Assembly (NCBI RefSeq): GCF_029581275.1
Contig: NZ_CP120742.1
Location: 2,888,501 to 2,952,500, forward strand
Source of the DNA: Micromonospora sp. WMMD1155
Lineage (GTDB): Bacteria; Actinomycetota; Actinomycetes; Mycobacteriales; Micromonosporaceae
Length of the DNA stretch: 64,000 bases
Direction of reading: 5' to 3'
Positions within the stretch are counted from its first letter, which is position 1. Each line of letters begins with the position of its first letter. The notes beneath the pieces were generated by a model that saw nothing but the letters and a program-made list of their open reading frames with translations, had not been told where the DNA came from and ran no database searches. Position numbers and translations under genes: made by a program. Shown here one piece after another: positions 1 through 64,000 of this stretch.

Positions 1-1
1 G

Positions 2-151
2 CTCAAGGTGCCGGGGCTGATGCGCCGCTACGCCACCAGCGGCGGAGGCGGGCGTGGCGGCAACGTGCTCGGCGCCGTCGTGCGGGTCGTCGTGGTGCAG
101 CAGCTCACCCGCGGGCTGCGCATCCCCGGCCTTGGGGCGGTGCGACGATGA
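2..151 (+). CDS. C-terminal end of a conjugation membrane protein (partial)
   Basis: This is the last 49 codons of a gene whose start lies before the window. The visible tail is glycine- and arginine-rich and ends in RIPGLGAVRR. Its TGA stop overlaps the ATG of the next gene (ATGA), so the two are translationally coupled. Position immediately upstream of a PrgI-like and a VirB4-like gene suggests a component of the same conjugative type IV secretion operon, possibly the C-terminus of a polytopic membrane protein. That role is inferred from neighbours only; the fragment itself carries no diagnostic motif. Confidence 0.5.
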   Translation, partial: LKVPGLMRRYATSGGGGRGGNVLGAVVRVVVVQQLTRGLRIPGLGAVRR

Positions 152-1110
152 GCCGCGACCGGCGTGACGAACAGGCCGTCACCGCCCGCATGCCCGCCGA
201 CGTGGACGCGCCGGACAAGGTGCTCTACGGGCTGACGTTCCGGCAACTCGCGATCCTCGCCGTCGCCGCCGTCATCTTCTACGGCGCTTGGCGCGCCCTC
301 CACGCGATCGTGCCCGCACCGGTGCTACTCGGCGCCGCGGTCGTCCTCGGCGGCCTGGTGTTCGGCCTCGCTGTCGGCCGCCGCGACGGACTGCCCATGG
401 ACGTGTGGCTGGCCTTCGCAGTCCGCCACTCCCGGGCACCACGCGCGTTGTCCACCACCGACACCACCGCGAAGACACCCGACTGGGTGCAGGCCCCGGC
501 GTCGAAGGTGATGCTGCCGGCGCCGCTGAAACTGCCCGCCGACGCCATCGACGACCACGGGGAGATCAGCCTCGGCGGTGTGAAGGCGGCGATGGTCGCG
601 GCGACCAGCGTCAACCTCGCTTTGCGCACCGCCGACGAGCAGGCCGCCCTGGTCGACACCTTCGGCCGGTGGCTCAACAGCCTGTCCACGCCGACGCAGA
701 TCGTGGTGTCGGCGCAGCCGGTCGACCTGCACTCCGCCGCCCGCACCCTCGCCCGGGCGGCGGACGGGATGCCGCACCCGGCTCTTGCGGACGCGGCGGC
801 CGACCACGCCCGTTTCCTCGACGACCTCGCCGAGCGGCGGGATCCGCTGCGCCGGCAGGTCCTCATCGTCACCCGCACCACCAGCGGTGAACGGAGCGAG
901 CACGCCGCCCGGCGCCGCGCCGACCAGACGGTCCGGTCCCTGTCCGGGCTGGGCGTCACCACCCGCGCCCTCGACGGCCACGCCACCACCGCCGCCCTGG
1001 CCGCCGCGGCCGACCCCTACCGGCCGCCCCGCCCCGGCGGCCTCGCCGCACCCGACACCACCATCACCGCGCCTCCGGCGAAGAGGCCACGCACCAGGAG
1101 GACATCATGA
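148..1110 (+). CDS. PrgI-like conjugation membrane protein
   Basis: A 320-residue protein with two adjacent membrane segments near the N-terminus (about residues 31-48 and 60-77), then a long cytoplasmic region. This arrangement, directly upstream of a VirB4-like ATPase, matches the PrgI family of inner-membrane T4SS components, which are thought to take a VirB3-like place beside VirB4. The large soluble tail (about 230 residues) is longer than in minimal PrgI proteins and ends in a basic, proline-rich stretch. The gene overlaps the upstream reading frame by 4 bases and the downstream one by 4 bases, so it sits in a tightly coupled operon. Its exact contact partner is inferred. Confidence 0.7.
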   Translation: MSRDRRDEQAVTARMPADVDAPDKVLYGLTFRQLAILAVAAVIFYGAWRALHAIVPAPVLLGAAVVLGGLVFGLAVGRRDGLPMDVWLAFAVRHSRAPRALSTTDTTAKTPDWVQAPASKVMLPAPLKLPADAIDDHGEISLGGVKAAMVAATSVNLALRTADEQAALVDTFGRWLNSLSTPTQIVVSAQPVDLHSAARTLARAADGMPHPALADAAADHARFLDDLAERRDPLRRQVLIVTRTTSGERSEHAARRRADQTVRSLSGLGVTTRALDGHATTAALAAAADPYRPPRPGGLAAPDTTITAPPAKRPRTRRTS

Positions 1111-2930
1111 TCGCCGTCAAGCGCCGACGCGCCCGGAACGACGACAGCGCCAGCCCGCCGTCCGCGGGACTCGCGGCGACGGTAGCTCCGGCCTCGGTGG
1201 AGGTGACGCCACGGTTCCTGCGAGTCGGAGACGGCTACGCGGCCACCCTGGTGGTGACCGGGTATCCGGCCGAGGTCGGGCCGGCGTGGCTGGAGCCACT
1301 GCTGTCCTGGCCCGGCCGGCTGGACCTCGCGTTGCACATCGACCCGATCCCCGCGCCGGTGGCGGCGTCGCGGCTGCGCAACCAGCGGGCCCGTTTCGAG
1401 TCGTCCCGGCGGGCGGACGAGCAGAAGGGAAAGCTGACCGACCCGTACGTGGAGGCCGCCGCCGACGACGCCGCCGACCTCGCCGAACGCCTCGCCCGCG
1501 GGGCGGCGAAACTGTTCCGCGTCGGCCTGTACCTCACCGTGCACGCCCGCACCGAAGCCGAACTCCTCGACGCGTGCGCGCAGGTGAAGGCCGCCGCCGC
1601 GTCCACCCTGATCGAGGTGCAGCCCGCGACGTGGCGGCACCTGCCCGGCTGGACCACCACCCTGCCGCTTGCCACCGACAGCCTGCAGATGCGCCGCACC
1701 ATGGACACCCAGGCCCTGGCCGCCGCGTTCCCCCTCGCCAGCGCCGATCTGCCCGCGCCGTTGCCCGGTGACCCGGCCACCACCGGTGGGGTGCTGTACG
1801 GGGTCAACCCGGACTCCCAGGGCATCGTCTGGTGGGACCGGTGGGCGCAGGAGAACCACAACAGCGTGATCCTCGCCCGCTCCGGCGCCGGCAAGTCCTA
1901 CTTCGTCAAACTCGACGTGCTCCGCAACCTGTACCAGGGAGTCCAGGTCGCCGTCGTCGATCCCGAGGACGAATACCTGCGCCTTGCCGACGCGGTCGGC
2001 GGCACCATCGTGCGGCTCGGCGCACCCGGCGTGAAGATCAACCCCCTGGATCTGCCGATCGGGGACACCCGCCCGGACGTGCTCACCCGCCGCGGGCTGT
2101 TCCTGCACACCCTTATCGCGGTGCTGCTGGGGCATGTGCCGCCGCCCGCAGAGCGCGCCGCCCTGGACCGGGCGATCCTCGCCGTCTATCGGCAGGCGGG
2201 CATCACCGCCGACCCGGCCACCCACCACCGGCCCGCGCCGCTGCTGAAGGATCTGGCCGCGACACTGCGGGCCGACGACAACGCCGCCGCCCACGAGTTG
2301 GCCGCCCGGCTGGCACCGTGGGTGGCCGGCTCGTTCTCGGACCTGTTCGACTCACCGACCACGACCCGCCCGGACGGGCATCTGGTCGTCTGGAGCCTGC
2401 GGCACCTGCCGGACGAACTGCGCACCGTCGGCACGCTCCTCGCCCTGGATGAAATCTGGCGGCAGGTCGACCTCCCGCGGCAGTACCGCTCCACCTCCTC
2501 GCCGCAGGCGCGGCGACTGGTGGTGGTGGATGAGGCGTGGCTGCTGATGCGCGACGGTGAAGGCGCCCGGTTCCTGTTCAAGATGTCCAAGGCCGGCCGG
2601 AAACGCAACGCGGGCCTGTCGGTCGTCACCCAGGACGTCGCCGACGTGCTCGGCACCGACCTCGGCCAGGCCGTCGTGTCCAACGCGGCCACGCAGGTGC
2701 TGCTGAAGCAGGCTCCGCAGGCCATCGACCAGGTCGCCGACGCATTCGGGCTGACCGCCGGGGAACAGCGGATGCTGCTGTCCGCCCGAGTCGGGCACGG
2801 CCTGCTGATCTCCGGCACGAACCGGACCGCGTTCGAGTCGATCTCCTCGCAGGCCGAACACCTTCTCGCGACCACGAAGCCGTCCGACCTCGCCGACCTC
2901 GACCCCGACGATGGGGAGGAGGACCTGTGA
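1107..2930 (+). CDS. VirB4-like conjugation ATPase
   Basis: A 607-residue ATPase of the VirB4/TraC type that powers the type IV secretion channel. A P-loop (RSGAGKSYF) lies at about residues 258-267 and the Walker B strand VVVDEAWLLM at about 470-480. The stretch following Walker B, KMSKAGRKRNAGLSVVTQD, is typical of VirB4 proteins (sensor region and arginine-rich segment). The N-terminal 240 residues match the non-ATPase VirB4 domain in position. The protein is shorter than Gram-negative VirB4 (about 800 residues), as is common in actinobacterial elements. It overlaps both neighbours by 4 bases, consistent with co-translation with the PrgI-like and coupling proteins. Confidence 0.9.
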   Translation: MIAVKRRRARNDDSASPPSAGLAATVAPASVEVTPRFLRVGDGYAATLVVTGYPAEVGPAWLEPLLSWPGRLDLALHIDPIPAPVAASRLRNQRARFESSRRADEQKGKLTDPYVEAAADDAADLAERLARGAAKLFRVGLYLTVHARTEAELLDACAQVKAAAASTLIEVQPATWRHLPGWTTTLPLATDSLQMRRTMDTQALAAAFPLASADLPAPLPGDPATTGGVLYGVNPDSQGIVWWDRWAQENHNSVILARSGAGKSYFVKLDVLRNLYQGVQVAVVDPEDEYLRLADAVGGTIVRLGAPGVKINPLDLPIGDTRPDVLTRRGLFLHTLIAVLLGHVPPPAERAALDRAILAVYRQAGITADPATHHRPAPLLKDLAATLRADDNAAAHELAARLAPWVAGSFSDLFDSPTTTRPDGHLVVWSLRHLPDELRTVGTLLALDEIWRQVDLPRQYRSTSSPQARRLVVVDEAWLLMRDGEGARFLFKMSKAGRKRNAGLSVVTQDVADVLGTDLGQAVVSNAATQVLLKQAPQAIDQVADAFGLTAGEQRMLLSARVGHGLLISGTNRTAFESISSQAEHLLATTKPSDLADLDPDDGEEDL

Positions 2931-5440
2931 CACCACTGCATGCCCTGTCGCCGACGCCGGCGCCCAGTCCTTCCGGGCCGGGCGCCGGGGTCATTGCCCC
3001 GCCGAGCGCGCCCACTCGGTGGGTTCTGCACGCCGCGGAGTGGGCGGTGGACCGGCCGTGGCTGCTCGGCGTCGCCGCCGCCCTGCTCATCGCCTATGTC
3101 GCCGGGCGCAACCTGGTCGACGGGTGGCGGCACCGCCGCCACGCCGACGGCGCCCGCCTCGTCACGATCGCACCACCGCCGGAGGTCGACCCGCACAGCG
3201 CCGCCGCGCTGTGGGCGAACCTGCACGGCACCCTCACCCCCTCACGCCGGCGCCGGCTGCTGTACGGCAGCCCGCACGTGGTGTGGCAGTACACCTGGAC
3301 CGGCCGGCAACTGCTCATCTCGATCTGGGTGCCCGGCAGCGTCCCGCAGGGGGCGGTGGAGGCCGCCGTCCGGGCCGCCTGGCCCGGCGCCGCCTGCACC
3401 ACCGACGACCAGGCATCACCGCCGATCCCGCTCCACGTGCCGGCCGCCGTCGGCGGGCACCTGCTGCCGACCGCGGCCGAGTGGCTGCCTTTCGAAACCG
3501 ACCACGACAACGACCCGCTCCGAGCACTCATGTCGGCCGGGTCGCAGCTCAAACCGGACGAGTACGCCTGCGTGCAGGTCCTCGCCCGCCCCGCCACCCC
3601 CCGCCGCGCCGCACGAGCCCGCCGCGCCGCCGGCCGGCTCCGCGACGGCAAGACGGCCGTACCGGCAATCAACCCCGCCGCGCCGCTCCTGTGGCTCATC
3701 GAGGCGTTCCTTCCCGGCCGCACCGCCACCTCCCGGAGCGGTAGCCAGCCGGCCAGCCGCCGAGACCCCGGCGTGGAGCGCGACGTGCGGGCGATCCTCG
3801 ACAAGACCGCCCACCCGCTGTGGACGATCGGCATCCGCTACGCCATCGCGAAGAACAACCACCGCGGCGGGTCCCGGCCGGAGGCCAGGCTGCGCGGTGT
3901 CGCGGACGCGGTCGCCTCGTCGTTCGCCGTCTACGCGGGCCGCAACCGGCTCGCCCACCGGGCGCGGATGGCGCAACCGGTGGCCGTGCTGGCCACACGG
4001 CGGCTCGGATCCGGGTTCCTGGCCTCCACCCCCGAGCTGGCCGTCCTCGCGGCGCTGCCGCGGGATCTGGCCGTGCCGGGGTTGGATCGGGCGCGAGCGA
4101 AGTCCATGCCCGCCCCGGTGGCGGTGCCGACCGGCGGCCGCGGGATGAAGGTCCTCGGTGACGCCGAAGTTGGTGGCCACGCGGTGGCCCTGTCCGTCGC
4201 CGATGCGAGGTATCACCTGCATGTGGTCGGATCGACGGGCTCCGGGAAGACCACCCTCCTGGTCAACATGGCCGTCGAGGACATCAAAGCCGGCCGGGGC
4301 ACCGTGGTCATCGACCCACACGGCGACATGGTCCTCGACATCCTCGACCGGCTCCCCGCCAGCGCCGCCGGCCGAGTGGTGCTGTTCGACCCCGACCAGC
4401 CCAACCCGCCCACCCTCAACCCGCTGTCCGGCACCGACCCAGACCTGGTCGTCGACAACCTCGTCAGCATCTTCGGGAACATCTTCGCGAAGGCGTGGGG
4501 GCCGCGGATGGACGACGTCATGCGGGTGGCCTGCCTGACCCTGCTGCGGCACGCCAACGTCACCCTCCAGCACATCCCACCCCTGCTCAACTCGGCGCAG
4601 TTCCGGTCGGCGATGACCGTCGGCCTGGACGACCCGGCCGGCCTGTCCGGGTTCTGGCAGTGGTACGACGACCTCAACCCCGCCCTGCGCTCCCAGGTCA
4701 TCGGCCCCGTCCTGGCCCGCCTGCGGGCGTTCCTCCTGCGCGACTTCGTCAAGCGCACCATGCGCTACCCCCAGTCCAGCTTCGACATGGGCAAAGTCCT
4801 CGACGGTGGGGCGCTGCTGGTGCGCATCCCAAAGGGGCAGTTGGGCGAGGACACCAGCAAGCTGCTCGGCTCCCTCGTGTTGGCGCAGGTCTGGCAGGCC
4901 GCGACCGCCCGCGCCGCCGTTCCGGCGGACAAACGCCGCGACGCCACGTTGATCATCGACGAGTGTCAGAACTTCCTTACCCTCGCCAACTCCCTCGATT
5001 CGATGTTGGCGGAGGCGCGGAAGTACCGGCTGTCAATGGTCCTCGCGCACCAGGACCTGGCCCAGTTCCCGAAGGACCTCCTGGCAGCGGCGTCGGCGAA
5101 CGCCCGTAACAAGCTGTACTTTTCTGTCGCCCCGGAGGACGCCCGCGTGCTGGCCCGGCATACCCTGCCCGAGCTCGATGAGCACGACCTGACGCACCTG
5201 GACGCCTACACCGCTGTCGGGCGGCTCGTCGTGGGTGGGCGGCAGACGCCGGCGTTCACCCTCAGGACCCGGCCACCGAAGCCGGTCGTGGGCGAGGCGA
5301 CGGCGATCCGGCAGGCCGCGGCACAGGCGGTGCCGGCGCAGGACACCAGCGCGATCGACGACCTCGTCGACCGGTTTTCGGCCCGACCTGACGACAACCG
5401 CCGGTCCCGGGGCAAGAGCGGTCCGAAGGCGAACGCCTGA
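2927..5440 (+). CDS. TraG/VirD4-like type IV coupling protein
   Basis: An 837-residue conjugative coupling ATPase that would hand the DNA-protein complex to the secretion channel. One membrane segment lies at about residues 44-62. The P-loop STGSGKTTLL is at about 436-445, followed by VVIDPHGDMVLDILDR, a hallmark of TraG/VirD4-type ATPases, and Walker B LIIDECQNFL at about 675-685. The sequence AHQDLAQFP after Walker B is the expected Q-containing motif. The region between membrane segment and ATPase (about 70-400) is long and unassigned. The last codons are basic. With VirB4 and PrgI this defines a single-stranded-DNA, T4SS-type element rather than an FtsK-type actinomycete ICE. Confidence 0.9.
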   Translation: MTPLHALSPTPAPSPSGPGAGVIAPPSAPTRWVLHAAEWAVDRPWLLGVAAALLIAYVAGRNLVDGWRHRRHADGARLVTIAPPPEVDPHSAAALWANLHGTLTPSRRRRLLYGSPHVVWQYTWTGRQLLISIWVPGSVPQGAVEAAVRAAWPGAACTTDDQASPPIPLHVPAAVGGHLLPTAAEWLPFETDHDNDPLRALMSAGSQLKPDEYACVQVLARPATPRRAARARRAAGRLRDGKTAVPAINPAAPLLWLIEAFLPGRTATSRSGSQPASRRDPGVERDVRAILDKTAHPLWTIGIRYAIAKNNHRGGSRPEARLRGVADAVASSFAVYAGRNRLAHRARMAQPVAVLATRRLGSGFLASTPELAVLAALPRDLAVPGLDRARAKSMPAPVAVPTGGRGMKVLGDAEVGGHAVALSVADARYHLHVVGSTGSGKTTLLVNMAVEDIKAGRGTVVIDPHGDMVLDILDRLPASAAGRVVLFDPDQPNPPTLNPLSGTDPDLVVDNLVSIFGNIFAKAWGPRMDDVMRVACLTLLRHANVTLQHIPPLLNSAQFRSAMTVGLDDPAGLSGFWQWYDDLNPALRSQVIGPVLARLRAFLLRDFVKRTMRYPQSSFDMGKVLDGGALLVRIPKGQLGEDTSKLLGSLVLAQVWQAATARAAVPADKRRDATLIIDECQNFLTLANSLDSMLAEARKYRLSMVLAHQDLAQFPKDLLAAASANARNKLYFSVAPEDARVLARHTLPELDEHDLTHLDAYTAVGRLVVGGRQTPAFTLRTRPPKPVVGEATAIRQAAAQAVPAQDTSAIDDLVDRFSARPDDNRRSRGKSGPKANA

Positions 5441-5555
5441 ACGCCGCAGGGCGGTTGAAGCGAGATCGACAGATCGGTCGACCGGGGTCGACCGCGTCCC
5501 GGTCGCCCCTTCCGTGAGGGCTTCACCAGCCCTTCACCGCCGATCACCACACCGC

Positions 5556-5587
5556 ACTGACAGATCCGACCGTCCGGGTCTGTCAGT
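5556..5587. repeat. Perfect 9-base inverted repeat upstream of the replication-relaxation gene
   Basis: ACTGACAGA at 5556-5564 is mirrored exactly by TCTGTCAGT at 5579-5587 around a 14-base centre containing CCGACCG. It lies about 100 bases before the start of the replication-relaxation gene. A closely related palindrome with the same centre word occurs at 6708-6732, and the left half recurs at 6819-6834. The site is a good candidate for an operator or for part of an origin of transfer; the sequence alone does not distinguish these. Confidence 0.6.
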
Positions 5588-5683
5588 GCCGCTCACCGGC
5601 CGTGTCTAGCCTCCTGCGACCACCTCACCGAACTCAGACACCCTCCCTCGGAGGGAACTCCTCTTCCGCTTGGAGCATCCACC

Positions 5684-6658
5684 GTGTCCACCAACAACTC
5701 CGTCTCCCGCTCGGCCTCTTCCTCTTCCTCCGCCTCTTCGTCGGGTTCCCGTTCGTCCTCTCGTCTCGCTCGTCTTGACCGGCTTCGTCGTCTTACCGCC
5801 CGTGATCATCAGCTGTTGCGGTGGCTCGCCGAGCACTACGTGCTGTCCACCGACCAGATCACCACCGCGCTGTTCCCGTCGCGCCGCTCCGCCCGCCTCC
5901 GCCTCGCCCAGCTGCACCACATGGAGGCGGTCAGCCGCTTCGTGGACGTCACCACCGGCAGCGGCCAGTACCTCTACACCCTCGGACCGCTCGGCGCCGT
6001 GGTCCACCCCACCCAGTTCAACGACCCGAACCACGCCGACGCCCGCGCCCCACGCACCAGCATCGACCGCACCGAACGCATCATCGGCAGCCGCCGCCTG
6101 CCCCACCTGCTCGGCACCAACCAGCTGTTCGTCGACCTCATCAGCTACGCCCGCACCGACGGGAACGCCCGGCTGCGCCGGTGGTGGTCCGAGCAGCACA
6201 CCACCGCCGCCTTCGCCGCCGCCTCCTACGCCGCCGGCAGCGGCACTGGTGTCCAGCCCGACGGGCACGGCATCTGGCACGCCGGAGGGCGCACCGTCGG
6301 GTTCTTCCTCGAACACGACAATGGCACCGAACCTCTCGGTACCGTGCTGCGGAAGCTGCGCGCGTACGAGCAGCTCGCCCGCCATGGGCCCCGCTACCCG
6401 GTGCTGCTGCGCGTCCCCGGCCGCCGCCGCGAACAGCACCTCCTCGACGCCCTCGCCGGAGTGCCCACCGCCATGCCCGTCGCCACCGGCCTCCACGGCG
6501 AGCACCCCGCCGGGCCTGCCTGGACGCTGACCACCGACCCCGGGCGGCGACGCTGGCTGCACGAACTGCCCTCCGACCACGGCCCGGACAACCCGGCCAC
6601 CAACCCGCACCGCTTCCCCGACACCGACCTCAGCGGCCCCGCCGACCCGGAGCCCTGA
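5684..6658 (+). CDS. Replication-relaxation family protein
   Basis: A 324-residue protein of the replication-relaxation family found next to conjugation genes on actinobacterial plasmids and ICEs. After a serine-rich N-terminus (about residues 5-27) comes a winged-helix-like segment at about 35-80 (RLTARDHQLLRWLAEHYVLS) that fits DNA binding. The middle carries ERIIGSRRLPHLLGTNQLF, a family signature, and an LEHDNGTEPLGTV segment with acidic and histidine residues around residue 210. The start is a GTG with a GGAG about 10 bases upstream. The family has been linked to mobilisation or replication initiation; its biochemical action is not established. It is flanked by palindromes on both sides. 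Confidence 0.75.
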   Translation: MSTNNSVSRSASSSSSASSSGSRSSSRLARLDRLRRLTARDHQLLRWLAEHYVLSTDQITTALFPSRRSARLRLAQLHHMEAVSRFVDVTTGSGQYLYTLGPLGAVVHPTQFNDPNHADARAPRTSIDRTERIIGSRRLPHLLGTNQLFVDLISYARTDGNARLRRWWSEQHTTAAFAAASYAAGSGTGVQPDGHGIWHAGGRTVGFFLEHDNGTEPLGTVLRKLRAYEQLARHGPRYPVLLRVPGRRREQHLLDALAGVPTAMPVATGLHGEHPAGPAWTLTTDPGRRRWLHELPSDHGPDNPATNPHRFPDTDLSGPADPEP

Positions 6659-7126
6659 CATTCACCTCCACCGCACGCGGAGGGGGGCCGTCCACCGTGG
6701 TGGGCGGCTGTGAGACCGACCGGATCTCACAGTCCCGCCGTCCCTCGCCCGCGGAATCGAGCGGTCGTCTGACAGTGCAGGTCAACGGCACTACTGACGA
6801 TCATGACGGCGGCCGGCGCTGACAGATCCGGCCGCTACCTTCATCGGCACCACCTTCACCCATATATCGCTCCACCCGGTCCGGTCCCACCTCGGGAACC
6901 ACCGCCGCACCTCACGGTGCGCTCTGCCCACCCGCCTTCTCGGCCGGTCGGCGCCCGCGCCGCGCGGCGATCCCCAGGTCGCACCGCACCACCGCACCAG
7001 CCCGCTCCACCAGCAGCCACTCTGCTGCACCCATCCGCTGTTCGTCCCGTGTGTCGACCCATGTACCCGGTGGGCCGGCCGCTTCCGCGCGCCCAACAAC
7101 GCGCCCTACCGAAGGAGGAACCCCAG
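6659..7126. other. Intergenic region with palindrome and repeat motifs
   Basis: This 468-base gap holds no convincing gene. It contains the palindrome at 6708-6732, a CTGACAG word at 6769-6775, and a copy of CTGACAGATCCGGCCG at 6819-6834 that matches the arm and centre of the 5556-5587 repeat. An AAGGAGG ribosome binding site for the next gene lies about 10 bases before 7127. The clustering suggests control of the next gene or a transfer origin. Confidence 0.5.
6708..6732. repeat. Perfect 8-base inverted repeat
   Basis: CTGTGAGA at 6708-6715 and TCTCACAG at 6725-6732 flank the 9-base centre CCGACCGGA. The design (CTGnnAGA arms, CCGACCG centre) resembles the repeat at 5556-5587, so both may be bound by one element-encoded protein. 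Confidence 0.55.
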
Positions 7127-7939
7127 ATGACCGCAACCAACGGTGCCGCGACCCCGCTGAGCCGCTACGGCACCCGCGTGCCGACGGTGACGCCCCGCCC
7201 GGGCCGCAAGGCCGCCCCCGCGGCCACCACCGCCAGCACCACGGCGCCCACCAGCCCGGTGGTCACGCCGACCGCGACGATCAACACCATGATCGTCTGC
7301 CTGCCCGACGGACTGCCGTCGCAGGCCCTGACCGCCACCCAGCTCGACCGGCACTTCGGCGTGTCCGGCACCCTGCAGCCCCGTTTCTGGGCCATCCCGG
7401 ACATGTGGCTGTGGCAGCGGCGCGACCTGGTCGCACCGCGCAAGGGACGTCCGGTGTACTGCGCCGGCGGACCGGTCAAGCTGCTCGACCTCGCCGCCAT
7501 GCGCCACGCCGCCGGCGTCGGCGCCGGCATCCGCCACCAACTGTGGCAGCAGGTCGTGCACGGCACCCGGCCGGCCACCCCGTGGCCGACCCTGCTGGCC
7601 CGCCACCTGGCGGACCCCGTCCGCTACCCGCGCGAGCGGGCCGAGGCGGACTTCCACAACCAGGCCCGCGTCAACGCGATGCGGATGCACAACGCGGCCA
7701 GCTACGGCGCCGCCCACCTCGCCGTGGGGGAGTTGGAGATGTTCCAGGCAGGTCCGATGGCCTACCAGCACTACAGCGCCACCACCGCCGTGTGCGGCGA
7801 CGCCCTGCTCACCCCGGACGGGCACAAGCTCGCACCCGCGAGCGACGCCCTCACCCACCGGGTGACCTACCTCGAGCAGGCGATGCGGTACCTCGACAGC
7901 GTCGAGACCGACCAGCGGCTGCTCGCCGTCGCCCTGTAA
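7127..7939 (+). CDS. Uncharacterised ICE-core protein
   Basis: A 270-residue protein of unknown function. The N-terminal 50 residues are rich in alanine, threonine and proline and probably disordered; the rest appears globular with mixed helices and no membrane segment. Visible features are an RFWAIPDMWLWQRRDLVAP segment at about residue 85-105 and a histidine-rich middle. The start is chosen for a strong AAGGAGG site about 10 bases upstream. It lies after the replication-relaxation gene and before a long hairpin terminator, so it is a monocistronic unit within the conjugation region. Possible roles include plasmid-transfer accessory protein or antirestriction; nothing in the sequence decides. 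Confidence 0.6.
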   Translation: MTATNGAATPLSRYGTRVPTVTPRPGRKAAPAATTASTTAPTSPVVTPTATINTMIVCLPDGLPSQALTATQLDRHFGVSGTLQPRFWAIPDMWLWQRRDLVAPRKGRPVYCAGGPVKLLDLAAMRHAAGVGAGIRHQLWQQVVHGTRPATPWPTLLARHLADPVRYPRERAEADFHNQARVNAMRMHNAASYGAAHLAVGELEMFQAGPMAYQHYSATTAVCGDALLTPDGHKLAPASDALTHRVTYLEQAMRYLDSVETDQRLLAVAL

Positions 7940-7958
7940 AGCACCACCGGATCCGGAA

Positions 7959-8017
7959 CCGGTCGGGCACCGCCACCCATCCCCCTCTTCCCTGGGGATC
8001 GGCGGCGGCCCGACCGG
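7959..8017 (+). terminator. Long hairpin terminator
   Basis: CCGGTCGGGC at 7959-7968 pairs with GCCCGACCGG at 8008-8017, with further pairing inside (ACCGCC with GGCGG; ATCCCC with GGGGAT) around a short CT-rich loop. It starts 20 bases after the preceding stop codon. There is no T tract, as is common for high-GC actinobacterial terminators. Confidence 0.7.
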
Positions 8018-8085
8018 CTCCCACCCCTTCCCAACCGCACCGCGCCGGCCCTGGCAGCAGACGGCGAGCTCTACCAGCCGCACCC

Positions 8086-8697
8086 ATGAGCCCCGCCGGC
8101 CTGCGACGCACACCCCTAACCCGGGCAGCGCGGCGAGACCTCCATGGCAGGTCACCGCCTGTCGGGATACTCGCCGACACCGCCACCCGAACCTCAGCTC
8201 CACCTGGCACTCGCGCTCGATCCGGATTTCCGGGTCCGACGCCGTACGTCGCCGCGGCGGGTGTGAGCACGCTGCCGCCCGCGCACGGCCCGGCGCCCCG
8301 GGCTGGGGCGCCCCGCAAGCCCGGCCAGCGAACGGCCGCGATCGGTGCCGCTGCCCTGGCCGTCGGCGCCGTGCTGGCCGGCCAGGCGGCGGCCACGGGC
8401 CAGGCCCGAACGCTGACCGCCGCCGCGCTCGCCGCGGCGGCGCTCGGCGGCCTATACCTGGCCTTGGTCCTCGTCGCGGGAAGCGGAATGGGGATGGGTG
8501 ACGTACGGCTGGCCGCGCTGCTCGGCGCGGCGCTGGGCGCCACCGGCTGGCCCACGGTGTTGCTCGGCGGCCTGCTGCCCTTCGTGCTCGCCGTTCCCGA
8601 AGCGCTGGCGCGCCTGGCGCTGCACCGCGCGCCCAACCTCGCCTTCGGCCCATACCTGGTCACCGGGGCGCTCGTGGCAGCCGTAGCCGGCAGCTGA
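8086..8697 (+). pseudogene. Truncated A24-type prepilin peptidase
   Basis: The C-terminal 110 residues contain the signature GMGDVRLAALLGAALG, which in A24 prepilin peptidases (TadV/PilD type) holds the second catalytic aspartate, followed by helices and NLAFGPYLVTGALVA, the usual C-terminal end. The upstream part (first 90 residues) is low-complexity and does not carry the first catalytic aspartate or the two zinc-binding CxxC pairs. Only about three membrane segments are present where six to eight are expected. I read it as a 3' fragment of a prepilin peptidase brought in by recombination, probably inactive. If translated at all, the ATG at 8086 is the likeliest start. Confidence 0.5.
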
Positions 8698-8852
8698 TTA
8701 CTTGCGAGAACGGCGGTGTTGCGCGTGCCCCACGACTACGTCCTGTTCAGATTTTCGGGGCGCAACCAGCGCGGGGAGCGGAACTCGGGATGTCAGGTAC
8801 GGACCACTAACCACTCGCCCGTCGGCGCACTCAGCTGCGCGGCTTCTCCAGG

Positions 8853-10019
8853 TCAGTCGCCGGCTGCGGCCAGCGGACCGTCAATAGGGATGATCGCGGC
8901 GCGAGCCGCGCCGGTGTGTAACGCACTCAAGAGCCATACCCGATCCGAGTTGCTCTGGGGCCTAGTGAAGTACACCAGTGTGGCGTCCTGCAGTAGCGAC
9001 TCATCGGCGTCTAGGCCGTTGCGGGTGGCGACGATGACAGGAGGTGGCCGGTCGCCACCTCGGACCGCCTTGCCGCTCCATGGCTCGTGCAACGTCAACT
9101 GCTCGGTGCGGACGCCGTGGGCGGCGAGGTGGTCCCGCACGTACTCGACCTCGGCGCGTAAGGGTCCGGTTACCACTATGACCGGGCCGGACCGGTGCCT
9201 TTGCAGGACCGTTTCTGTCATTGCCTCCAGTCGGGGGTCTGGGCCGAGGGCTTCGAGGGAGTCTACGAGGTTCCACGCGATATCGATGTCGTTCATGTCG
9301 CCGTGGCTCGTTCCATGGCTTGTACTGATGAGTCGCATTAGTGCTGAGTGCGCAGCGGGGCGACTGCGGGTGCTGTTGCGCTTGTCCAGCAGCCTCGCTG
9401 CCTGTTCGAGGAGCGAGCGCTCAGCGGGACTGAGCGATACCGGGTACGTCTCGGGATCGGCGTGCCGGCCACCGCTCATGGTGATGGCCTCGTCCAAGGT
9501 GAGCTCAACTAGCGTGGGGTGGTGGAGCCATGTGGGCAGACCCTGGCCCGGTTCCTGGTCCACCAGGATGGTCTGGCGAGCCTGCTCGACGATGTCGAGA
9601 ACGGCGGGCGTAGTTGAACTGTCCGGTCGAGGCCCAGCGTCGAGAACAGCCAGGGCCAGGGGTAGCGATTTCAACGCGATCCGCACGGGACCGCGGCGGA
9701 TGTCTAGCACGGTGGTGAGGAAGATGCCCCGATGAGGCTCTGCCGGCAGTCGGTTAGCGAGTTCCAGGGCGAGATCAGGCTTCAGGAGGCGTACCGGCGC
9801 GGCATTGCGACTCTCGAGAACGAAGGCCCACTGCTCGAGCAGCGCCCGACGCGACGACACGACCACGACGAAACCGGACGCTGCGCTGCGCGCGGCGAAT
9901 TCCGCCACTGTCTTCGTGATGCCGGAGCCGACAGGGGCACGCAGCACGATGTGTCGCGCATTGCGGGCACGGTCCAACCGCTCCGCAAGTAGGGCTTGGG
10001 CAGAAGCGCGAGCAGTCAT
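8853..10019 (-). CDS. SF2-helicase-like ATPase of the restriction/CBS cassette
   Basis: A 388-residue protein with the outline of a compact superfamily 2 ATPase. Near the N-terminus RAPVGSGITKT (about residues 29-39) resembles a Walker A loop (GSGxTKT), followed by FVVVVSSRRALLEQW, like motif Ia. The C-terminal part has SGPVIVVTGPLRAEVEYV and VIVATRNGLDADESL, like motifs IV and V of a second RecA fold. No clear DEAD/DEAH box is visible, so ATPase activity is not certain. Its ATG overlaps the stop codon of the CBS-HEPN gene by 4 bases, so the two proteins are made together. It is probably an effector or regulator of the adjacent restriction block. Confidence 0.55.
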   Translation of the reverse strand: MTARASAQALLAERLDRARNARHIVLRAPVGSGITKTVAEFAARSAASGFVVVVSSRRALLEQWAFVLESRNAAPVRLLKPDLALELANRLPAEPHRGIFLTTVLDIRRGPVRIALKSLPLALAVLDAGPRPDSSTTPAVLDIVEQARQTILVDQEPGQGLPTWLHHPTLVELTLDEAITMSGGRHADPETYPVSLSPAERSLLEQAARLLDKRNSTRSRPAAHSALMRLISTSHGTSHGDMNDIDIAWNLVDSLEALGPDPRLEAMTETVLQRHRSGPVIVVTGPLRAEVEYVRDHLAAHGVRTEQLTLHEPWSGKAVRGGDRPPPVIVATRNGLDADESLLQDATLVYFTRPQSNSDRVWLLSALHTGAARAAIIPIDGPLAAAGD

Positions 10020-10789
10020 TGCAACATCCTGACCCTGCGCTGCAGCCACACGCGGGCATTCATGACCAGGTCAACCTCGTCGGGTGTCACTGCATCGCGG
10101 AAATGGAAGACCTTGTTGCGGACGTCGCGCACGGGTTCAAGCATGGAAAAGACCAGCTCGCGGCTGCTACCGAATGTTCGGCTAAAGACCCTGCCGAAAC
10201 GCTCCGGGCCATTGATTACCGAAATCAATTCACCGAAGGTCAGGTCCTCTAGCCGTTCGGCCGGGGTGCCCTCCACGCCTGCCGGTCGGGCCGCAGCGAC
10301 GAGCGCAATGAGCTCGTCCTCGGTGGCGCATGCTCGTCGGGCCAGGTAGCGCGTCGCCAGCTCGACGTCACGAACGATCATGAACTGCCTTGTCGCGGTC
10401 CACAGGTAGCTGCTGATGTCAGCGGTAGTGACAACGGCGAGTAGCCGCTCCTCATCACCCACCAACACCGCCCCCTTGTGGTGGATCGCCTCCAACGCGT
10501 CCTCGACCTCGGAGCCGGACCTGACGAACGTCAGGTCCTCAAGGAAATCGCCGACCGGATACGACAGGGGGCTGTCCTGGCGGCGCACGATCCCAAGATT
10601 CAGCGCGAGCGACCGGTAGCTGAACACACCCACCACCACATCGCTAGATGTCACCGGCATCTGGTCGAATCCGCACCGCGCCATCATTGCGAGCGCCTCT
10701 GAGACCAGAGTAGTGGCCTCAACGGTGGCAACCTCTTGGTCAGTGGGCACCACCTGGCCTACACGCAGGAAGTGATGCTGCGGCGTCAT
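10016..10789 (-). CDS. CBS-domain protein with a C-terminal HEPN-like motif
   Basis: A 257-residue protein. Residues 10-130 form two CBS repeats (for example ALAMMARCGFDQMPV and AVLVGDEERLLAVVTTADI), modules that usually bind adenine nucleotides. The C-terminal part (about 175-257) is helical, similar in outline to Swt1-type HEPN domains, and carries R224-N-K-V-F-H229, the R-x4-H motif of HEPN ribonucleases. This suggests nucleotide-sensing joined to RNA cleavage, as in abortive-infection proteins; that is inference. It is translationally coupled to the downstream SF2-like ATPase. The start ATG at 10789 gives a complete first CBS repeat. Confidence 0.65.
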   Translation of the reverse strand: MTPQHHFLRVGQVVPTDQEVATVEATTLVSEALAMMARCGFDQMPVTSSDVVVGVFSYRSLALNLGIVRRQDSPLSYPVGDFLEDLTFVRSGSEVEDALEAIHHKGAVLVGDEERLLAVVTTADISSYLWTATRQFMIVRDVELATRYLARRACATEDELIALVAAARPAGVEGTPAERLEDLTFGELISVINGPERFGRVFSRTFGSSRELVFSMLEPVRDVRNKVFHFRDAVTPDEVDLVMNARVWLQRRVRMLQ

Positions 10790-10843
10790 GCGGCTCAGCC
10801 GTGCCCCTTCCCTGATCTTCCCTGCGCGTCAGACCTGACGAGG

Positions 10844-11944
10844 CTATCGACCGGCTACGTCCCTCAGCCAGCCGTCTAGGCCGACCAGACGTCCAGACTC
10901 GATGTGTCCCAGCGCCCGACCGATGCCCTTACCGCGGGGAGGAACGGGTGCTCGGTAGGCGGCGTGCGGTCCAGCCGGGTTGACGTGCACGACGGCGGAG
11001 AACAACGGGCTGTTCTGGCGGCGAACTTCGCAAGCCGCAGCAAGCCTGGCAGGGTCGAACTCGTTGGTGATGAGTACATAGTCGAAGTCCTCACCAGCCT
11101 CCTCAAGCTCGGCATAGTCCCGGAAGTCGCTGACGAACTGCTCTTCCCGGTCGCTCCTTACACTCCACTTGCAGGAGACGAGCGTCCGCCTCCCGGTGGC
11201 CCCCTGAACTAGCGCGAGATCCACCTGCCGCGGCTTGCTGTTGGCCCTCGGCCTGCGGAACCCTGGCACCTGGTGCAACAGGGGGCGGACATGAATGGTG
11301 TGGGTGCGGGCGATGGCCGGGATGCGGCTCAGGAGGGCACTCACCGTGTCCTCGAAACCTTCGCCGACCAGGTTCTTCCGCTTGTTCTCCAGGCCGACGT
11401 GGGCGTAGATCCTCTCCGCCAGTTCCCTGAGGGCGGCAGATGACGGCCGCTGCGCGAGGAACGGGTCAAGCACCTCGGCGATGATCGACTCCAGCTCGGG
11501 GTCCTCACCCGGTTCGGGCAGCCCCATCCCCTCGTACGGCCGGCGCTGGCCAGAGACGGTATCCAGCAAACGCGCGCGATTCCGGGCGGCGACATGCGCC
11601 AGATCAGCGGTGGCGTGCCGAAAGAGGTAGTCGATGTGCTTGTCCAGCTCGCCTGGCGCGACCCTCAGGGCCTCCGCCGACCAGACATGGAAAGCAAGGC
11701 TGCGCGCGTACCAGGGGCGGCCGGGCTGGCACTTGTCGCTCTCATAGCAGTGGGCTAGGCCGGTGGTACGGTCGATCCAGAGCAGAAGGCGGTAGACGTG
11801 TCGCCAGGCGTTTTCCGGGTTCACCGCCTCGGCGTTCGAGAAGTACCGCTCCAGGAGCCGGGCGCGGTTCTCCTCACCGAAGGCGCGGGCACTAGCTTCG
11901 CTCGTCGAGCCCCCGGGGGCACTACCCAGTCCCGGTATGGCCAC
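10844..11944 (-). CDS. PD-(D/E)XK-type restriction endonuclease (putative)
   Basis: About 366 residues. The N-terminal half is helical with no known domain. In the C-terminal half, RQVDLALV followed by RRTLVSCKWSVRSD resembles the core of a PD-(D/E)XK nuclease, with D247 and K264 as likely catalytic residues and E200 or E203 as an upstream helix acidic residue (numbering from a GTG at 11959). The residue two before the lysine is serine instead of the usual acid, so the active site is a variant. The start at GTG 11944 is preferred because GGAG lies 5 bases upstream; GTG 11959 is possible. Beside a Dcm methyltransferase it is the natural restriction partner. Confidence 0.65.
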   Translation of the reverse strand: MAIPGLGSAPGGSTSEASARAFGEENRARLLERYFSNAEAVNPENAWRHVYRLLLWIDRTTGLAHCYESDKCQPGRPWYARSLAFHVWSAEALRVAPGELDKHIDYLFRHATADLAHVAARNRARLLDTVSGQRRPYEGMGLPEPGEDPELESIIAEVLDPFLAQRPSSAALRELAERIYAHVGLENKRKNLVGEGFEDTVSALLSRIPAIARTHTIHVRPLLHQVPGFRRPRANSKPRQVDLALVQGATGRRTLVSCKWSVRSDREEQFVSDFRDYAELEEAGEDFDYVLITNEFDPARLAAACEVRRQNSPLFSAVVHVNPAGPHAAYRAPVPPRGKGIGRALGHIESGRLVGLDGWLRDVAGR

Positions 11945-12145
11945 CTGATCTCCAACCACTCGCCGAGAGTACTAGGCATGTCCATCCTTCGGTGTCCCGC
12001 ACCGCGGGCCGAGCCGTCCATGCGCACGCCGTGGCAGTTGGCGCACGTTGTGCAATAGTTGCTCAGCAGCCAATCCGGGACCGGCGTCTCGTCGCCCGTT
12101 GCGATCGGGTTGGATTCAGGAGACCCGGACAGGATTTATGGAGTT

Positions 12146-12583
12146 ATGCCAGACCACTTGTCGGAAGCTGGACGCTCACGTGTGATGGCCGCCATCCGTT
12201 CCAAGAACACCAAGCCCGAGCTCATGCTCCGGCAGGCATTGAGAAACTCGGGCGCGACAGGCTACCGCATTCACCTCGCGTCTCTTCCCGGGAAGCCGGA
12301 CATCGCCTTTACTCGCTGGCGCCTGGCCATATTTGTGGACGGTGTCTTCTGGCACGGGCACCCGGACCATTTCAAGCCGCAGCGGGCCAGTCCGTACTGG
12401 AGAGAAAAGATTGCGAGGAACCAGGAAAGAGACATGAGAAGCGACGCCGCGCTGGCGGCCATCGGCTGGACGGTCTTGAGGGTGTGGGACACGCATGTCA
12501 AGGAAGACCTTGGTGGCGTTACCCGGACGGTGACCGATGCACTTAGGGCGCTGGGTCGGCCTGACGTGCGCGACGATGGCTAG
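12146..12583 (+). CDS. vsr: Vsr-like very short patch repair endonuclease
   Basis: A 145-residue protein of the Vsr family, which nicks DNA at T:G mismatches formed when 5-methylcytosine deaminates. MAAIRSKNTKPELMLRQAL and PGKPDIAF (catalytic aspartate) are standard, as is WREKIARNQERD and the WTVLRVWDTHV ending. The zinc-site cysteines found in typical Vsr (FVDGCFWHGCP) are replaced: here the stretch reads FVDGVFWHGHPDHF. The family assignment is secure but metal binding may be altered or absent. Its TAG stop overlaps, on the opposite strand, the stop of the Dcm-type methyltransferase at 12580-12582, so the two genes converge with no spacer. Beside a cytosine methyltransferase its role is to limit C-to-T mutation. 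Confidence 0.85.
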   Translation: MPDHLSEAGRSRVMAAIRSKNTKPELMLRQALRNSGATGYRIHLASLPGKPDIAFTRWRLAIFVDGVFWHGHPDHFKPQRASPYWREKIARNQERDMRSDAALAAIGWTVLRVWDTHVKEDLGGVTRTVTDALRALGRPDVRDDG

Positions 12584-14001
12584 CCGCTGGTCTCAGCAAG
12601 ACCGACCAACGTCTCGATGGGCGGCGACTGCTGCGCCTGCCCGCCCTGCTCACGCCGAGCGCTGATAAGGGTTCTCACCCGTTGTGCGATGGCTTCTGCC
12701 AGCAGCGGTGGCACGGCGTTACCCACCTGCCGGTAGCGAGAATGTGCCTGCCCTCCGTCGATGCGCCCAGGCAGGGCACCACGTCGCGGGTCGGTGCTGA
12801 AGACGAAGTGGTCAGGGAAAGACTGTAGCCGCGCGAACTCCCTGACGCTGAGGGCGCGTGGCATCCGGTAGTGGTAAGCCGAGTCGGCCTTCGTGTTCAG
12901 CGTCCAGGCCCAGACTGCGGGGTGCAGGCGCCGATATGCATAGAAGTGGGCACGCCCGAGCTTGCCGCTGTCAGTACTAGGTCCCCATTTCTCGCCACTG
13001 ATGTAGCGAGCAGTCAGGGCCTCAGTAAGATCGCGATGATTGCCGCCGGCTGGGATTCCCTTTAGCCGCGTGACGGTGTCTGAATTAATTCTAGGAACGC
13101 TGACGTTCCATATCTTGCCCTCCAGATGCTTCCGCATCAGGCGCTGGTATGCCGATTCAGCTTCCTTCATTTCGCCAATGGGCATCGCCTCCTCGCGTCG
13201 CCCCGCCTTGAGGTTCCGCAGGTCGGAGATCGCCTGGTCAGTCGAGACGACGGCGAGATTGTCCGGGTCCTCCAGAGCCTTTAACAGGGCGGCTGCCCGC
13301 GTTTCGTCTCGACGCGTCTCGAGAGCGTACTTGCCCTTCCCGTGGCGAACGAGGGCGAGATGGAGAGTCGCATGAGTACCCTCGAACACCGGCGGCGTCT
13401 TACCAAGGTCGCTTCGTAGGCCTACGAATACCAGACGCTTGCGGGTCTGCGGAACGCCGAAGTCGGCAGCGTCGAGAAGATTCGGCTGCACATTATAGGC
13501 GCCGTCAAGCTCGAGGTCTTCTTTCACTTGCTCCAGGACGCCCATCTGGGCCATACCTGGTACGTTCTCCATGACAAACGCGAGCGGCCGAATCTGTCCG
13601 ACTGTCTTCACGAATTCCCGGTACAGCGAATTACGCGGGTCGTCGATAATCCTTGAATGGTTGCGAACCTGCGAGAAGGCTTGGCACGGCGGCCCACCCA
13701 CAACCACGTCGACGCCCCGCCCCACCTCGATGATGCGGTCATGCACCTCAGGTAGCCGAATATCGCCACAAATGGCTCGGGCGTTCGGGAAGTTGAGGGC
13801 GAACGTGGCGCACGCGTCCGGGTCGATGTCGCTGGCACCTACGATTTCAAAGCCGGCCTGCTGGAACCCTTGGGACAGGCCGCCAGCCCCAGCGAAGAGG
13901 TCCAGCACGCGCGGCTGCTGCACGGACAGGAAGTCGACTTCAGCGCACGACGCCACATCGGCTTCGAGTCCAGGCAATGGCAGTGCCAGTTGCGTGACCA
14001 C
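12580..14001 (-). CDS. dcm: DNA (cytosine-5-)-methyltransferase, Dcm type
   Basis: About 473 residues with all main C5-methyltransferase motifs in order: motif I LDLFAGAGGLSQGF, motif IV VVGGPPCQAFSQV with the catalytic cysteine, motif VI MENVPG, motif VIII QTRKRLVF, and motif X YRQVGNAVPPLLAEAIA. The target-recognition region between VIII and X is about 200 residues. It methylates the recognition site of the adjacent restriction enzyme, protecting the host; the recognised sequence cannot be read from the protein. The GTG at 14001 is preferred since AAGGGGG lies just before it; GTG 14028 is an alternative. It is convergent with vsr and is the probable methylase of this restriction block. Confidence 0.9.
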   Translation of the reverse strand: MVTQLALPLPGLEADVASCAEVDFLSVQQPRVLDLFAGAGGLSQGFQQAGFEIVGASDIDPDACATFALNFPNARAICGDIRLPEVHDRIIEVGRGVDVVVGGPPCQAFSQVRNHSRIIDDPRNSLYREFVKTVGQIRPLAFVMENVPGMAQMGVLEQVKEDLELDGAYNVQPNLLDAADFGVPQTRKRLVFVGLRSDLGKTPPVFEGTHATLHLALVRHGKGKYALETRRDETRAAALLKALEDPDNLAVVSTDQAISDLRNLKAGRREEAMPIGEMKEAESAYQRLMRKHLEGKIWNVSVPRINSDTVTRLKGIPAGGNHRDLTEALTARYISGEKWGPSTDSGKLGRAHFYAYRRLHPAVWAWTLNTKADSAYHYRMPRALSVREFARLQSFPDHFVFSTDPRRGALPGRIDGGQAHSRYRQVGNAVPPLLAEAIAQRVRTLISARREQGGQAQQSPPIETLVGLAETSG

Positions 14002-14028
14002 GCAGCCCCCTTCAACCCGCCCCGTCAC

Positions 14029-14645
14029 GCCGCGTACGCGCGATGTTACCGCAGGGCCAATTCTGGTCCCGACCGCACCTAAGTCACGGCCGCCGCGCCG
14101 GATGACGCGCCCGCCATATTTGATCCTCTCCTACACCCGTTCGACAAGTCGTCGCACAGCTCGCCCACCAGCCCGTGGGAGCCGTCACCCTTATAGCTAC
14201 CGGCGTGCGCCCCTAGCTGGCTCGTCCGCGCCGCTGCGGGCTGGAGAGAACGCGTTCCCTGTCACCGCCGCTCGCGAGGGTCTCTGCCGCCGGCTACCAG
14301 CGCACCGCCCTCGTTCATGGCTGATAGGCGGAGCATGCGACGTGGTGGCCGGCCATACTCTCGACGACCATTGGGCCTGCGTCGGCCGCGCCTGGTGATC
14401 GCCATCCCGCGGCCTAAGAGTCGCTGGCCTCTGGGGCCGCTGGTTCCGCCGGCTCGTGGGCAACGTTGTCATGCCTGCCGAACCTGGCCGACGCCCCCGC
14501 CAGCGGGTTGGTCGTTCGTAAGGTCGAGCGGGTAGGTGCGCCCCGGCGTGGCACTGGAAGCGTTGTGCGCAACGGTTGTGCCCGGCCAGCAACCGTCCTT
14601 ACGCTGCCACGGTTCTTATGGACTCGGAGCTGGAGGGTGGACGCG
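14029..14645. other. Non-coding gap between restriction block and deaminase cassette
   Basis: About 600 bases separate the methyltransferase start from the next gene. I see no reading frame with recognisable protein features, no RNA gene and no repeat. The last 15 bases hold the GGAGG ribosome binding site of the next gene. Promoters for both divergent units must lie here. Confidence 0.4.
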
Positions 14646-15173
14646 ATGTCGCTGACCGACAGCATTGGTGCCGACGTACAGGCGATGGCGGCAGGCGTGG
14701 ACCGGACGCAGCAGGAGGCCGGCGCTGTCGACCATGCGATCGAGCAGATCACCGCTCGGGCGGTAGCCTCCGGCTTCACCGGCATCGCTCTTGGGTTGGC
14801 TCGCGCGCGAGAAGTACTCGGACAGGCCCGGTCTCGGCTGGCGCAGGCCGGTGGGGTCCTGGGTGAGGCGTCGCGGTCGCTGAGCGCCGTGCCGCAGCAG
14901 TCGTCACCGCAGGAGACGATCGCCGCGCTCACTCCGGTCGTAGCCGCGCTGACCGCCGTCGACGGTCATGTCACTGCGGCCGGATCCGCGGTCGATGACA
15001 CGCGACGGCTGGTCATGGCGGCGTTGCAGGGAGGACAGCCCGGTCCCACCCTATCGCGGCTGCAGCAGGTGCTGCAGGTCCTGGCGATCGTCCGGACCCG
15101 CGGAACCGAAGCCCGACAGCACGTCGACGTGGCGCTGGCGCAGGCGCGGCAGGTCGGTGAGCTGGGAAACTGA
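14646..15173 (+). CDS. Helical carrier-like protein of the deaminase cassette
   Basis: A 175-residue, almost wholly helical protein rich in alanine and glutamine, with no cysteines and no membrane segment. It resembles, in composition and length, the coiled-coil WXG/LXG-like N-terminal domains that guide polymorphic toxins to export, but it has no clear WxG turn. The ATG at 14646 follows a GGAGG at 14632-14636. It ends two bases before the deaminase gene, so it is the first gene of a three-gene operon (carrier, toxin, immunity). A chaperone or export adaptor for the deaminase is the likely role; this is inferred from gene order. Confidence 0.6.
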   Translation: MSLTDSIGADVQAMAAGVDRTQQEAGAVDHAIEQITARAVASGFTGIALGLARAREVLGQARSRLAQAGGVLGEASRSLSAVPQQSSPQETIAALTPVVAALTAVDGHVTAAGSAVDDTRRLVMAALQGGQPGPTLSRLQQVLQVLAIVRTRGTEARQHVDVALAQARQVGELGN

Positions 15174-15175
15174 CC

Positions 15176-15658
15176 ATGGGCGGTGGCAGCGACATCAGCC
15201 GACCGCCCGCCACACGCGACACGTCCTCGAGTGCAACGAAAGCGTCGGCTTCACCCGAGCCGGTGCCCGGAGAGTTGACCGATGCGGCTCGGGGCCTGCC
15301 TCGGCGGCAAGCAAAAGACCCTACTTCCGGCGTGGCGTTGATCGGGGGTGAGCGGATACCCATGAGGTCGGGCCGTGACCTGGCCGCCGCGGCCGACCTC
15401 AAGCCGGCCTACAAGCTCATCGCCACCACGACCGACCATCTGGAGGCCAAGCTTGCCGCCCGGATGCGCCGCGACCACATCACCCAGGCAGCTGTGGTGA
15501 CCAACAATGCGCCCTGCGACTACACCCCCTACGGCTGCGAGAAGATCCTCTCCCGGCTCCTGCCGGTCGGGGCGCAGCTGGCCGTATACGTACGCGACGA
15601 TGACGGACAGGTACGCCACTGGCGTACCTACACCGGCAACGGAAAGGCGATTGCATGA
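15176..15658 (+). CDS. SCP1.201/DddA-like cytidine deaminase toxin
   Basis: A 160-residue protein. The first 50 residues are disordered (serine, proline). Residues 75-157 match the SCP1.201-like deaminase family, to which the DNA cytosine deaminase DddA belongs: the zinc and proton-shuttle motif H88-L-E90, then P-C114-DYTPYG-C121 as the remaining zinc ligands, then LAVYVRDDDGQVRHWRTYTGN, the family's final strand. All catalytic residues are intact. Unlike DddA it is not fused to a secretion domain but stands alone after a helical protein gene. It overlaps the Imm1-like gene by 4 bases. The substrate (single- or double-stranded DNA, or RNA) is not shown by sequence. Confidence 0.85.
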   Translation: MGGGSDISRPPATRDTSSSATKASASPEPVPGELTDAARGLPRRQAKDPTSGVALIGGERIPMRSGRDLAAAADLKPAYKLIATTTDHLEAKLAARMRRDHITQAAVVTNNAPCDYTPYGCEKILSRLLPVGAQLAVYVRDDDGQVRHWRTYTGNGKAIA

Positions 15659-16071
15659 AGGTGACTTGGACCTACGACCGGGGCGACCGGCGCGACAACC
15701 ATGAGGTCGAACTGACCGACTCTGCCGCCCTGGAGGCACTCCTTCGCGAGATCCAACAGGCCGGCGAGCCCGTCGTGCTGACCATCTTCAGCGACACCGA
15801 CGAAGACACTGACGACCTGCCACCCGGCATCCAGATCGGCCTTGGTCACCCCACCCACGCCTTCGCGGTACACATCGCCGACGACGGCGACTACCTCAAC
15901 GACCCCACAGCGGAAACTCCGACCAAGGGACTCCACTTCGACTTCGGCGGAGTGCCCACCGAGTACCCGGCCGAGCACCTACAACTGCGGCCCGAAACAG
16001 CAATACAACTGGCAGTCACCTTCCTCAAGACCGGCGGCGAACCGCCGCACCTGACGGCTGTCACCGAGTGA
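15655..16071 (+). CDS. Imm1-family immunity protein
   Basis: A 138-residue acidic protein of the Imm1 family, the usual immunity partner of SCP1.201/DddA-like deaminases. Family features are the start MKVTWTYD, the TDSAALEALL helix, LTIFSDTDED, the GLGHPTHAFAVHIAD core strand and GGVPTEYPAEHLQLRPETA before the C-terminal helix. It would bind the toxin and block its active site. The ATG overlaps the toxin stop (ATGA), ensuring balanced synthesis. Confidence 0.85.
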   Translation: MKVTWTYDRGDRRDNHEVELTDSAALEALLREIQQAGEPVVLTIFSDTDEDTDDLPPGIQIGLGHPTHAFAVHIADDGDYLNDPTAETPTKGLHFDFGGVPTEYPAEHLQLRPETAIQLAVTFLKTGGEPPHLTAVTE

Positions 16072-16276
16072 TCGCGTGGCGAGGGGCAGGTGGCGCGCTC
16101 TGGTGCCACCGCCCGTGATGCCGAAGGTCTCCGTGCCCCGCAGCGCACGTACGACCCGGCTGGCTCCCGCGCAGCGGTGCGACCCGACCCCATAGGGTCA
16201 CCCCAACCGGCCGGCGGCCCATGGCCGCGAGGCACAGTCCGGATCCACCTGTTTGTCGTGGAGCGAGAATGCTCAG

Positions 16277-17365
16277 GTGGCCCCTCACAACGAGCGAGTA
16301 CGCGCTGCGGTAGACCGCGTGAACCGTCTTCACGCCATGATGGAAGCCGACCTCAACGAAGTCCGGGGTGGCTTCGACTGGTGGTACGGGTACTTCGACC
16401 AACCGAGGATCATCTTCGCCAGCGACTACCTACTTCAGGTCACCGGACAGATCCGCAACATGCTCAACATGGCGGCCTGGCATCAGATCGCCTTCAACGA
16501 AGCCTGGTACGCCGAGACGAACTGGCTACGCCAACACGCAAGCAAGGGCGTCGACCCCTTCACGATGCGCGGCGACCCCGAAGAGAAGAGGGCTGCCCGC
16601 ATCGACGCCGCCCTCACCGGCTTCTTCCAAGCATGCGGCAGCAGCCTTGACTTCCTCGCTGCCTCCACCATCGGTGTTCTCGGCATCGCCGCAGACCTCG
16701 TTACCGCAAGCTGGACGACGGTCGCCACCGCCAAGACTGGCCCTGACAAGGTCCGTCGAAATCTCCTCGCCGCGGAGGGTTCGCCCGCCAGGACGCTGCA
16801 GGACGGTGCCATCAGCAACATCCTCACGGCGTTCGACCGGCAGCCCAGCGGCTGGCTGACCTGGGCACTGGACATGCGCAACGTCATGATCCACAGGGCC
16901 CACCGCTTCGAACTACGCCGCTTCTATCGGCGCACCCAGCGCGACGAGCTTCAATACGTCCTGCACCTGCCCAGAAACCCGCAACTTACCGACGCCGAGG
17001 CGTTCGTCCTCGGAGAGCAGCCCCAGGATCTCCTGCTATGGGAGCACGCTGGCACCACCATGAGCGGCGTTCTTGACAACCTGACCGGCGCCGCAACGCA
17101 TACCGCTGACCTTCTTCACGACGCTTGGCAGCATCGCCGTAGCGATCCCGCGCTCATCACCCAGCCAGACGCCCAGTGGAAGAAGGTATACCCCGAACGC
17201 CGTGACCTGTCCTTGTTCGGAGGCTTCGGCAACGCGGTTCCACCTGTCGGCAACGAGCAGGTCCACGTCCCGCCTGCGACCGCTCGTCGACTGCGCGCCG
17301 CCAAGCTGCTCGATAGCGGCAGGCCCTACTGGGTTCGAGCCCTCACATTCCCCCACGTCGAGTAG
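16277..17365 (+). CDS. Uncharacterised helical protein with a HEPN-like R-x4-H motif
   Basis: About 362 residues, predominantly helical, of unknown function. The N-terminal part is rich in aromatic residues (GGFDWWYGYFDQPRIIF). In the middle LDMRNVMIHRAHRF contains R201-x4-H206 followed by basic residues, the pattern of HEPN ribonuclease active sites. The C-terminal 80 residues are mixed. The GTG at 16277 is preferred because GGAGCGAG lies about 10 bases upstream; a TTG at 16253 is an alternative. It follows the deaminase cassette by 205 bases and lies among defence genes, so an RNA-cleaving defence role is possible but unproven. Confidence 0.6.
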   Translation: MAPHNERVRAAVDRVNRLHAMMEADLNEVRGGFDWWYGYFDQPRIIFASDYLLQVTGQIRNMLNMAAWHQIAFNEAWYAETNWLRQHASKGVDPFTMRGDPEEKRAARIDAALTGFFQACGSSLDFLAASTIGVLGIAADLVTASWTTVATAKTGPDKVRRNLLAAEGSPARTLQDGAISNILTAFDRQPSGWLTWALDMRNVMIHRAHRFELRRFYRRTQRDELQYVLHLPRNPQLTDAEAFVLGEQPQDLLLWEHAGTTMSGVLDNLTGAATHTADLLHDAWQHRRSDPALITQPDAQWKKVYPERRDLSLFGGFGNAVPPVGNEQVHVPPATARRLRAAKLLDSGRPYWVRALTFPHVE

Positions 17366-17438
17366 GTTCACTCCTTGGCGCGCCGAGGGCAGGCGCAGGG
17401 GTTCGATGCCCTGGCGCTACAGCGCACGCCCAGCACCC

Positions 17439-17942
17439 CTACAGGGCGCAGAGGCGGGTCGCGAGTACATCGACCTCGCAGGTTGCCGGAGCGAGATCGA
17501 CGTCGTCGGTCTGCAGGTGCAGGTTGATCACGTCGAAGCCGTCTCCGGACAGGGCGGTGCGGATGCCCTGCGCGACTCCGAGGCATGCCGTGACGACGCC
17601 GACGAAGGCAGCGCCGACGGCGGTTCCGGCGAGTTGGACGGATCCGCATGGATCGCGTAGCTGAAGGTCGGCGAGGGCGGCCGTGGCACCACGGCGTGGC
17701 TGGGGGACGTCACCCTTCCAACCCGGAACCTGGTCGCTGCGGATCTGAGCGGGGAATCGGCGCAGGAGCACGGCGTTGAAGTCAGCCGGTCCGACGCCGA
17801 GTCCGGCGTCGATGGCCAGCTTCCAGCCGACTCCGGAGATGAGCCTGCGAGGGTCGAGGCTGTCGACGCGGAGCAACGCGACATGGTGGTCGTCGACCAG
17901 GACGCGGCTGGTGTGATCGAGTCGCCGGTCGAGGATGACCAC
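17439..17942 (-). pseudogene. C-terminal fragment of a ThiF/E1-like adenylyltransferase
   Basis: A 167-residue reading frame that matches the C-terminal half of actinobacterial ThiF-family (E1-like) proteins: GWKLAIDAGLGVGPADF, LLRRFPAQIRSDQ, CGSVQLAGTAVGAAFVGVV and a final INLHLQTDD strand. The nucleotide-binding N-terminus with its GxGxxG loop is missing: an in-frame TGA lies just upstream at 17976-17978. I see no frame continuing the domain beyond it. It is therefore probably a remnant, though a stand-alone protein cannot be excluded. Confidence 0.5.
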
Positions 17943-17946
17943 GTCG

Positions 17947-18078
17947 TTAACCGGCCCGTTCGAGGACTGCCGCGGTCAGGAGGGTCTTGCGGACCGGGTC
18001 CGGCTTCACCGGGGTGAGGACGGAAGCACCTTGAAGGGCTCCCGTCTCGACCTCGCCGTCCTGTCGGTGGCCGGGCAT
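17947..18078 (-). CDS. Possible 43-residue small protein
   Basis: An ATG at 18078 opens a 43-codon frame ending VRKTLLTAAVLERAG at a TAA. The stop lies 5 bases before the GTG of the ThiF-like fragment, so it could be a coupled upstream gene or the leftover of the same decayed locus. There is no good ribosome binding site and no known domain. Low confidence. Confidence 0.25.
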   Translation of the reverse strand: MPGHRQDGEVETGALQGASVLTPVKPDPVRKTLLTAAVLERAG

Positions 18079-18139
18079 ACCATGGAATTCCTAGCGGTCT
18101 CCCGCCAGCTCTGAAATTGCTGGAGGAAGGTTGTCGATC

Positions 18140-18655
18140 ATGGATGCGGGTCCTGACCTGATCCCGCTGGCCGAGGGCGTGGCCACCTTCGGCGGTGGAA
18201 ACGCGTATTCCTGGTACCGCAGTCAGGCGCATCGAGGCGGGACTGTGTCCATGGGCGGCCAGCGAGTACCGGTAGTGAAGGTCTCCAGTCGATGGATGAT
18301 CTCCAAGGCAGGGGTCGCGCAGGCCGTAGAAGCCGAACGGCGCGCGAGAGCAGAGATCGTCCAATGGACCGCCGACTACGCGGCTGGCGTCCTGCGCGAA
18401 GGGCTGGTCCAGCTGACGGGCGGGCGCAGCTACACCGTCCGTGGACCGTTTCACCTGCTGACGGTTCCGCAGCCCATAGCGCCGGCGGACAGTTGGTGGA
18501 TCTGCAACAGTTGCCGGCAGCTGGCGACGACTCGGCACGATCCCGACAGGGAATGCCACCGCTGCCGGGACTGGAGCCCATGCGCCGACGACTGCACGCT
18601 GGTGAGCGTCTCCTGCCCGTCCTGCAGGACGTCTCTGACGCTTCGGTCTGCATGA
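18140..18655 (+). CDS. Small protein with N-terminal HTH-like region and C-terminal zinc ribbon
   Basis: About 171 residues. Residues 5-60 read like a short DNA-binding helix-turn-helix (LAEGVATFGGGNAYSWYR and KVSSRWMISKAGVAQAVEA), then a helix. The C-terminal 50 residues carry eight cysteines, as WICNSCRQ, HRCRDWSPCADDC and SCPSC, fitting one or two zinc ribbons. A strong GGAGGAAGG at 18122-18130 sets the ATG at 18140. It faces the convergent XRE-ImmA/IrrE gene. A transcription regulator or nucleic-acid adaptor is likely; no family name is recognised. Confidence 0.6.
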   Translation: MDAGPDLIPLAEGVATFGGGNAYSWYRSQAHRGGTVSMGGQRVPVVKVSSRWMISKAGVAQAVEAERRARAEIVQWTADYAAGVLREGLVQLTGGRSYTVRGPFHLLTVPQPIAPADSWWICNSCRQLATTRHDPDRECHRCRDWSPCADDCTLVSVSCPSCRTSLTLRSA

Positions 18656-18858
18656 CGGCCGCGGGCAGCGCGGGTGGCTGCGGGTGTCAACGCCGTCTGA
18701 ACTTGACCCTCTGCCCTGGAACCCGCCCGGAACCCAGCCTGTGGAGGCCAAGTTGGCACGGATCCTGGCACTGAGCGAGGCATGCCCGTCAATGCTGCTC
18801 TGCCGCTCAGGCTGAACGGCTACTCGGGGTTGTTGGAGACGTGTCCCAGCGGAGGTCG

Positions 18859-20109
18859 TTAGGCCATGTCCGTAGCAACTGCCCGTAAATGACGAATGTG
18901 ATCAGTCATTGGCGACGGCTGCTCCGCCGCTTTGCCGCCGGCTATGAGGTTGAGTGTTGGGCGGTCGGTGACAGCACCAAGTAGTTGCCGGATCCGCTCC
19001 ACCGGCCAGCGCAGTTCCTGCGCCAGCGCGGAGATGGTTAGCCCATGCTCGGCGGCCAGTTCGAAGGCTCTTCTTAGGAGTGTCGGCTGTTCACCGGGGA
19101 AGCCGTCGATAGGTTCCAGGGCTGGTTTGGACTGGTTGAGGCGTTGGTAGGCGCGTGCCGCAGTAGTGTCCGTGTAGAGGCCTACTTCTCGGCAGCGGTA
19201 GATGAGGCTCTGGATCGACGTACCCCACGTGCGCTGGAGCTCAGCGAACGCCGCAAAGTTCACCCTTGCGGGCAGGAGGGGGCTGATGCTATCGCGCGGA
19301 GTGAGGAATTCCGCGGCGAAGGCGTCGGCGTCCCGTTCATGCCTGGAGTCACCGGGAAGGGCGTCGGCATGGAGTACGAGGTGGGCGAGTTCGTGCGCGG
19401 CGGTGAAGCGTTGCCGGTATACATCCTGGGATCGATCGCGACTGATGACAATGAACGGCCGGGGTAGCCGGGAGGTCGAGAAAGCATCCACGGTACGGAA
19501 GTCGCCGTCGGCTGGCGCATGGACGACGACGATGCCGTGGACCTCAAGAGTGCGCACGAGGTGCGGAATGGGCGCGGTGCCGAGATTCCAGTGCTGACGA
19601 AGAGCTCGGGCAGCTTGGACCGGCTCGGTGGGAAGGCTCGCGCCGGGATGAATCTCGCCGCCGGCGAACCCGGGAAGGTCTACGTGGGGCAGGAAGACGC
19701 GCCGTTCGAGGGCGTAGATGAGTTCCCAGACCTGCTCGGTGAAGGAGATGGCCTTGGCGCGCTGGTAGGAGCGTGTCTCACGGAGATGGCGGAAGTGCGC
19801 TGCGGAGGAGTCGAGGCGGGCGTAGGGACGCCCGACCTGGAAGAAGCCGACGGGGTAGCCAAGGTGTTCGGCGAGGGCGATCAGAATCTCGGGTCGTGGC
19901 CGCGCTCCTGATTCGTACTGGCCGATGGCCGCAGCGCTGACCCCGACCCGGTCGGAGAGTTCCTTCTTGGTCAGCCCGGCGAGCTGGCGAGCTTGTGTCA
20001 GACGTGCCGAGTCGAACTGCCTGGCGACAGCACCGGCTGACCCCGAGGGCGACTCCACGGGAAGGCCGCCGGCAGAGAACAGGTCATCGGGCTCGTCAGT
20101 TCTGGGCAT
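18859..20109 (-). CDS. XRE regulator fused to ImmA/IrrE metallopeptidase
   Basis: A 416-residue protein. A helix-turn-helix of the XRE/Cro type lies at about residues 36-90 (RLTQARQLAGLTKKELSDRV). It is followed by an ImmA/IrrE-like zinc peptidase domain with H239-E-L-A-H243 and the downstream glutamate in ERDADAFAAEFLTP (about 258-270). Such fusions cleave or derepress repressors in response to stress or invasion. A further C-terminal region of about 90 residues contains a second HTH-like stretch (LTISALAQELRWPVERI). The gene overlaps its upstream partner gene by 14 bases and lies back to back with the pPIWI-RE operon, so it may control that system. Confidence 0.85.
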   Translation of the reverse strand: MPRTDEPDDLFSAGGLPVESPSGSAGAVARQFDSARLTQARQLAGLTKKELSDRVGVSAAAIGQYESGARPRPEILIALAEHLGYPVGFFQVGRPYARLDSSAAHFRHLRETRSYQRAKAISFTEQVWELIYALERRVFLPHVDLPGFAGGEIHPGASLPTEPVQAARALRQHWNLGTAPIPHLVRTLEVHGIVVVHAPADGDFRTVDAFSTSRLPRPFIVISRDRSQDVYRQRFTAAHELAHLVLHADALPGDSRHERDADAFAAEFLTPRDSISPLLPARVNFAAFAELQRTWGTSIQSLIYRCREVGLYTDTTAARAYQRLNQSKPALEPIDGFPGEQPTLLRRAFELAAEHGLTISALAQELRWPVERIRQLLGAVTDRPTLNLIAGGKAAEQPSPMTDHIRHLRAVATDMA

Positions 20110-20884
20110 CGCTTCGCTGTTGGTGGTTGCTACGTTCGGCTACGGGACTGACGGTGGCCTGCTCAGCGGCGGTACGGGCGCGCAGCGTCGGGCTGGCCAG
20201 CTCCGCCTGGTCGAATCGCGGCGACGCGGTCGAGGCCGACGGCTGGGTTACCAGGCGAAGCCCGGGGATCGGGTCTGCGGACGGGACGAGCAGGGGTTGT
20301 GCGGATACCCAGCTCGCTGTGCCGGTCTGGCTCACGCTGATCTGGCCCCATCCGATGTTGAGCAGCCCGTGCCGCTCGTGCGCGGCGTAGTAGATGATCA
20401 CGATACCGTCTGGTTCCAGCCCGCGCAGGAGGTCGGTGACGTGGGTGTCCGACTCGGACTCCATTCCTTCGAAGGCCGGCTGTTCATGATCGGGTTTGGG
20501 GCCGAAGAGCCGCGCCAGCTCCAGCGTCGTCTTGTTGATCTTCTTCAGGGCGCGAGGGCTGTCGTAGGCGGTCGCCAGGTCCTTCGCGTACTCCACCGGC
20601 AGCACGGCGACGTTGTTGATGACGACGATGCGGTAGCTCTTGCCCGACGGGCGCACCGTCTGGGCGCCGGGGACCTCACCGAGGTGGTTGACCAGTTCCT
20701 CGTACCGCGCCGGCCAGCCTCCGCCGAAGGCGTGGCGCGACGTCAGGCGGACCGCATGGTGGCCGTCCATCTGCCGTCCGACGGCGGCCTGGATGGCCGA
20801 CGGGATGGCCTCCGTCAGCGTGGCTGCCACGTCGCGGCCGAACAGGGACGTCGCCCATGCTGCGGGCCGGATCTTCTTCGACAC
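20096..20884 (-). CDS. Uncharacterised partner of the XRE-ImmA/IrrE gene
   Basis: A 262-residue protein of unknown function. An AGGAGGTG ribosome binding site at 20891-20898 sets the GTG start at 20884. The N-terminal 110 residues are a mixed region with a histidine-rich stretch (GRQMDGHHAVRLTSRHAFGG). YRIVVINNVAVLPVEYAKD and LLRGLEPDGIVIIYYAAHER look like core beta strands of a compact fold. The C-terminal 60 residues seem disordered. It overlaps the XRE-ImmA/IrrE gene by 14 bases, which argues for a shared function such as sensing, or being a target of the peptidase. It diverges from the pPIWI-RE operon across about 230 bases. Confidence 0.55.
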   Translation of the reverse strand: MSKKIRPAAWATSLFGRDVAATLTEAIPSAIQAAVGRQMDGHHAVRLTSRHAFGGGWPARYEELVNHLGEVPGAQTVRPSGKSYRIVVINNVAVLPVEYAKDLATAYDSPRALKKINKTTLELARLFGPKPDHEQPAFEGMESESDTHVTDLLRGLEPDGIVIIYYAAHERHGLLNIGWGQISVSQTGTASWVSAQPLLVPSADPIPGLRLVTQPSASTASPRFDQAELASPTLRARTAAEQATVSPVAERSNHQQRSDAQN

Positions 20885-21118
20885 GATTCTCACCTCCTGC
20901 TTTACCTGCGTGCAGAAGGCTAGCATCTGTGCTTTAGTTTTGAGCGCGATGACGCCACTTTGGTGACGCTGAGTGTGTTCCCGCAGATCACGCCGCCTTC
21001 TGTGTGACGTGATCTGTTGTGCGCCGCGACCGCGGCGGACGTCGATCAGGCCGCACACGGTGTCCAGTTGCTGCGCTGCGGGTCGCCCAGGATGAGCGGC
21101 CGGGGAGGAAGGTGACGC

Positions 21119-22294
21119 ATGACGGCGGATCTGACCAGGTTCGGCCGGGACACAGTCGTGACCACGGTGACGCAGGCCGCCAGTATCTGGACGTCGCCGG
21201 GACCGCCCGGCGAGCGCTGGCGGCAGGTGGCTGACCTGCACGGGCGGGTCGCCTTGGCGCACCTGGCGCACGGTGAACCCCTGCTGCCCCTGGTGGCCTT
21301 CACCGACCTGTTGACCGGCCCGCTGTCCGGGCTTCTACCGGCCCCACTGAGGGAAGCGTGCGACGAGGTCTTGTTGGTGGAGGACGGACAGCTGAGTGCT
21401 GCTGCCGCTGACCTGCTGATGGAGAACCTCGCGCCGTCGATGACGGCCTCCGATGTCGTCGGCTGGTCGGTGCCGCGCCTGAGCGCGGAGAAGGTACAGG
21501 GCTGGCTCTACGGACAGATGCTGGCGACGGGCACGGAGGAGGGATACCGGCGGGCGCGACGGACCGTCATCGAACACGCGGCGGGGGAGATGTCGGAGGT
21601 GATCGACGCGATCAAGGCCGCAGGGCTGCCCCGCGAGGGCCTGGTCGAGGAGATCCCCGCGTGGGCGTGGGTGGCGCACGAGGGGGAGTACTACTGGTTC
21701 GGGTGCCCCGTGTGCCGGTACCCGATGCGGTACCAACTCGGTCGGCTTGCCTGTGCCTACCCGCCGCACGCGAAGGCTCTCGGCGGTTCGATCACCGTGA
21801 AGGCGGCGAAGGGCCGTGCACCGGTGGCCGGCGCGTGGAATGTCGAGCGTGCCGCGCAGTTGGGCGGACCACAGGTCACCACTGCGGTTCCGGTCAAGGG
21901 GCAGGTGTGCCTCGTCCGGCCGGCTTGGCGGTACTCGACCATCCCCGGTTGTGAGGAGGTCCGCCTGCACCGCGAACTCGAGACGATGCCGGGCGTCACC
22001 GCGAGACTGTGGCCGCACGTCGACCGGTACGACCTGGAAGTGCGGGCGCCAGGACGACGGCGGCCCTGGCGGGTCGATGTCAAGGACTACACCGACCCCG
22101 CGCGGCTGGCCAACGAGCTGCTGCGCCGGGGCGGCATCGGCGAATCTGACCTGTTGATCGTCGTCCCCGACTACCGGGCGGGCCATGTGGCGGTCCTCAA
22201 CGAGCGGCTGCGCCTTGCCACCGGATCACGGCGCCGGTTCGCCACGACGTCTCGCCGATTCCTCACCGAGGTGAAGAGGGCTGCAGCCGGATGA
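21119..22294 (+). CDS. pPIWI-RE system nuclease (REase, Y-type component)
   Basis: A 391-residue protein. It matches the nuclease component of three-gene pPIWI-RE systems. A helical N-terminus is followed by a zinc-ribbon-like segment (FGCPVCRYPMRYQLGRLAC, about residues 200-218). The C-terminal domain has YDLEV with D305 and WRVDVKDY with D320-x-K322, the PD-(D/E)XK catalytic core. GGAGGAAGGTG precedes the ATG. The gene overlaps the helicase gene by 4 bases, and that gene abuts the PIWI gene, so the three are a single operon. It probably cuts target DNA recognised through the PIWI protein; that step is inferred. Confidence 0.8.
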   Translation: MTADLTRFGRDTVVTTVTQAASIWTSPGPPGERWRQVADLHGRVALAHLAHGEPLLPLVAFTDLLTGPLSGLLPAPLREACDEVLLVEDGQLSAAAADLLMENLAPSMTASDVVGWSVPRLSAEKVQGWLYGQMLATGTEEGYRRARRTVIEHAAGEMSEVIDAIKAAGLPREGLVEEIPAWAWVAHEGEYYWFGCPVCRYPMRYQLGRLACAYPPHAKALGGSITVKAAKGRAPVAGAWNVERAAQLGGPQVTTAVPVKGQVCLVRPAWRYSTIPGCEEVRLHRELETMPGVTARLWPHVDRYDLEVRAPGRRRPWRVDVKDYTDPARLANELLRRGGIGESDLLIVVPDYRAGHVAVLNERLRLATGSRRRFATTSRRFLTEVKRAAAG

Positions 22295-25200
22295 GCAACC
22301 GTTCGCGTTTCCACAGAACCGCCAACCGGTTCCTCATCGGACCGTCGCTGCGTCTGGCGCTCGGCCTGGCCGAACAGCTCTTCCCCACCGAGACCTGGGA
22401 AGGCGCGCCCGCGGTCGACCCCCGCGACGCGCGGTTCCTCCTCTCCGGCCAGCTCGGGGTGTGGAGCCTCTGGCGCGACGACCTCACCGCCACGCAACGA
22501 CATGCGATCGACCGCCTCATCCATCTGCGCCCTCGCCGCCTGGCCACAGAAGGTGGCCTGCGCGTCAGCCTCGACGAGCACCTGCGCAACAACCGGTCGC
22601 CCCGCTACCTTGAGTCCGGAGACTTCCTGCAGGTAATCGACGGTGTGCCGGTCGGTGATCTGATCACAGCCGCGCTGCAGGAGCTGGAGGATGCCTCATC
22701 CCCGCTGCGCGTCCCCCCAGAGGCGCTGGCCGACAGGCGCTACAGCTCGTCGGTCTTCCTCGCCGGCCCCAGCCGCGACGAGTTCCGGCGCAACACCTAC
22801 CTCATCCCGCGGGCGCCGATGCCCTACCCGCCTGTCCCGGTTCTGGACGCCACCGCGCCAGCCGAGGTGGTGGCCGACCTCGCGGACATGCACGCCACCG
22901 CCGAACTGATCGACAAGAAGCGGGGTGACGATGCCTTCCGCCTGGCGGAGGTCCTGGACGGATTCTCGCGGAAGCTGCGGACGCCACAGGGCCAACCCGT
23001 CGACCGGCTGAAGCTCGCGGCAGGGCCCCTCCAGCTCATGATCGCTCCCACTGGTTCCGGCAAGAGCGTCTGGATGCGCGTCGCCGCCACCCACCTCGCC
23101 AGCCACAGAGGAGGCCGCCGCACCGTTGTCCTGCTCACCCCTGATGTCGAGAGCACGCTGGATCTTGTCGCGGCCATCCGCAGTGACCTCGCGGCGCTGA
23201 GCCTCGACATCCCCGTCGTCGCACTCATGTCCCACCGACGGCTCATCGAGGTGGCCGTCCAGCGCACCAACGACGCACCGGAGGATCCGGCCGGTGCCAG
23301 GTGGACCTGGCAGGAGCTCGGCTACTCCTGCATGCTGAGCGACGAAGAAGGCGCCGCATGGCAGCCAGGCCAGGAGCCCTGCACGGATCTGCACGAGCCC
23401 GGCGTCGAAGGCCGCCACCGATGCCCTCTGATCGGAGCCTGCGAGAAGTGGGCGCCATGGCGGCAAGCCGCCGGCCCAGCCAAAATCATTGTCACCAACC
23501 ACGCCTACTTCCAGCAGGGCTCGGTGCCGTTTCCCGTCATCACGAACGGCACACTCCACGGACGGATGAGCGCGCAGGAGCTGCTGCTGCGGCGCGCCGA
23601 CATCGTCCTTGTCGACGAGGTCGACGCCTTCCAGGGACATGCGGTCACTCAGTCCGGCCGCACCCTCGTCCTGGCCCGTCGTGACACGCAGAAGCTGCTC
23701 CTGGAGAAGCTCGACGACCAGCGCAAGGAACAGGTCGAATCCGACAACGTGCCGGGCGAACTCGAACTCGCCTTCCAGCGGGCCATCCACCGGGTCGAGT
23801 TCCTCTCCGAGCGCTACCTGGCCGCCGTCGTCAACGGGTTCATCGACCCGCAGGACCCACTCGGCCCCAAACAGGCCAGGCTGCACCTGCCACGCCGATG
23901 GGACAACCTCCTCGCCTGCCGCCTCTTCGGCCTCAACGAACTCGAAGACCGCCCCAGCGACGACCAACTCGACAGGTTCAAATCCCTGTTCACCCAGAAC
24001 GAACCCGACCCTGACGCACTACCCGCCGGCTGGGCGGACCTACGCAAGGAACTGCGCCTCGTCGTCGCCGACGAACCGGAATCCGATCTGATCCACAAAA
24101 GAAGCCAAGGCATAGTCAGCGCGATCCAAACGATCACCGCGCCCACCACCGACGAGGGCGAACCGGACGCCGACGTCGACCTGGACGAAACGGACTGCGG
24201 CCGTCAGACCGGGAAGGACGACGATCCGGCAGACCCCACCGCTTCGGCGTGGCAGATCCAGACCGCCCACCTTCTCCTACGTAGGGCGTTCCTCGGCGAA
24301 CTCCAGCAAGGGCTCGCTGAACTGGAAGCCCTACTGCCGCTGATGCGCGACAGCGGCATGCGGCTCGCCGACGACGTCGAGGCCGCGCTGGACCGCGCTC
24401 CCTCCTGGCAGGCAACACCCGAAGGACCGATCGGCCGAACGGTCTTCGGATTCGCCGTCACCGGCGACCCGGAGAGCCGCTCCGACCGGCAGTTCACCGC
24501 AGAGATCCTCTCCGGCGACCCGCACGCCTACACCGCAGACCTCGGAATCACTACGGCTCCCGCGCTCACGGGCGCGCCCAGAGTCATCGTCGGACTCTCC
24601 GCGACCGCCTACCTACCCGGTTCCCCCACCAACCACGTCCATGCCGACGTCGCCTGCTACTACCCCGACAACGCCGGCATTGGCACTGGCACTGGCAGGC
24701 TGACCGTCAGCAACGCGTCCGTCAACGACCACACGACCAACCGCGGGATCGTCATCTCCGGAGCAGCCCGCAACCGCAAGGCCCAACTACTCGAAGGCAT
24801 CGGATCCGGCCTCTGGGACCAGATCCTCGAACAGAGACTGCGGGACCTGCACGACCACCGGGACGCCGAACGCCGAGCCCGTGCCCGGGTCCTGCTCGTC
24901 ACGAACTCCTACGACCAGATGCTCGCCCTCTGCCGCGGCCTGATCGCCGGGGGAGCCCACCGCACCCGCATCGCCGTCGCCGTCCCCGCCGGTGACCGCC
25001 GCGGCCTGCAAATCCCCGACGACGTACTCGCCATCCCCGCCAGCCGGCTGCGGACCTTCCCGGGCACGGGCAGGGACGTGCTGATCTCACCTTTCGCACG
25101 GGTTGCCCGCGGGCTCAACATCGTCGTCGGCCACCGGTCCGCGCTCGACTCCATCTGGGTATGCGTCCGGCCCATCAAGCTCATCGACGAACCATCCGCA

Positions 25201-25620
25201 CTGGTTGCCCACACCGGTGCCCACGCCCGCCGCAACCGGCACCCCGGCGAGGACCCGCGCAAGGAACTCGACGAACGCCACCGCATCGCCGCTAAACATC
25301 TGGAGCTCATCAACAGGTCCAACCCCGCCTTCGGGCGCCTGCCCCCCGACGTGCGAACCGCGATCTTCGCCGACGTCCTGGCCGACCTGATCCAACTCGC
25401 CGGGCGCGCAAGGCGTGGCGGCACCAACACAACTCTTCACCTGGTCGACAACGCCTTCCACCGAGGAGGCGCCGCACCGGGCAGCGACTTCGCCTCCCTC
25501 ATCCGCAACCTCCACCAGCGATGGCGCGACGACAACCAACTGGACCAGGTCCGCTCCATCTACGGCACCACCATCGACGCGTTCTTCACGTTTGCCGGCA
25601 TCAACGACAGGAACCCCTGA
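22291..25620 (+). CDS. DinG/XPD-like Fe-S helicase of the pPIWI-RE system
   Basis: A 1,109-residue superfamily 2 helicase. An N-terminal domain of about 240 residues, as in the Z-type component of pPIWI-RE systems, precedes the helicase core. Walker A APTGSGKS lies at 252-259 and the DEAH-type box VLVDEVDAF at about 441-449. Between them four cysteines at about 347, 364, 377 and 383 are placed as in the iron-sulphur domain of XPD/DinG helicases. Motif VI QLAGRARRG is at about 1036-1044. It would unwind target DNA or R-loops for the PIWI protein. Its stop overlaps the next gene's ATG by one base. Confidence 0.88.
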   Translation: MSNRSRFHRTANRFLIGPSLRLALGLAEQLFPTETWEGAPAVDPRDARFLLSGQLGVWSLWRDDLTATQRHAIDRLIHLRPRRLATEGGLRVSLDEHLRNNRSPRYLESGDFLQVIDGVPVGDLITAALQELEDASSPLRVPPEALADRRYSSSVFLAGPSRDEFRRNTYLIPRAPMPYPPVPVLDATAPAEVVADLADMHATAELIDKKRGDDAFRLAEVLDGFSRKLRTPQGQPVDRLKLAAGPLQLMIAPTGSGKSVWMRVAATHLASHRGGRRTVVLLTPDVESTLDLVAAIRSDLAALSLDIPVVALMSHRRLIEVAVQRTNDAPEDPAGARWTWQELGYSCMLSDEEGAAWQPGQEPCTDLHEPGVEGRHRCPLIGACEKWAPWRQAAGPAKIIVTNHAYFQQGSVPFPVITNGTLHGRMSAQELLLRRADIVLVDEVDAFQGHAVTQSGRTLVLARRDTQKLLLEKLDDQRKEQVESDNVPGELELAFQRAIHRVEFLSERYLAAVVNGFIDPQDPLGPKQARLHLPRRWDNLLACRLFGLNELEDRPSDDQLDRFKSLFTQNEPDPDALPAGWADLRKELRLVVADEPESDLIHKRSQGIVSAIQTITAPTTDEGEPDADVDLDETDCGRQTGKDDDPADPTASAWQIQTAHLLLRRAFLGELQQGLAELEALLPLMRDSGMRLADDVEAALDRAPSWQATPEGPIGRTVFGFAVTGDPESRSDRQFTAEILSGDPHAYTADLGITTAPALTGAPRVIVGLSATAYLPGSPTNHVHADVACYYPDNAGIGTGTGRLTVSNASVNDHTTNRGIVISGAARNRKAQLLEGIGSGLWDQILEQRLRDLHDHRDAERRARARVLLVTNSYDQMLALCRGLIAGGAHRTRIAVAVPAGDRRGLQIPDDVLAIPASRLRTFPGTGRDVLISPFARVARGLNIVVGHRSALDSIWVCVRPIKLIDEPSALVAHTGAHARRNRHPGEDPRKELDERHRIAAKHLELINRSNPAFGRLPPDVRTAIFADVLADLIQLAGRARRGGTNTTLHLVDNAFHRGGAAPGSDFASLIRNLHQRWRDDNQLDQVRSIYGTTIDAFFTFAGINDRNP

Positions 25621-28028
25621 TGCGCACCCTGGCCTTTCCCTACACCGAAGCGATGGCGGAGAAGATCCACGGCTACACCCTCGGCAGCGAGGTCAACGAC
25701 ACCTGGCAGGACCTGAACCGCCGATACACCCGCCACCCGAAGAACCTGCCGTACAGGGATCTGAGCCTCGGCTTGCGCTACGTGTCCAGCGACTACGCCA
25801 CCATCTGCAAGGATCCCGACGGCCCCGGCACGCTGCTCCTGATGCGCAAGAAGATCGACACCGCCATCATCAGCCGGCTCTTCGCCGCCTTCGAACGAGA
25901 CCTCGTGGCCAGGCACGGCGCACCATTCGAAGACCTCCTCGGCCCACTGCTACGCCGTACCAAGCCACGCACGATTCACATCGCCAAGTACCTCCAGGCG
26001 GGCACGGTGACACACGCCGACATCCCGAACTGGGTCTTCGACGTCGCCACCTGGCGCACTATCGAGCTCCTCCGAGGTGCGCTCAAGCTGCCCGACGGTA
26101 CGGACCTGCTTCTCCGTCCCGACATCGACGGCAACCTCGTCGCCTTCAACCGCCCGCTTCCCGAGACGCACCCCAGGGCCGAACAAGGCATCCATTACAT
26201 CAGTCTCGAACCCATCACCGTCCCCGGCTACCCCGGTATCCTGCTCAACCTCGACGCCCACATCAGCGCCACCACTGGCTTCCCCGGCAACGCCAAGAGC
26301 CTCTGGATCGCCACCGACGACACCGGCATGCTGCTCACCGCCAGACACCGCTACGACCGGCCCACCAACCGAAACGTGATCACCGGGCTCCTTCCCCAAC
26401 TCGTCGACTCCTTCAGCATCCGCGGCGTGCCCGCCGACTTCACCGCAGATGACCTCCTCGCGACCCACCCCCGCATCCGCGCCCGGCACGCCACCAGACC
26501 CGACAGGCACCCCATCGGCTCCGGACCGGGCCGCCGATTCCTGGACTGCGTGCTCGAGCACGCCACCGCCAGGCTCAACACGGAGTCGCTCGTCCTGGAA
26601 ACCACACCCATACGCAACATCGACGCCCCCGGCGACCCCGACCGGCACGCGAAACTCGCCTCGGCCGTCAACGCGGCAGCACGGCCGATCCACATCAGCG
26701 TCGTCTACCAGGACGACCTACAGCGCCACCGGTCCGCCCAGGCGCTCACCGAAGTACTCAACCTCCCCGAGAACAGCCTCACAACCGCAGGGAGCACCTT
26801 CCTCGACGGCGCGCTCACCATCACCTTCGACAGCGCCAAGACCGACATGCTGGTCGCTCCCGGACCCACGCACCTCCGGAACACCCTCGCCGAGCAGATC
26901 ATCTCCACCAAGACCCCGGACGCCCTGCACCTCGTACTCGCCGAGAGCAACAAAGAACTCGCCGCAGCCAAGCCCGCCGAAGACCCCAAGCCACAGCTTC
27001 GCCGCGCCCTGGCCGCCCACGGCACCGTCAGCCAGTTCATCGATCCAGCGTCAACGCCCAAGCCTGACGCCGTCGACCACCCCGCCAATGCCGCCGTACG
27101 AGACCTCCTCCGGGCAGCGGGACTCACCGCCACCACACCCACCCGGGTGTTCTCGCGCCCCCTGCAGCCGCAGCCATGCGTCGTCGTCGGTCTCTACACC
27201 CGCGAACAGAACCAACCCGCCACCCGCATGATCAGCCTCTCCGCCCTCATTAGCGACGGAACCGACACACCCTGGCACATGCTCGGCTACCACCCCGACG
27301 CCCACGGCTGGAACGACCTCCCCACCGCCATCGCCGCACATCACGCCACCGACCTGAGCCAGTTCAACGACCCGAACCCCACCACCCGCACAGCACTGGC
27401 GCGGGCCTACACAGAACGGGCCCTGCACCAGCTCCGCACCCGCTACGACGACATCCCGATGATCATCTACATCGACGGCTCCAACCGGTACCCACTGTGG
27501 TCCGGCACCACCAACAAAAACCTGGGTAACGGACAGCTCGATGCGCTGCCCCACCTCGGAATGATCAACCCAGCCGACATCTCACTGGTCAGGGTCAACA
27601 CGGCATCAGACAGCAAGCTGCCACAACCCGTCAGGGCAACCGGAAAGCGGGTAAACGTCGACGACGGTGCAGTCCCAGCCACCGAACGGCTCTACCACCT
27701 TCCCGGCGCGCACCAGGACACCTACTACCTCATCAACCGCTCGCGTAGCGACAAAGCGTTCCAATCCAGCGTCAGAGCTGGCCACCGTCAGACACGATTC
27801 GACCTCGCGGAAGCAAGAGAACTACGCACACCCTGGCACGCGATGACCTGCACCGAATTTCTTCTCCTCGAACACGGCGCCTTCGAACGCCAACACCTCG
27901 CGGCGCTCAGCGCGCGGCTGTGTGGGCATTCGCTGGCCTGGGACGGGCGGACAGCCCGACCCGCGCCCGTACACCTCGCTCGACAGATCCTGGAGGACCA
28001 TCCCGGGCGCAAGACGGCTGCACGCTGA
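25620..28028 (+). CDS. pPIWI-RE protein (prokaryotic Argonaute relative)
   Basis: An 802-residue protein recognised by gene order and by its C-terminal RNase H/PIWI-like domain. YDDIPMIIYIDGSNRYPLWSG places the first core strand aspartate near residue 617; ISLVRVNTASDS follows on a later strand, and YYLINRSRSDKAFQSS with the arginine-rich stretch fits the guide-5'-end binding part. The N-terminal half lacks named domains, as is usual for this family. pPIWI-RE proteins are thought to use nucleic-acid guides with helicase and nuclease partners to attack invading plasmids or phages. Whether this PIWI domain itself cleaves is uncertain, since I cannot place a full acidic tetrad. Start: ATG sharing one base with the helicase stop (TGATG). 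Confidence 0.85.
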   Translation: MRTLAFPYTEAMAEKIHGYTLGSEVNDTWQDLNRRYTRHPKNLPYRDLSLGLRYVSSDYATICKDPDGPGTLLLMRKKIDTAIISRLFAAFERDLVARHGAPFEDLLGPLLRRTKPRTIHIAKYLQAGTVTHADIPNWVFDVATWRTIELLRGALKLPDGTDLLLRPDIDGNLVAFNRPLPETHPRAEQGIHYISLEPITVPGYPGILLNLDAHISATTGFPGNAKSLWIATDDTGMLLTARHRYDRPTNRNVITGLLPQLVDSFSIRGVPADFTADDLLATHPRIRARHATRPDRHPIGSGPGRRFLDCVLEHATARLNTESLVLETTPIRNIDAPGDPDRHAKLASAVNAAARPIHISVVYQDDLQRHRSAQALTEVLNLPENSLTTAGSTFLDGALTITFDSAKTDMLVAPGPTHLRNTLAEQIISTKTPDALHLVLAESNKELAAAKPAEDPKPQLRRALAAHGTVSQFIDPASTPKPDAVDHPANAAVRDLLRAAGLTATTPTRVFSRPLQPQPCVVVGLYTREQNQPATRMISLSALISDGTDTPWHMLGYHPDAHGWNDLPTAIAAHHATDLSQFNDPNPTTRTALARAYTERALHQLRTRYDDIPMIIYIDGSNRYPLWSGTTNKNLGNGQLDALPHLGMINPADISLVRVNTASDSKLPQPVRATGKRVNVDDGAVPATERLYHLPGAHQDTYYLINRSRSDKAFQSSVRAGHRQTRFDLAEARELRTPWHAMTCTEFLLLEHGAFERQHLAALSARLCGHSLAWDGRTARPAPVHLARQILEDHPGRKTAAR

Positions 28029-28277
28029 GGTGTGAACGGCCGAGGGGGCCCGCACACGGCCGGTCATTACACGCATACTGGACCGAGACTCTGGCACACG
28101 CGGCACAGCGCGACCGCCGATCGGGAGGACGGGGAGGCTTACCACCCACCCCGCGCATCGCAATGCCCGATTCTCAAACCACAACGCCCCGTTGAGCACC
28201 GGTTCCGGTTACCGCGCTGCCAGCTTGGTGGACACGGTGTCCGTCCTCCCACAATAGCCACGTGTGAACCTATCGAT

Positions 28278-29711
28278 ATGGTCGTTCCGTTGAACCAGAT
28301 CGTGAGCTCGAACATCACGGCCCACCTCGGCGGTTGCCCGCCATGGTGTGTCAAGGTCCACGCCGAGGAGGAGTTGGGTAGTCCGGGCGACCGGGCCCGG
28401 GGGCACTCCCGGATGGTGATGCAGACCCATAAGGGTGAGGTCGGCGGAATGGCGGTGGAGATCTTCTCACTGGAGCACCTTGACCAGCCCGAGGAGAACA
28501 CCCCAGCGGAGTTGGTCGTGTCCGCTCCGGATCCGCTCAGTCTGGCCGACGCCGGCTACCTCGCCACCTCCATTAGGAAGGCGGTCATGGAAGCCCGCCG
28601 AACGCACCGGCCGTACTGGCTGAGGCGGGCGTGTCCTTCCTGGTGTGTCGCGACGCACCAGGACGGCGACCATCTCGAGGATCGCATCCACTGGCCAGAC
28701 GACTCGCCGCCTGTGCTGTTGTCGCTACACAGCTCAGTGAGTACTGCCGGCGAGTCGTGCAGCGATGGGACGTACCGGCCGCCGGGGCTGGAGGTCGACT
28801 TGGAGCAGCACGCCGACGCGGTCGAGCCGGTGGTGAAGTTCGTGATCGAGGGCGCGACGGCGGCGTTGCGGCTCACGCTGGACGAGGCTGAGCAGGTGCG
28901 GACGGCGGTCGGACGAGTTGTGGCCATGGCGCGCGATACGGACAACCAGCTGGTCGAGGCCGGATTGGCCGGTCCAGCGCCGAGGCCATACCGGCCGAGC
29001 CTCGACCAGACCGTGGCCGATCTGGTGGTCCACGACGAGGGCCTGACGGCCGAGCAGAAGATCAGCGTGTTCCGCGGCGTGGTCGCCGAGCGACTTACCC
29101 AGCAGGGTCTGAGCGTCGCTGAGCAGGCTGTGCGGTTGAACTGCACCGAGGAGCAGGTGCTGGACGCGATGGTGGACTTCGCGATGTGGTCGCACGCCGG
29201 CTACCTGCTTCCACCCGCCAAGCCGGCCGAGCCGCAGTGCCCGGTGTGGTGCGGTGGGGAGTGCCTTACCGAAGACGGCGTCCGCCTGCACGACCGGCAC
29301 GTGGCCGCCGTGTACGGCCAGCACCACGAATGTTCCAACGACATCAAGGTGGCGACGGTCGACCTTCAGGCGTTCAACTCTCCCGACGGGTACGACGAGC
29401 CGCCATCAGTGACGCTGGCCATCGACAACCCGGAACAGCGCCCCACCGACATGACCAAGCTCGACGGGATGAACCACAACGCGGTCCGGAACCTGGCCGC
29501 ATCGCTGCTGTCGGGCTTCTGGGACCGTACGACGATCCGGCTCACCCCTCAGAAAGCGGCGAACCTCGGCGCGTCACTGATCGCCGCATCCCGCGCTGCC
29601 CACAACAACACCGCAGTCAAGCCTGACCACAGCGCGGATGTGGAGCGGTCCGGACCCTGCGCAACGAGGTCCGGGCCACTCATCCAGGGGACGCTCAACC
29701 CGTGCAAATGA
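28278..29711 (+). CDS. DUF6907-like protein with three CPxWC modules
   Basis: A 477-residue protein with three copies of a module whose first part reads C-P-x-W-C: GGCPPWCVKVH (near residue 14), RACPSWCVATHQDGDH (near 118) and PQCPVWCGGECLTEDGVRLH (near 317). Each is followed by a histidine and a beta-rich stretch ending in a helix that reads like LTLDEAEQVRTAV. This is the DUF6907 pattern common in actinobacterial mobile elements; function unknown, possibly metal binding. Typical members have a single module, so three are unusual. The ATG at 28278 is chosen as the last start before the first module; the ribosome binding site is weak. Confidence 0.6.
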   Translation: MVVPLNQIVSSNITAHLGGCPPWCVKVHAEEELGSPGDRARGHSRMVMQTHKGEVGGMAVEIFSLEHLDQPEENTPAELVVSAPDPLSLADAGYLATSIRKAVMEARRTHRPYWLRRACPSWCVATHQDGDHLEDRIHWPDDSPPVLLSLHSSVSTAGESCSDGTYRPPGLEVDLEQHADAVEPVVKFVIEGATAALRLTLDEAEQVRTAVGRVVAMARDTDNQLVEAGLAGPAPRPYRPSLDQTVADLVVHDEGLTAEQKISVFRGVVAERLTQQGLSVAEQAVRLNCTEEQVLDAMVDFAMWSHAGYLLPPAKPAEPQCPVWCGGECLTEDGVRLHDRHVAAVYGQHHECSNDIKVATVDLQAFNSPDGYDEPPSVTLAIDNPEQRPTDMTKLDGMNHNAVRNLAASLLSGFWDRTTIRLTPQKAANLGASLIAASRAAHNNTAVKPDHSADVERSGPCATRSGPLIQGTLNPCK

Positions 29712-29739
29712 CGTAGAACCAGTGGCCCCTGATCCCGAG

Positions 29740-30210
29740 GTGTGGTGCACCGTGTGCAGCTGCCGGCCGGCGAACTCCGCACGGCCCCGGGATGTCGGGC
29801 ACGTAGGGCACTCCCACGTCCCGGTGGCCGAAATGACGTCCCGGGCTAGCCACTCCCCGGCGCCGGTCTGCACCGCCAGGCGCTCCCCGGCTCGCCGCAC
29901 CTTCTGAGCCCGGACCGGCCGGAGCACCGGAAGGTCGTAGCGCTGCTCGTAGGCCCCGCAGATAGTCCACGACGTGCCCGGCGGTCGGGAACTCCTCACC
30001 CTCCTGCCGCGGCATGCCCCACCCCGGCAGCGGGCTGTACTCCGCTGGGGAGAACAACCGCAACGACTCTCAGCCATGCCGCCACGCGCCACCCGGCTGC
30101 GGCTGGGCGTCGAGGATGACGTAATCCAGATCGGCGCTGCGCAGGTAGTAACCGGCAGCCAGGCCCGCCTGCCCACCCCCGACGACCACCACATCACCCG
30201 ACCCGGGCAC
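29740..30210 (-). pseudogene. Decayed flavin-dependent monooxygenase (ArsO-like)
   Basis: From the GTG at 30210 the frame gives VVVVGGGQAGLAAGYYL, a Rossmann FAD-binding motif, then WRHG and a TGA at 30070-30072 where relatives have tryptophan (WRHxWxSL). The same frame resumes as LRLFSPAEYSPLPGWG, reaches GHVVDYLR, then shifts by one extra G near 29955-29958 into AYEQRYDLPVLRPV. Two further compensating shifts occur around WECPxVPDIPG. Homology ends after HTVHH, about half way through the expected length of about 350 residues. With the adjacent divergent ArsR gene this looks like a dead arsenic-type or related oxidoreductase unit. Confidence 0.75.
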
Positions 30211-30332
30211 GCACGACACCTCCCTCGATCCATAGATCATCATGCCGAGACGGCAGAAGCGGTGGGTGCCTACACGAACTCACGGTGATCCTGCCCTCGT
30301 TCACCAGCCGATCGACGGTGTCAGCTGCAACG

Positions 30333-30704
30333 ATGCACGACGTGGGAACTGTGAAGAGTGCGACGCCCGCCATCTCGCCCCTCGCCGGCGAGCCGATCGA
30401 CCGCGCCGATGCCGAACGGCTCGCGGGAGTGCTGAAGGCGTTCGCCGACCCGGCCCGGCTGCGACTGCTCAGCCTGATCCAGTCGGCCCCGCAGGGAGAG
30501 GCGTCGGTCAGTGACCTCACCGCGCCCCTCGGACTCTCCCAGCCGACCGTTAGCCACCACCTGCGGATCCTCACCGAGGCCGGCCTGCTCGAGCGTGACA
30601 AGCGCGGCGTCTGGGCCTACTACCGGCTCGTGCCGTCCGCCATCGCCGCGATCGCCGACCTGCTGACCCCGCCTCGCAAGCGAGCGACGAAGAAGACCCG
30701 CTGA
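30333..30704 (+). CDS. ArsR-family transcriptional regulator
   Basis: A 123-residue winged-helix repressor of the ArsR/SmtB family. VLKAFADPARLRLLSLIQ and PLGLSQPTVSHHLRILTEAG form the helix-turn-helix, and GVWAYYRLVPSAIAAI the wing and last helix. The cysteine pair of arsenic sensors (ELCVCDL) is replaced by EASVSDL, and there is no other cysteine, so a classical arsenic site is absent. It is divergent from the decayed monooxygenase, its likely former target. ATG 30333 is preferred on family length. A hairpin follows the gene. Confidence 0.85.
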   Translation: MHDVGTVKSATPAISPLAGEPIDRADAERLAGVLKAFADPARLRLLSLIQSAPQGEASVSDLTAPLGLSQPTVSHHLRILTEAGLLERDKRGVWAYYRLVPSAIAAIADLLTPPRKRATKKTR

Positions 30705-30718
30705 CCGACGCCACGGAA

Positions 30719-30753
30719 GACCGCCGCCAACGCCTCCTGACCCGGCGGCGGTC
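30719..30753 (+). terminator. Hairpin after the ArsR gene
   Basis: GACCGCCGCC at 30719-30728 pairs with GGCGGCGGTC at 30744-30753 around a 15-base loop, starting 15 bases after the stop codon. It has no T tract. Confidence 0.65.
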
Positions 30754-30786
30754 GGGCCGCAGGCGCGAAGGTTCTAACCTGCTTTC

Positions 30787-31650
30787 ATGGGGGACGAGGA
30801 AGCGCAGCCGGAATTCAGGCAGTGGTACGACCGTGCGCTCGACGTCGGCCCGGCCGGAAATCAGGCCTTCTTCGGTCGGGACGTGCTGGCTGGCCTGGTA
30901 CAGGGAATCCGGGACTTCCGAGAGCACCGGCAGCAGCGGTGGGACCAACACCATGGGCCTGGGGCGACGTTGCTGGGCTGCGCGATGTGGATGGACGACC
31001 CGGAACTGCTCGACGAACTCGCCAGGCTGCAGGCTGCCTGCGTGGTGGTCAGCAAGCAGGCCCGGGACAAGAAGGTGCAGCCGCCGGATCTGCCCTACAA
31101 GCTTCGCCGCCTGGCCGACCTCAACACCCGCGCGCCCGGTCTCCCGGTGTGCTATTTCCCCCCGCTGGAGCAACTGACCTCACTGGTCGACGGTGAGCCC
31201 CCGATGATCGGACCCGGGTGGTCGCTGCCGCCCGGCGACGAGATGATCCCGACCGTGCGGACGATCGGCTTCCGCAAGGGCGTGGGCGCCAACGGGTCCA
31301 TGCCACCGATCCTCCACGCCAAGCTGGCGCTACTCGGCCGCCTCTGGGAACACGACGAAGACGACTTCGGGCCGGCCGACGTCACCGCCTTCACCCCGAA
31401 GCGACTCTGGATCGGGTCAGCGAACTTCACGGCGTCGTCACGACGCAGCCTCGAGTTCGGCTTCTGGACGGAGGACCCCGTACTGCTGCGCGGTGCCGAG
31501 GAATTCCTACTGGACCTGATCGGCAGCTCAGAGGGCATCGACCCGGACGCCGACCTGCACCTGCCGGAACGGGCGCTACCGGACTTCGACGACTCCGCCA
31601 TGGCGGAGGCGGCGGCCGAACTACGGTTCGCCGACCCCGAAGACGACTAA
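30787..31650 (+). CDS. Phospholipase D-fold protein with one HKD motif
   Basis: A 287-residue protein whose C-terminal part has the phospholipase D signature: HAKLALLG (H-x-K) at about residue 177 and LWIGSANFTASSRRSLEFG (G-S-x-N) at about 210-228. Only one such motif is present, so activity would require a dimer, as in Nuc- and BfiI-type nucleases. The N-terminal 150 residues have no known domain. It stands alone near the right end of the mobile element. A nuclease role in defence is plausible, but no helicase or methylase partner is adjacent. Confidence 0.7.
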   Translation: MGDEEAQPEFRQWYDRALDVGPAGNQAFFGRDVLAGLVQGIRDFREHRQQRWDQHHGPGATLLGCAMWMDDPELLDELARLQAACVVVSKQARDKKVQPPDLPYKLRRLADLNTRAPGLPVCYFPPLEQLTSLVDGEPPMIGPGWSLPPGDEMIPTVRTIGFRKGVGANGSMPPILHAKLALLGRLWEHDEDDFGPADVTAFTPKRLWIGSANFTASSRRSLEFGFWTEDPVLLRGAEEFLLDLIGSSEGIDPDADLHLPERALPDFDDSAMAEAAAELRFADPEDD

Positions 31651-32069
31651 CATCGCCGCACTCGGCCGCCCGCTCCCGCTGTCATCGAAGCGCGGATCAC
31701 CGCGCCAAGGTCTGTGGGTGGCGCCAGCGGTCCCGCCTCGGTCCGAGTGAAGCGGGAGATGAAGGCGGTCATTGGGGAGCGTGCGTGCTACCTAATTGTC
31801 GACATCGCCAGAACCCTCGGCGCTCAGATCCGAGGGATATCGCGGCCCGCATGGTGCTCCGATGGTGCTCGGATGTTCGGCACCGGTCGAGCACGGGCGG
31901 GTCGAAATCAGCACGGTGAGCCCGGCAGCGGCGAGCCCATCACCCTGCCCGTCGCCTGCAGCGCGTGGACCAGCCGAAACAAAAAGCCCTCCGCGTGGAC
32001 GAAGGGCTTGCAATACAGTACGAGCTATGAGACTTTGTATTCGGTGGGGAAGGTGGGTTACCCTTCCTC
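31651..32069. other. Non-coding right end of the mobile element
   Basis: About 420 bases lie between the phospholipase D gene and the attachment site. No convincing gene is seen; short frames here lack ribosome binding sites and known domains. At the right edge a small inverted repeat (GGAAGG and CCTTCC around TGGGTTAC, 32048-32067) abuts the attachment site and could be an integrase or excisionase arm site. Confidence 0.45.
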
Positions 32070-32114
32070 CTACGGATCAGAAGGTTAGGGGTTCGAGTCC
32101 CTTCGGGCGCACCA
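32070..32114 (+). other. Attachment site: 3' part of a tRNA-Arg(ACG) gene
   Basis: The 45 bases run from the anticodon loop CTACGGA through the variable region, a T arm (AGGGG, TTCGAGT, CCCTT) and the acceptor 3' strand CGGGCGC-A to an encoded CCA. The bases upstream do not form the D arm, the anticodon 5' stem or a GCGCCCG acceptor strand, so this is not a complete tRNA. A 3' tRNA fragment at the edge of conjugative cargo is the classical distal attachment site left by a tRNA-targeting integrase. The intact tRNA-Arg and the integrase should lie left of the window. Confidence 0.8.
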
Positions 32115-32120
32115 ACGATC

Positions 32121-32159
32121 AAGGCCGTGACCTGCTGTAACAGGGGTTGCGGCCTTTTT
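32121..32159 (+). terminator. Rho-independent terminator of the tRNA-Arg gene
   Basis: AAGGCCG at 32121-32127 pairs with CGGCCTT, with further internal pairing (ACCTGCTG with CAG and GGT), followed by a run of five T. It starts 7 bases after the tRNA CCA and marks the start of chromosomal sequence. Confidence 0.75.
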
Positions 32160-32293
32160 CCAGTTCCCGACGTCTGTGCGGCCCCGGCGTCAGCCACGGT
32201 GTCCGGCGAAGACGGCGGGTGCCGCCTTTCAGGCCGCGTCGTCCAACGCCGGTTGATCGAGGTGGCCACGGGCCAGTCATGGGATGGTGTCAG

Positions 32294-33331
32294 TCAGTCC
32301 CGAACCTCGGTCAGCAGCATGTCGCTCGCGTCGGTTCTGAAGTACAGCACCAGCCGGCCGCTGCGCGACGCGCCCACCAGGCCGGCCGACCGCAGCAGGC
32401 CCAGGTGTTGCGAGACGGCTCCCGGCGTCAGGCCGGTGCGGTAGGCGAGTTCCGTGGTGGAGGCCGGGGCGTCCAGCTCCAGCAGCAGCCGGGTGCGCGA
32501 GCGCCCGATCACCCGTTCCAGCGCGGGGGCGGCCGCTGTGGTCCGCTGCTCCCACAGTGTCGCCACGCCGCGGGCGGGGTAGGTCAGGGTCGGTTGCCAG
32601 GGTGGCATCGTGCTGGAGAAGACGGTCGGCCAGACGAACGCCGACGGGACGAGCAGCAGGCCCTCGCCGTCCAGTTGGCGATGCCCGACGAAGCGTGGAT
32701 GAGCGATCGTGAGCTGGTCGTCCTGCCAGCTCACGGATGGTGCCAGGTCGGCGAAGAGGCTCGTGGGGCCGCCGTCGGCCAGGCGGCGGGCGCGGTGCAC
32801 CACGTCGGCTTCCAGCAGGCTGCGCAACCGCGGCCAGTACTCGCTGACCGCCAGGCTCCAGTAGTCGTTCATCTGCCGGGCGAGGCGATCCAGCCCCGCC
32901 GACGGATCGGTCCACATGGCGTGCAACTCGGCATCGTCGGTGCGCGCCTTGGTTTCGTTCCACCCGCTGGTCGCGCTCTGCCGCGCCGGGTCCCGCAAGG
33001 TCGCCAACCGGTCCAGGTCTGTGCGTACCCGCTGCGGTTCGATGCGGCGGAGATCCGCTAGCTCGGTCTGCAGATCGGGTACCGGCGTCGTCGGGGGTGG
33101 TGTGACGAAGTCGGGGATGTACCAGCTCGGTACCGGCACCAGGGCGAACAGCAGGTCGAAGGCGCCCGCTGCCGCGGCCACCCGAGGTGCCACCTGTTTG
33201 ACCCACGGCACGTGCAGGGCGTGCGCCGCTGGATCCTTGAGCACGCGGACGCTGGCGACGATCTCCTGCATCGGCGAGAACGCGAACCGCATCACCGCGA
33301 GGTCGTACGCCGAGAACCCGATGGTGAGCAT
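32294..33331 (-). CDS. ArsR-type regulator with DUF5937 N-terminus
   Basis: A 345-residue transcription factor. The N-terminal 240 residues (MLTIGFSAYDLAVMRFAFSP start) are the DUF5937 region found in streptomycete-type regulators. The C-terminal 80 residues hold a winged helix (TELAYRTGLTPGAVSQHLGL) with a hydrophobic wing. A GGAGG lies just upstream of the ATG. It is transcribed divergently from an MFS transporter across a perfect palindrome (33344-33361), so it probably represses that exporter and itself, and responds to an exported compound. Confidence 0.85.
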   Translation of the reverse strand: MLTIGFSAYDLAVMRFAFSPMQEIVASVRVLKDPAAHALHVPWVKQVAPRVAAAAGAFDLLFALVPVPSWYIPDFVTPPPTTPVPDLQTELADLRRIEPQRVRTDLDRLATLRDPARQSATSGWNETKARTDDAELHAMWTDPSAGLDRLARQMNDYWSLAVSEYWPRLRSLLEADVVHRARRLADGGPTSLFADLAPSVSWQDDQLTIAHPRFVGHRQLDGEGLLLVPSAFVWPTVFSSTMPPWQPTLTYPARGVATLWEQRTTAAAPALERVIGRSRTRLLLELDAPASTTELAYRTGLTPGAVSQHLGLLRSAGLVGASRSGRLVLYFRTDASDMLLTEVRD

Positions 33332-33343
33332 CGCCCTCCTGGA

Positions 33344-33361
33344 ATTTAGCGTGGTCTAAAT
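33344..33361. promoter_or_regulatory. Palindromic operator between regulator and MFS gene
   Basis: ATTTAG at 33344-33349 and CTAAAT at 33356-33361 form a perfect inverted repeat with a 6-base spacer in an otherwise GC-rich region. It lies 13 bases before the regulator start and about 40 bases before the transporter start, the place expected for the binding site of the divergent ArsR-type protein. Confidence 0.65.
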
Positions 33362-33399
33362 CTATCCAGCTGGATCTGATGTCGCACCATGCTCTCCGC

Positions 33400-34764
33400 A
33401 TGGCGAATCGGGACTTCGAACTGCTCTTCGCGAGTACGGCGGTGAGTCGAGTCGGCAGCGAGATCAGCTACATCGCCTTCCCCCTGGCGGCGATCGTGGC
33501 CCTGCAGGCCGGCCCGGAGCAGGTGGGCCTGCTGAACGCCGCCACCACGGCGGCGTTCCTGTTGATCGGCCTGCCCGCCGGTGTGTGGGTCGACCGGATG
33601 CGTCGGCGTCCCGTCCTGCTCGCCGCCGACCTCGTCCGGTTCCTGCTGCTGGCCTGGGTGCCGCTGGCGTGGTGGTGGGGGATCCTCACGATGACCCAAC
33701 TCTTCGTCGTCGCCTTCCTGGTGGGCGCGGGCCGGGTCTTCTCGGACGTGGCGGCGCAGAGCTATCTGCCGACTGTCGTCGGACGCGAGCACCTGGTGGC
33801 CGGTAACGCCCGCCTCGCCGGTACCGAGGCGGTCTCCCGGATCGTCGGCCGGGGGGCCGGCGGTGCGCTCGTCCAGGCACTGACCGCGCCCGTGGCCATC
33901 GCCGTCGACGCGCTCACCTACCTGTGGTCGTTTCTCTGCCTCTGCCCGATCCGCCGCCCGGAGCCGGCGCCTGTCGTACCCGACAGGCCCCGGCATCTGT
34001 GGCGAGAGATCGGTGAGGGCCTGCGGTACGTCGCCGGACAGCCCGCCCTGCGTGCCGTCGCCGCATCGGGGGCGCTGGTGAACCTGGCCTCCACTGTCAT
34101 CGTCGTCATCGTTCCGCTGCTGATCGTCCGGGAGTTGCGGTTGCCGGAGGGACTGGTCGGCGTCTTCTTCGCCGTGGGCGGGGTGGGCGCGGTCCTGGGC
34201 ACGATGGCCGCCCGGCGACTAGCGCTGCGCTTCGGCTACGGGCGGACCCTCATCGTCGCCGCGACGACAGTGGCGCCCGTCTACCTGCTGCTGCCCTTCG
34301 CCGACCGGGGTGTCTGGCTGTGGGCGGCCGCTGTGGCGTACCTGTTGATGATGGCGAAGGCGTCGATCGACAACGTCCTGCTGGTCAGCTTCCGGCAGAC
34401 CATCACTCCCGATCGGATGTTGGGCCGGATGAACGCCACAATGCGTTTCGTCCTCTCCGGGGCACTGCCGATCGGTTCGGTGCTCGCCGGCTTCGTCGGG
34501 GAGTACGTGTCGCTGCGGGCCGCGCTCTGGTGCGGCACCGTCGGCATGGCCGTCGCCTGGGTGCCGGTCTTCCTCTCGCCACTGCGCACGATGGTGGTGC
34601 TGCCGACCGGCCCGGTAGAGCCGCAACCGGTTCGGCCACGAAACGGTAAGGCGGCTCCCGGCAAGGTTGCCTGCTTGCGCTGGTGGGTGTGTTGGTGCCA
34701 GCCGTGCGCGGGTCGGACCCGGCACCGATTGCTTCGCGTTCGGCCTGCCAGCCGCCAGCGGTGA
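33400..34764 (+). CDS. MFS exporter
   Basis: About 454 residues with twelve hydrophobic segments. FELLFASTAVSRVGSEISYI is the usual start of the enterobactin-exporter-like (EntS) branch of the major facilitator superfamily, and GVWVDRMRRRPVLLAAD is the conserved loop 2-3 motif. It would pump out small molecules such as drugs or metabolites. The last 45 residues are basic and unlike the family, perhaps a read-through beyond an ancestral stop. ATG 33400 is preferred to 33379 because the family begins there. It is paired with the divergent DUF5937 regulator. Confidence 0.85.
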   Translation: MANRDFELLFASTAVSRVGSEISYIAFPLAAIVALQAGPEQVGLLNAATTAAFLLIGLPAGVWVDRMRRRPVLLAADLVRFLLLAWVPLAWWWGILTMTQLFVVAFLVGAGRVFSDVAAQSYLPTVVGREHLVAGNARLAGTEAVSRIVGRGAGGALVQALTAPVAIAVDALTYLWSFLCLCPIRRPEPAPVVPDRPRHLWREIGEGLRYVAGQPALRAVAASGALVNLASTVIVVIVPLLIVRELRLPEGLVGVFFAVGGVGAVLGTMAARRLALRFGYGRTLIVAATTVAPVYLLLPFADRGVWLWAAAVAYLLMMAKASIDNVLLVSFRQTITPDRMLGRMNATMRFVLSGALPIGSVLAGFVGEYVSLRAALWCGTVGMAVAWVPVFLSPLRTMVVLPTGPVEPQPVRPRNGKAAPGKVACLRWWVCWCQPCAGRTRHRLLRVRPASRQR

Positions 34765-34869
34765 GCAGGAGCCACTGCGAGTTGCTCTTGACCGTGCGCT
34801 AAGCGCACACGTTCTCATGGGTGCGCAAGGTCGCCATACGGGCGACTTCGAACGTACGGAGTGTCCCCC

Positions 34870-35484
34870 ATGCCCGTGATCCGGACCCCGCTCGGGATCA
34901 TCCGCGAGAATCTGCGTCCCTACCTGTGGCTGAGCCTCATGGCCTACGGCCTGCTGGCAGTCGGTCTGGTGGTAGGAGCGGTGGTTCCTGATCTGAACGC
35001 GGCACTCAAGGGGTCGATGGAGGACGACGGGACGACGGATCAGGTCGTGTCACTGCTACGTACTCCGTGGTTGTTCGCGCTGACCATCATGGTGGTGAAC
35101 ATCGGCCGGATCGCGCTGGCCGCGATCCTGTTGCCGTCGCTGGTGGTGCCCTTTCTGGGGGTCGCGGTCTTCGCGTTCTTCGCGGTGCAGACCGGTATCA
35201 CTCTGGCGCCGGTGGATCATGTCACGACGATGACTCTGATCCCACACTCCTTGACGATGGTGATCGAGTTCCAGGCGTACGTGCTGCTGCTGCTCGGCGC
35301 CTACCTGCTGGGTAGGTCTTGGATACGGCCCTCGACTGCCGGAGCGGTCAACCGGCGGCGGGGTTACGTCCACGGACTGAAGCGGATCGGGTGGCTCGCT
35401 CTGCCGGTGCTGGCGTTGTTCGTTATCGGCGCGATCTATGAGGCCTTGTCGCTGGCTTATCTGGTGCCGCTGCTGTTGAGCTGA
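34870..35484 (+). CDS. Five-to-six-helix membrane protein, SpoIIM-like
   Basis: A 204-residue integral membrane protein with about five hydrophobic segments. Layout and length fit the stage II sporulation protein M family, but sequence signatures are weak, so this is tentative. CGGAG at 34856-34860 sets the ATG at 34870. It is followed by a MerR regulator in the same direction 61 bases away. Confidence 0.5.
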   Translation: MPVIRTPLGIIRENLRPYLWLSLMAYGLLAVGLVVGAVVPDLNAALKGSMEDDGTTDQVVSLLRTPWLFALTIMVVNIGRIALAAILLPSLVVPFLGVAVFAFFAVQTGITLAPVDHVTTMTLIPHSLTMVIEFQAYVLLLLGAYLLGRSWIRPSTAGAVNRRRGYVHGLKRIGWLALPVLALFVIGAIYEALSLAYLVPLLLS

Positions 35485-35545
35485 GACCCGGCTCTTCAAC
35501 GCAGCGGCGCGGGAACTGACGAGGGCGAAGGGGTGAAGGCTCGTT

Positions 35546-36286
35546 ATGGCATGGAGCATGCGAGAGCTGGCGCGGATCACGCACACCAAGGTGAGCACCG
35601 TGCGGCACTACCACAAGGTCGGGCTGCTGGCCGAGCCCGAGCGGGCGGCGAACGGGTACAAGCGGTACGGGGTGTCGCATCTGATCCGTCTGCTGCAGGT
35701 CAAGAGGTTGAGCGAGCTCGGGATCAGTCTTCCGCAGATCGCCGCGATGGACGGTGCTGGCGCCGGCGGCCTTGCAGAAATCCGCGCGCTGCATGCGGAA
35801 CTCGAGGTGACCATCGAGCATTTGACGCGGATCCGGTCGGAGCTGGCGCAGGTGCTGGACCACGATGCGCCGGCCGTGACCCCGCGAGGTTTCGCGGCGT
35901 TGTCGGCGCAGCTGTCATCGACACAGCGGCTGCTGCTGTCGGTGTATGCGGCGGTCTTCGACGAACCGACGTTGGAGGCGTTCCGTCAGGTGCTGTACCG
36001 GCGGGAGGAGACCGACGTCGAACTCGATCGTCTGCCCGCGACGGCAGACGACGGCACGGTCGAAGACCTGGCCCGGCGCATGGTTCCGGTCACGGTCCGG
36101 CTCCGCGGGGAATACCCGCAGCTGAACAATCCCCTGCAAAGCTCCCCGCTGGGAGCGACAGCAGCCGGACTCACCATGGCCCATGCGCTCGTCGAGCTCT
36201 ACAACCCGGCCCAGCTACGCGTCCTCAAACGACTCGACACCCTCCTGCAGCAGCACGACGCGAAACGCCCGCCCGACCGGCCTTGA
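35546..36286 (+). CDS. MerR-family transcriptional regulator
   Basis: A 246-residue regulator. The first 70 residues are a MerR helix-turn-helix with wings (MRELARITHTKVSTVRHYHK; NGYKRYGVSHLIRLLQVKRL), followed by a dimerisation coiled coil at about 75-110. The C-terminal 130 residues form a helical domain without cysteines arranged for metal binding, so a small-molecule ligand is more likely. Its target is not apparent from the neighbours. Confidence 0.85.
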   Translation: MAWSMRELARITHTKVSTVRHYHKVGLLAEPERAANGYKRYGVSHLIRLLQVKRLSELGISLPQIAAMDGAGAGGLAEIRALHAELEVTIEHLTRIRSELAQVLDHDAPAVTPRGFAALSAQLSSTQRLLLSVYAAVFDEPTLEAFRQVLYRREETDVELDRLPATADDGTVEDLARRMVPVTVRLRGEYPQLNNPLQSSPLGATAAGLTMAHALVELYNPAQLRVLKRLDTLLQQHDAKRPPDRP

Positions 36287-36388
36287 GCACCCACTGGCCG
36301 CGGAGACCGGCCCGACCATCGCAGCGTTGCCCGTCGGTGGTCGCCGCACGAAGCCCATCAGACGTCTTACCGTCTTGGAGGAGACCCG

Positions 36389-37051
36389 ATGCTCACCCGG
36401 CGACGCCGCGATAAGGCCGCTGGCAAAATCACGCCCGGCAGTGGCCGCGCGCTGAAACCCTTCCGCGGGTGGCAAGTCCTTTCACGTGCCCTGTTCTACC
36501 TCCCGGCGGATTCCAGCGGCGCGGGCAGCGTGCGCGAGCATTACGCGGTCGATGTGCCGTACTGGCAGCGCGTAGCAACCTCGGACGGCAAGGGTAAGGC
36601 CCACCTCTACCGCAACAGCCGGCATCATGCGGTCTCGACACTCCCAGCGGTCTTTCCCATCGAAGGCGGCAGCATCGAGGTGATCTCGTCGGCGTTCGGT
36701 CTGCGTCGCTGCCACTTCATCCCCGAGGACGGCCCCGAGCGTCAGCTCATTCCCGACCAGCGTTCAGCAGAGGGCCGCCGCGCGAAACTACACCGCGACC
36801 ACCGCATGCTGAGCCGCACGATCAGCGTCCTGTCTCTGCTGGTCCTGTCCGCATCAGCGCTGCTGCTGATCCCGCAACTCCTCGAAATCGCGATGCGGAT
36901 CCCTCCGGTCGTCGAGCGTTTCGGGACGTTCAGCTCGCCGATCCAGCTACCGCTGGTCGCCAACATCGCCCTCGGGCTCGGTGCGGCAACCGCCAGCGTG
37001 GAACGCGCGACCCGCCTGCGATACACCTGGCTGGACACGATCGCGCAGTAG
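36389..37051 (+). CDS. Membrane protein of unknown function
   Basis: A 220-residue protein. The N-terminal 130 residues are soluble and basic; two membrane segments lie at about 145-165 and 185-205. No family is recognised. GGAGGAGA lies 6 bases before the ATG, so translation is well supported. Confidence 0.6.
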   Translation: MLTRRRRDKAAGKITPGSGRALKPFRGWQVLSRALFYLPADSSGAGSVREHYAVDVPYWQRVATSDGKGKAHLYRNSRHHAVSTLPAVFPIEGGSIEVISSAFGLRRCHFIPEDGPERQLIPDQRSAEGRRAKLHRDHRMLSRTISVLSLLVLSASALLLIPQLLEIAMRIPPVVERFGTFSSPIQLPLVANIALGLGAATASVERATRLRYTWLDTIAQ

Positions 37052-37201
37052 CAGCGGCGATCACCGTGGGCCGCGTTTATTCACAGCCGCGCCGCCGTCA
37101 GCCAGCCGACAGGCGACGGCTCGCGTCCGCGCCAATGAGTACGGCCAGTCTCAGAACCGTCTGCTGCTGCACCCAGATTGCATCAGCAGGTGAGAGAAGT
37201 C

Positions 37202-37861
37202 ATGGAAGACGAGGAGAGTAAAGTGGCAGACAGTCGCGACATGGTGGGTGCGCACGATGCGTTCCGCCTGCATTTCGGGCGGCTTCCGGAGACCGTCCGT
37301 GGCGTTGCGGCGGGTGACGTGGCGCGAGCCTCGGTGGTCGGGGAGCACACCATTCTTTTGGCTGACCTGCTCTCCGGGCACCACTCCAGTGAAGACGACC
37401 ACGTTTGGCCGAAGCTGCACGAGCGCTGCCCCGACCGAATTCAGCCGCTGGTCGTGACGATGGAGTCGCAGCATGAGCACCTCCACATCGACCTGCTGAA
37501 CCTGGCCGCCACCGCCGGGCGGTGGAAGGAGTCCGGTGGCGCCGCCGACCGCGAAACCCTGGCCGACATCGCGCAGCGGTTGGACCCGGCACTACGGGAG
37601 CACCTTGCGCTCGAGGAAGCCCAGATCCTGCGACTCATCGACGAGTACCTGACCGACGAGGAGTGGAAGGCGGCGGTCGCCGCGAGCGCCGAGAAGCTGA
37701 CACCGGAGCGTGGCGCGCTGGCGCTGGGCATGGTGCTTGATACTGCGAGCGAGGAAATGCAGACGTTGATCCGGGAAGGGGCACCCGAGGAATTCTGGCG
37801 CGACGTGCGCCCGGCGGCTCTCGGCGCCTGGCAAGCCCACGCCAAGCAGGTCTACGGCTGA
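37202..37861 (+). CDS. Hemerythrin-like domain protein
   Basis: A 219-residue helical protein. Histidines and acidic residues spaced along four helices (VGAHDAFRLHF, GEHTILLADLLSGHHSSEDD, SQHEHLHIDLL, LREHLALEEAQIL) fit a hemerythrin-like HHE domain, which binds a di-iron centre and senses or scavenges oxygen, nitric oxide or iron. The ATG at 37202 follows GAGAGAAG. It is monocistronic. Confidence 0.8.
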   Translation: MEDEESKVADSRDMVGAHDAFRLHFGRLPETVRGVAAGDVARASVVGEHTILLADLLSGHHSSEDDHVWPKLHERCPDRIQPLVVTMESQHEHLHIDLLNLAATAGRWKESGGAADRETLADIAQRLDPALREHLALEEAQILRLIDEYLTDEEWKAAVAASAEKLTPERGALALGMVLDTASEEMQTLIREGAPEEFWRDVRPAALGAWQAHAKQVYG

Positions 37862-38022
37862 AGCCTGAATTGTCGAGGCGGCGAAGGACGCCTCCGTCCG
37901 AACCCGGTCGCGGCCATCACCGGGACCACTCCCCGTCGCGCCGGCGTTTTCCGGTCGTACGGACGCACCGGCGCTCGGGAGGGCGGTTCGGAGAGGCTGC
38001 CCCTCGTGCGGGAGGCAGGGAG

Positions 38023-39174
38023 CTAGTCCGCCAGGGCGGCGCGTCGGAGCCGCCGCACGTCGGTGATCGTGATGCCGACCAGGACGGCCACGGTGACGAT
38101 CATGACGAGCACCGGGGTCAGCATGGTCAGCAGCGGTGTCGAGGCGAGCAGCAGCGCCAGCCAGGCCATGCGGGTGGGCGGGAGTTGGCCGAGGAGCACG
38201 TACTCCGAGCTCATCCGGCCGAGCACGTACAGGACCGGTCCGACGGCTAGGAGAGCGACCCAACTCGCCGGTGTGGTTCCCTGCGGGTCGTGGAGGGCGA
38301 GGTCCACACCGCCGGACGTGGCGATGATGCCGGTGACGACGAAGGCGTAGACATACGGGGCCAACAGGATCGAGGCGTGCGGACGCAGGTGCGCCGACCG
38401 GTCGACCAGCTTGTTGCTCTGTAACACGTAGATCTGCCAGAACAGCAGTGCAGTGACGATCGCGGTGAGGAACGCGACGGCACGGGCCGGGGTGTAGGTC
38501 GCGCGGCTGAAGATCAACGTGGACATCAGTGCCAGCTCGCCGAGGGCGAGAATGGCGATCTGCTGGTAGCGCTCGCCGAAGTGCGTGCTCAACCGTGTGA
38601 TGGGTTGCCGACCTCGTCGAGGTGTCGGGTAGCGCAGTCCGGCGGCCAGGTAGTCGACGGCGATCGCGCCGGCCCACAGGCCGGTCCGCCAGGCCGGTCC
38701 GGCGAACCCGCCGGTGAGCCACAGGATCCCGGACAGGACGAACCAGAAGAGGACGCGTTCCTCCCGGGCGTGCGCACGGCGTGGGCGCAGCGCGACGATC
38801 AGCAGGATCCCCCGGAGCACGTGGATGCCGACGTACGCGCCGGCGAAGAGCAGCCCGCGCCCGCCGTAGGCGGCCGGTACGGCGACCGCCATCAGGGCCA
38901 CGCCGAAGACCGTTCCGGCGATCACGGCCTGGATCGCCCGAAGCCGGGGGTCGTAGAACTCGGTGGCGTTCACCGTCGTCGACCAGGTCCACCATGCGGC
39001 CAGCAGCAGGATGAGGGTCTGTCCCAGGCCACCCCAGCTCGGATTCCCGGCGAACTGCATGGAGAGCTGCGCGAACATGGCGACGTAGAAGACGTCGAAG
39101 AACAGCTCCAGGAGCGTCGCCCGATTCGACGACCTGAGGCTACGTCGCGGCCCGGTCGGCTCCGTGCTCGTCAT
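38023..39174 (-). CDS. Low-temperature-requirement A (LtrA) family membrane protein
   Basis: A 383-residue polytopic membrane protein with ten or more hydrophobic segments. RATLLELFFDVFYVAMFAQL near the start and FGERYQQIAILALGELALMS in the middle are the two LtrA signatures (ELFFDLvfV and FGERfglivlialGE). The family's function is unknown. A second LtrA gene lies at the end of the window. Confidence 0.85.
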   Translation of the reverse strand: MTSTEPTGPRRSLRSSNRATLLELFFDVFYVAMFAQLSMQFAGNPSWGGLGQTLILLLAAWWTWSTTVNATEFYDPRLRAIQAVIAGTVFGVALMAVAVPAAYGGRGLLFAGAYVGIHVLRGILLIVALRPRRAHAREERVLFWFVLSGILWLTGGFAGPAWRTGLWAGAIAVDYLAAGLRYPTPRRGRQPITRLSTHFGERYQQIAILALGELALMSTLIFSRATYTPARAVAFLTAIVTALLFWQIYVLQSNKLVDRSAHLRPHASILLAPYVYAFVVTGIIATSGGVDLALHDPQGTTPASWVALLAVGPVLYVLGRMSSEYVLLGQLPPTRMAWLALLLASTPLLTMLTPVLVMIVTVAVLVGITITDVRRLRRAALAD

Positions 39175-39628
39175 CGGTCCGCCGTTCCCGCCGCGCCTTC
39201 TGCCGACGCTCGCATGTCAGGTCGAGACGATCCCGAGATGACGCCGTGACGGTCACGGTCGGGGGCTGGCCGCACAGGGCGATCAACGATCTAGGGAGCC
39301 GGAAGTTACCCGCCGGTCGAGCGGGGGTGGTGGCCTGCGGGTGTTCGGCGCGGCGCGATCACGTCGCGCCCGACGCGATGGCAGCCATCGATGTTCCCAA
39401 CACGTTACGTCTTGACGAACGCCATGTTATCGCTCACAGTCGATGCCTAAGGACGACGAGGAGCTGGCTTCCCGGGCAAGCCCTGCTTCGTCGATCTCGA
39501 ATCAGGCGTGCGCTGGGGCATCCAGGCGTCTTGTTAACGCTAACGCTGGGATGTCTGGTCCCGGCCACGCGTCGCGGTGGGCCCAGCTCCGGGCAGGCCG
39601 TTCGGCTCTTGGTCATTGGAGGAGGATC
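39175..39628. promoter_or_regulatory. Upstream region of the GH62 gene with two LacI-type operator-like sites
   Basis: The 454-base region has no credible gene. TGTTATCGCTCACA at 39425-39438 and GTTAACGCTAAC at 39533-39544 both resemble the TGTTAGCGCTAACA-type operators bound by LacI-family sugar regulators, and the second is an imperfect palindrome. They lie about 190 and 85 bases before the GH62 start. The promoter itself is not identified. Confidence 0.45.
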
Positions 39629-41161
39629 ATGTCTGCCCTAGATAGGTCTCCATCGATCGCGCCGCCGCCCACGCGGCGGCGCTGGTGGCTGCCCCGGCTT
39701 CTCGCCGCCGGTGCGGCGGCGGTGATGGTCGGTGGTGTCGCCGTGGCGGCGGTGCAGTCACCCGCCGCCGCCGCGACCGTCGACACGAGCGCGTGGTACG
39801 TGTTGGTCAACCGCAACAGCGGCAAGGCCCTGGACGTCTACAACCTGGCCACGAACGACGGTGCCCGGATCACGCAGTGGGCCCGGAACAACGGCAACCA
39901 GCAGCAGTGGCAGTTCGTCGACTCCGGTGGTGGCTACTACCGGTTGAAGTCGCGGCTGTCGGGCAAGGTGCTCGACGTCTATCAGCGTTCGACGGCCAAC
40001 GGTGCGGCGATCGTGCAGTGGTCCGACAACAACGGGACCAACCAGCAGTTCCGGTTGGCCGATTCGGACAGCGGCTACGTGCGGTTGATCAACCGGAACA
40101 GCAACAAGGTCATGGAGGTGCAGGGCGCCTCGACCGCCGACGGTGGAAACATCGTGCAGTACGACGACTGGAACGGCGCCAACCAGCAGTGGCAGCTCGT
40201 CCGTGTTGACGGGGGCACCCCGCCCACCACCACGCCGCCGCCCACCGGCACCTGTGACCTTCCCTCGACGTACCGGTGGTCGTCGACGGGCCCTCTGGCG
40301 CAGCCGAGGTCCGGTTGGGTGTCGTTGAAGGACTTCACCGTCGCGCCGTACAACGGCCAGCAGCTCGTCTACGCCACCACGCACGACTTCGGGTCGAGCT
40401 GGGGTTCGATGAACTTCGGGCTGTTCAGCAACTACAACCAGATGGGCTCGGCCAGCCAGAACGCGATGAACTCGGGAACTGTCGCGCCGTCGCTGTTCTA
40501 CTTCGCGCCGCGCAACATCTGGGTGCTGGCGTACCAGTGGGGTGGCCCGGCGTTCTCGTACCGGACCTCGAGTGACCCGACCAACCCGAACGGCTGGTCG
40601 TCGCCGCAGACGCTGTTCAGCGGCAGCATCACGGGTTCGGGGACGGGGCCGATCGACCAGGCGGTCATCGGCGACGACCAGAACATGTACCTGTTCTTCG
40701 CCGGGGACAACGGCAAGATCTACCGGGCGAGCATGCCGATCGGGAACTTCCCCGGCAGCTTCGGCTCCAACTACCAGACGATCATGACCGACACCACGAA
40801 CAACCTGTTCGAGGCCGTCCAGGTCTACAAGCTCCAGGGCCTGAACAAGTACCTGATGATCGTCGAGGCGATCGGCTCGACGGGCCGCTACTTCCGCAGC
40901 TTCACGGCCACCAGCCTGGGTGGTACGTGGACGCCGCAGGCCGCGTCCCAGAGCAACCCGTTCGCCGGCAAGGTCAACAGCGGCGCCACCTGGACCAACG
41001 ACATCAGCCACGGTGAGCTGCTGCGGACCAGCGCGGACCAGACGATGACCGTGAACGCCTGCAACCTGCAACTGCTCTACCAGGGCCGTTCCCCCAGCTC
41101 CGACGGCGTCGACTACGGCCTCCTGCCGTACCGCCCGGGTCTGCTGACCCTGCAACGCTGA
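39629..41161 (+). CDS. Secreted GH62 alpha-L-arabinofuranosidase with CBM13
   Basis: A 510-residue secreted enzyme that removes arabinose side chains from arabinoxylan. A signal peptide (basic start, hydrophobic core, AAAA cleavage region) covers about residues 1-48. A ricin-type beta-trefoil (CBM13) follows at about 50-190 with three QxW-type repeats (QQQWQF, NQQFRL, NQQWQL), then a proline-threonine linker, then a GH62 domain from about 210. Candidate catalytic residues are the aspartates in WVSLKDFT and GPIDQAV and the glutamate in NLFEAVQ. GGAGGATC directly precedes the ATG. The stop region is duplicated (41135-41189). Confidence 0.92.
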
Positions 41162-41189
41162 GCCGGGTCTGCTGACCCTGCGACGCTGA
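41135..41189. repeat. 27-base direct repeat across the GH62 stop codon
   Basis: The 27 bases at 41135-41161, which encode the last residues and stop of GH62, recur at 41163-41189 with one mismatch (A to G). The second copy also holds a stop codon. This looks like a recent slippage duplication. Confidence 0.7.
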
Positions 41190-41201
41190 TCCATGGAAGG
41201 T

Positions 41202-41231
41202 GGCCCGCGACGGACGATTCCGTCGCGGGCC
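41202..41231 (+). terminator. Strong hairpin terminator after GH62
   Basis: GGCCCGCGACGGA at 41202-41214 pairs perfectly with TCCGTCGCGGGCC at 41219-41231 around a CGAT loop. A 13-pair GC stem with a 4-base loop is an efficient terminator even without a T tract. Confidence 0.85.
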
Positions 41232-41316
41232 CATCCATGAGGAACGACCAGTTGGCCGGGTCGCCGCCACGAATCGTCACCCCCGTCGGATTAGCGGTCG
41301 TGGATAGAATCGGGCC

Positions 41317-41571
41317 GTGGCTCGTGAATACGACACCCAGCTCATCGAGTCGGTCGCGGTCCGCCGTGCCCGAATGCGTGAGCTGCTGCTGTGGGGCAGG
41401 CAGCGCCGTGTCCGGGCCACCGGTGACGGCTTCCGCTGGTTGCGGATCGGGCTCGTGTTGGCGGCTGTGGCCTGCGCCGGGTGTGTGGGCTGGTCCTTCC
41501 TCCAGGGCGTGATCGCCGACCAGCAGAAGGCACGCAACCCACCACCGGCCCAGTCGGAGGCGGCGCGATGA
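41317..41571 (+). CDS. Small membrane protein at the head of the type VII locus
   Basis: An 84-residue protein with a charged N-terminal helix and one membrane segment at about 45-65. It has a GTG start with a weak ribosome binding site. Its stop overlaps the start of EccD (ATGA), so it is part of the secretion operon. It does not match EccB or EccE by length; role unknown. Confidence 0.65.
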   Translation: MAREYDTQLIESVAVRRARMRELLLWGRQRRVRATGDGFRWLRIGLVLAAVACAGCVGWSFLQGVIADQQKARNPPPAQSEAAR

Positions 41572-42896
41572 CCCAGACGCAGTCTTCCAGCGCCGCAGGC
41601 CAGCTCAGCCGGGTGACCCTGGCCGGGGCGCACCGGCGCATCGACCTCGTGCTGCCGGCCGACGAGCCGCTCGGTCTGCTGTTGCCCGAGATCGTCGCCA
41701 TGGTCGGGCACCGGCCGATGGACGACTCCCGGGGCTACCAGATCAGCACCCTCGACGGCACCGTGCTCGATCCGGGCGGCAGCCTGCGGCAGGCGGCCGT
41801 CCCTGATGGCGCCATGCTGCGGGTCGACCCGATCTCCGAGGCTCCACCGGCTGCGATCGTGCACGACGTCGCCGACGAGGTCGGCGACGATCTCGCCCGG
41901 CGGCACGGGCGATGGGGCACCACCGCGCGGATGTGGACCGCCACCGCGGTCTGCCTGGTCGCCGCCAGCATGGCGGCGGTGCTCGCCGCCCCACCGCTGG
42001 GGGCGGTGGCGGTCACCGTCATCGGGGCCGTGGTCGCGCTGGCTGGTCTCCTCGTCGGGCTGGTAGGCAGGCGGGCCGTCGGGATCGCGGTCCTGCTCAG
42101 CGGTGCCGCGATGACGATGACCATGGTGCCCGGGTTGACGAGCGGGCACACAGTGCGCTGGGCGCTCTGGGCCATCGGCGTCGGCTGCGTCGTGCTCGCC
42201 GTGGGCGCGGTGACGGGCAACCGCCGGGCCGGCGTCCTCGGTGGTGGAACGCTGCTGACCCTGGTGGCCGGTTGGGGCGTACCCCTCGCGTTCGCCGTGC
42301 CCGCCGAACGCGTCGCGGCGGTGCTGACGATCGTGTCGGTGGGGATGTTGGGCCTGCTGCCCCGGGTCGCGATGATCGCGTCCGGGCTCACCCGCCTCGA
42401 CGACCGGCGGAGCAACGACGAGTCGGTCAGCCGCGTCGCCGTGTTGGCCGCAGTCGACTCCGCGCACCGAGGGCTGGCCGTGGCGACGCTGGCGACGGCG
42501 ACGTCGGCGGCGCTCGGTGGCCTCGTCCTGGCCGCCGCGGCCGGCCCCTGGGCGCTGGTGCTGGCGGCGCTGGTGGCCACCGCTCTGCTGCTGCGGATGC
42601 GGGCGTTCCCGCTGACCGTCGAGGTGGCCGGGCTGGTGTCGGGCGCGCTGGTCATCGCGGGCGGCCTGCTGGCCCGCTGGGCACGGGAGGCACCCGGTGC
42701 CTGGTGGGGTCCGGCGCTCGTGGCGCTGGCCTTCTGCGCGGCGACCCTGGTGATCCTGGCCTACCGGCCGCCACCACACGCGCTGGCGCGAGCCCGGCAG
42801 TACGCCGACCGCGTCGAGGCGCTGACCGTGATGGCGCTGATCCCCGTGGCGGTGGGGGTGTTCGGGCTCTACTCGCGACTTCTCGACACGTTCTGA
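41568..42896 (+). CDS. eccD: Type VII secretion membrane protein EccD
   Basis: A 442-residue protein that forms the membrane pore of the ESX secretion machine. An N-terminal ubiquitin-like (YukD) domain spans about 14-95 (RVTLAGAHRRIDLVLP; DGAMLRVDP). It is followed by about eleven membrane segments. Length and layout match EccD. It overlaps the small membrane protein upstream and precedes a ParA-like ATPase by 13 bases. Confidence 0.88.
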   Translation: MTQTQSSSAAGQLSRVTLAGAHRRIDLVLPADEPLGLLLPEIVAMVGHRPMDDSRGYQISTLDGTVLDPGGSLRQAAVPDGAMLRVDPISEAPPAAIVHDVADEVGDDLARRHGRWGTTARMWTATAVCLVAASMAAVLAAPPLGAVAVTVIGAVVALAGLLVGLVGRRAVGIAVLLSGAAMTMTMVPGLTSGHTVRWALWAIGVGCVVLAVGAVTGNRRAGVLGGGTLLTLVAGWGVPLAFAVPAERVAAVLTIVSVGMLGLLPRVAMIASGLTRLDDRRSNDESVSRVAVLAAVDSAHRGLAVATLATATSAALGGLVLAAAAGPWALVLAALVATALLLRMRAFPLTVEVAGLVSGALVIAGGLLARWAREAPGAWWGPALVALAFCAATLVILAYRPPPHALARARQYADRVEALTVMALIPVAVGVFGLYSRLLDTF

Positions 42897-42909
42897 TTGA
42901 GGCGGTGGC

Positions 42910-43968
42910 ATGAGTGCTCCACCGGTTCCCGGGCCGACCCATTCCGGGGGGCACGGACCGCACCCACCACAACTGCGGGTGCCGGGAGGCTCGACCACCC
43001 CTGCCGCGGCTCCTCGCCAGCCGGCGTCGGCACCACCCCGGTCGGCTCCGACACCACGGGTGCCCGGCGAGCCGACCGGGCCGGAGCTGGACGACCTGTC
43101 GCTCGTGCGGCGCATCCGTCCCGGCGATCCGGCACCGCGGCGACTGTGGCGCAGCGTCAGCCGGATGTTCACCAGTGGACAGGCCACCCGGGAGTTGGCC
43201 GACCTCGCGGCCGAGGTGCAGGTGCCGGTCCACACCGGGCGGCGCATCGCGGTCGCCTCGGTGCACGGTGGGGCCGGGAAGACCACCGTGGCAGCGGTGT
43301 TGGCGTCGGTCTTCGCGGCGCGGCGAGCCGATCCGGTGCTCGCCGCCGACGCCGACCCGTACGAGGGCTCGTTGACCTGGCGGCTCGGCGCGCCGGGCGA
43401 GCCGCCCCTGGAGAGGCTGGCACCCGACCTGATCGCCGCCCGGGGCGGCGACCTCCGCGCGCTCGAGCCGTTCCTTCCGCGTACCGGAACGGGTTTGTGG
43501 GTGTTGCCGAGCGGCACCGCGAACCCGACGCTGTGCAGCGAGGTGACGCGGGCGCTGTCGCGGCTCTTCGCGGTCGCCGTCGTCGACTGCCCGCCCGGCC
43601 TGGAGTCCCGCACCGCGGCGGCGGCGATGGCCGACGCGCACTCGGTAGTGCTCGTCGCGGCGGGGACGCCGGACGGGGTCCGGGCCACCTACCAGGCGTT
43701 GCGCCGGATCATCGACGGCGGGTACGGGTCGTGGCTGGCGCGGGTGGTGGTCGTCCTGAGCACCAGCAACCCCGACGGCCGCGCCGCGCTCCTCGGCGAC
43801 GCCGCCCGCGAGCTGATCGAACACACCGGCGTGCCGGTGGTGGTGCTGCCCTACGACCGGCACCTGGCGGCCGGGGCGCTCATCACGCCGTCGCGGATCG
43901 GCGAGGCGACACTCGTCGAGGCGACCCGCGCGGCCGGCCTGGCGCTGGCCACGGCCCGGCGGATGTGA
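42910..43968 (+). CDS. ParA/MinD-like ATPase of the type VII locus (EspI-like)
   Basis: A 352-residue protein. The first 60 residues are proline-rich and disordered. The ATPase has a P-loop HGGAGKTTVAAVLAS at about 120-133, AADADPYEGSL (the switch aspartate) and VVDCPPGLE. The layout matches the EspI group of ESX accessory ATPases, which regulate secretion. It lies between eccD and eccC. Confidence 0.8.
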   Translation: MSAPPVPGPTHSGGHGPHPPQLRVPGGSTTPAAAPRQPASAPPRSAPTPRVPGEPTGPELDDLSLVRRIRPGDPAPRRLWRSVSRMFTSGQATRELADLAAEVQVPVHTGRRIAVASVHGGAGKTTVAAVLASVFAARRADPVLAADADPYEGSLTWRLGAPGEPPLERLAPDLIAARGGDLRALEPFLPRTGTGLWVLPSGTANPTLCSEVTRALSRLFAVAVVDCPPGLESRTAAAAMADAHSVVLVAAGTPDGVRATYQALRRIIDGGYGSWLARVVVVLSTSNPDGRAALLGDAARELIEHTGVPVVVLPYDRHLAAGALITPSRIGEATLVEATRAAGLALATARRM

Positions 43969-43983
43969 CCGGAGGACGCCCTG

Positions 43984-46900
43984 ATGTCGACGCGCATGGT
44001 GCACCGCCCCACCCGGGTCGCCCGTCCGGCGTCCACGATGGATCCGCTCGTGCTGGACGCACCACCGCAGCTCCCCGACGGCCGATCCGCGGTCGGGCTG
44101 CAGGCCTTGCTGCCGATGGCCGGCGCGGGCGTGGCGATGAGCATGATGATGTTCCTGCGCGGCTCCGGTTTCGCCGCGTTGGGTGCGGTGGTCATGGTCG
44201 TCGCGCTGGCCGCCGCCGGAGCCATGTACCTCACCCAGCTCGGCAAGGCCGGTCGGCAGCGCCGGGTCCAGCGTGAGCGTTACCAGGACTACCTGGAAGA
44301 GCTACGCGAGCAGCTCCGCGAGGACGAGCAACGTCTTCAGGAACAGGCGACCGTGCTGGACCCGCCGGTCAGCCGGCTGCTCGACGTCATCCGCAGCCCG
44401 GCCCGGTTGTGGGAGCGCCGTCGTGCCGACGTCGACTTCCTGCGGGTACGGGTGGGCATGGGCGCGTTACCGGTCCGGCCGATCCAACTGCGCGAGCAGA
44501 GCACACCGACCAACCCGCTCGACCCCTTCATGCGTCACGAGGCGCAGTCGCTGATGCGACGCTTCGAGCTGACGCCCGGGCTGCCGGTCCGGGTCGACCT
44601 GGACTGCGCCGGCGACGTCAGCGTGATCTGCCCGGACTACAACGAGGTCGTCGCCCTCGCCAGCGCCGTCCTCGTGCAGGTCGCCGCGTTCCACGCCCCC
44701 GACGACGTGACGCTCGCGGTCGTCACCACACCGGAGCGGGCGACGACCTGGCAGTGGGCCCGTTGGCTGCCGCACCTGCTCGACCGCGCCTCGATCGGCC
44801 CGAGCGGCCCGACCCCGCTCCTGGTCACCGCTCCCGAGACGCTCGCCGAACTCCTCGCCACGGACCTGGAGGAGCGGGCCACCAACGCGCTCAAGTCGTT
44901 CCGCCACAACGCCGGTAGGGCCGAGGCCCGTACGCGGTCGCGGCTGCTGGTCATCGACGACGCCCACGGCGCGGTGGCCCGCGCGCTGGCGAGCCCCGAC
45001 CAGTTCGTGGGCCTCGGGAGCCTCGGTGTCACAGTCGTCCACCTGCTCGCCGACCGGCTGCACGAGCCCGGCGACATCTCCCGGCGGATCACCCTCGACG
45101 GTGGTTCGCTGACCCTGGAGGATCTCACCGCGTCGCCGCCGATGACGGTGGTCGGCACTGTCGACGAGGTGCCGGTGCCGCTGGTGGAGGGCCTCGCCCG
45201 GGGGATCGCACCGCTGCGACTGTCGGCCGACTCGTACGACGACGGCACCGGCACCCCGCCGGCCGACTTCCAGGACCTGCTGGGGTTGTCCGATCCCACG
45301 AACCTGGATCTGGCCACGCTGTGGCGGCCGCGGGGTGAGCGCGACTTCCTGCGCGTGCCGATCGGGGTGGATCCGGTGGGACGACCGGTGTTGCTCGACC
45401 TGAAGGAATCCGCTCAGCTCGGGATGGGCCCACACGGGTTGTGTGTCGGCGCCACCGGGTCGGGCAAGAGTGAGCTGCTGCGGACGCTCGTCCTCGCCCT
45501 GGCGGCCAGCCATCCGCCCGAACGGTTGGCGATGGTGCTCGTCGACTACAAGGGCGGTGCGACGTTCGCGCCGTTCGCCGAGATGCCGCACGTCTCCGGC
45601 CTGATCACCAACCTGGTCGCGGACGCTGCGCTGGTGGAACGGATGTACACCAGCCTCGACGGTGAGGTGCAGCGCCGCCAGCAGTTGCTCGCGGACGCGG
45701 GCAAGGTCACCGACATCGTCGAGTACCACCTGCTGCGCGCGGTGCAGGGCGAGCGCAGCACCCTGCCCCCGCTGCCGCACCTGCTCGTGCTCATCGACGA
45801 GTTCGGCGAGCTGCTCGCCGCGAAGTCGGAGTTCATCGACCTGTTCCTCCGGATCGGTCGGATCGGCCGATCCATCGGGGTGCACCTGCTGCTGTCGAGC
45901 CAGCGGGTCGAGCAGGGCAAGATGCGCGGCCTGGAAAACTACCTGGCCTACCGTCTCGGGCTGCGCACGCTCACCGAGATGGAGTCGCGCACCGTCCTCG
46001 ACACCGTGGACGCGTTCCAGCTGCCGCCGCTACCCGGCAACGGGTACCTGAAGGTCGACGTCTCGATCTACCAGCGGTTCAAGGCCGCCTACGTGTCCGG
46101 CCCGCTCACCGACGGCGCCGACGCCGAACTCGCCCCGATCGTCGGGCCGATGGCGAAGCCGATGCCGGTGTTCGGCACCGTCCGCCGGGACACCGACGAC
46201 GGCGTACCCGAGGAGCCGAAGGCGACCAAGCGCACCACCGGTCCGACGCTGCTCTCCACGGTGGTCGAGCAGATGGCCGCGAGTGACCAACGCGTCCAGG
46301 CGATCTGGCTACCGCCGTTGCCGCCCGCCCTCACCCTCGACCAGGCGGCCGGAGGGATCCGCAGCACCCCGGACGGGCTCCGGCTGGAGATCGCCGGGCA
46401 GGCCGGAGCCGGGTTGCCGGTGCCGCTCGGCCGCCTCGACGATCCGGCCCGCCAGTGGCAGGGCCCCTGGCTGGTCGACCTGGCCGGCAGCGGCGGCAAC
46501 GCACTCGTGCTCGGCGGGCCCGGCACCGGCAAGACGACGACGCTGCGCACCCTGGCCCTGGGTCTGGCCACCACCTATCGGCCGACCGACGTCGGTATCT
46601 ACGGCATCGACCTGCTCGGCAACGGGTTGTCGGGCCTCACCGGGCTGCCCCATGTCGGCGGCGTCGCCAGTCGTGAGGACCGGGAGCGCATCCGCCGCAC
46701 CGTCGACGAGGTGCACGCGATGCTCTCGCAACGCCAGCGGATCTACACCCAGCACCAGTTCGACACCATCGACGACCTCCGTGCCGCCGACGAACGCGTA
46801 CGCGCGGAGGTCGGCTGTGTCGACGTGGTGCTGCTGATCGACGGGTACGGCCAGCTCAACACCGAGTTCGAGAGCCTCGAACCCAAGGTGCACGACCTGC

Positions 46901-47943
46901 TCGCCAGAGGCGGCCGTTACGGCATCCACGTCATCGGCACCGCCCGACGGTGGAACGAGGTTCGCGCCGCCCAGCAGGTCGCCTTCGCCAACCGCATCGA
47001 GCTGCGGCTCACCGAGCCTGCCGAGTCCAGCATCGACGGCAGGCTGGCCCGGGGCATCCCGTCCGACCAGCCCGGGCGGGCGCTGACCAGCGGCAAGCTG
47101 TTCGCCCAGGTCGCCCTGCCCCGCCTCGACGGCCGGCCGGATCCGGCGAACGCCGGTCTGGTCTCCGCCGCCGAGTCGGTACGGGGATCGTGGTCCGGGC
47201 CACTGCCGCCACCCGTGCGGGTGCTCCCCGCCGTACTTCCGCTGGCCGACCTCGCCGACACGCCCGCCGGGCACGGCGTGGTCCCCTTCGGCCGGTTCGA
47301 GAGCGACTTCAGCCCCGCCGTGCTCGACCTCTTCGGCCAGGACCAGCACTTCCTCGTCCTCGGCGACCCCCGTACCGGCAAGACGAACCTCTTGAAGCTC
47401 GTGGCCGAGGAGTTGATGGGGCAGTACTCCTCCGACGAGCTGGTGTTCGCCGTGTTCGACCCGCGCCGCGGGCTCGCCGACGTGGTGCCGGACGCGTACT
47501 GCGGCGGATACGCCACCAACGCGACGCTCGCCCAGCAGTTGTCGGCGGCGGTGTGCAAGGAACTGGCGACGAGGCAGCCGTCCGCGTCGGCGCGGCACCG
47601 GATCGTGCTGCTCATCGACGACTACGACATCCTCGCCGCGTCGGCCAGCCAACCGCTCGGCGCGTTCGTCCCCTACGTGGCGGCCGCACGCGACACCGGC
47701 CTGCACGTCGTGATGACACGTCGGGTGGCCGGTGCCTCGCGCGGCCTGTTCGAGCCGTTCCCACTGGCCGTGCGCGAGGCCGGTTGTCTGAGCTTGCTGA
47801 TGTCCGGTGACCGCACGGAGGGCCAACTTTTCACCGGGGTACGGCCGACGGTCCTGCCGGTGGGCCGCGGGCAGCTCATCCGCCCGGGTCACTCCCCACG
47901 CATGACGCAGACCGCGTACCTCGGCGAGACCAAGGAGCACTGA
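43984..47943 (+). CDS. eccC: Type VII secretion ATPase EccC (three FtsK/SpoIIIE domains)
   Basis: A 1,319-residue motor of the ESX system. Two membrane segments lie at about 40-85. The first ATPase has GATGSGKSELLRT at about 490 and LLVLIDEFGELL; the second GGPGTGKTTTLRT at about 845 and VVLLIDGYGQL; the third GDPRTGKTNLLKL at about 1127 and IVLLIDDYDIL. As in other EccC proteins only the first has the DE Walker B; the other two have DG and DD and are probably non-hydrolytic substrate-binding or regulatory units. Its stop shares bases with the next start (TGATG). Confidence 0.93.
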   Translation: MSTRMVHRPTRVARPASTMDPLVLDAPPQLPDGRSAVGLQALLPMAGAGVAMSMMMFLRGSGFAALGAVVMVVALAAAGAMYLTQLGKAGRQRRVQRERYQDYLEELREQLREDEQRLQEQATVLDPPVSRLLDVIRSPARLWERRRADVDFLRVRVGMGALPVRPIQLREQSTPTNPLDPFMRHEAQSLMRRFELTPGLPVRVDLDCAGDVSVICPDYNEVVALASAVLVQVAAFHAPDDVTLAVVTTPERATTWQWARWLPHLLDRASIGPSGPTPLLVTAPETLAELLATDLEERATNALKSFRHNAGRAEARTRSRLLVIDDAHGAVARALASPDQFVGLGSLGVTVVHLLADRLHEPGDISRRITLDGGSLTLEDLTASPPMTVVGTVDEVPVPLVEGLARGIAPLRLSADSYDDGTGTPPADFQDLLGLSDPTNLDLATLWRPRGERDFLRVPIGVDPVGRPVLLDLKESAQLGMGPHGLCVGATGSGKSELLRTLVLALAASHPPERLAMVLVDYKGGATFAPFAEMPHVSGLITNLVADAALVERMYTSLDGEVQRRQQLLADAGKVTDIVEYHLLRAVQGERSTLPPLPHLLVLIDEFGELLAAKSEFIDLFLRIGRIGRSIGVHLLLSSQRVEQGKMRGLENYLAYRLGLRTLTEMESRTVLDTVDAFQLPPLPGNGYLKVDVSIYQRFKAAYVSGPLTDGADAELAPIVGPMAKPMPVFGTVRRDTDDGVPEEPKATKRTTGPTLLSTVVEQMAASDQRVQAIWLPPLPPALTLDQAAGGIRSTPDGLRLEIAGQAGAGLPVPLGRLDDPARQWQGPWLVDLAGSGGNALVLGGPGTGKTTTLRTLALGLATTYRPTDVGIYGIDLLGNGLSGLTGLPHVGGVASREDRERIRRTVDEVHAMLSQRQRIYTQHQFDTIDDLRAADERVRAEVGCVDVVLLIDGYGQLNTEFESLEPKVHDLLARGGRYGIHVIGTARRWNEVRAAQQVAFANRIELRLTEPAESSIDGRLARGIPSDQPGRALTSGKLFAQVALPRLDGRPDPANAGLVSAAESVRGSWSGPLPPPVRVLPAVLPLADLADTPAGHGVVPFGRFESDFSPAVLDLFGQDQHFLVLGDPRTGKTNLLKLVAEELMGQYSSDELVFAVFDPRRGLADVVPDAYCGGYATNATLAQQLSAAVCKELATRQPSASARHRIVLLIDDYDILAASASQPLGAFVPYVAAARDTGLHVVMTRRVAGASRGLFEPFPLAVREAGCLSLLMSGDRTEGQLFTGVRPTVLPVGRGQLIRPGHSPRMTQTAYLGETKEH

Positions 47944-48302
47944 TGACGTACGACACGGTGGCCCTGTGCCGCTCCGAGCCCGACGCCGCCACGATGATCG
48001 GCGCCCTGGTCGCGGTCGGGTCCGACCTCAAGATGGACACAGTCGACGCTGCCGGGCTGGTGCAGCTGTTCGACCCTGCCGACGGTCGGTTGTTGCTGAC
48101 CGTCGAGACCGCGCGGCTGGTCCAGGTGCCGGGCGAGGCGGAACGGCTGCTCGGCGTCGCGCTGGATGACTCCTTCGGCGGCCGGGTCTGGTGGGTGGAG
48201 AGCCGCGCACCGGACGGCGACCCGCAGGCCGCCGAGGTGACCCGCCGTTTCACGACCGCGCTGGTATCGATAACGGGAGGACTGACATGGGCGAACCGAT
48301 GA
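47943..48302 (+). CDS. Type VII locus accessory protein of unknown function
   Basis: A 119-residue protein with alternating strands and helices, no membrane segment and no cysteine of note. It has TGATG overlap with eccC and overlaps the next gene by 16 bases, so it is clearly part of the operon. I do not recognise the family; the small size and place suggest a secretion chaperone. Confidence 0.6.
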   Translation: MTYDTVALCRSEPDAATMIGALVAVGSDLKMDTVDAAGLVQLFDPADGRLLLTVETARLVQVPGEAERLLGVALDDSFGGRVWWVESRAPDGDPQAAEVTRRFTTALVSITGGLTWANR

Positions 48303-49264
48303 CCGGTGCGACCGACACGATCACCGACCGAGCCGTCGTCCTGCACCAGAACCGCGCGGTGGTCGGCCTCTCGCCCTGGCTCGCCGAAGCGGCGGTCGAC
48401 GCCGTCCGCAACGGGTTGCTGCTTCAAATCGTCACGCCCGAAGACGGCTCCATCACGTACCCGCTCGAAGTGATGCTGGCCCAGGCGCAGGGGCAGTGGG
48501 TGGTGCGCGCCGGCGACCAGTACCGCGACGGGCTCACCGGGCTGTCCCTGCACTGGGACGGCCGACGCTTCTCGGCGTCCAACGGGTCGCCCACCGGCGG
48601 CCCGCTGCCGACCGCCGTACCGTGGTCCGGCGGCCTGGAGATCCAGATCGTCACGCTGCACCCGGCCACCGAGGCCCTGAACCTCGGCGCCAGCACCGAG
48701 ACAGCCGTGCGCGCCCTCACCGGCGACGACCCGATCGGGTGGGGCGTCGCCGAGCCGGTGACCGAGCGGTGGTCGCGCCGCGAGCTCACCTCGTTCTGCC
48801 GTACGCGGGCACCGGCACCGTCCAGCGTGACGATCGTCGGCGGGGAGCGCGGTTCGGCGCTGCTCGGGGTCCTGACGGTCGAGCGGGTCGACGTCGGCGT
48901 CCGCGAACAGCTCCGGCTGGCCGGCCCTCCGCTGTCGGTGGTCGACGAGGAGACGGTCGAGACACTCGCCGAGACGTTGGCGACGACAGTGCGCAGCATG
49001 ATCGTGACAGCGCACCCGGGCCGGTCCGGCGGGCTACGGTCCAGCACACCGAGCCTTCCGGCACTGCCGTTGGGCATCCTGGTCGGCCGTCAGGAACAGG
49101 CGCTCGACTCCGAGCCGGAGGTGGTCCCAGGCCGGGCGCTCGGCCGGGGCGCACGCCGGGCGTGGTGGTACCGAGTGGACAGAGGGCCGGGGGCCCCGTA
49201 CGAGAACCTCACCGCGGTGTTGCGCAGGTACGGCCTGAGCACCGCAGGCCAGGGCACCGGCTGA
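48287..49264 (+). CDS. DUF6177-like protein of the type VII locus
   Basis: A 325-residue protein that matches the DUF6177 pattern seen beside type VII genes in Micromonosporaceae and Streptomyces. The beginning (DTITDRAVVLHQNRAVVGLS) and the end (WWYRVDRGPGAPYENLTAVL) are typical. ATG 48287 is chosen as the first residue after the overlap with the preceding gene. Its function is unknown. It is the last gene of the plus-strand unit and ends against the convergent substrate operon. Confidence 0.7.
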   Translation: MGEPMTGATDTITDRAVVLHQNRAVVGLSPWLAEAAVDAVRNGLLLQIVTPEDGSITYPLEVMLAQAQGQWVVRAGDQYRDGLTGLSLHWDGRRFSASNGSPTGGPLPTAVPWSGGLEIQIVTLHPATEALNLGASTETAVRALTGDDPIGWGVAEPVTERWSRRELTSFCRTRAPAPSSVTIVGGERGSALLGVLTVERVDVGVREQLRLAGPPLSVVDEETVETLAETLATTVRSMIVTAHPGRSGGLRSSTPSLPALPLGILVGRQEQALDSEPEVVPGRALGRGARRAWWYRVDRGPGAPYENLTAVLRRYGLSTAGQGTG

Positions 49265-49280
49265 CCGCCCCACGGGTGCG

Positions 49281-49308
49281 CCGGACGGCAGCGACCCCGG
49301 CCGTCCGG
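49281..49308. terminator. Hairpin between the two convergent type VII units
   Basis: CCGGACGGC at 49281-49289 pairs with GCCGTCCGG at 49300-49308 around a 10-base loop. It lies 17 bases after the DUF6177 stop and before the end of the opposing operon and may serve both directions. Confidence 0.7.
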
Positions 49309-49318
49309 CATCGGGTGT

Positions 49319-49520
49319 TCAGCCCTGCGCGACGTGGCTTTCGATCGGCGTGCCGTCCTCGGCCCAGCGTTGCCGGCTGAGCATCCTGCCCTGGTCGTCG
49401 AACTCGACACGGCCGGCGGGGTTGCCGTTACGGTGCCACTCCTCGTGGACGCCGACAGCCGTGCCGTAACGAGTTGCCCTCAGCCTTGCGCTCGCCGGTC
49501 GGGTACCACTCGGCGGAAGG
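49319..49520 (-). pseudogene. Decayed YwqK-type immunity gene remnant
   Basis: One frame encodes AEWYPTGERKAEGN, then homology continues in a second frame as YGTAVGVHEEWHRNGNPAGR and RQRWAEDGTPIESH to a TGA at 49319-49321. The shift lies near 49465-49475. The content repeats the MORN-like pattern of the intact YwqK gene next to it (WYSNGQKKQEGV; GEWRRWHENGQLAER). It is a second immunity copy, frameshifted and lacking an N-terminus. Confidence 0.65.
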
Positions 49521-49643
49521 CCGTCCTCTTACTGCGGAATGAACTGGCTGCCAGGGCGGCCATGTTCGAGCGTGCAGCGCCGCTGGGGTCTGAGCGGTCC
49601 CGTACGGCCTCCGTAGCCCTGAAGCCACAAAGATCCTTAGAGG

Positions 49644-49985
49644 CTACGGTCCTTCCTCGGTCAGATTCCCCTGATCATCCCAACGCTTTCGGCTTACCGG
49701 CAGGTTTTGGTCGCCGAAAACGGTACGTTCGGCTAGCTGGCCATTTTCATGCCACCGTCGCCATTCTCCGACGTTGCGACCGTAGTCACGTACGCCTTCC
49801 TGTTTCTTTTGGCCATTCGAATACCAGATGATCTGAGGTCCGTGGGGAACGCCGTCGAAGTAGGTGGCGAGCTCGACGATATTTCCCCCGGGGTCCATGG
49901 CCGCCACCTCGCCGGTGAAAGGTTCATCACCGTGCATCACCCGAAGGTCGTCACCTACGTAGGTCTCTTTCTCGTCAACGCGCAT
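49644..49985 (-). CDS. YwqK-family immunity protein
   Basis: A 113-residue acidic protein with three to four MORN-like repeats of the form x-WYxNGQ-x-G (PHGPQIIWYSNGQKK; GEWRRWHENGQLAE). It matches the YwqK antitoxin family that protects against YwqJ deaminases. It starts by TGATG overlap with the toxin stop, as expected for an immunity partner. Confidence 0.8.
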   Translation of the reverse strand: MRVDEKETYVGDDLRVMHGDEPFTGEVAAMDPGGNIVELATYFDGVPHGPQIIWYSNGQKKQEGVRDYGRNVGEWRRWHENGQLAERTVFGDQNLPVSRKRWDDQGNLTEEGP

Positions 49986-52582
49986 CAGTCACTCCACGGA
50001 GGCTCGAACGTATCCATGCGCCGGTAGTCGCCAGGCGGGAACTGGTAGCGACCGGTGTAGCTCGGGACGCCCCGCAGTATACTGTTGCAGTTTCCGCAGG
50101 CTGGAGCCGGGTCGCCGGGCGAATGGTGACGTGCGTCGTCCAGCCAACGTGGATCAAAACGCATTTCATCGAGGACGTCCCGGCCCAGCGGCGGCGGCTC
50201 TGAATCCGGTCCGTGTTCGCGCCTCCATTGCTCATCGTGCAATCGTTGGCGCTCCCAAAGTAGCTCATTGGTCGCCTTGACCTCGGCGTGACGTAGCGGA
50301 TTGTCGAAGTGTGCCCGCCCATCCAGCACCGCGTCCTTGGTTATGACGTCGCCAGCTTCGTTTCGGACCGCCCGGCCGGTTACCGGATCGAGCACCGGCA
50401 CCTGCGCGGCTTCGGTCTCCGATCGCATGACCGGGTGTTTCCACTCCGCCAGATCCAGATAGTTGTCGCGTAGTAACGGATGCAGATTCTTCGGGTCGAT
50501 CAGGTCCAGGTCCGTACCGTTGACGCCTTCGGCGATCTTGCCCGTGCGGAGATCGATGGCGGTGGCGGAAACTGGGCCCTCGCCTCGTTCGCGCCCCGGG
50601 ACATGTACGTCGGTTGCACGCTGCCGTGACAGGTCTTCCATGTAGTCCCGGACGGGCTTTCCATCGATTTCGGTAATAAGGCCGTCTCGAGTCGTCACTC
50701 GGCTGGTGTCATTCACGTCGATTTCATCGACGATGGAGCCTCGGCTCGGGTCTCGCGCGTATTCCGGATCCGTCACCTTGGGAGCAGGGCCCGGGTCCTC
50801 GGGTTCGGGGAAGTTAGGCGGGTTCTCCACGCGCTGGTCACCCGCTGACGGCGGCTTGTAATCTCCCGCGTTGTCGGGCTCGGGCTGTCTACCCGACACG
50901 GGCTCGTCGTCCGCAGTCCTGTCGCCGCGTTCGTCGCCGCCCTGCTCTGCGGGCTTGTCATCCGGATCGACGTCGGAATCCGAGTCGTTGCTGCCATCGT
51001 TGCGGGGGCCGTCGTCGGCATCCACGTCTTTGCCAGGCGTGGTGTCGTCCGGGACGTTGCCCGGGGTGGTGTCGTCCGGGACGTTGCGCGGGGTGGTGTC
51101 GTCCGGGACGTTGCGCGGGGTGGTGTCGTCCGGGACGTTGCGCGGGGTGGTGTCGTCCGGGACGTTGCGCGGGGTGGTGTCGTCCGGGACGTTGCGCGGG
51201 GTGGTGTCGTCCGGCAGGTTCCTGGTGGGCGGGGTGTCCTCCGGCAGGTTCCTGGCAGCTGGTGGGGTCTCTTCGGGAAGGTTCCTGGTGGGTGGGGTGT
51301 CGCCGGGGAGGTTGTTGCCGGCGGGGTTGTTGCCGCCGTCCATGTTCATGGTGTTTGGGGTGCGGTCGCCCGGCATCTCGACGTCGAAGCCGCGTCCGAC
51401 GGGTGGTACGTCGCCCGCGATCGCGGGCACCAGACCGAGCTGCGGAATCTGGATGTCGAACTTCTTGGCGAAGTTGATGGCGACCTCGCCCACGGTGGGC
51501 AGGTTGTCGAGCCAGTTGCCGGCGCGGACCAAGCCGGCGCTGATGCGGGCGGCGGTCGCGCTGCCTCGGATGCTGTTGACGGCTGCGCCGGCGCCGCGCA
51601 GACCGGAGGCGGCGCCCTTGGTGCCGACGACGGCGGAGACGATGTTGAACGCGGCGAGGCCACCGGCCCTCGACTTGTCCTCACCCCACATGTCGTAGGC
51701 GATGATGGTCTTACCCGCGTTGAGCAGGAGGTTGCCGGCTTCGCGTTTCTCCATGAACGGCATGCCGACCGTCTGGTCGATCACGATGGTGACCGGGTTG
51801 ATGTAGATGGAGACCGCCCAGACGAACTTGCCGAGACCCAACCAGGCCTGACCGGCGGTGTCCCAGCTCCATTCGCCGGTGGTGGGGTCGCGGCCGATCA
51901 GCGCACCGAGGTCTCCGAGCATGGTGACGAAGCCTTCGCCGACGCCGCCGAAGAACGCGCCGACGTCACCGAGGAACCCACGGTCGTGTTCCTCGGTGCT
52001 GCCCCAGGGCAACGCCCCGTCCTCACCGGCGGCCGCGTTGAGGGTGTTGGCGTCGAACCCGTACTCGCCGTCTTCGACTGTGCCGTCGGCGTTGTCGGCC
52101 CGGTACTGGCGGCCACCGTAGAGGGCGTTGATGGTGTTGGCGCACTTGCGCTGCGCTTCGAAGAACGCGGCGACCTGCGTGTTCACCGCGGAGATCAACC
52201 CGTTGTGCTGGTTGACCTTGCCTTCGTCCTCGCGCCAGTCCTCGTCTCCGGTGGTGGAGGCGACGAACTGCTCGGCCTGGCCCTTCAACGCGGCGAGTTG
52301 GGCCTTGATCTCCCTGACCTCGCTGGCGTACGTGGCCAGGGCGGTGCCGACGGCTTGGACGTCCTCGCCGACCGACGCCGACACGGTGCGGATCGGGCCG
52401 GACGCGGCGAACAACTGCGCCGCCTCCGGCGCCTCGTAGACCGCGGCCAAGCCCTGCCAGGTGGTGTCGACAGCCTGACCGGTGTTGGCGAAGTCGACGC
52501 CGGTGGTTTTGATCGTCTGTGCGTGGGTGGCCAGCAGGTCCATGTCACCTGGAATCTGCGGAATCTCCCCCGGATTGATCAT
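49985..52582 (-). CDS. Type VII-exported polymorphic toxin with YwqJ-type deaminase domain
   Basis: An 865-residue modular toxin. Residues 1-150 are helical and resemble a WXG/LXG export domain. Residues 220-390 contain hydrophobic segments that may cross or insert in membranes. A disordered linker follows with about seven tandem copies of DDTTPRNVP (27 bases each, near 51040-51215) and more acidic, proline-rich sequence. The last 130 residues carry LRHAEVKATNEL (H-x-E) and PACGNCNSIL (C-x2-C), the zinc and catalytic residues of YwqJ-like nucleic-acid deaminases. All are intact. It is the apparent effector of the neighbouring type VII apparatus and is paired with YwqK. Confidence 0.88.
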   Translation of the reverse strand: MINPGEIPQIPGDMDLLATHAQTIKTTGVDFANTGQAVDTTWQGLAAVYEAPEAAQLFAASGPIRTVSASVGEDVQAVGTALATYASEVREIKAQLAALKGQAEQFVASTTGDEDWREDEGKVNQHNGLISAVNTQVAAFFEAQRKCANTINALYGGRQYRADNADGTVEDGEYGFDANTLNAAAGEDGALPWGSTEEHDRGFLGDVGAFFGGVGEGFVTMLGDLGALIGRDPTTGEWSWDTAGQAWLGLGKFVWAVSIYINPVTIVIDQTVGMPFMEKREAGNLLLNAGKTIIAYDMWGEDKSRAGGLAAFNIVSAVVGTKGAASGLRGAGAAVNSIRGSATAARISAGLVRAGNWLDNLPTVGEVAINFAKKFDIQIPQLGLVPAIAGDVPPVGRGFDVEMPGDRTPNTMNMDGGNNPAGNNLPGDTPPTRNLPEETPPAARNLPEDTPPTRNLPDDTTPRNVPDDTTPRNVPDDTTPRNVPDDTTPRNVPDDTTPRNVPDDTTPGNVPDDTTPGKDVDADDGPRNDGSNDSDSDVDPDDKPAEQGGDERGDRTADDEPVSGRQPEPDNAGDYKPPSAGDQRVENPPNFPEPEDPGPAPKVTDPEYARDPSRGSIVDEIDVNDTSRVTTRDGLITEIDGKPVRDYMEDLSRQRATDVHVPGRERGEGPVSATAIDLRTGKIAEGVNGTDLDLIDPKNLHPLLRDNYLDLAEWKHPVMRSETEAAQVPVLDPVTGRAVRNEAGDVITKDAVLDGRAHFDNPLRHAEVKATNELLWERQRLHDEQWRREHGPDSEPPPLGRDVLDEMRFDPRWLDDARHHSPGDPAPACGNCNSILRGVPSYTGRYQFPPGDYRRMDTFEPPWSD
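51040..51215. repeat. 27-base tandem repeat encoding DDTTPRNVP
   Basis: About seven in-frame 27-base units, nearly identical, lie inside the linker of the YwqJ-type toxin. Neighbouring degenerate units read NLPDDTTP and NLPEDTPP. Such repeats change copy number easily, altering linker length without breaking the frame. Confidence 0.8.
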
Positions 52583-52938
52583 TGCGGCACCGCCTGACGG
52601 CCCGGCCCCGGCATCGTGGCCGACGGGTCGGGTGCCGCCGAGGCGCTGCGCTGCGCGTTGGCGGCCATGTCCAGATCACCCTGGACATAGGCGTTCGTCG
52701 CCTGCGCCGCCGCATTCATACACGCCCCCGTGCGAGTGAACACGAACTCAAGGTCGGTACGGATCGATTCCACGAAGCCCTGAAGCGCCTGCCCGACGAT
52801 CTCCGAACTCGACTGGACGGCAGAACCCTCCAACGCCGAGTTGAAGTTCTTCATCTGCCCCTCGAACGGGGCGGCCGCGGCATGCGTGCGATTCAGGACA
52901 TCACGCACTCCACCGGGGGAGATATCCCAGGCGCTCAC
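52579..52938 (-). CDS. DUF6507-like type VII partner protein
   Basis: A 119-residue helical protein beginning MSAWDISPGGVRDVLNRT, the DUF6507 pattern found in actinobacterial ESX toxin operons. It lacks a WxG turn but forms a four-helix-size protein, with GxxFTRTG-like middle and disordered tail. It overlaps the toxin start (ATGA). It may be a chaperone or co-secreted partner of the toxin. Confidence 0.7.
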   Translation of the reverse strand: MSAWDISPGGVRDVLNRTHAAAAPFEGQMKNFNSALEGSAVQSSSEIVGQALQGFVESIRTDLEFVFTRTGACMNAAAQATNAYVQGDLDMAANAQRSASAAPDPSATMPGPGRQAVPQ

Positions 52939-52978
52939 GCTAGTGCTCCCTCGTCAACACTGGTAAGGAAAACCTGGC

Positions 52979-53284
52979 TCAGCCGATGGACTGCACCGCC
53001 GTGCGCGCCTTGGCCAACGTGGTCGTCGCCGTGTCGTCGTTCTTCACCATGGTGGTCTTGACCAGTTCGATGATCGTGCGCACCTCGCTCGCCGCGCGGT
53101 TCCACCGATCCTCGACCGTCCGGTATTCCTCCGAGACACCGTCGGCCTGGAAGTCCGCCATCGCGGCCGAGACATCGGCGCTGCGCTGCGAGATCACCGC
53201 CTCCAACCGGGCGATGATCCCGGCGAGGTCACCCTGAACCTGCTGCGAGGTGCCCACGTCAAAACTGCGTCGGTCCGTGCTCAT
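52979..53284 (-). CDS. WXG100-like secreted protein (first of pair)
   Basis: A 101-residue helical protein with the shape of ESAT-6/WXG100 substrates: two helices, with WNRAASEVR on the second. The WxG turn is not typical. It lies 20 bases after its sister gene and is presumably exported as a dimer with it by the type VII machine. Confidence 0.7.
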   Translation of the reverse strand: MSTDRRSFDVGTSQQVQGDLAGIIARLEAVISQRSADVSAAMADFQADGVSEEYRTVEDRWNRAASEVRTIIELVKTTMVKNDDTATTTLAKARTAVQSIG

Positions 53285-53304
53285 AACCTGCCCACTCCCC
53301 CGGA

Positions 53305-53640
53305 TCAGCGGCCGCTTGAGAACCTGGCGGCGTCGAAGTTGGCGGTCCCCGCCGCCGACGATGCGTTGTCGGCCATCTCGGTGTCACCCTGACCGAACGC
53401 GGAATCCATTCCGCTCTGACCGCCGAGAATCGCGCCCAACGCCGAATTCAACGCAGCGGTGATCGAATCGGCGTTCGCCTTGAACGAGTCGAAAGCCACC
53501 CGCCCCGCACCGTTGAAGTTGCCCTGCAGCGGCTCGGCGGCGGCAATCAACTGCTTGATCAGACTCCCGAGATCATCTGACGACCCCTGAGTCTGCTTCG
53601 TGAGACTCCCGAGAGTCTGCGCTCCCATGTCGAACTTCAT
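53305..53640 (-). CDS. WXG100-like secreted protein (second of pair)
   Basis: A 111-residue helical protein, first in the substrate operon. The turn reads NFNGAGRVAF, where FNG stands for WxG, and helix two ends with a FxxG-type sequence. Both paired proteins have alanine- and glutamine-rich helices. It probably heterodimerises with the next gene product. Confidence 0.72.
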   Translation of the reverse strand: MKFDMGAQTLGSLTKQTQGSSDDLGSLIKQLIAAAEPLQGNFNGAGRVAFDSFKANADSITAALNSALGAILGGQSGMDSAFGQGDTEMADNASSAAGTANFDAARFSSGR

Positions 53641-53808
53641 GCCGCGCCCTCCCCGTGCCGGGATGAATAACGTTCGCGGTCAATGCTACGACACCTCTGC
53701 AACCCGGATGGGTGCAGACGGAGAGCGATAGATCAATTGGCGATTGCGCAGTTCTTGCCCCGGTAAGTCCCAAGAGATCGCAACGTCCAATGGGGGGCAG
53801 GCCCCGAC

Positions 53809-54405
53809 CTACTCGGTCGGTGTGCCGCTGACGCAGGTGAGTACCCGGCCCTTGCCGCGTACGACGCTCGACCTGGTCGTCACGAAGCCGTGGGCTTGGA
53901 GCAGCACCTCGGTCGCGGTGAGATTCGCCGTGGCGTGCGCGGTGCCGGGCCGCTCGCCGAAGACGTAGAGCTGCCCACCGGGCGCGAGCAGGCTTCGTAC
54001 CCGGTCGATCTGCTGCGTCGCGTCGCCCAACCAGAACAGGCTGACGTTCACCGCGAAAATCTTGGTGAAGCGGTGGTCGGTGAGGTCGGCCGACTCGAAT
54101 CCGGCACATCTGATCTCGGCTCTGCCGGCGTCGATGTGGCTCGTGTTCCGTTCGGTGGCGAGTCGCACCATCGTCGCCGAGCGGTCGACGGCGATGATCC
54201 GGCCGGTGCTGAGCTGGTCGGCGATCAGGGAGACGGCTGCTCCTCGCCCGCAGCCGATCTCCAGCACCTGGTCGTCGGGCGCGATGGCCATCGTCTGCAC
54301 CGCCCAGCGCTGTCGATAGGCCGCAGCCTCCCGCGTCGGTGCGGGAGACGAGGAGGCATCGTCACCGCCGGGCGCGGCCGGACGGCGGTCCGGCAGAGCA
54401 CGCAT
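53809..54405 (-). CDS. SAM-dependent class I methyltransferase
   Basis: A 198-residue enzyme. VLEIGCGRGAAVSLIAD is motif I for S-adenosylmethionine binding, IIAVDRSATMVRLA motif II, and LLAPGGQLYVFGE motif III. Substrate unknown; probably a small molecule. AGGAG 10 bases before 54405 sets this ATG. It lies downstream of a lipoprotein gene on the same strand, 121 bases away. Confidence 0.8.
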   Translation of the reverse strand: MRALPDRRPAAPGGDDASSSPAPTREAAAYRQRWAVQTMAIAPDDQVLEIGCGRGAAVSLIADQLSTGRIIAVDRSATMVRLATERNTSHIDAGRAEIRCAGFESADLTDHRFTKIFAVNVSLFWLGDATQQIDRVRSLLAPGGQLYVFGERPGTAHATANLTATEVLLQAHGFVTTRSSVVRGKGRVLTCVSGTPTE

Positions 54406-54526
54406 CCCACCGTCACTCCTGGTGTGTGCTCTGCTCACGCATCTGATTCCACCCTGCCGGACGGTTCCGCGCACCGTGTCCTCGGTCACCGGTGCCGGAG
54501 TCACCGGCTTCGGCCGGATCCGATCG

Positions 54527-55189
54527 TCAGAGCCAGATCACGATCCCGGTCAGGTCGTTGAGGACGGCGGCCACGCCTGCCCGGATGGCCGCGGCGCAGC
54601 GTTCCCCGGTGAACGAGGCCGGGTCGTACGTCGAGGACGCCCCGAGCCCTTCGCCTCGGAACGACGCGCCGTCCCAGTCGACGGCCGTGACGTTGTGGGT
54701 GGGCTCGGCCAGCTCCGCGCCCACCACCAGGAACTTCTCGTCGAGATGACTCGGGGTGACCAGCGCGAGGGGATCGATGAGGTCGTTGCCCGCGCTGACG
54801 ATGAGATCCGGGCCCATCTCCATCGCCTCGGCGATGCTGGGAACGGCGTCGTGGGCGTTGCCGACGACGATCGTCCGGAGATCGACGTGCTCGTCGCCCG
54901 CCCACTCCTTGACCGCGGTCACGAGGGCTTTGGTGGGGACGTCGCCGCCGGCGGTCAGCAGCACCACCCGGTAGTCCTTCGGCGGGTGCACGCCGGACCA
55001 GGAGCCCGGCCGCGGCGTGATCGTCGCCTCCGGCGCGGGCTTCGTGGAGGGGTCGACGAATCCTGGGCCCAGTGTGCCGACGGCGCTGGGTGCCGGACGC
55101 GGCTGGGACCAGTCGTCGCCGGAGTTGCAGGCGGTGACCAGCGCGGCGGTCGCGGCCAGCATGGCGACGGCCCGAAGCGGGGGGCGCAA
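54527..55189 (-). CDS. Lipoprotein with BMP-like substrate-binding fold
   Basis: A 220-residue secreted lipoprotein: the N-terminus is basic and hydrophobic and ends in a lipobox LVTAC, whose cysteine would be lipidated. The mature part resembles the Med/BMP group of nucleoside-binding proteins (MGPDLIVSAGNDLIDPLALV; VDWDGASFRGEGLG), though shorter than usual (about 330), so the C-terminal lobe is incomplete. The TTG start at 55189 follows GAGAGGA. No ABC transporter is adjacent. Confidence 0.6.
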   Translation of the reverse strand: MRPPLRAVAMLAATAALVTACNSGDDWSQPRPAPSAVGTLGPGFVDPSTKPAPEATITPRPGSWSGVHPPKDYRVVLLTAGGDVPTKALVTAVKEWAGDEHVDLRTIVVGNAHDAVPSIAEAMEMGPDLIVSAGNDLIDPLALVTPSHLDEKFLVVGAELAEPTHNVTAVDWDGASFRGEGLGASSTYDPASFTGERCAAAIRAGVAAVLNDLTGIVIWL

Positions 55190-55371
55190 GGTGGTCGTCC
55201 TCTCGGGTGGTGGCGCGGAGCGCGCGTTCTTTCCCGTATTCCTATCGCAATTCCGCTCGACGGCAATGTGCGGGTAGCCGCTCGGGGATTTTGTTCTCCG
55301 GCGGTTCGTCGGCACGCGGGTTGGTGTTCACCCTCGGCATGCAACGTGCACTGGCCAACCAAGGGAGTCGC

Positions 55372-56589
55372 ATGTTAGGGCGCGTCCGCCGCACCGTTAT
55401 CGTCACCGCTGTCGGGATCGCCGCGGCGGTGATCCCATTTCTGGGCGCCGGTCCGGCGTCCGCGCACGGTTTCTCGTCGACTGTGTACACGAGAATCACT
55501 GCGGGAGACGAGGGTCACATTCGCACGGCGGTCGAGCTCGAATATGACCTCCTGGTCGTCTCCGCCGCCGATTCCGGTGACGACGATCCGCTCTTTCAGG
55601 CGGGGACCGCCGCGTTCGAGGCGGGTGACTCCGGTGCCCAGGCCGCGGCCCTGAGGAGCCATGCGTCGACGGTCCTCCGGTACGTCTCGGACCGTTTCGA
55701 GGTCAGGTCGGGGAGTACGGCGTGCCGGCCGACGCAGGTGGGCGACGCGACGATCGGCGAGCGCGAGGGCGTGCCGTACGCGGACCTGCTGCTGGACTGG
55801 ACCTGCGCCCAGCGGGTCGACGAGCACGAGGTGCGCAGCGATCTCTTCCCGGACGGCGAGGGGTACGTCAAGGGCACCAAGACGATCGTCACCTACGAGC
55901 TCGACGGCCGTACGGGCAGCGCGGCACTCGACGCGGCCCACCCCTCCTTCTCCACCGGGCAGGCCTGGTACGACCGGTTCGGGGAGTTCTTCCTGCTGGG
56001 CGCCGAGCATCTGCTGTCCGGGATCGACCACATCCTGTTCCTGCTGGCGCTCATCGCCGGGTCGCGGCGGCTTCGCGAGATCGTGCTCGCGGCCACCAGC
56101 TTCACCCTGGCGCACTCGGTGACGTTCATGCTCGCCGCGCTCGGCCTGGTCGAGGTGCCGGCGTCGATCGTGGAGCCGGTTATCGCGTTGTCGATCGCCG
56201 TCGTCGCTGGCTGGCACCTGTGGGGGATCTGGCGGCGGGGTACTCACGCCGCCGACCTGGAGACGGCCGGGCACGGGCACCTCAGTCTGGACCGGGCCGG
56301 CTGGATCCGCCTCGGCGTGGTGTTCTGCTTCGGCCTCGTGCACGGCCTGGGCTTCGCCGGCGCGTTGGGCATCGACGAGGCGTGGTCGTGGACCCTGCTG
56401 TGGTCGTTGCTGGTGTTCAACGTCGGCATCGAAGTCGTGCAGTTGACCATTATCGCGGTTGTCTTCCCGCTGTTGCTCGTGCTGCGTCGCCGTGCGCCGA
56501 AAACCGGTCTCTGGGCGACCGGTGCTGTTTCTGGAGCGGTGTCCATCATGGGGCTCATCTGGTTTGTGCAGCGCATTTCCGGGTCCTGA
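55372..56589 (+). CDS. HupE/UreJ-family membrane protein
   Basis: A 405-residue protein. A signal peptide spans about 1-33, followed by a 190-residue extracellular domain, then six or so membrane segments with GAEHLLSGIDHILFLLAL and LVHGLGFAGALG, the histidine motifs of the HupE/UreJ-type family thought to carry nickel or cobalt. It is divergent from the lipoprotein gene. It lies about 140 bases before the phosphatase-like gene in the same orientation. Confidence 0.82.
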   Translation: MLGRVRRTVIVTAVGIAAAVIPFLGAGPASAHGFSSTVYTRITAGDEGHIRTAVELEYDLLVVSAADSGDDDPLFQAGTAAFEAGDSGAQAAALRSHASTVLRYVSDRFEVRSGSTACRPTQVGDATIGEREGVPYADLLLDWTCAQRVDEHEVRSDLFPDGEGYVKGTKTIVTYELDGRTGSAALDAAHPSFSTGQAWYDRFGEFFLLGAEHLLSGIDHILFLLALIAGSRRLREIVLAATSFTLAHSVTFMLAALGLVEVPASIVEPVIALSIAVVAGWHLWGIWRRGTHAADLETAGHGHLSLDRAGWIRLGVVFCFGLVHGLGFAGALGIDEAWSWTLLWSLLVFNVGIEVVQLTIIAVVFPLLLVLRRRAPKTGLWATGAVSGAVSIMGLIWFVQRISGS

Positions 56590-56726
56590 GTAAGGCTAAG
56601 TAGTTTGCGAAGTGCAGTCTTTCGCAAGATCATGTTCATGATCGGTTCATCGGGCGGCGAAAGCGTGGATTCGCTTCCCCAGCGTCGGGTGAAGACACAT
56701 CCATTTCTCTATTTGAAAAGGGAACA

Positions 56727-58712
56727 ATGTCGATGACATTGAGCACCTCGACACGGGCTTCCGGGCTCGTCCGGCGGCGCCTGGTCGCCGGGGTCGTCGC
56801 CGGCTTCCTGGGAATGGGAGCGGCCCTCGGTAGTGGCCTGATGGCCACCGCGAGCGCGGCCGAGTCCACCACGATCAGCAGCGTGATCCTCGGCGTCGGC
56901 GCCGACGAGACCCAGCGCATCGTGACCTGGTACTCCTCCGCCGACACCGCCCAGAAGATCCAGCTCGCCCCGACCGCCGAGATCGTCAACGGCGAGTTCC
57001 CGGCGAACGCCGTGAGCTTCGACGCCGTCGGTGCGGCGAACACCTCCACCACCGGGTTCAACCGGCACGCCACGATCAGCAACCTGCGCGAGAAGACGGC
57101 GTACTCGTACCGGGTCGGGGCCGAGGGCAGCTGGTCCCCGACCTACGACTTCAAGACGCAGGACTTCGAGGGCGACTACGACTTCCTGTTCTTCGGCGAC
57201 CCCCAGATCGGCTCCTCCGGCGACCGGCTGAAGGACCAGGCCGGCTGGGAGGACACCCTGAAGGTCGCCACCGCGGCCAACCCGAACGCCGAACTGCTGG
57301 TCTCCGGCGGCGACCACGTCGAGTCCGCCAACGACGAGGGCCAGTGGACCTCGTTCATGGCTCCCGACCAGCTGCGCCAGTACCCCGTCGTCGCCACCAT
57401 CGGTAACCACGACGTCGGCGGCAAGTCCTACGAGCAGCACCACTTCACCCCGAACACCGACCGCACGGCCCCGTACTACGACAACGGGAACCCGGCGGGC
57501 ACCAAGTCCGGTGGCGACTACTGGTTCGTCTACAAGGACGTGCTGTTCATCGACATCAACAGCAACAGCTACAAGCTGCCGACCGACGGCAGCAACGCCG
57601 GTGACGCCGCCCACGTCGCGTACATCACCGACGTGGTCAACAAGCACGGCTCCGAGGCCAAGTGGAAGGTGCTGGTCTACCACCACTCCATCTACTCGCC
57701 GGCCAGCCACGCGACCGACACCGACAACAAGCAGCGGCGGGAAGACTTCACCACGGCCTTCTCGAACCTCGGCATCGACATGGTGCTGCAGGGCCACGAC
57801 CACAGCTACTCGCGCAGCTACTCCATCAAGAACGGCCAGAAGGAGAACCCGGCCGAGAAGCCGGGTGCCGCCGACGTCTTCCCCGGCCCGGGCGGCGTCA
57901 TCTACGTGACCGCCAACTCGGCCTCCGGCTCGAAGTACTACGACATCAAGAAGCCGGACACCAGTGGCACGGGCATCCGGGGCAACGGCCCGGACCCGCT
58001 GGATCCGAACAAGTACTGGTACAACTCCGTGCAGAACCAGGAGCACGTCCGCAGCTACGTCAAGGTGCAGGTGCGCAGCGACAAGCTGGTCCTGGCCAAC
58101 ATCCGCAGCGGCACCTGCGCGGCGCCGAACGCGTCGGTCGAGAACGGCCTCTCCTGCGTCAACACCCCGGAGGGCCAGCCCGTCGGCTCGATCGTCGACA
58201 ACGTGACGGTGCACCCGTTCAACGGTGACGGCCAGTCCATCCAGGTGAACGTGCCGAACCCGGCCCCGGGCGAGTTCGGCTGGACGATCGACGGCTACAA
58301 CGGTCTGGTCGACCTGGGCACCGCGCAGGAGCGCGACGGCACCTACTTCCAGGCGAACGGCAAGATCAACCCGATCCTCGTGTCGGACAGCCGTCGCTCA
58401 CTCGCGCCGTGGTCGATCTCGGCCAACGTCGGCGACTTCTCCGACGCCGACAAGACCTTCTCGGGCTCCTACCTGGGTTGGACCCCGTACGTGCTGGACG
58501 CCGGAGCGGGTGCCGAGGCCGGCGCGCCGGTCCTGTCCTCCTACGACGACCAGGGCAAGGGCCTCTCGGTCTCCAGCGCCCTCGGTGCGGCCGCGCAGGG
58601 TCACCCCCGTGGTGGCGCCAAGCTCGGCGCTGACCTGGACCTGAAGATCCCGGACAGCATCGCGAAGGGTAGCTACCGCACCACCCTCACGATCACTGCG
58701 CTGAGCAGCTGA
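56727..58712 (+). CDS. Secreted purple-acid-phosphatase-like metallophosphoesterase
   Basis: A 661-residue secreted enzyme. The signal peptide spans about 1-48. A fibronectin-like PAP N-terminal domain lies at about 50-145, then a calcineurin-type phosphoesterase at about 148-400 with FFGDPQIG, SGGDHVES, TIGNHDVGG, YHHSIYSP and LQGHDHSYSR as the metal-ligand motifs, all complete. The last 230 residues form one or two extracellular beta domains of unknown type. It would release phosphate from organic phosphates outside the cell. A perfect hairpin terminates it. Confidence 0.9.
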   Translation: MSMTLSTSTRASGLVRRRLVAGVVAGFLGMGAALGSGLMATASAAESTTISSVILGVGADETQRIVTWYSSADTAQKIQLAPTAEIVNGEFPANAVSFDAVGAANTSTTGFNRHATISNLREKTAYSYRVGAEGSWSPTYDFKTQDFEGDYDFLFFGDPQIGSSGDRLKDQAGWEDTLKVATAANPNAELLVSGGDHVESANDEGQWTSFMAPDQLRQYPVVATIGNHDVGGKSYEQHHFTPNTDRTAPYYDNGNPAGTKSGGDYWFVYKDVLFIDINSNSYKLPTDGSNAGDAAHVAYITDVVNKHGSEAKWKVLVYHHSIYSPASHATDTDNKQRREDFTTAFSNLGIDMVLQGHDHSYSRSYSIKNGQKENPAEKPGAADVFPGPGGVIYVTANSASGSKYYDIKKPDTSGTGIRGNGPDPLDPNKYWYNSVQNQEHVRSYVKVQVRSDKLVLANIRSGTCAAPNASVENGLSCVNTPEGQPVGSIVDNVTVHPFNGDGQSIQVNVPNPAPGEFGWTIDGYNGLVDLGTAQERDGTYFQANGKINPILVSDSRRSLAPWSISANVGDFSDADKTFSGSYLGWTPYVLDAGAGAEAGAPVLSSYDDQGKGLSVSSALGAAAQGHPRGGAKLGADLDLKIPDSIAKGSYRTTLTITALSS

Positions 58713-58728
58713 CCGGACCGCTCCATTC

Positions 58729-58762
58729 GGCGGGGTAGGCACCTTCGGGGGCCTACCCCGCC
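58729..58762 (+). terminator. Hairpin after the phosphatase gene
   Basis: GGCGGGGTAGGC at 58729-58740 pairs with GCCTACCCCGCC at 58751-58762 around a 10-base loop, 17 bases after the stop codon. Confidence 0.85.
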
Positions 58763-58803
58763 ACCCGTTTGCACTCCTCCCAAGATCACCTCAAGGAACC
58801 GAC

Positions 58804-59871
58804 ATGTACCCGTCCGTAACGCGCTGGAAGACACTCCTCCGTACGACCGCACTGTCAGTGCTCGCCGCCGTCGCGGCCGTCGGTGTCGGTGCCGTCCCCG
58901 CCTCGGCGGCGGAGGGCGACGTCGCCTGGACGGTCCGGACGGCCTCCAACAGCTACGGCGAGGCCCGGTCCAGCTACAGCTACAACGTCAACCCCGGTGG
59001 TGCCGTCGAGGACGCCATGGTCGTGGCCAACCGCGGCTCCGCGCCGCTGACCCTCGCCGTGTACGCGGCCGACGGCTTCACCACCGACGCGGGCCAGCTC
59101 GACCTGCTCACCAAGGACAAGAAGTCCGTCGCCGTCGGCGCCTGGGTGAAGGCGAACGCCGACAGTGTCGTGGTCCAGCCCGGCAAGACCGCGCAGGTGC
59201 CCTTCAAGATCAGCGTGCCGGAGAACGCCACCCCCGGTGACTACGTCGGCGGCATCCTCACCGCGCTGACCCAGACCGACCAGGCCGAGGGCATCAACGT
59301 CGACAGGCGTCTCGGTATCCGGATCAAGTTGCGGGTCGGCGGCGAGCTGAAGCCGAACCTCGCGATCGAGGACCTCCACGTCGCGTACGCCGGCTCGCCC
59401 AACCCGTTCGTCAAGGGCGACGCCACGATCACCTACAAGGTCCACAACGTCGGCAACGCCGCCCTGTCCGGCCGGCAGGAGGTGACGGTCTCGGGTCCGT
59501 TCGGCCTGCTGCGGGTACGGGCTGGCGACATCGCCGCGCCGCCGGAGCTGCTGCCCGGCGAGAGCTGGAACGTGACGGTGCCGGTGCCCGGGGTGGCTCC
59601 CGCCGTTTCGCTGGCCGCGACCGCGACAGTCACCCCGCTGCTGACCGACGCCTCCGGTTCCACCACTTCGCTCAAGCCGGTCCAGGCCACCGCGCACGGC
59701 TGGGCCCTTCCCTGGATGCTGGTGCTGGTGTTCGTCGTCCTGATCGCCGTGCTCGTCGGCGCGTACCTGTACCAGCGCCGCAACCGGACGCAGCGCAAGG
59801 CGCGCGAGGACGCCCGGGTACGCGACGCCGTCGAGCAGGCCCTGCGCGGCCCGAAGCCGCAGACGTCCTGA
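58804..59871 (+). CDS. DUF916-type cell-surface protein
   Basis: A 355-residue protein with a signal peptide (about 1-35), an extracellular part of about 260 residues (YSYNVNPGGAVEDAMVVANR; VPENATPGDYVGGIL) matching DUF916/WxL-protein peptidoglycan-binding domains, and one C-terminal membrane helix (about 300-322) with a basic cytoplasmic tail. It would be anchored in the membrane and contact the wall. It follows the phosphatase gene after a terminator, so it has its own promoter. Confidence 0.78.
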   Translation: MYPSVTRWKTLLRTTALSVLAAVAAVGVGAVPASAAEGDVAWTVRTASNSYGEARSSYSYNVNPGGAVEDAMVVANRGSAPLTLAVYAADGFTTDAGQLDLLTKDKKSVAVGAWVKANADSVVVQPGKTAQVPFKISVPENATPGDYVGGILTALTQTDQAEGINVDRRLGIRIKLRVGGELKPNLAIEDLHVAYAGSPNPFVKGDATITYKVHNVGNAALSGRQEVTVSGPFGLLRVRAGDIAAPPELLPGESWNVTVPVPGVAPAVSLAATATVTPLLTDASGSTTSLKPVQATAHGWALPWMLVLVFVVLIAVLVGAYLYQRRNRTQRKAREDARVRDAVEQALRGPKPQTS

Positions 59872-59884
59872 TCATGGCTCTCGT

Positions 59885-59914
59885 CACCGCCGCCGGCCCT
59901 GGTCGGCGGCGGTG
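59885..59914 (+). terminator. Hairpin after the DUF916 gene
   Basis: CACCGCCGCC at 59885-59894 pairs with GGCGGCGGTG at 59905-59914, followed by TGCTTT. Confidence 0.75.
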
Positions 59915-60074
59915 TGCTTTCCCGTCGCTTGCTCCGCCCGCCCGGCTACGCCCTGTCGCGGCGCGTCAACCCGGCCCGGTCGTCCTTGTGGGTGAACGGT
60001 GTTCGGCACCCGGTCAGGGCTGTCCCCGAGGCGGCATGCTGCGACGGGGACGCCGGCACGGAGAGGGAATCCAC

Positions 60075-61046
60075 ATGGTTGACGGGGATGTGCCAGAGCG
60101 GATGCAGGCCGCGGCCTTCGACGAGTTCGGTGGGCCGGAGGTGATCACGCTGCGCAAGCTGCCGATCCCCGAGGTCGCCGACGACGAGGTGCTGATCAAG
60201 GTCCTGAGCGCCGGCGTGGGGGTGTGGGACGCGTACGAGCTACAGGGCACCTTCGTGCCGGAGGGGTCCTCCCTCCCGATCGTGCCCGGCTCCGACGGTG
60301 CCGGAACCGTGATCGCGGCCGGCAGCAAGGTTTCCAACGTCGCGGTCGGAGAGCTGGTCTACGTCTCCGCCACGACCCGGCCCAAGGGTGGCTGTTACGC
60401 CGAGTACGCGGCCGTCAAGGCGGAGTACGCGGCGAAGGTGCCCGACGGCGTACCGGCCGAGCACGCCGGGGCCATGCCCACCGACGCGCTGACCGCGTTG
60501 GCCGGGCTCGACACGCTCAGCCTGTCGGCCGGCTCGTGGTTGCTGATCTTCGGGGCGAGCGGTGGTCAAGGTCACCTGGCGGTGCAGTTGGCCAAGCGCC
60601 AGGGGCTGAACGTCATCGCCGTGGCCTCCGGGGCGGACGGCGTCGCACTGGTGACCCGGCTCGGTGCCGACATCTCCCTCGACGGCCACGGCGACCTGGA
60701 CGACGTGCTCGCCCGGATCCGGGACGCGGCACCGGCCGGAGTGGACGCCATCCTCGCGATGGCCGGCGGTGCGACGGTGGACCGGCTCACCGAGGCGCTC
60801 GTCGACGGTGGCGTGGTCGCGTACGCCCACGGGGTGCAGCCGGAGCCGAGCGAACGCCCCGGCGTCGTGGTCCGGGCGTACGACGGCGAGTCGAACCCCC
60901 GGCAGTTGCAGCGCCTCAACGAACTCATCGAGGCGGGACCGTTCGTGGTGCACGTCGCGGAGACGTTCCCGCTGGGCAAGGTGCGGGAGGCACACCAGCG
61001 TCTGCAGACCTCCTACGCGGGGAAGCTCCTGCTCACGGTGGCCTGA
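60075..61046 (+). CDS. NADPH:quinone oxidoreductase-like MDR protein
   Basis: A 323-residue medium-chain dehydrogenase/reductase of the zinc-free quinone reductase branch. MQAAAFDEFGGPEVITLRKL is the usual start, GSDGAGTVIAAGSKV follows, and LLIFGASGGQGHLAVQLAK is the NADP(H)-binding loop. GAGAGGGAA precedes the ATG. Substrate unknown. Confidence 0.85.
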   Translation: MVDGDVPERMQAAAFDEFGGPEVITLRKLPIPEVADDEVLIKVLSAGVGVWDAYELQGTFVPEGSSLPIVPGSDGAGTVIAAGSKVSNVAVGELVYVSATTRPKGGCYAEYAAVKAEYAAKVPDGVPAEHAGAMPTDALTALAGLDTLSLSAGSWLLIFGASGGQGHLAVQLAKRQGLNVIAVASGADGVALVTRLGADISLDGHGDLDDVLARIRDAAPAGVDAILAMAGGATVDRLTEALVDGGVVAYAHGVQPEPSERPGVVVRAYDGESNPRQLQRLNELIEAGPFVVHVAETFPLGKVREAHQRLQTSYAGKLLLTVA

Positions 61047-61050
61047 GCGC

Positions 61051-61641
61051 TCAGCTCGTGCGCTGCTGCGGCACCCGTACCGAGGCCATGCCGGCCGCCG
61101 TCGCGGCCTGGATGCCCAGGTCGGTGTCCTCGAAGACCAGGCACGACTCCGGGGGTACGCCGAGGTGTTCCGCCGCGAGCAGGAACGCCTCCGGGTCGGG
61201 CTTGGCCCGCGTGTAGTCGTCGGCGCAGACCAGCACGTCGAACCGGTCCAGGAGGCCGAGCGCGTCGAGGGAGGCGGTGACCGAGGCGCGGGTGCTACCG
61301 GAGACGACCGCGAACGGCACCCGCCGGTGCGCGTCGTGGATGTGCGCCAGCACGTCGGGCACCGCGGCGAGCTGCGGCAACAACTCCTGGTAGATGCGCT
61401 CACGGTTCTCGACGACTGTCGCGACCGGCATCGCCAGGCCCTGCTGCTCGTTCAGGGCGACGATGATGTCGGCGGTCGGCCGGCCACCCCAGGCGTAGAA
61501 GAGGTCCTCCGGGAACTCGCAGCCCCACTCTTCCAAGGCCCGCTGCCAGGCCACGTAGTGCAGCGGCATCGAGTCGACGATCGTGCCGTCGCAGTCGAAC
61601 AGGTACGCGGCGAACTCACCGGGAGGCAGAGGCAGACTCAC
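61051..61641 (-). CDS. HAD-family phosphatase (beta-phosphoglucomutase-like)
   Basis: A 196-residue hydrolase with the four HAD motifs: LFDCDGTIVDS (nucleophile and acid aspartates), VVSGSTRAS, AKPDPEAF (lysine) and VFEDTDLGIQAA. The helical cap is of the beta-phosphoglucomutase type (C1 cap). The GTG at 61641 starts the family's first strand at the right distance. Likely sugar phosphate substrate; convergent with the oxidoreductase gene. Confidence 0.85.
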   Translation of the reverse strand: MSLPLPPGEFAAYLFDCDGTIVDSMPLHYVAWQRALEEWGCEFPEDLFYAWGGRPTADIIVALNEQQGLAMPVATVVENRERIYQELLPQLAAVPDVLAHIHDAHRRVPFAVVSGSTRASVTASLDALGLLDRFDVLVCADDYTRAKPDPEAFLLAAEHLGVPPESCLVFEDTDLGIQAATAAGMASVRVPQQRTS

Positions 61642-61658
61642 CCGGCGAAGGGTACAGC

Positions 61659-62915
61659 TCACTCGGTCGTGACGGCTCTGAGCCGGCCGAGCAGGTAGGC
61701 CCGCTCCGGCTCGGTGCCGACCAGCTCCAACGCGCTGCGGTACGCCTCGGCGGCCTCGTCGTACCGGCCGAGCCGGCGCAGCAGGTCGGCCCGTGCCGCC
61801 GGATAGGGATGGTGGCCGCGCAGACGCGGATCGTCGGCCAACCCGTCGAGCAGGGCGAGCCCCGCCTCCGGCCCGTCCCGCATCGCCACCGCGACAGCCC
61901 TGTTCAACGCGACGATCGGCGAGGGCACCAGGTCGAGCAGCACGTCGTAGAGCGCCACCACCTGCGGCCAGTCGGTGCCGGCCACGTCCGCCGCCTCGTC
62001 GTGCAGGGCGGCGATGGCGGCCTGCAACCCGTACGGGCCGGGGGTGGGCCCGGTCAACGCGACCACCACCAGCCCGCGCCCCTCCTCGATCATCGGGCGG
62101 TCCCAGCGCCCGCGATCCTGGTCCTCCAGGAGGACCATCGCGCCGTCCGGCCCGGTCCGCGCGTGCCGCCGGGCATGGACCAGCAGCATCAGACCGAGCA
62201 GCCCGGCGACCTCCCGCTCGGCGGGCAGCAGCCGTCGAAGGATCCGGCCCAGCCGGATGGCCTCCTCGGCCAGGTCGATCCGTTGCAGATCCGGGCCGGA
62301 ACTGGCCGCGTACCCCTCGGTGAAGACCGAGTAGACGGCCTGGAGCACCGTCGGCAGCCGACTGGGCAACTCGTCCTCGCCGGGCACCCGGAACGGGATA
62401 CGGGCGTCCCGGATCTTCCGCTTGGCCCGGACGAGTCGCTGGGCCATCGTCGCCGGTGGCACCAGGAAGGCCCGGGCCACCTCGACCGTGGTGAGACCGG
62501 CGAGGAACCGCAGGGTGAGCGCCCCGCGGTCCGGCGCGGCCAGGGCCGGGTGCGCACAGGTGAAAAAGAGCGCCAACCGGTCGTCGGGCAGGTCGCGGTC
62601 CGCGTCGGCGGGTGGGGCGGGGTCGGCCCGTTCGGCCTCGGCCCGGAGTACGGCGAGCCGCGTCGCCAACACCCTGTCGCGTCGCAGCCGGTCCACCGCC
62701 CGTCGCCGGGCCGTGGTGAGCAGCCAGGCGCCGGGCCGGCTCGGAACGCCGTCGGTCGGCCAGTGCACGAGCGCCGCCTCGATGGCCTCGGACGCGACCT
62801 CCTCGGCCAGGTCGAGGTCCCCGAAGCGGTGCACGAGCGAGGCGAGCAGTCGACCGCGTTCCTCCCGGAAGACCGCCTCCACCGACGACCCGACTGCTGC
62901 CTCCCCGTCCGTCAT
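61659..62915 (-). CDS. ECF42-type RNA polymerase sigma factor with DUF6596 tail
   Basis: A 418-residue extracytoplasmic-function sigma factor. Region 2 lies at about 15-85 (VEAVFREERGRLLASLVHRF; TTARRRAVDRLRRD) and region 4 at about 125-175 (LTLRFLAGLTTVEVARAFLV). The C-terminal 240 residues are a helical TPR-like extension, typical of the ECF42 group and needed for its activity. It is preceded on the same strand by a DGPF/YCII gene two bases away, the standard partner of this group. Confidence 0.9.
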   Translation of the reverse strand: MTDGEAAVGSSVEAVFREERGRLLASLVHRFGDLDLAEEVASEAIEAALVHWPTDGVPSRPGAWLLTTARRRAVDRLRRDRVLATRLAVLRAEAERADPAPPADADRDLPDDRLALFFTCAHPALAAPDRGALTLRFLAGLTTVEVARAFLVPPATMAQRLVRAKRKIRDARIPFRVPGEDELPSRLPTVLQAVYSVFTEGYAASSGPDLQRIDLAEEAIRLGRILRRLLPAEREVAGLLGLMLLVHARRHARTGPDGAMVLLEDQDRGRWDRPMIEEGRGLVVVALTGPTPGPYGLQAAIAALHDEAADVAGTDWPQVVALYDVLLDLVPSPIVALNRAVAVAMRDGPEAGLALLDGLADDPRLRGHHPYPAARADLLRRLGRYDEAAEAYRSALELVGTEPERAYLLGRLRAVTTE

Positions 62916-62917
62916 GG

Positions 62918-63274
62918 TCAGCCCGGCATGTCGAATTCGAAGATCGGGCGAACCTGGACCGAGCCGGTACCGATGGCACCGGGGCTGCGGGCCGCCCAGT
63001 CCAACGCGGCGTCGAGGTCCGGCACGTCGATGACGTCGTACCCGCCGAGCAGTTCCCGGGTCTCGGCGAACGGCCCGTCGGTGATCGTGCGCTCACCGCC
63101 GGGGCCGACCTGCACCGTCGTGCAGGTGGTCAGGTCCTGCAACGGGTACCCGGAAACCCAGACCCCGGCGTCCTTCATCTCCCGGTCGTAGCGGATCCAG
63201 TCCTCGACCGTGCACCCGTTGTCGACTGCCTCCCCGTCGGCCACGGGACTCATGAACAGCAGCATGTACTTCAC
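62918..63274 (-). CDS. YCII/DGPF-domain protein, partner of ECF42
   Basis: A 118-residue protein starting MKYMLLFMSP, with ITDGPFAETRELLGGYDVID (the DGPF motif) and a ferredoxin-like alternation of strands and helices. DGPF proteins are co-transcribed with ECF42 sigma factors and probably help regulate them; the mechanism is not known. It ends two bases before the sigma gene. Confidence 0.88.
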   Translation of the reverse strand: MKYMLLFMSPVADGEAVDNGCTVEDWIRYDREMKDAGVWVSGYPLQDLTTCTTVQVGPGGERTITDGPFAETRELLGGYDVIDVPDLDAALDWAARSPGAIGTGSVQVRPIFEFDMPG

Positions 63275-63351
63275 GTTCTGGCTCCTCTCGGTACGGCAGG
63301 TCGCCGTACAGCATGACGACGATCGGCGCCCGGGGATGTCGACACGGCACG

Positions 63352-64000
63352 TCAGATTTCTCCCGGCCGGACCGGCCGGGCGGGTTCGGGCCGCTCGTCG
63401 CGGCGATCCACCCGTCGCTCGAACCAGGTCACGCCGATGAGGAGCACGGTCAGCAGGGCGAGCGCCGCCAGTGGCGGCAGGGAACGGCCGACCGGCAGCA
63501 GGACCAGCGGCAGCACAGCCACGACGACCTGCGTCGGGTAGATCGTCCAGAGGGTCAGTCGGCGGAAGGCAAGTCTGCTGAGCAGGTAGACGGCCGCGCC
63601 GGCGTAGAGCGCGGTGGCCGCCTCCCAGCCCAGCGGATCGGCCTGCCCAGACCCCTCGGTGAGCCGGCCGATCACCTCCTCGATGCCGAGCGCGACGTAG
63701 ATCGCCCCGATGATCAACGGCGAGTGCCCGAGGCCGTACGCGTCACCGGCGACGTGGCCGCGTCGGTCATCCGGCACGTTGCGGACGGCCTCCCGGGCGG
63801 CGGGCGCCAGTCGGTCGAAGTAGAGCCACCACAGACACACAGTGCTGGCGAGACCGAGCAGCGCGGCCGTCACCGCCGCACTGACCGGCGCCATCGTCCG
63901 CGGCCCCGCACCGGCGGAGATCAACGATTCGCCCAGCGCGATGATGAGCACCAGACCGAACCGCTCGGTGAAGTGGCCCACGCTGCGCAAATGCCACGGC
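63352..64000 (-). CDS. Second LtrA-family membrane protein (N-terminus outside the window)
   Basis: The visible 216 residues contain VGHFTERFGLVLIIALGESL, the second LtrA signature, and about six hydrophobic segments. The first part of the gene lies beyond base 64000. It ends in a proline- and arginine-rich tail. It is only distantly similar to the LtrA protein at 38023-39174. Confidence 0.82.
   Translation of the reverse strand, partial: PWHLRSVGHFTERFGLVLIIALGESLISAGAGPRTMAPVSAAVTAALLGLASTVCLWWLYFDRLAPAAREAVRNVPDDRRGHVAGDAYGLGHSPLIIGAIYVALGIEEVIGRLTEGSGQADPLGWEAATALYAGAAVYLLSRLAFRRLTLWTIYPTQVVVAVLPLVLLPVGRSLPPLAALALLTVLLIGVTWFERRVDRRDERPEPARPVRPGEI

Follow-up and report, generated by a model that had tools for sequence, protein, structure and literature searches.

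The gene order and domain composition of the pPIWI-RE systems, as well as their division into catalytic and non-catalytic members, were published in 2013 by Burroughs, Iyer and Aravind (PMC3702460). In that paper the catalytic residues are attributed to a subset only of the PIWI-RE proteins, and an RNA-dependent restriction of R-loop-bearing DNA is proposed, for which the helicase and the REase are recruited. PMC10991935 likewise states that few PIWI-RE proteins keep the catalytic residues. It describes PsPIWI-RE of Pseudomonas stutzeri as an active guided nuclease with the catalytic residues D525 and D610; mutation of either Asp abolished cutting, and the knock-out resulted in ciprofloxacin sensitivity and filamentation. 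The cutting activity and the ciprofloxacin phenotype are results contrary to a non-cutting defence model. An Argonaute-like sensor, an SF2 helicase and a PD-(D/E)XK nuclease are also combined in DdmDE and ApsAB (PMC12409362, PMC12904381, PMC11096173). DdmDE is known to act against plasmids, whose DNA is handed by the catalytically inactive Argonaute DdmE to the helicase-nuclease DdmD (PMC12409362). ApsB is described in PMC11096173 as lacking typical PIWI and PAZ domains. RosmerTA systems are anti-phage modules with experimental tests, consisting of an XRE and M78 antitoxin gene and an overlapping partner directly upstream (PMC10440598).

The window, a stretch of 64,000 nucleotides corresponding to positions 2888501-2952500 of a 7.34-Mb contig of Micromonospora sp. 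WMMD1155, harbors three adjacent genes on the forward strand. The first (21119..22294, 391 aa) encodes an REase with a putative helical Y-like domain, a Zn ribbon and a PD-(D/E)XK nuclease domain, the second (22291..25620, 1109 aa) a DinG-like Fe-S SF2 helicase, and the third (25620..28028, 802 aa) a pPIWI-RE protein with X, MID and RNase H-like PIWI domains. The open reading frames lie exactly where the original prediction had placed a three-gene operon with overlapping start and stop codons, the overlaps being 4 bp between REase and helicase genes and 1 bp between helicase and PIWI genes. Its assignment of a complete set to the pPIWI-RE family was borne out by profiles of Pfam and PADLOC, which placed all three proteins there. 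The 802-residue protein belongs to PIWI as proposed, its X, MID and pPIWI-RE RNase H domains each scoring above the Pfam cut-off. For the helicase, no Pfam match was found, whereas PADLOC assigned it to PprDinG (1.9e-94) and, weakly, to a type IV DinG model. The REase is matched by Pfam's own pPIWI_RE_REase profile, its fold matches being weak by themselves. The helical Y-like domain at the N-terminus of the REase reached 21.8 bits in Pfam against a cut-off of 26.7; PADLOC matched it at 1.1e-6, and the predicted structure is helical in this part.

According to the open reading frame coordinates, the order REase-DinG-PIWI with overlapping ends is the layout given in PMC3702460, and the three families, the conserved R and E residues of the PIWI protein, the Zn ribbon preceding the REase domain and the Fe-S cysteines of the helicase are likewise shared. 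The window differs from the systems described there by its position on a deep separate branch together with two near-copies and Nocardia jinanensis, by the lack of a detected same-strand fourth gene directly upstream, and by its location on an integrative conjugative element (ICE) with located ends and a divergent RosmerTA-like pair beside the triad. On the basis of its sequence, the triad almost certainly belongs to the pPIWI-RE systems. The locus is a complete, intact member of a known, little-tested family and no new kind of system. Immediately 3' of the PIWI gene lies a DUF6907 gene (28032..29711, forward strand), which is present in both Micromonospora near-copies but was not found at the Nocardia jinanensis locus and is not part of the core.

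The near-copies, from Micromonospora okii (L076) and Micromonospora sp. C95 (L077), have open reading frames for all three genes. In comparisons of the window with L076 and L077, dN/dS ratios were 0.18 and 0.25 for the REase, 0.09 and 0.08 for the helicase and 0.16 and 0.14 for the PIWI protein, which indicates that the triad genes are maintained by selection. An idle cargo on which selection has ceased is conceivable given that a further Micromonospora genome has a decayed copy (G181, L072) and that the copy of Kibdelosporangium is broken (L095), but the low ratios over all three genes and the frames open throughout in both near-copies already disfavour this explanation and make it very improbable.

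The PIWI protein was compared with its relatives in an alignment of 57 rows, without two fragments (L071, L072) and one protein cut by a contig end (L056). Removal of three duplicates (L082, L085 and L092, identical in the compared PIWI part to L066, L058 and L049) resulted in 54 distinct proteins, 50 from actinobacterial genome loci, three from cyanobacterial plasmids and one from a Streptomyces plasmid. The predicted structure of the window protein shows an Argonaute fold. The arginine and glutamate residues of the family correspond to R658 and E746 and are kept in 51 and 53 of the 54 proteins, respectively. The MID residues D455, K457 and Q472 are likewise conserved (53, 50 and 51 of 54), and K457 together with Q472 presumably forms the pocket for the 5' end of the guide, by analogy with known Argonautes. 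A statement on the MID domain in PMC3702460 permits the same reading by analogy.

The centre of strand 1 of the RNase H domain, Y526 in the window, is occupied by histidine in 25 proteins, tryptophan in 22 and tyrosine in seven, and by aspartate or glutamate in none (0/54). The new observation here is that none of the 54 PIWI proteins keeps the first catalytic residue. Position 526 would correspond to D525 of PsPIWI-RE, as judged by strand order and spacing rather than by alignment; on this comparison, the window protein differs from PsPIWI-RE (PMC10991935), whose gene likewise has genes for a DinG helicase and a nuclease as neighbours, by lacking the first Asp. The second position, D619 within the IIYIDGSN strand, is acidic in 29/54 proteins (D in 25, E in four), whereas H785 is matched by a histidine in 51/54. 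The window protein therefore very probably lacks an active site, and it looks able to hold a guide but unable to cut. The original prediction, which had recognized no full acidic tetrad and considered that the separate nuclease might be needed for cutting, receives stronger support here than the window itself could give, because the strand-1 acid is missing throughout the family set. Judged from its sequence, the window protein thus resembles the Argonaute component of DdmDE/ApsAB-like systems in lacking the catalytic tetrad, DdmE being the inactive counterpart (PMC12409362, PMC12904381). It could be argued that the PIWI protein still cuts by means of D619, H785 and an unrecognized replacement on strand 1, as D619 is present, H785 is widely kept and PsPIWI-RE is active. 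However, all 54 proteins have H, W or Y at the strand-1 position, an acid at D619 is far from general, and in PsPIWI-RE the loss of either Asp is sufficient to abolish cutting (PMC10991935), so that a cutting PIWI protein appears quite improbable.

The partners of the PIWI protein are intact, as had been predicted. The P-loop, the DEVD motif, the four Fe-S cysteines and motif VI of the helicase are invariant in 31/31 aligned proteins. The REase possesses the predicted D305 and D320-x-K322, and E280 completes its catalytic residues. Its Zn ribbon is formed by C196/C199/C212/H217, a Cys/His cluster invariant in 28/28 aligned proteins. In a wider set, 47/51 REases contain EDDK at the four catalytic positions and all 51 the three ribbon cysteines, whereas the ribbon His is missing or replaced in many. 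Should the PIWI protein be unable to cut, the REase would remain as the sole nuclease detected in the window operon; with the PIWI protein apparently non-cutting, the separate nuclease and the helicase probably do the destroying. In DdmDE and ApsAB helicase and nuclease are fused, whereas in the window they are separate genes (22291-25620 and 21119-22294). Structural alignment of the REase model with the DdmD C-terminal part covers 182-211 residues, compared to about 90-115 for most other listed nucleases, and no significant sequence match to DdmD was found. No publication linking DdmDE with pPIWI-RE was found in a literature search that did not extend to preprints and most subscription papers; the one paper there that mentions both DdmD and PIWI-RE does so in a list of families and in a reference.

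In other lineages, 15 distinct loci harbor a PprPDDEXK-type fourth gene immediately upstream of the triad, as detected with our own profile; PADLOC itself matched PprPDDEXK in the three of these genes that were tested (3/3). No match to this profile was obtained in any reading frame of the window, a PADLOC scan of 18 window ORFs did not detect PprPDDEXK, and no same-strand fourth gene was detected directly upstream of the window triad. Four loci (L044, L045, L046 and L053) have a degenerate REase site, and all of them are among the 15 with PprPDDEXK; in L053 this was seen by reading three frames of the gap, since the profile missed the gene. Among the 37 loci without PprPDDEXK, the REase contains EDDK in 36 and DDDK in one (L070). 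The association is significant in Fisher's test (p 0.005, related loci not discounted), and because the four degenerate loci form two related pairs in the tree they represent about two loss events rather than four. This pattern agrees with a view of cutting as an important function that can be transferred between nucleases.

The distribution of the triad was assessed in whole genomes, genome contigs, viral contigs, plasmids and phages. PF13032 was matched in 27 of the 397 genomes sampled in the order. The three genes occur in the same order at 25 of the 30 loci of the first set, including L044-L046, in which the REase is degenerate; the other five comprise L053, whose REase has degenerated beyond recognition by the profile, a locus truncated at a contig end, a locus with PIWI only and two fragments. 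The scan of genome contigs yielded complete triads at 27/29 loci, of which three repeat loci of the first set. Plasmid records contained 14 Streptomyces matches to the window PIWI and seven matches, six of them cyanobacterial, to a part of a second PIWI (L044). No match was found in phage records with the same queries, and 35 pattern matches in viral contigs included no relatives. On the Nostoc plasmid pNe_2, which is typed as conjugative, a PIWI-RE gene follows two genes that fit by size alone; with the companions judged in this way, PIWI-RE on a conjugative plasmid is already in public data. In a tree obtained by a quick method and without M. okii, the window, L077 and Nocardia jinanensis group together with full support on a long branch, and the Nocardia jinanensis PIWI, the nearest relative besides the near-copies, is 43% identical to that of the window. 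Alignment A3 was made without L095 and L099 (broken genes), L098 (partial match) and L076, alignment A4 without L076 and L095, and A5 is a choice of 31. This distribution bears on the host role proposed for P. stutzeri, in which the triad would help, after DNA damage, to complete replication or to resolve R-loops. The ciprofloxacin-sensitive, filamentous knock-out (PMC10991935) and the action of DinG helicases on R-loops (PMC3702460) agree with such a role, which nevertheless seems unlikely for a triad that is rare and patchy in the order, lies on an ICE in the window and beside other defence genes at sister loci, and has PIWI-RE relatives on plasmids.

Upstream of the triad, on the reverse strand, lie an RmrA-type antitoxin gene (18859..20109) with XRE HTH and M78 protease domains (PADLOC PDLC03955, 5.9e-98; Pfam Peptidase_M78, 1e-17, and HTH_3, 3.7e-15) and an RmrT-like gene (20096..20926, 276 aa), which overlaps it by 14 nt and is a toxin candidate by position only. 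This resembles the arrangement of RosmerTA, whereas the RmrT-like protein differs from the partners described in PMC10440598 as profile searches matched it to no known family, including known toxin families. In at least 10 of 19 genomes, the RmrT-like match is located within 0.5 kb of an RmrA match, upstream and on the same strand, which indicates that both genes form a pair in their own right; among the ten counted, the window's pair alone adjoins a triad. The divergent intergenic region (20927..21118) yielded no sigma-70-like promoter, and its inverted repeats lack exact conservation in the near-copies. A 9-bp inverted repeat at 20984-21016 was rejected as a conserved operator, since neither near-copy retains the perfect repeat seen in the window.

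The pair occurs on the strand opposite to the triad in the window, both near-copies and Nocardia brevicatena, in the latter with an HTH gene in between. At least 71 RmrA matches with E <=1e-50 were counted across the 397 genomes (four candidates were scored in most of them), and by a rough post hoc hand estimate about 0.02 RmrA genes would be expected near approximately 50 triads by chance, so that two independent RmrA-triad neighbours are unlikely to be accidental. Defence genes tend to cluster. Coupling of RosmerTA and triad as an established link was dropped for this reason and because the chance estimate is post hoc. At the Nocardia jinanensis locus, Gabija genes are located upstream of the triad in place of the RmrA pair, and Gabija, bSEFIR, BrxHI-like, DruE-like and type I RM proteins are encoded at sister loci. 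A gene of one similarity group abuts or overlaps the REase gene on the same strand at 18 loci, with a Pfam HTH in four of five tested (L086, L099, L101 and L104, not L096). A bSEFIR/TIR gene on the opposite strand was found at five loci, upstream at four and downstream at L080; L047 falls into the similarity group of the five bSEFIR genes but was left out of this count. The neighbours of the triads follow lineage, and we read them as defence-island company and no proof of coupling. Alternatively, triad and RosmerTA-like pair might stabilize or regulate the ICE instead of attacking other DNA, since both are on the element, side by side also in the two near-copies, and both occur in Nocardia brevicatena. 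Such a maintenance function is improbable in view of the RmrT-like/RmrA pairs found apart from triads and of the Gabija genes beside the nearest other relative.

The conjugative-element setting was confirmed by ICE hallmarks, namely conjugation genes, an integrase and a flanking tRNA repeat. Genes for a PrgI-like protein, a TraG/VirB4-like ATPase, a coupling-protein-like protein and a Replic_Relax protein, which we read as relaxase-like, are located at 148..6658 on the forward strand. A 91-bp repeat at 32070..32160 (forward strand) marks the likely right end of the element. Its other copy, 96% identical, lies at genome positions 2826780-2826870, where an intact tRNA-Arg(ACG) (2826749-2826822) shares its 3' part with the repeat. 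The repeats are about 94 kb apart and enclose the conjugation genes, a TrbL-like gene and a tyrosine integrase (frame 2877675-2879597); as the integrase gene lies well away from either end, a composite element is possible. An empty integration site was not found, the sequence to the right of the attR repeat lacking conservation in the genus (matches in 33 of 41 genomes, own included; matches of >200 bases elsewhere are 64-69% identical). Thus the triad is likely carried as cargo of an ICE at tRNA-Arg(ACG).

In Micromonospora sp. C95, the triad element would extend from about 123.4 kb to a tRNA-Arg at 251.1 kb of the contig, with conjugation genes 91% identical to those of the window. A second conjugation gene set beyond it is 75% identical, and a further repeat copy is located at 0.65 kb, which is consistent with two tandem elements at one tRNA-Arg. 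A cytosine methylase/Vsr block (10.8-18.0 kb of the window) is mostly missing from the C95 element, indicating that ICE cargo is exchanged. Integrase or Replic_Relax genes occur within 5 kb of loci of other pPIWI-RE lineages in the genus (L056, L059, L060), and the same tRNA-Arg repeat is present at a distance of 0.6 kb from L045, a PprPDDEXK-type triad. Competition between mobile elements, as originally suggested, may be inferred from this setting.

Our preferred reading, to which we assign a probability of roughly 60%, is that the triad is defence cargo of the ICE, with the PIWI protein as guided sensor, the helicase as opener and the REase as cutter of incoming DNA. The PIWI protein would bind the 5' end of a short nucleic-acid guide and pair this guide with incoming DNA or a DNA-RNA hybrid without cutting. 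It may then recruit the Fe-S DinG helicase, which would open the target or travel along it, and the PD-(D/E)XK nuclease would cut, comparable to the transfer of plasmids from inactive DdmE to DdmD (PMC12409362). The likely beneficiary would be the element itself, protected against plasmids, phages and rival elements, and the RosmerTA-like pair may serve as a second line of defence. More tentatively, and with considerable doubt, pPIWI-RE triads could represent a three-protein version of the DdmDE/ApsAB strategy, in which a guide-loaded PIWI that does not cut would pass its target to a detached Fe-S helicase and a detached nuclease related to the DdmD C-terminus, providing on this ICE guided exclusion of plasmids and rival elements with a RosmerTA-like fail-safe; in sister lineages the duty would have shifted to PprPDDEXK with loss of the REase site.

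In the literature found, the pPIWI-RE branch is represented by one biochemically studied protein, which cuts. The window provides a compact, selected and complete set in which the PIWI protein very probably lacks an active site and one nuclease was found in the operon, so that the purpose of the PIWI protein is directly testable by single-residue changes. The locus belongs to a deep branch surrounded by useful variation, and its ICE uses a tRNA-Arg site that in a relative is seemingly occupied by two elements, which would constitute a natural exclusion assay.

The active site of the REase is degenerate in four pPIWI-RE triads (L044, L045, L046 and L053), and a gene for PprPDDEXK, the fourth-gene nuclease of PADLOC, is located upstream in all four. 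The nuclease duty may have shifted in these loci. The PIWI-RE protein gene of locus L064 (genome G014, 8411-11182) represents a stand-alone member, as no REase or DinG gene was found within the 20 kb taken around it. Another genome of the same genus (G181) harbors a decayed copy of part of the window (L072, 6930-10550). Three abutting blocks share 95-98% identity with window positions 26155-26857, 28332-29626 and 30485-32114, and the window stretches that separate these blocks are absent.

The element carrying the window triad also contains an SspD/PAPS-reductase-like gene adjoining a C5-methylase-like ORF (genome 2881-2883 kb; 8531-10666 in stretch L117), possibly a further defence module. 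Within the window, a C5 cytosine methylase gene on the minus strand lies beside a gene for a Vsr-like nicking endonuclease on the plus strand (12059-14028), which together with ORFs at 8856-11959 look like a restriction-modification-like block. Comparison of the elements showed that the one in Micromonospora sp. C95 is largely without a counterpart of window 10.8-18.0 kb. A conserved ORF at window 30787-31650, which is 99% identical to its C95 counterpart, harbors HxK...GSANFT, a phospholipase-D-like motif; searches of Pfam and PADLOC gave no match for this ORF.

The RmrT-like family (window 20096-20926 and homologues) has matches in 19 of 397 genomes, and no known domain was found in it. Among the RmrA matches listed, the RmrT-like gene is positioned upstream of this antitoxin gene on the same strand wherever the two are close. 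The family is a candidate new toxin family.

In many of the 41 genomes of the genus that were searched, the 3' end of the tRNA-Arg(ACG) gene is present in additional copies. This tRNA gene is probably a hotspot for tandem elements in the genus.
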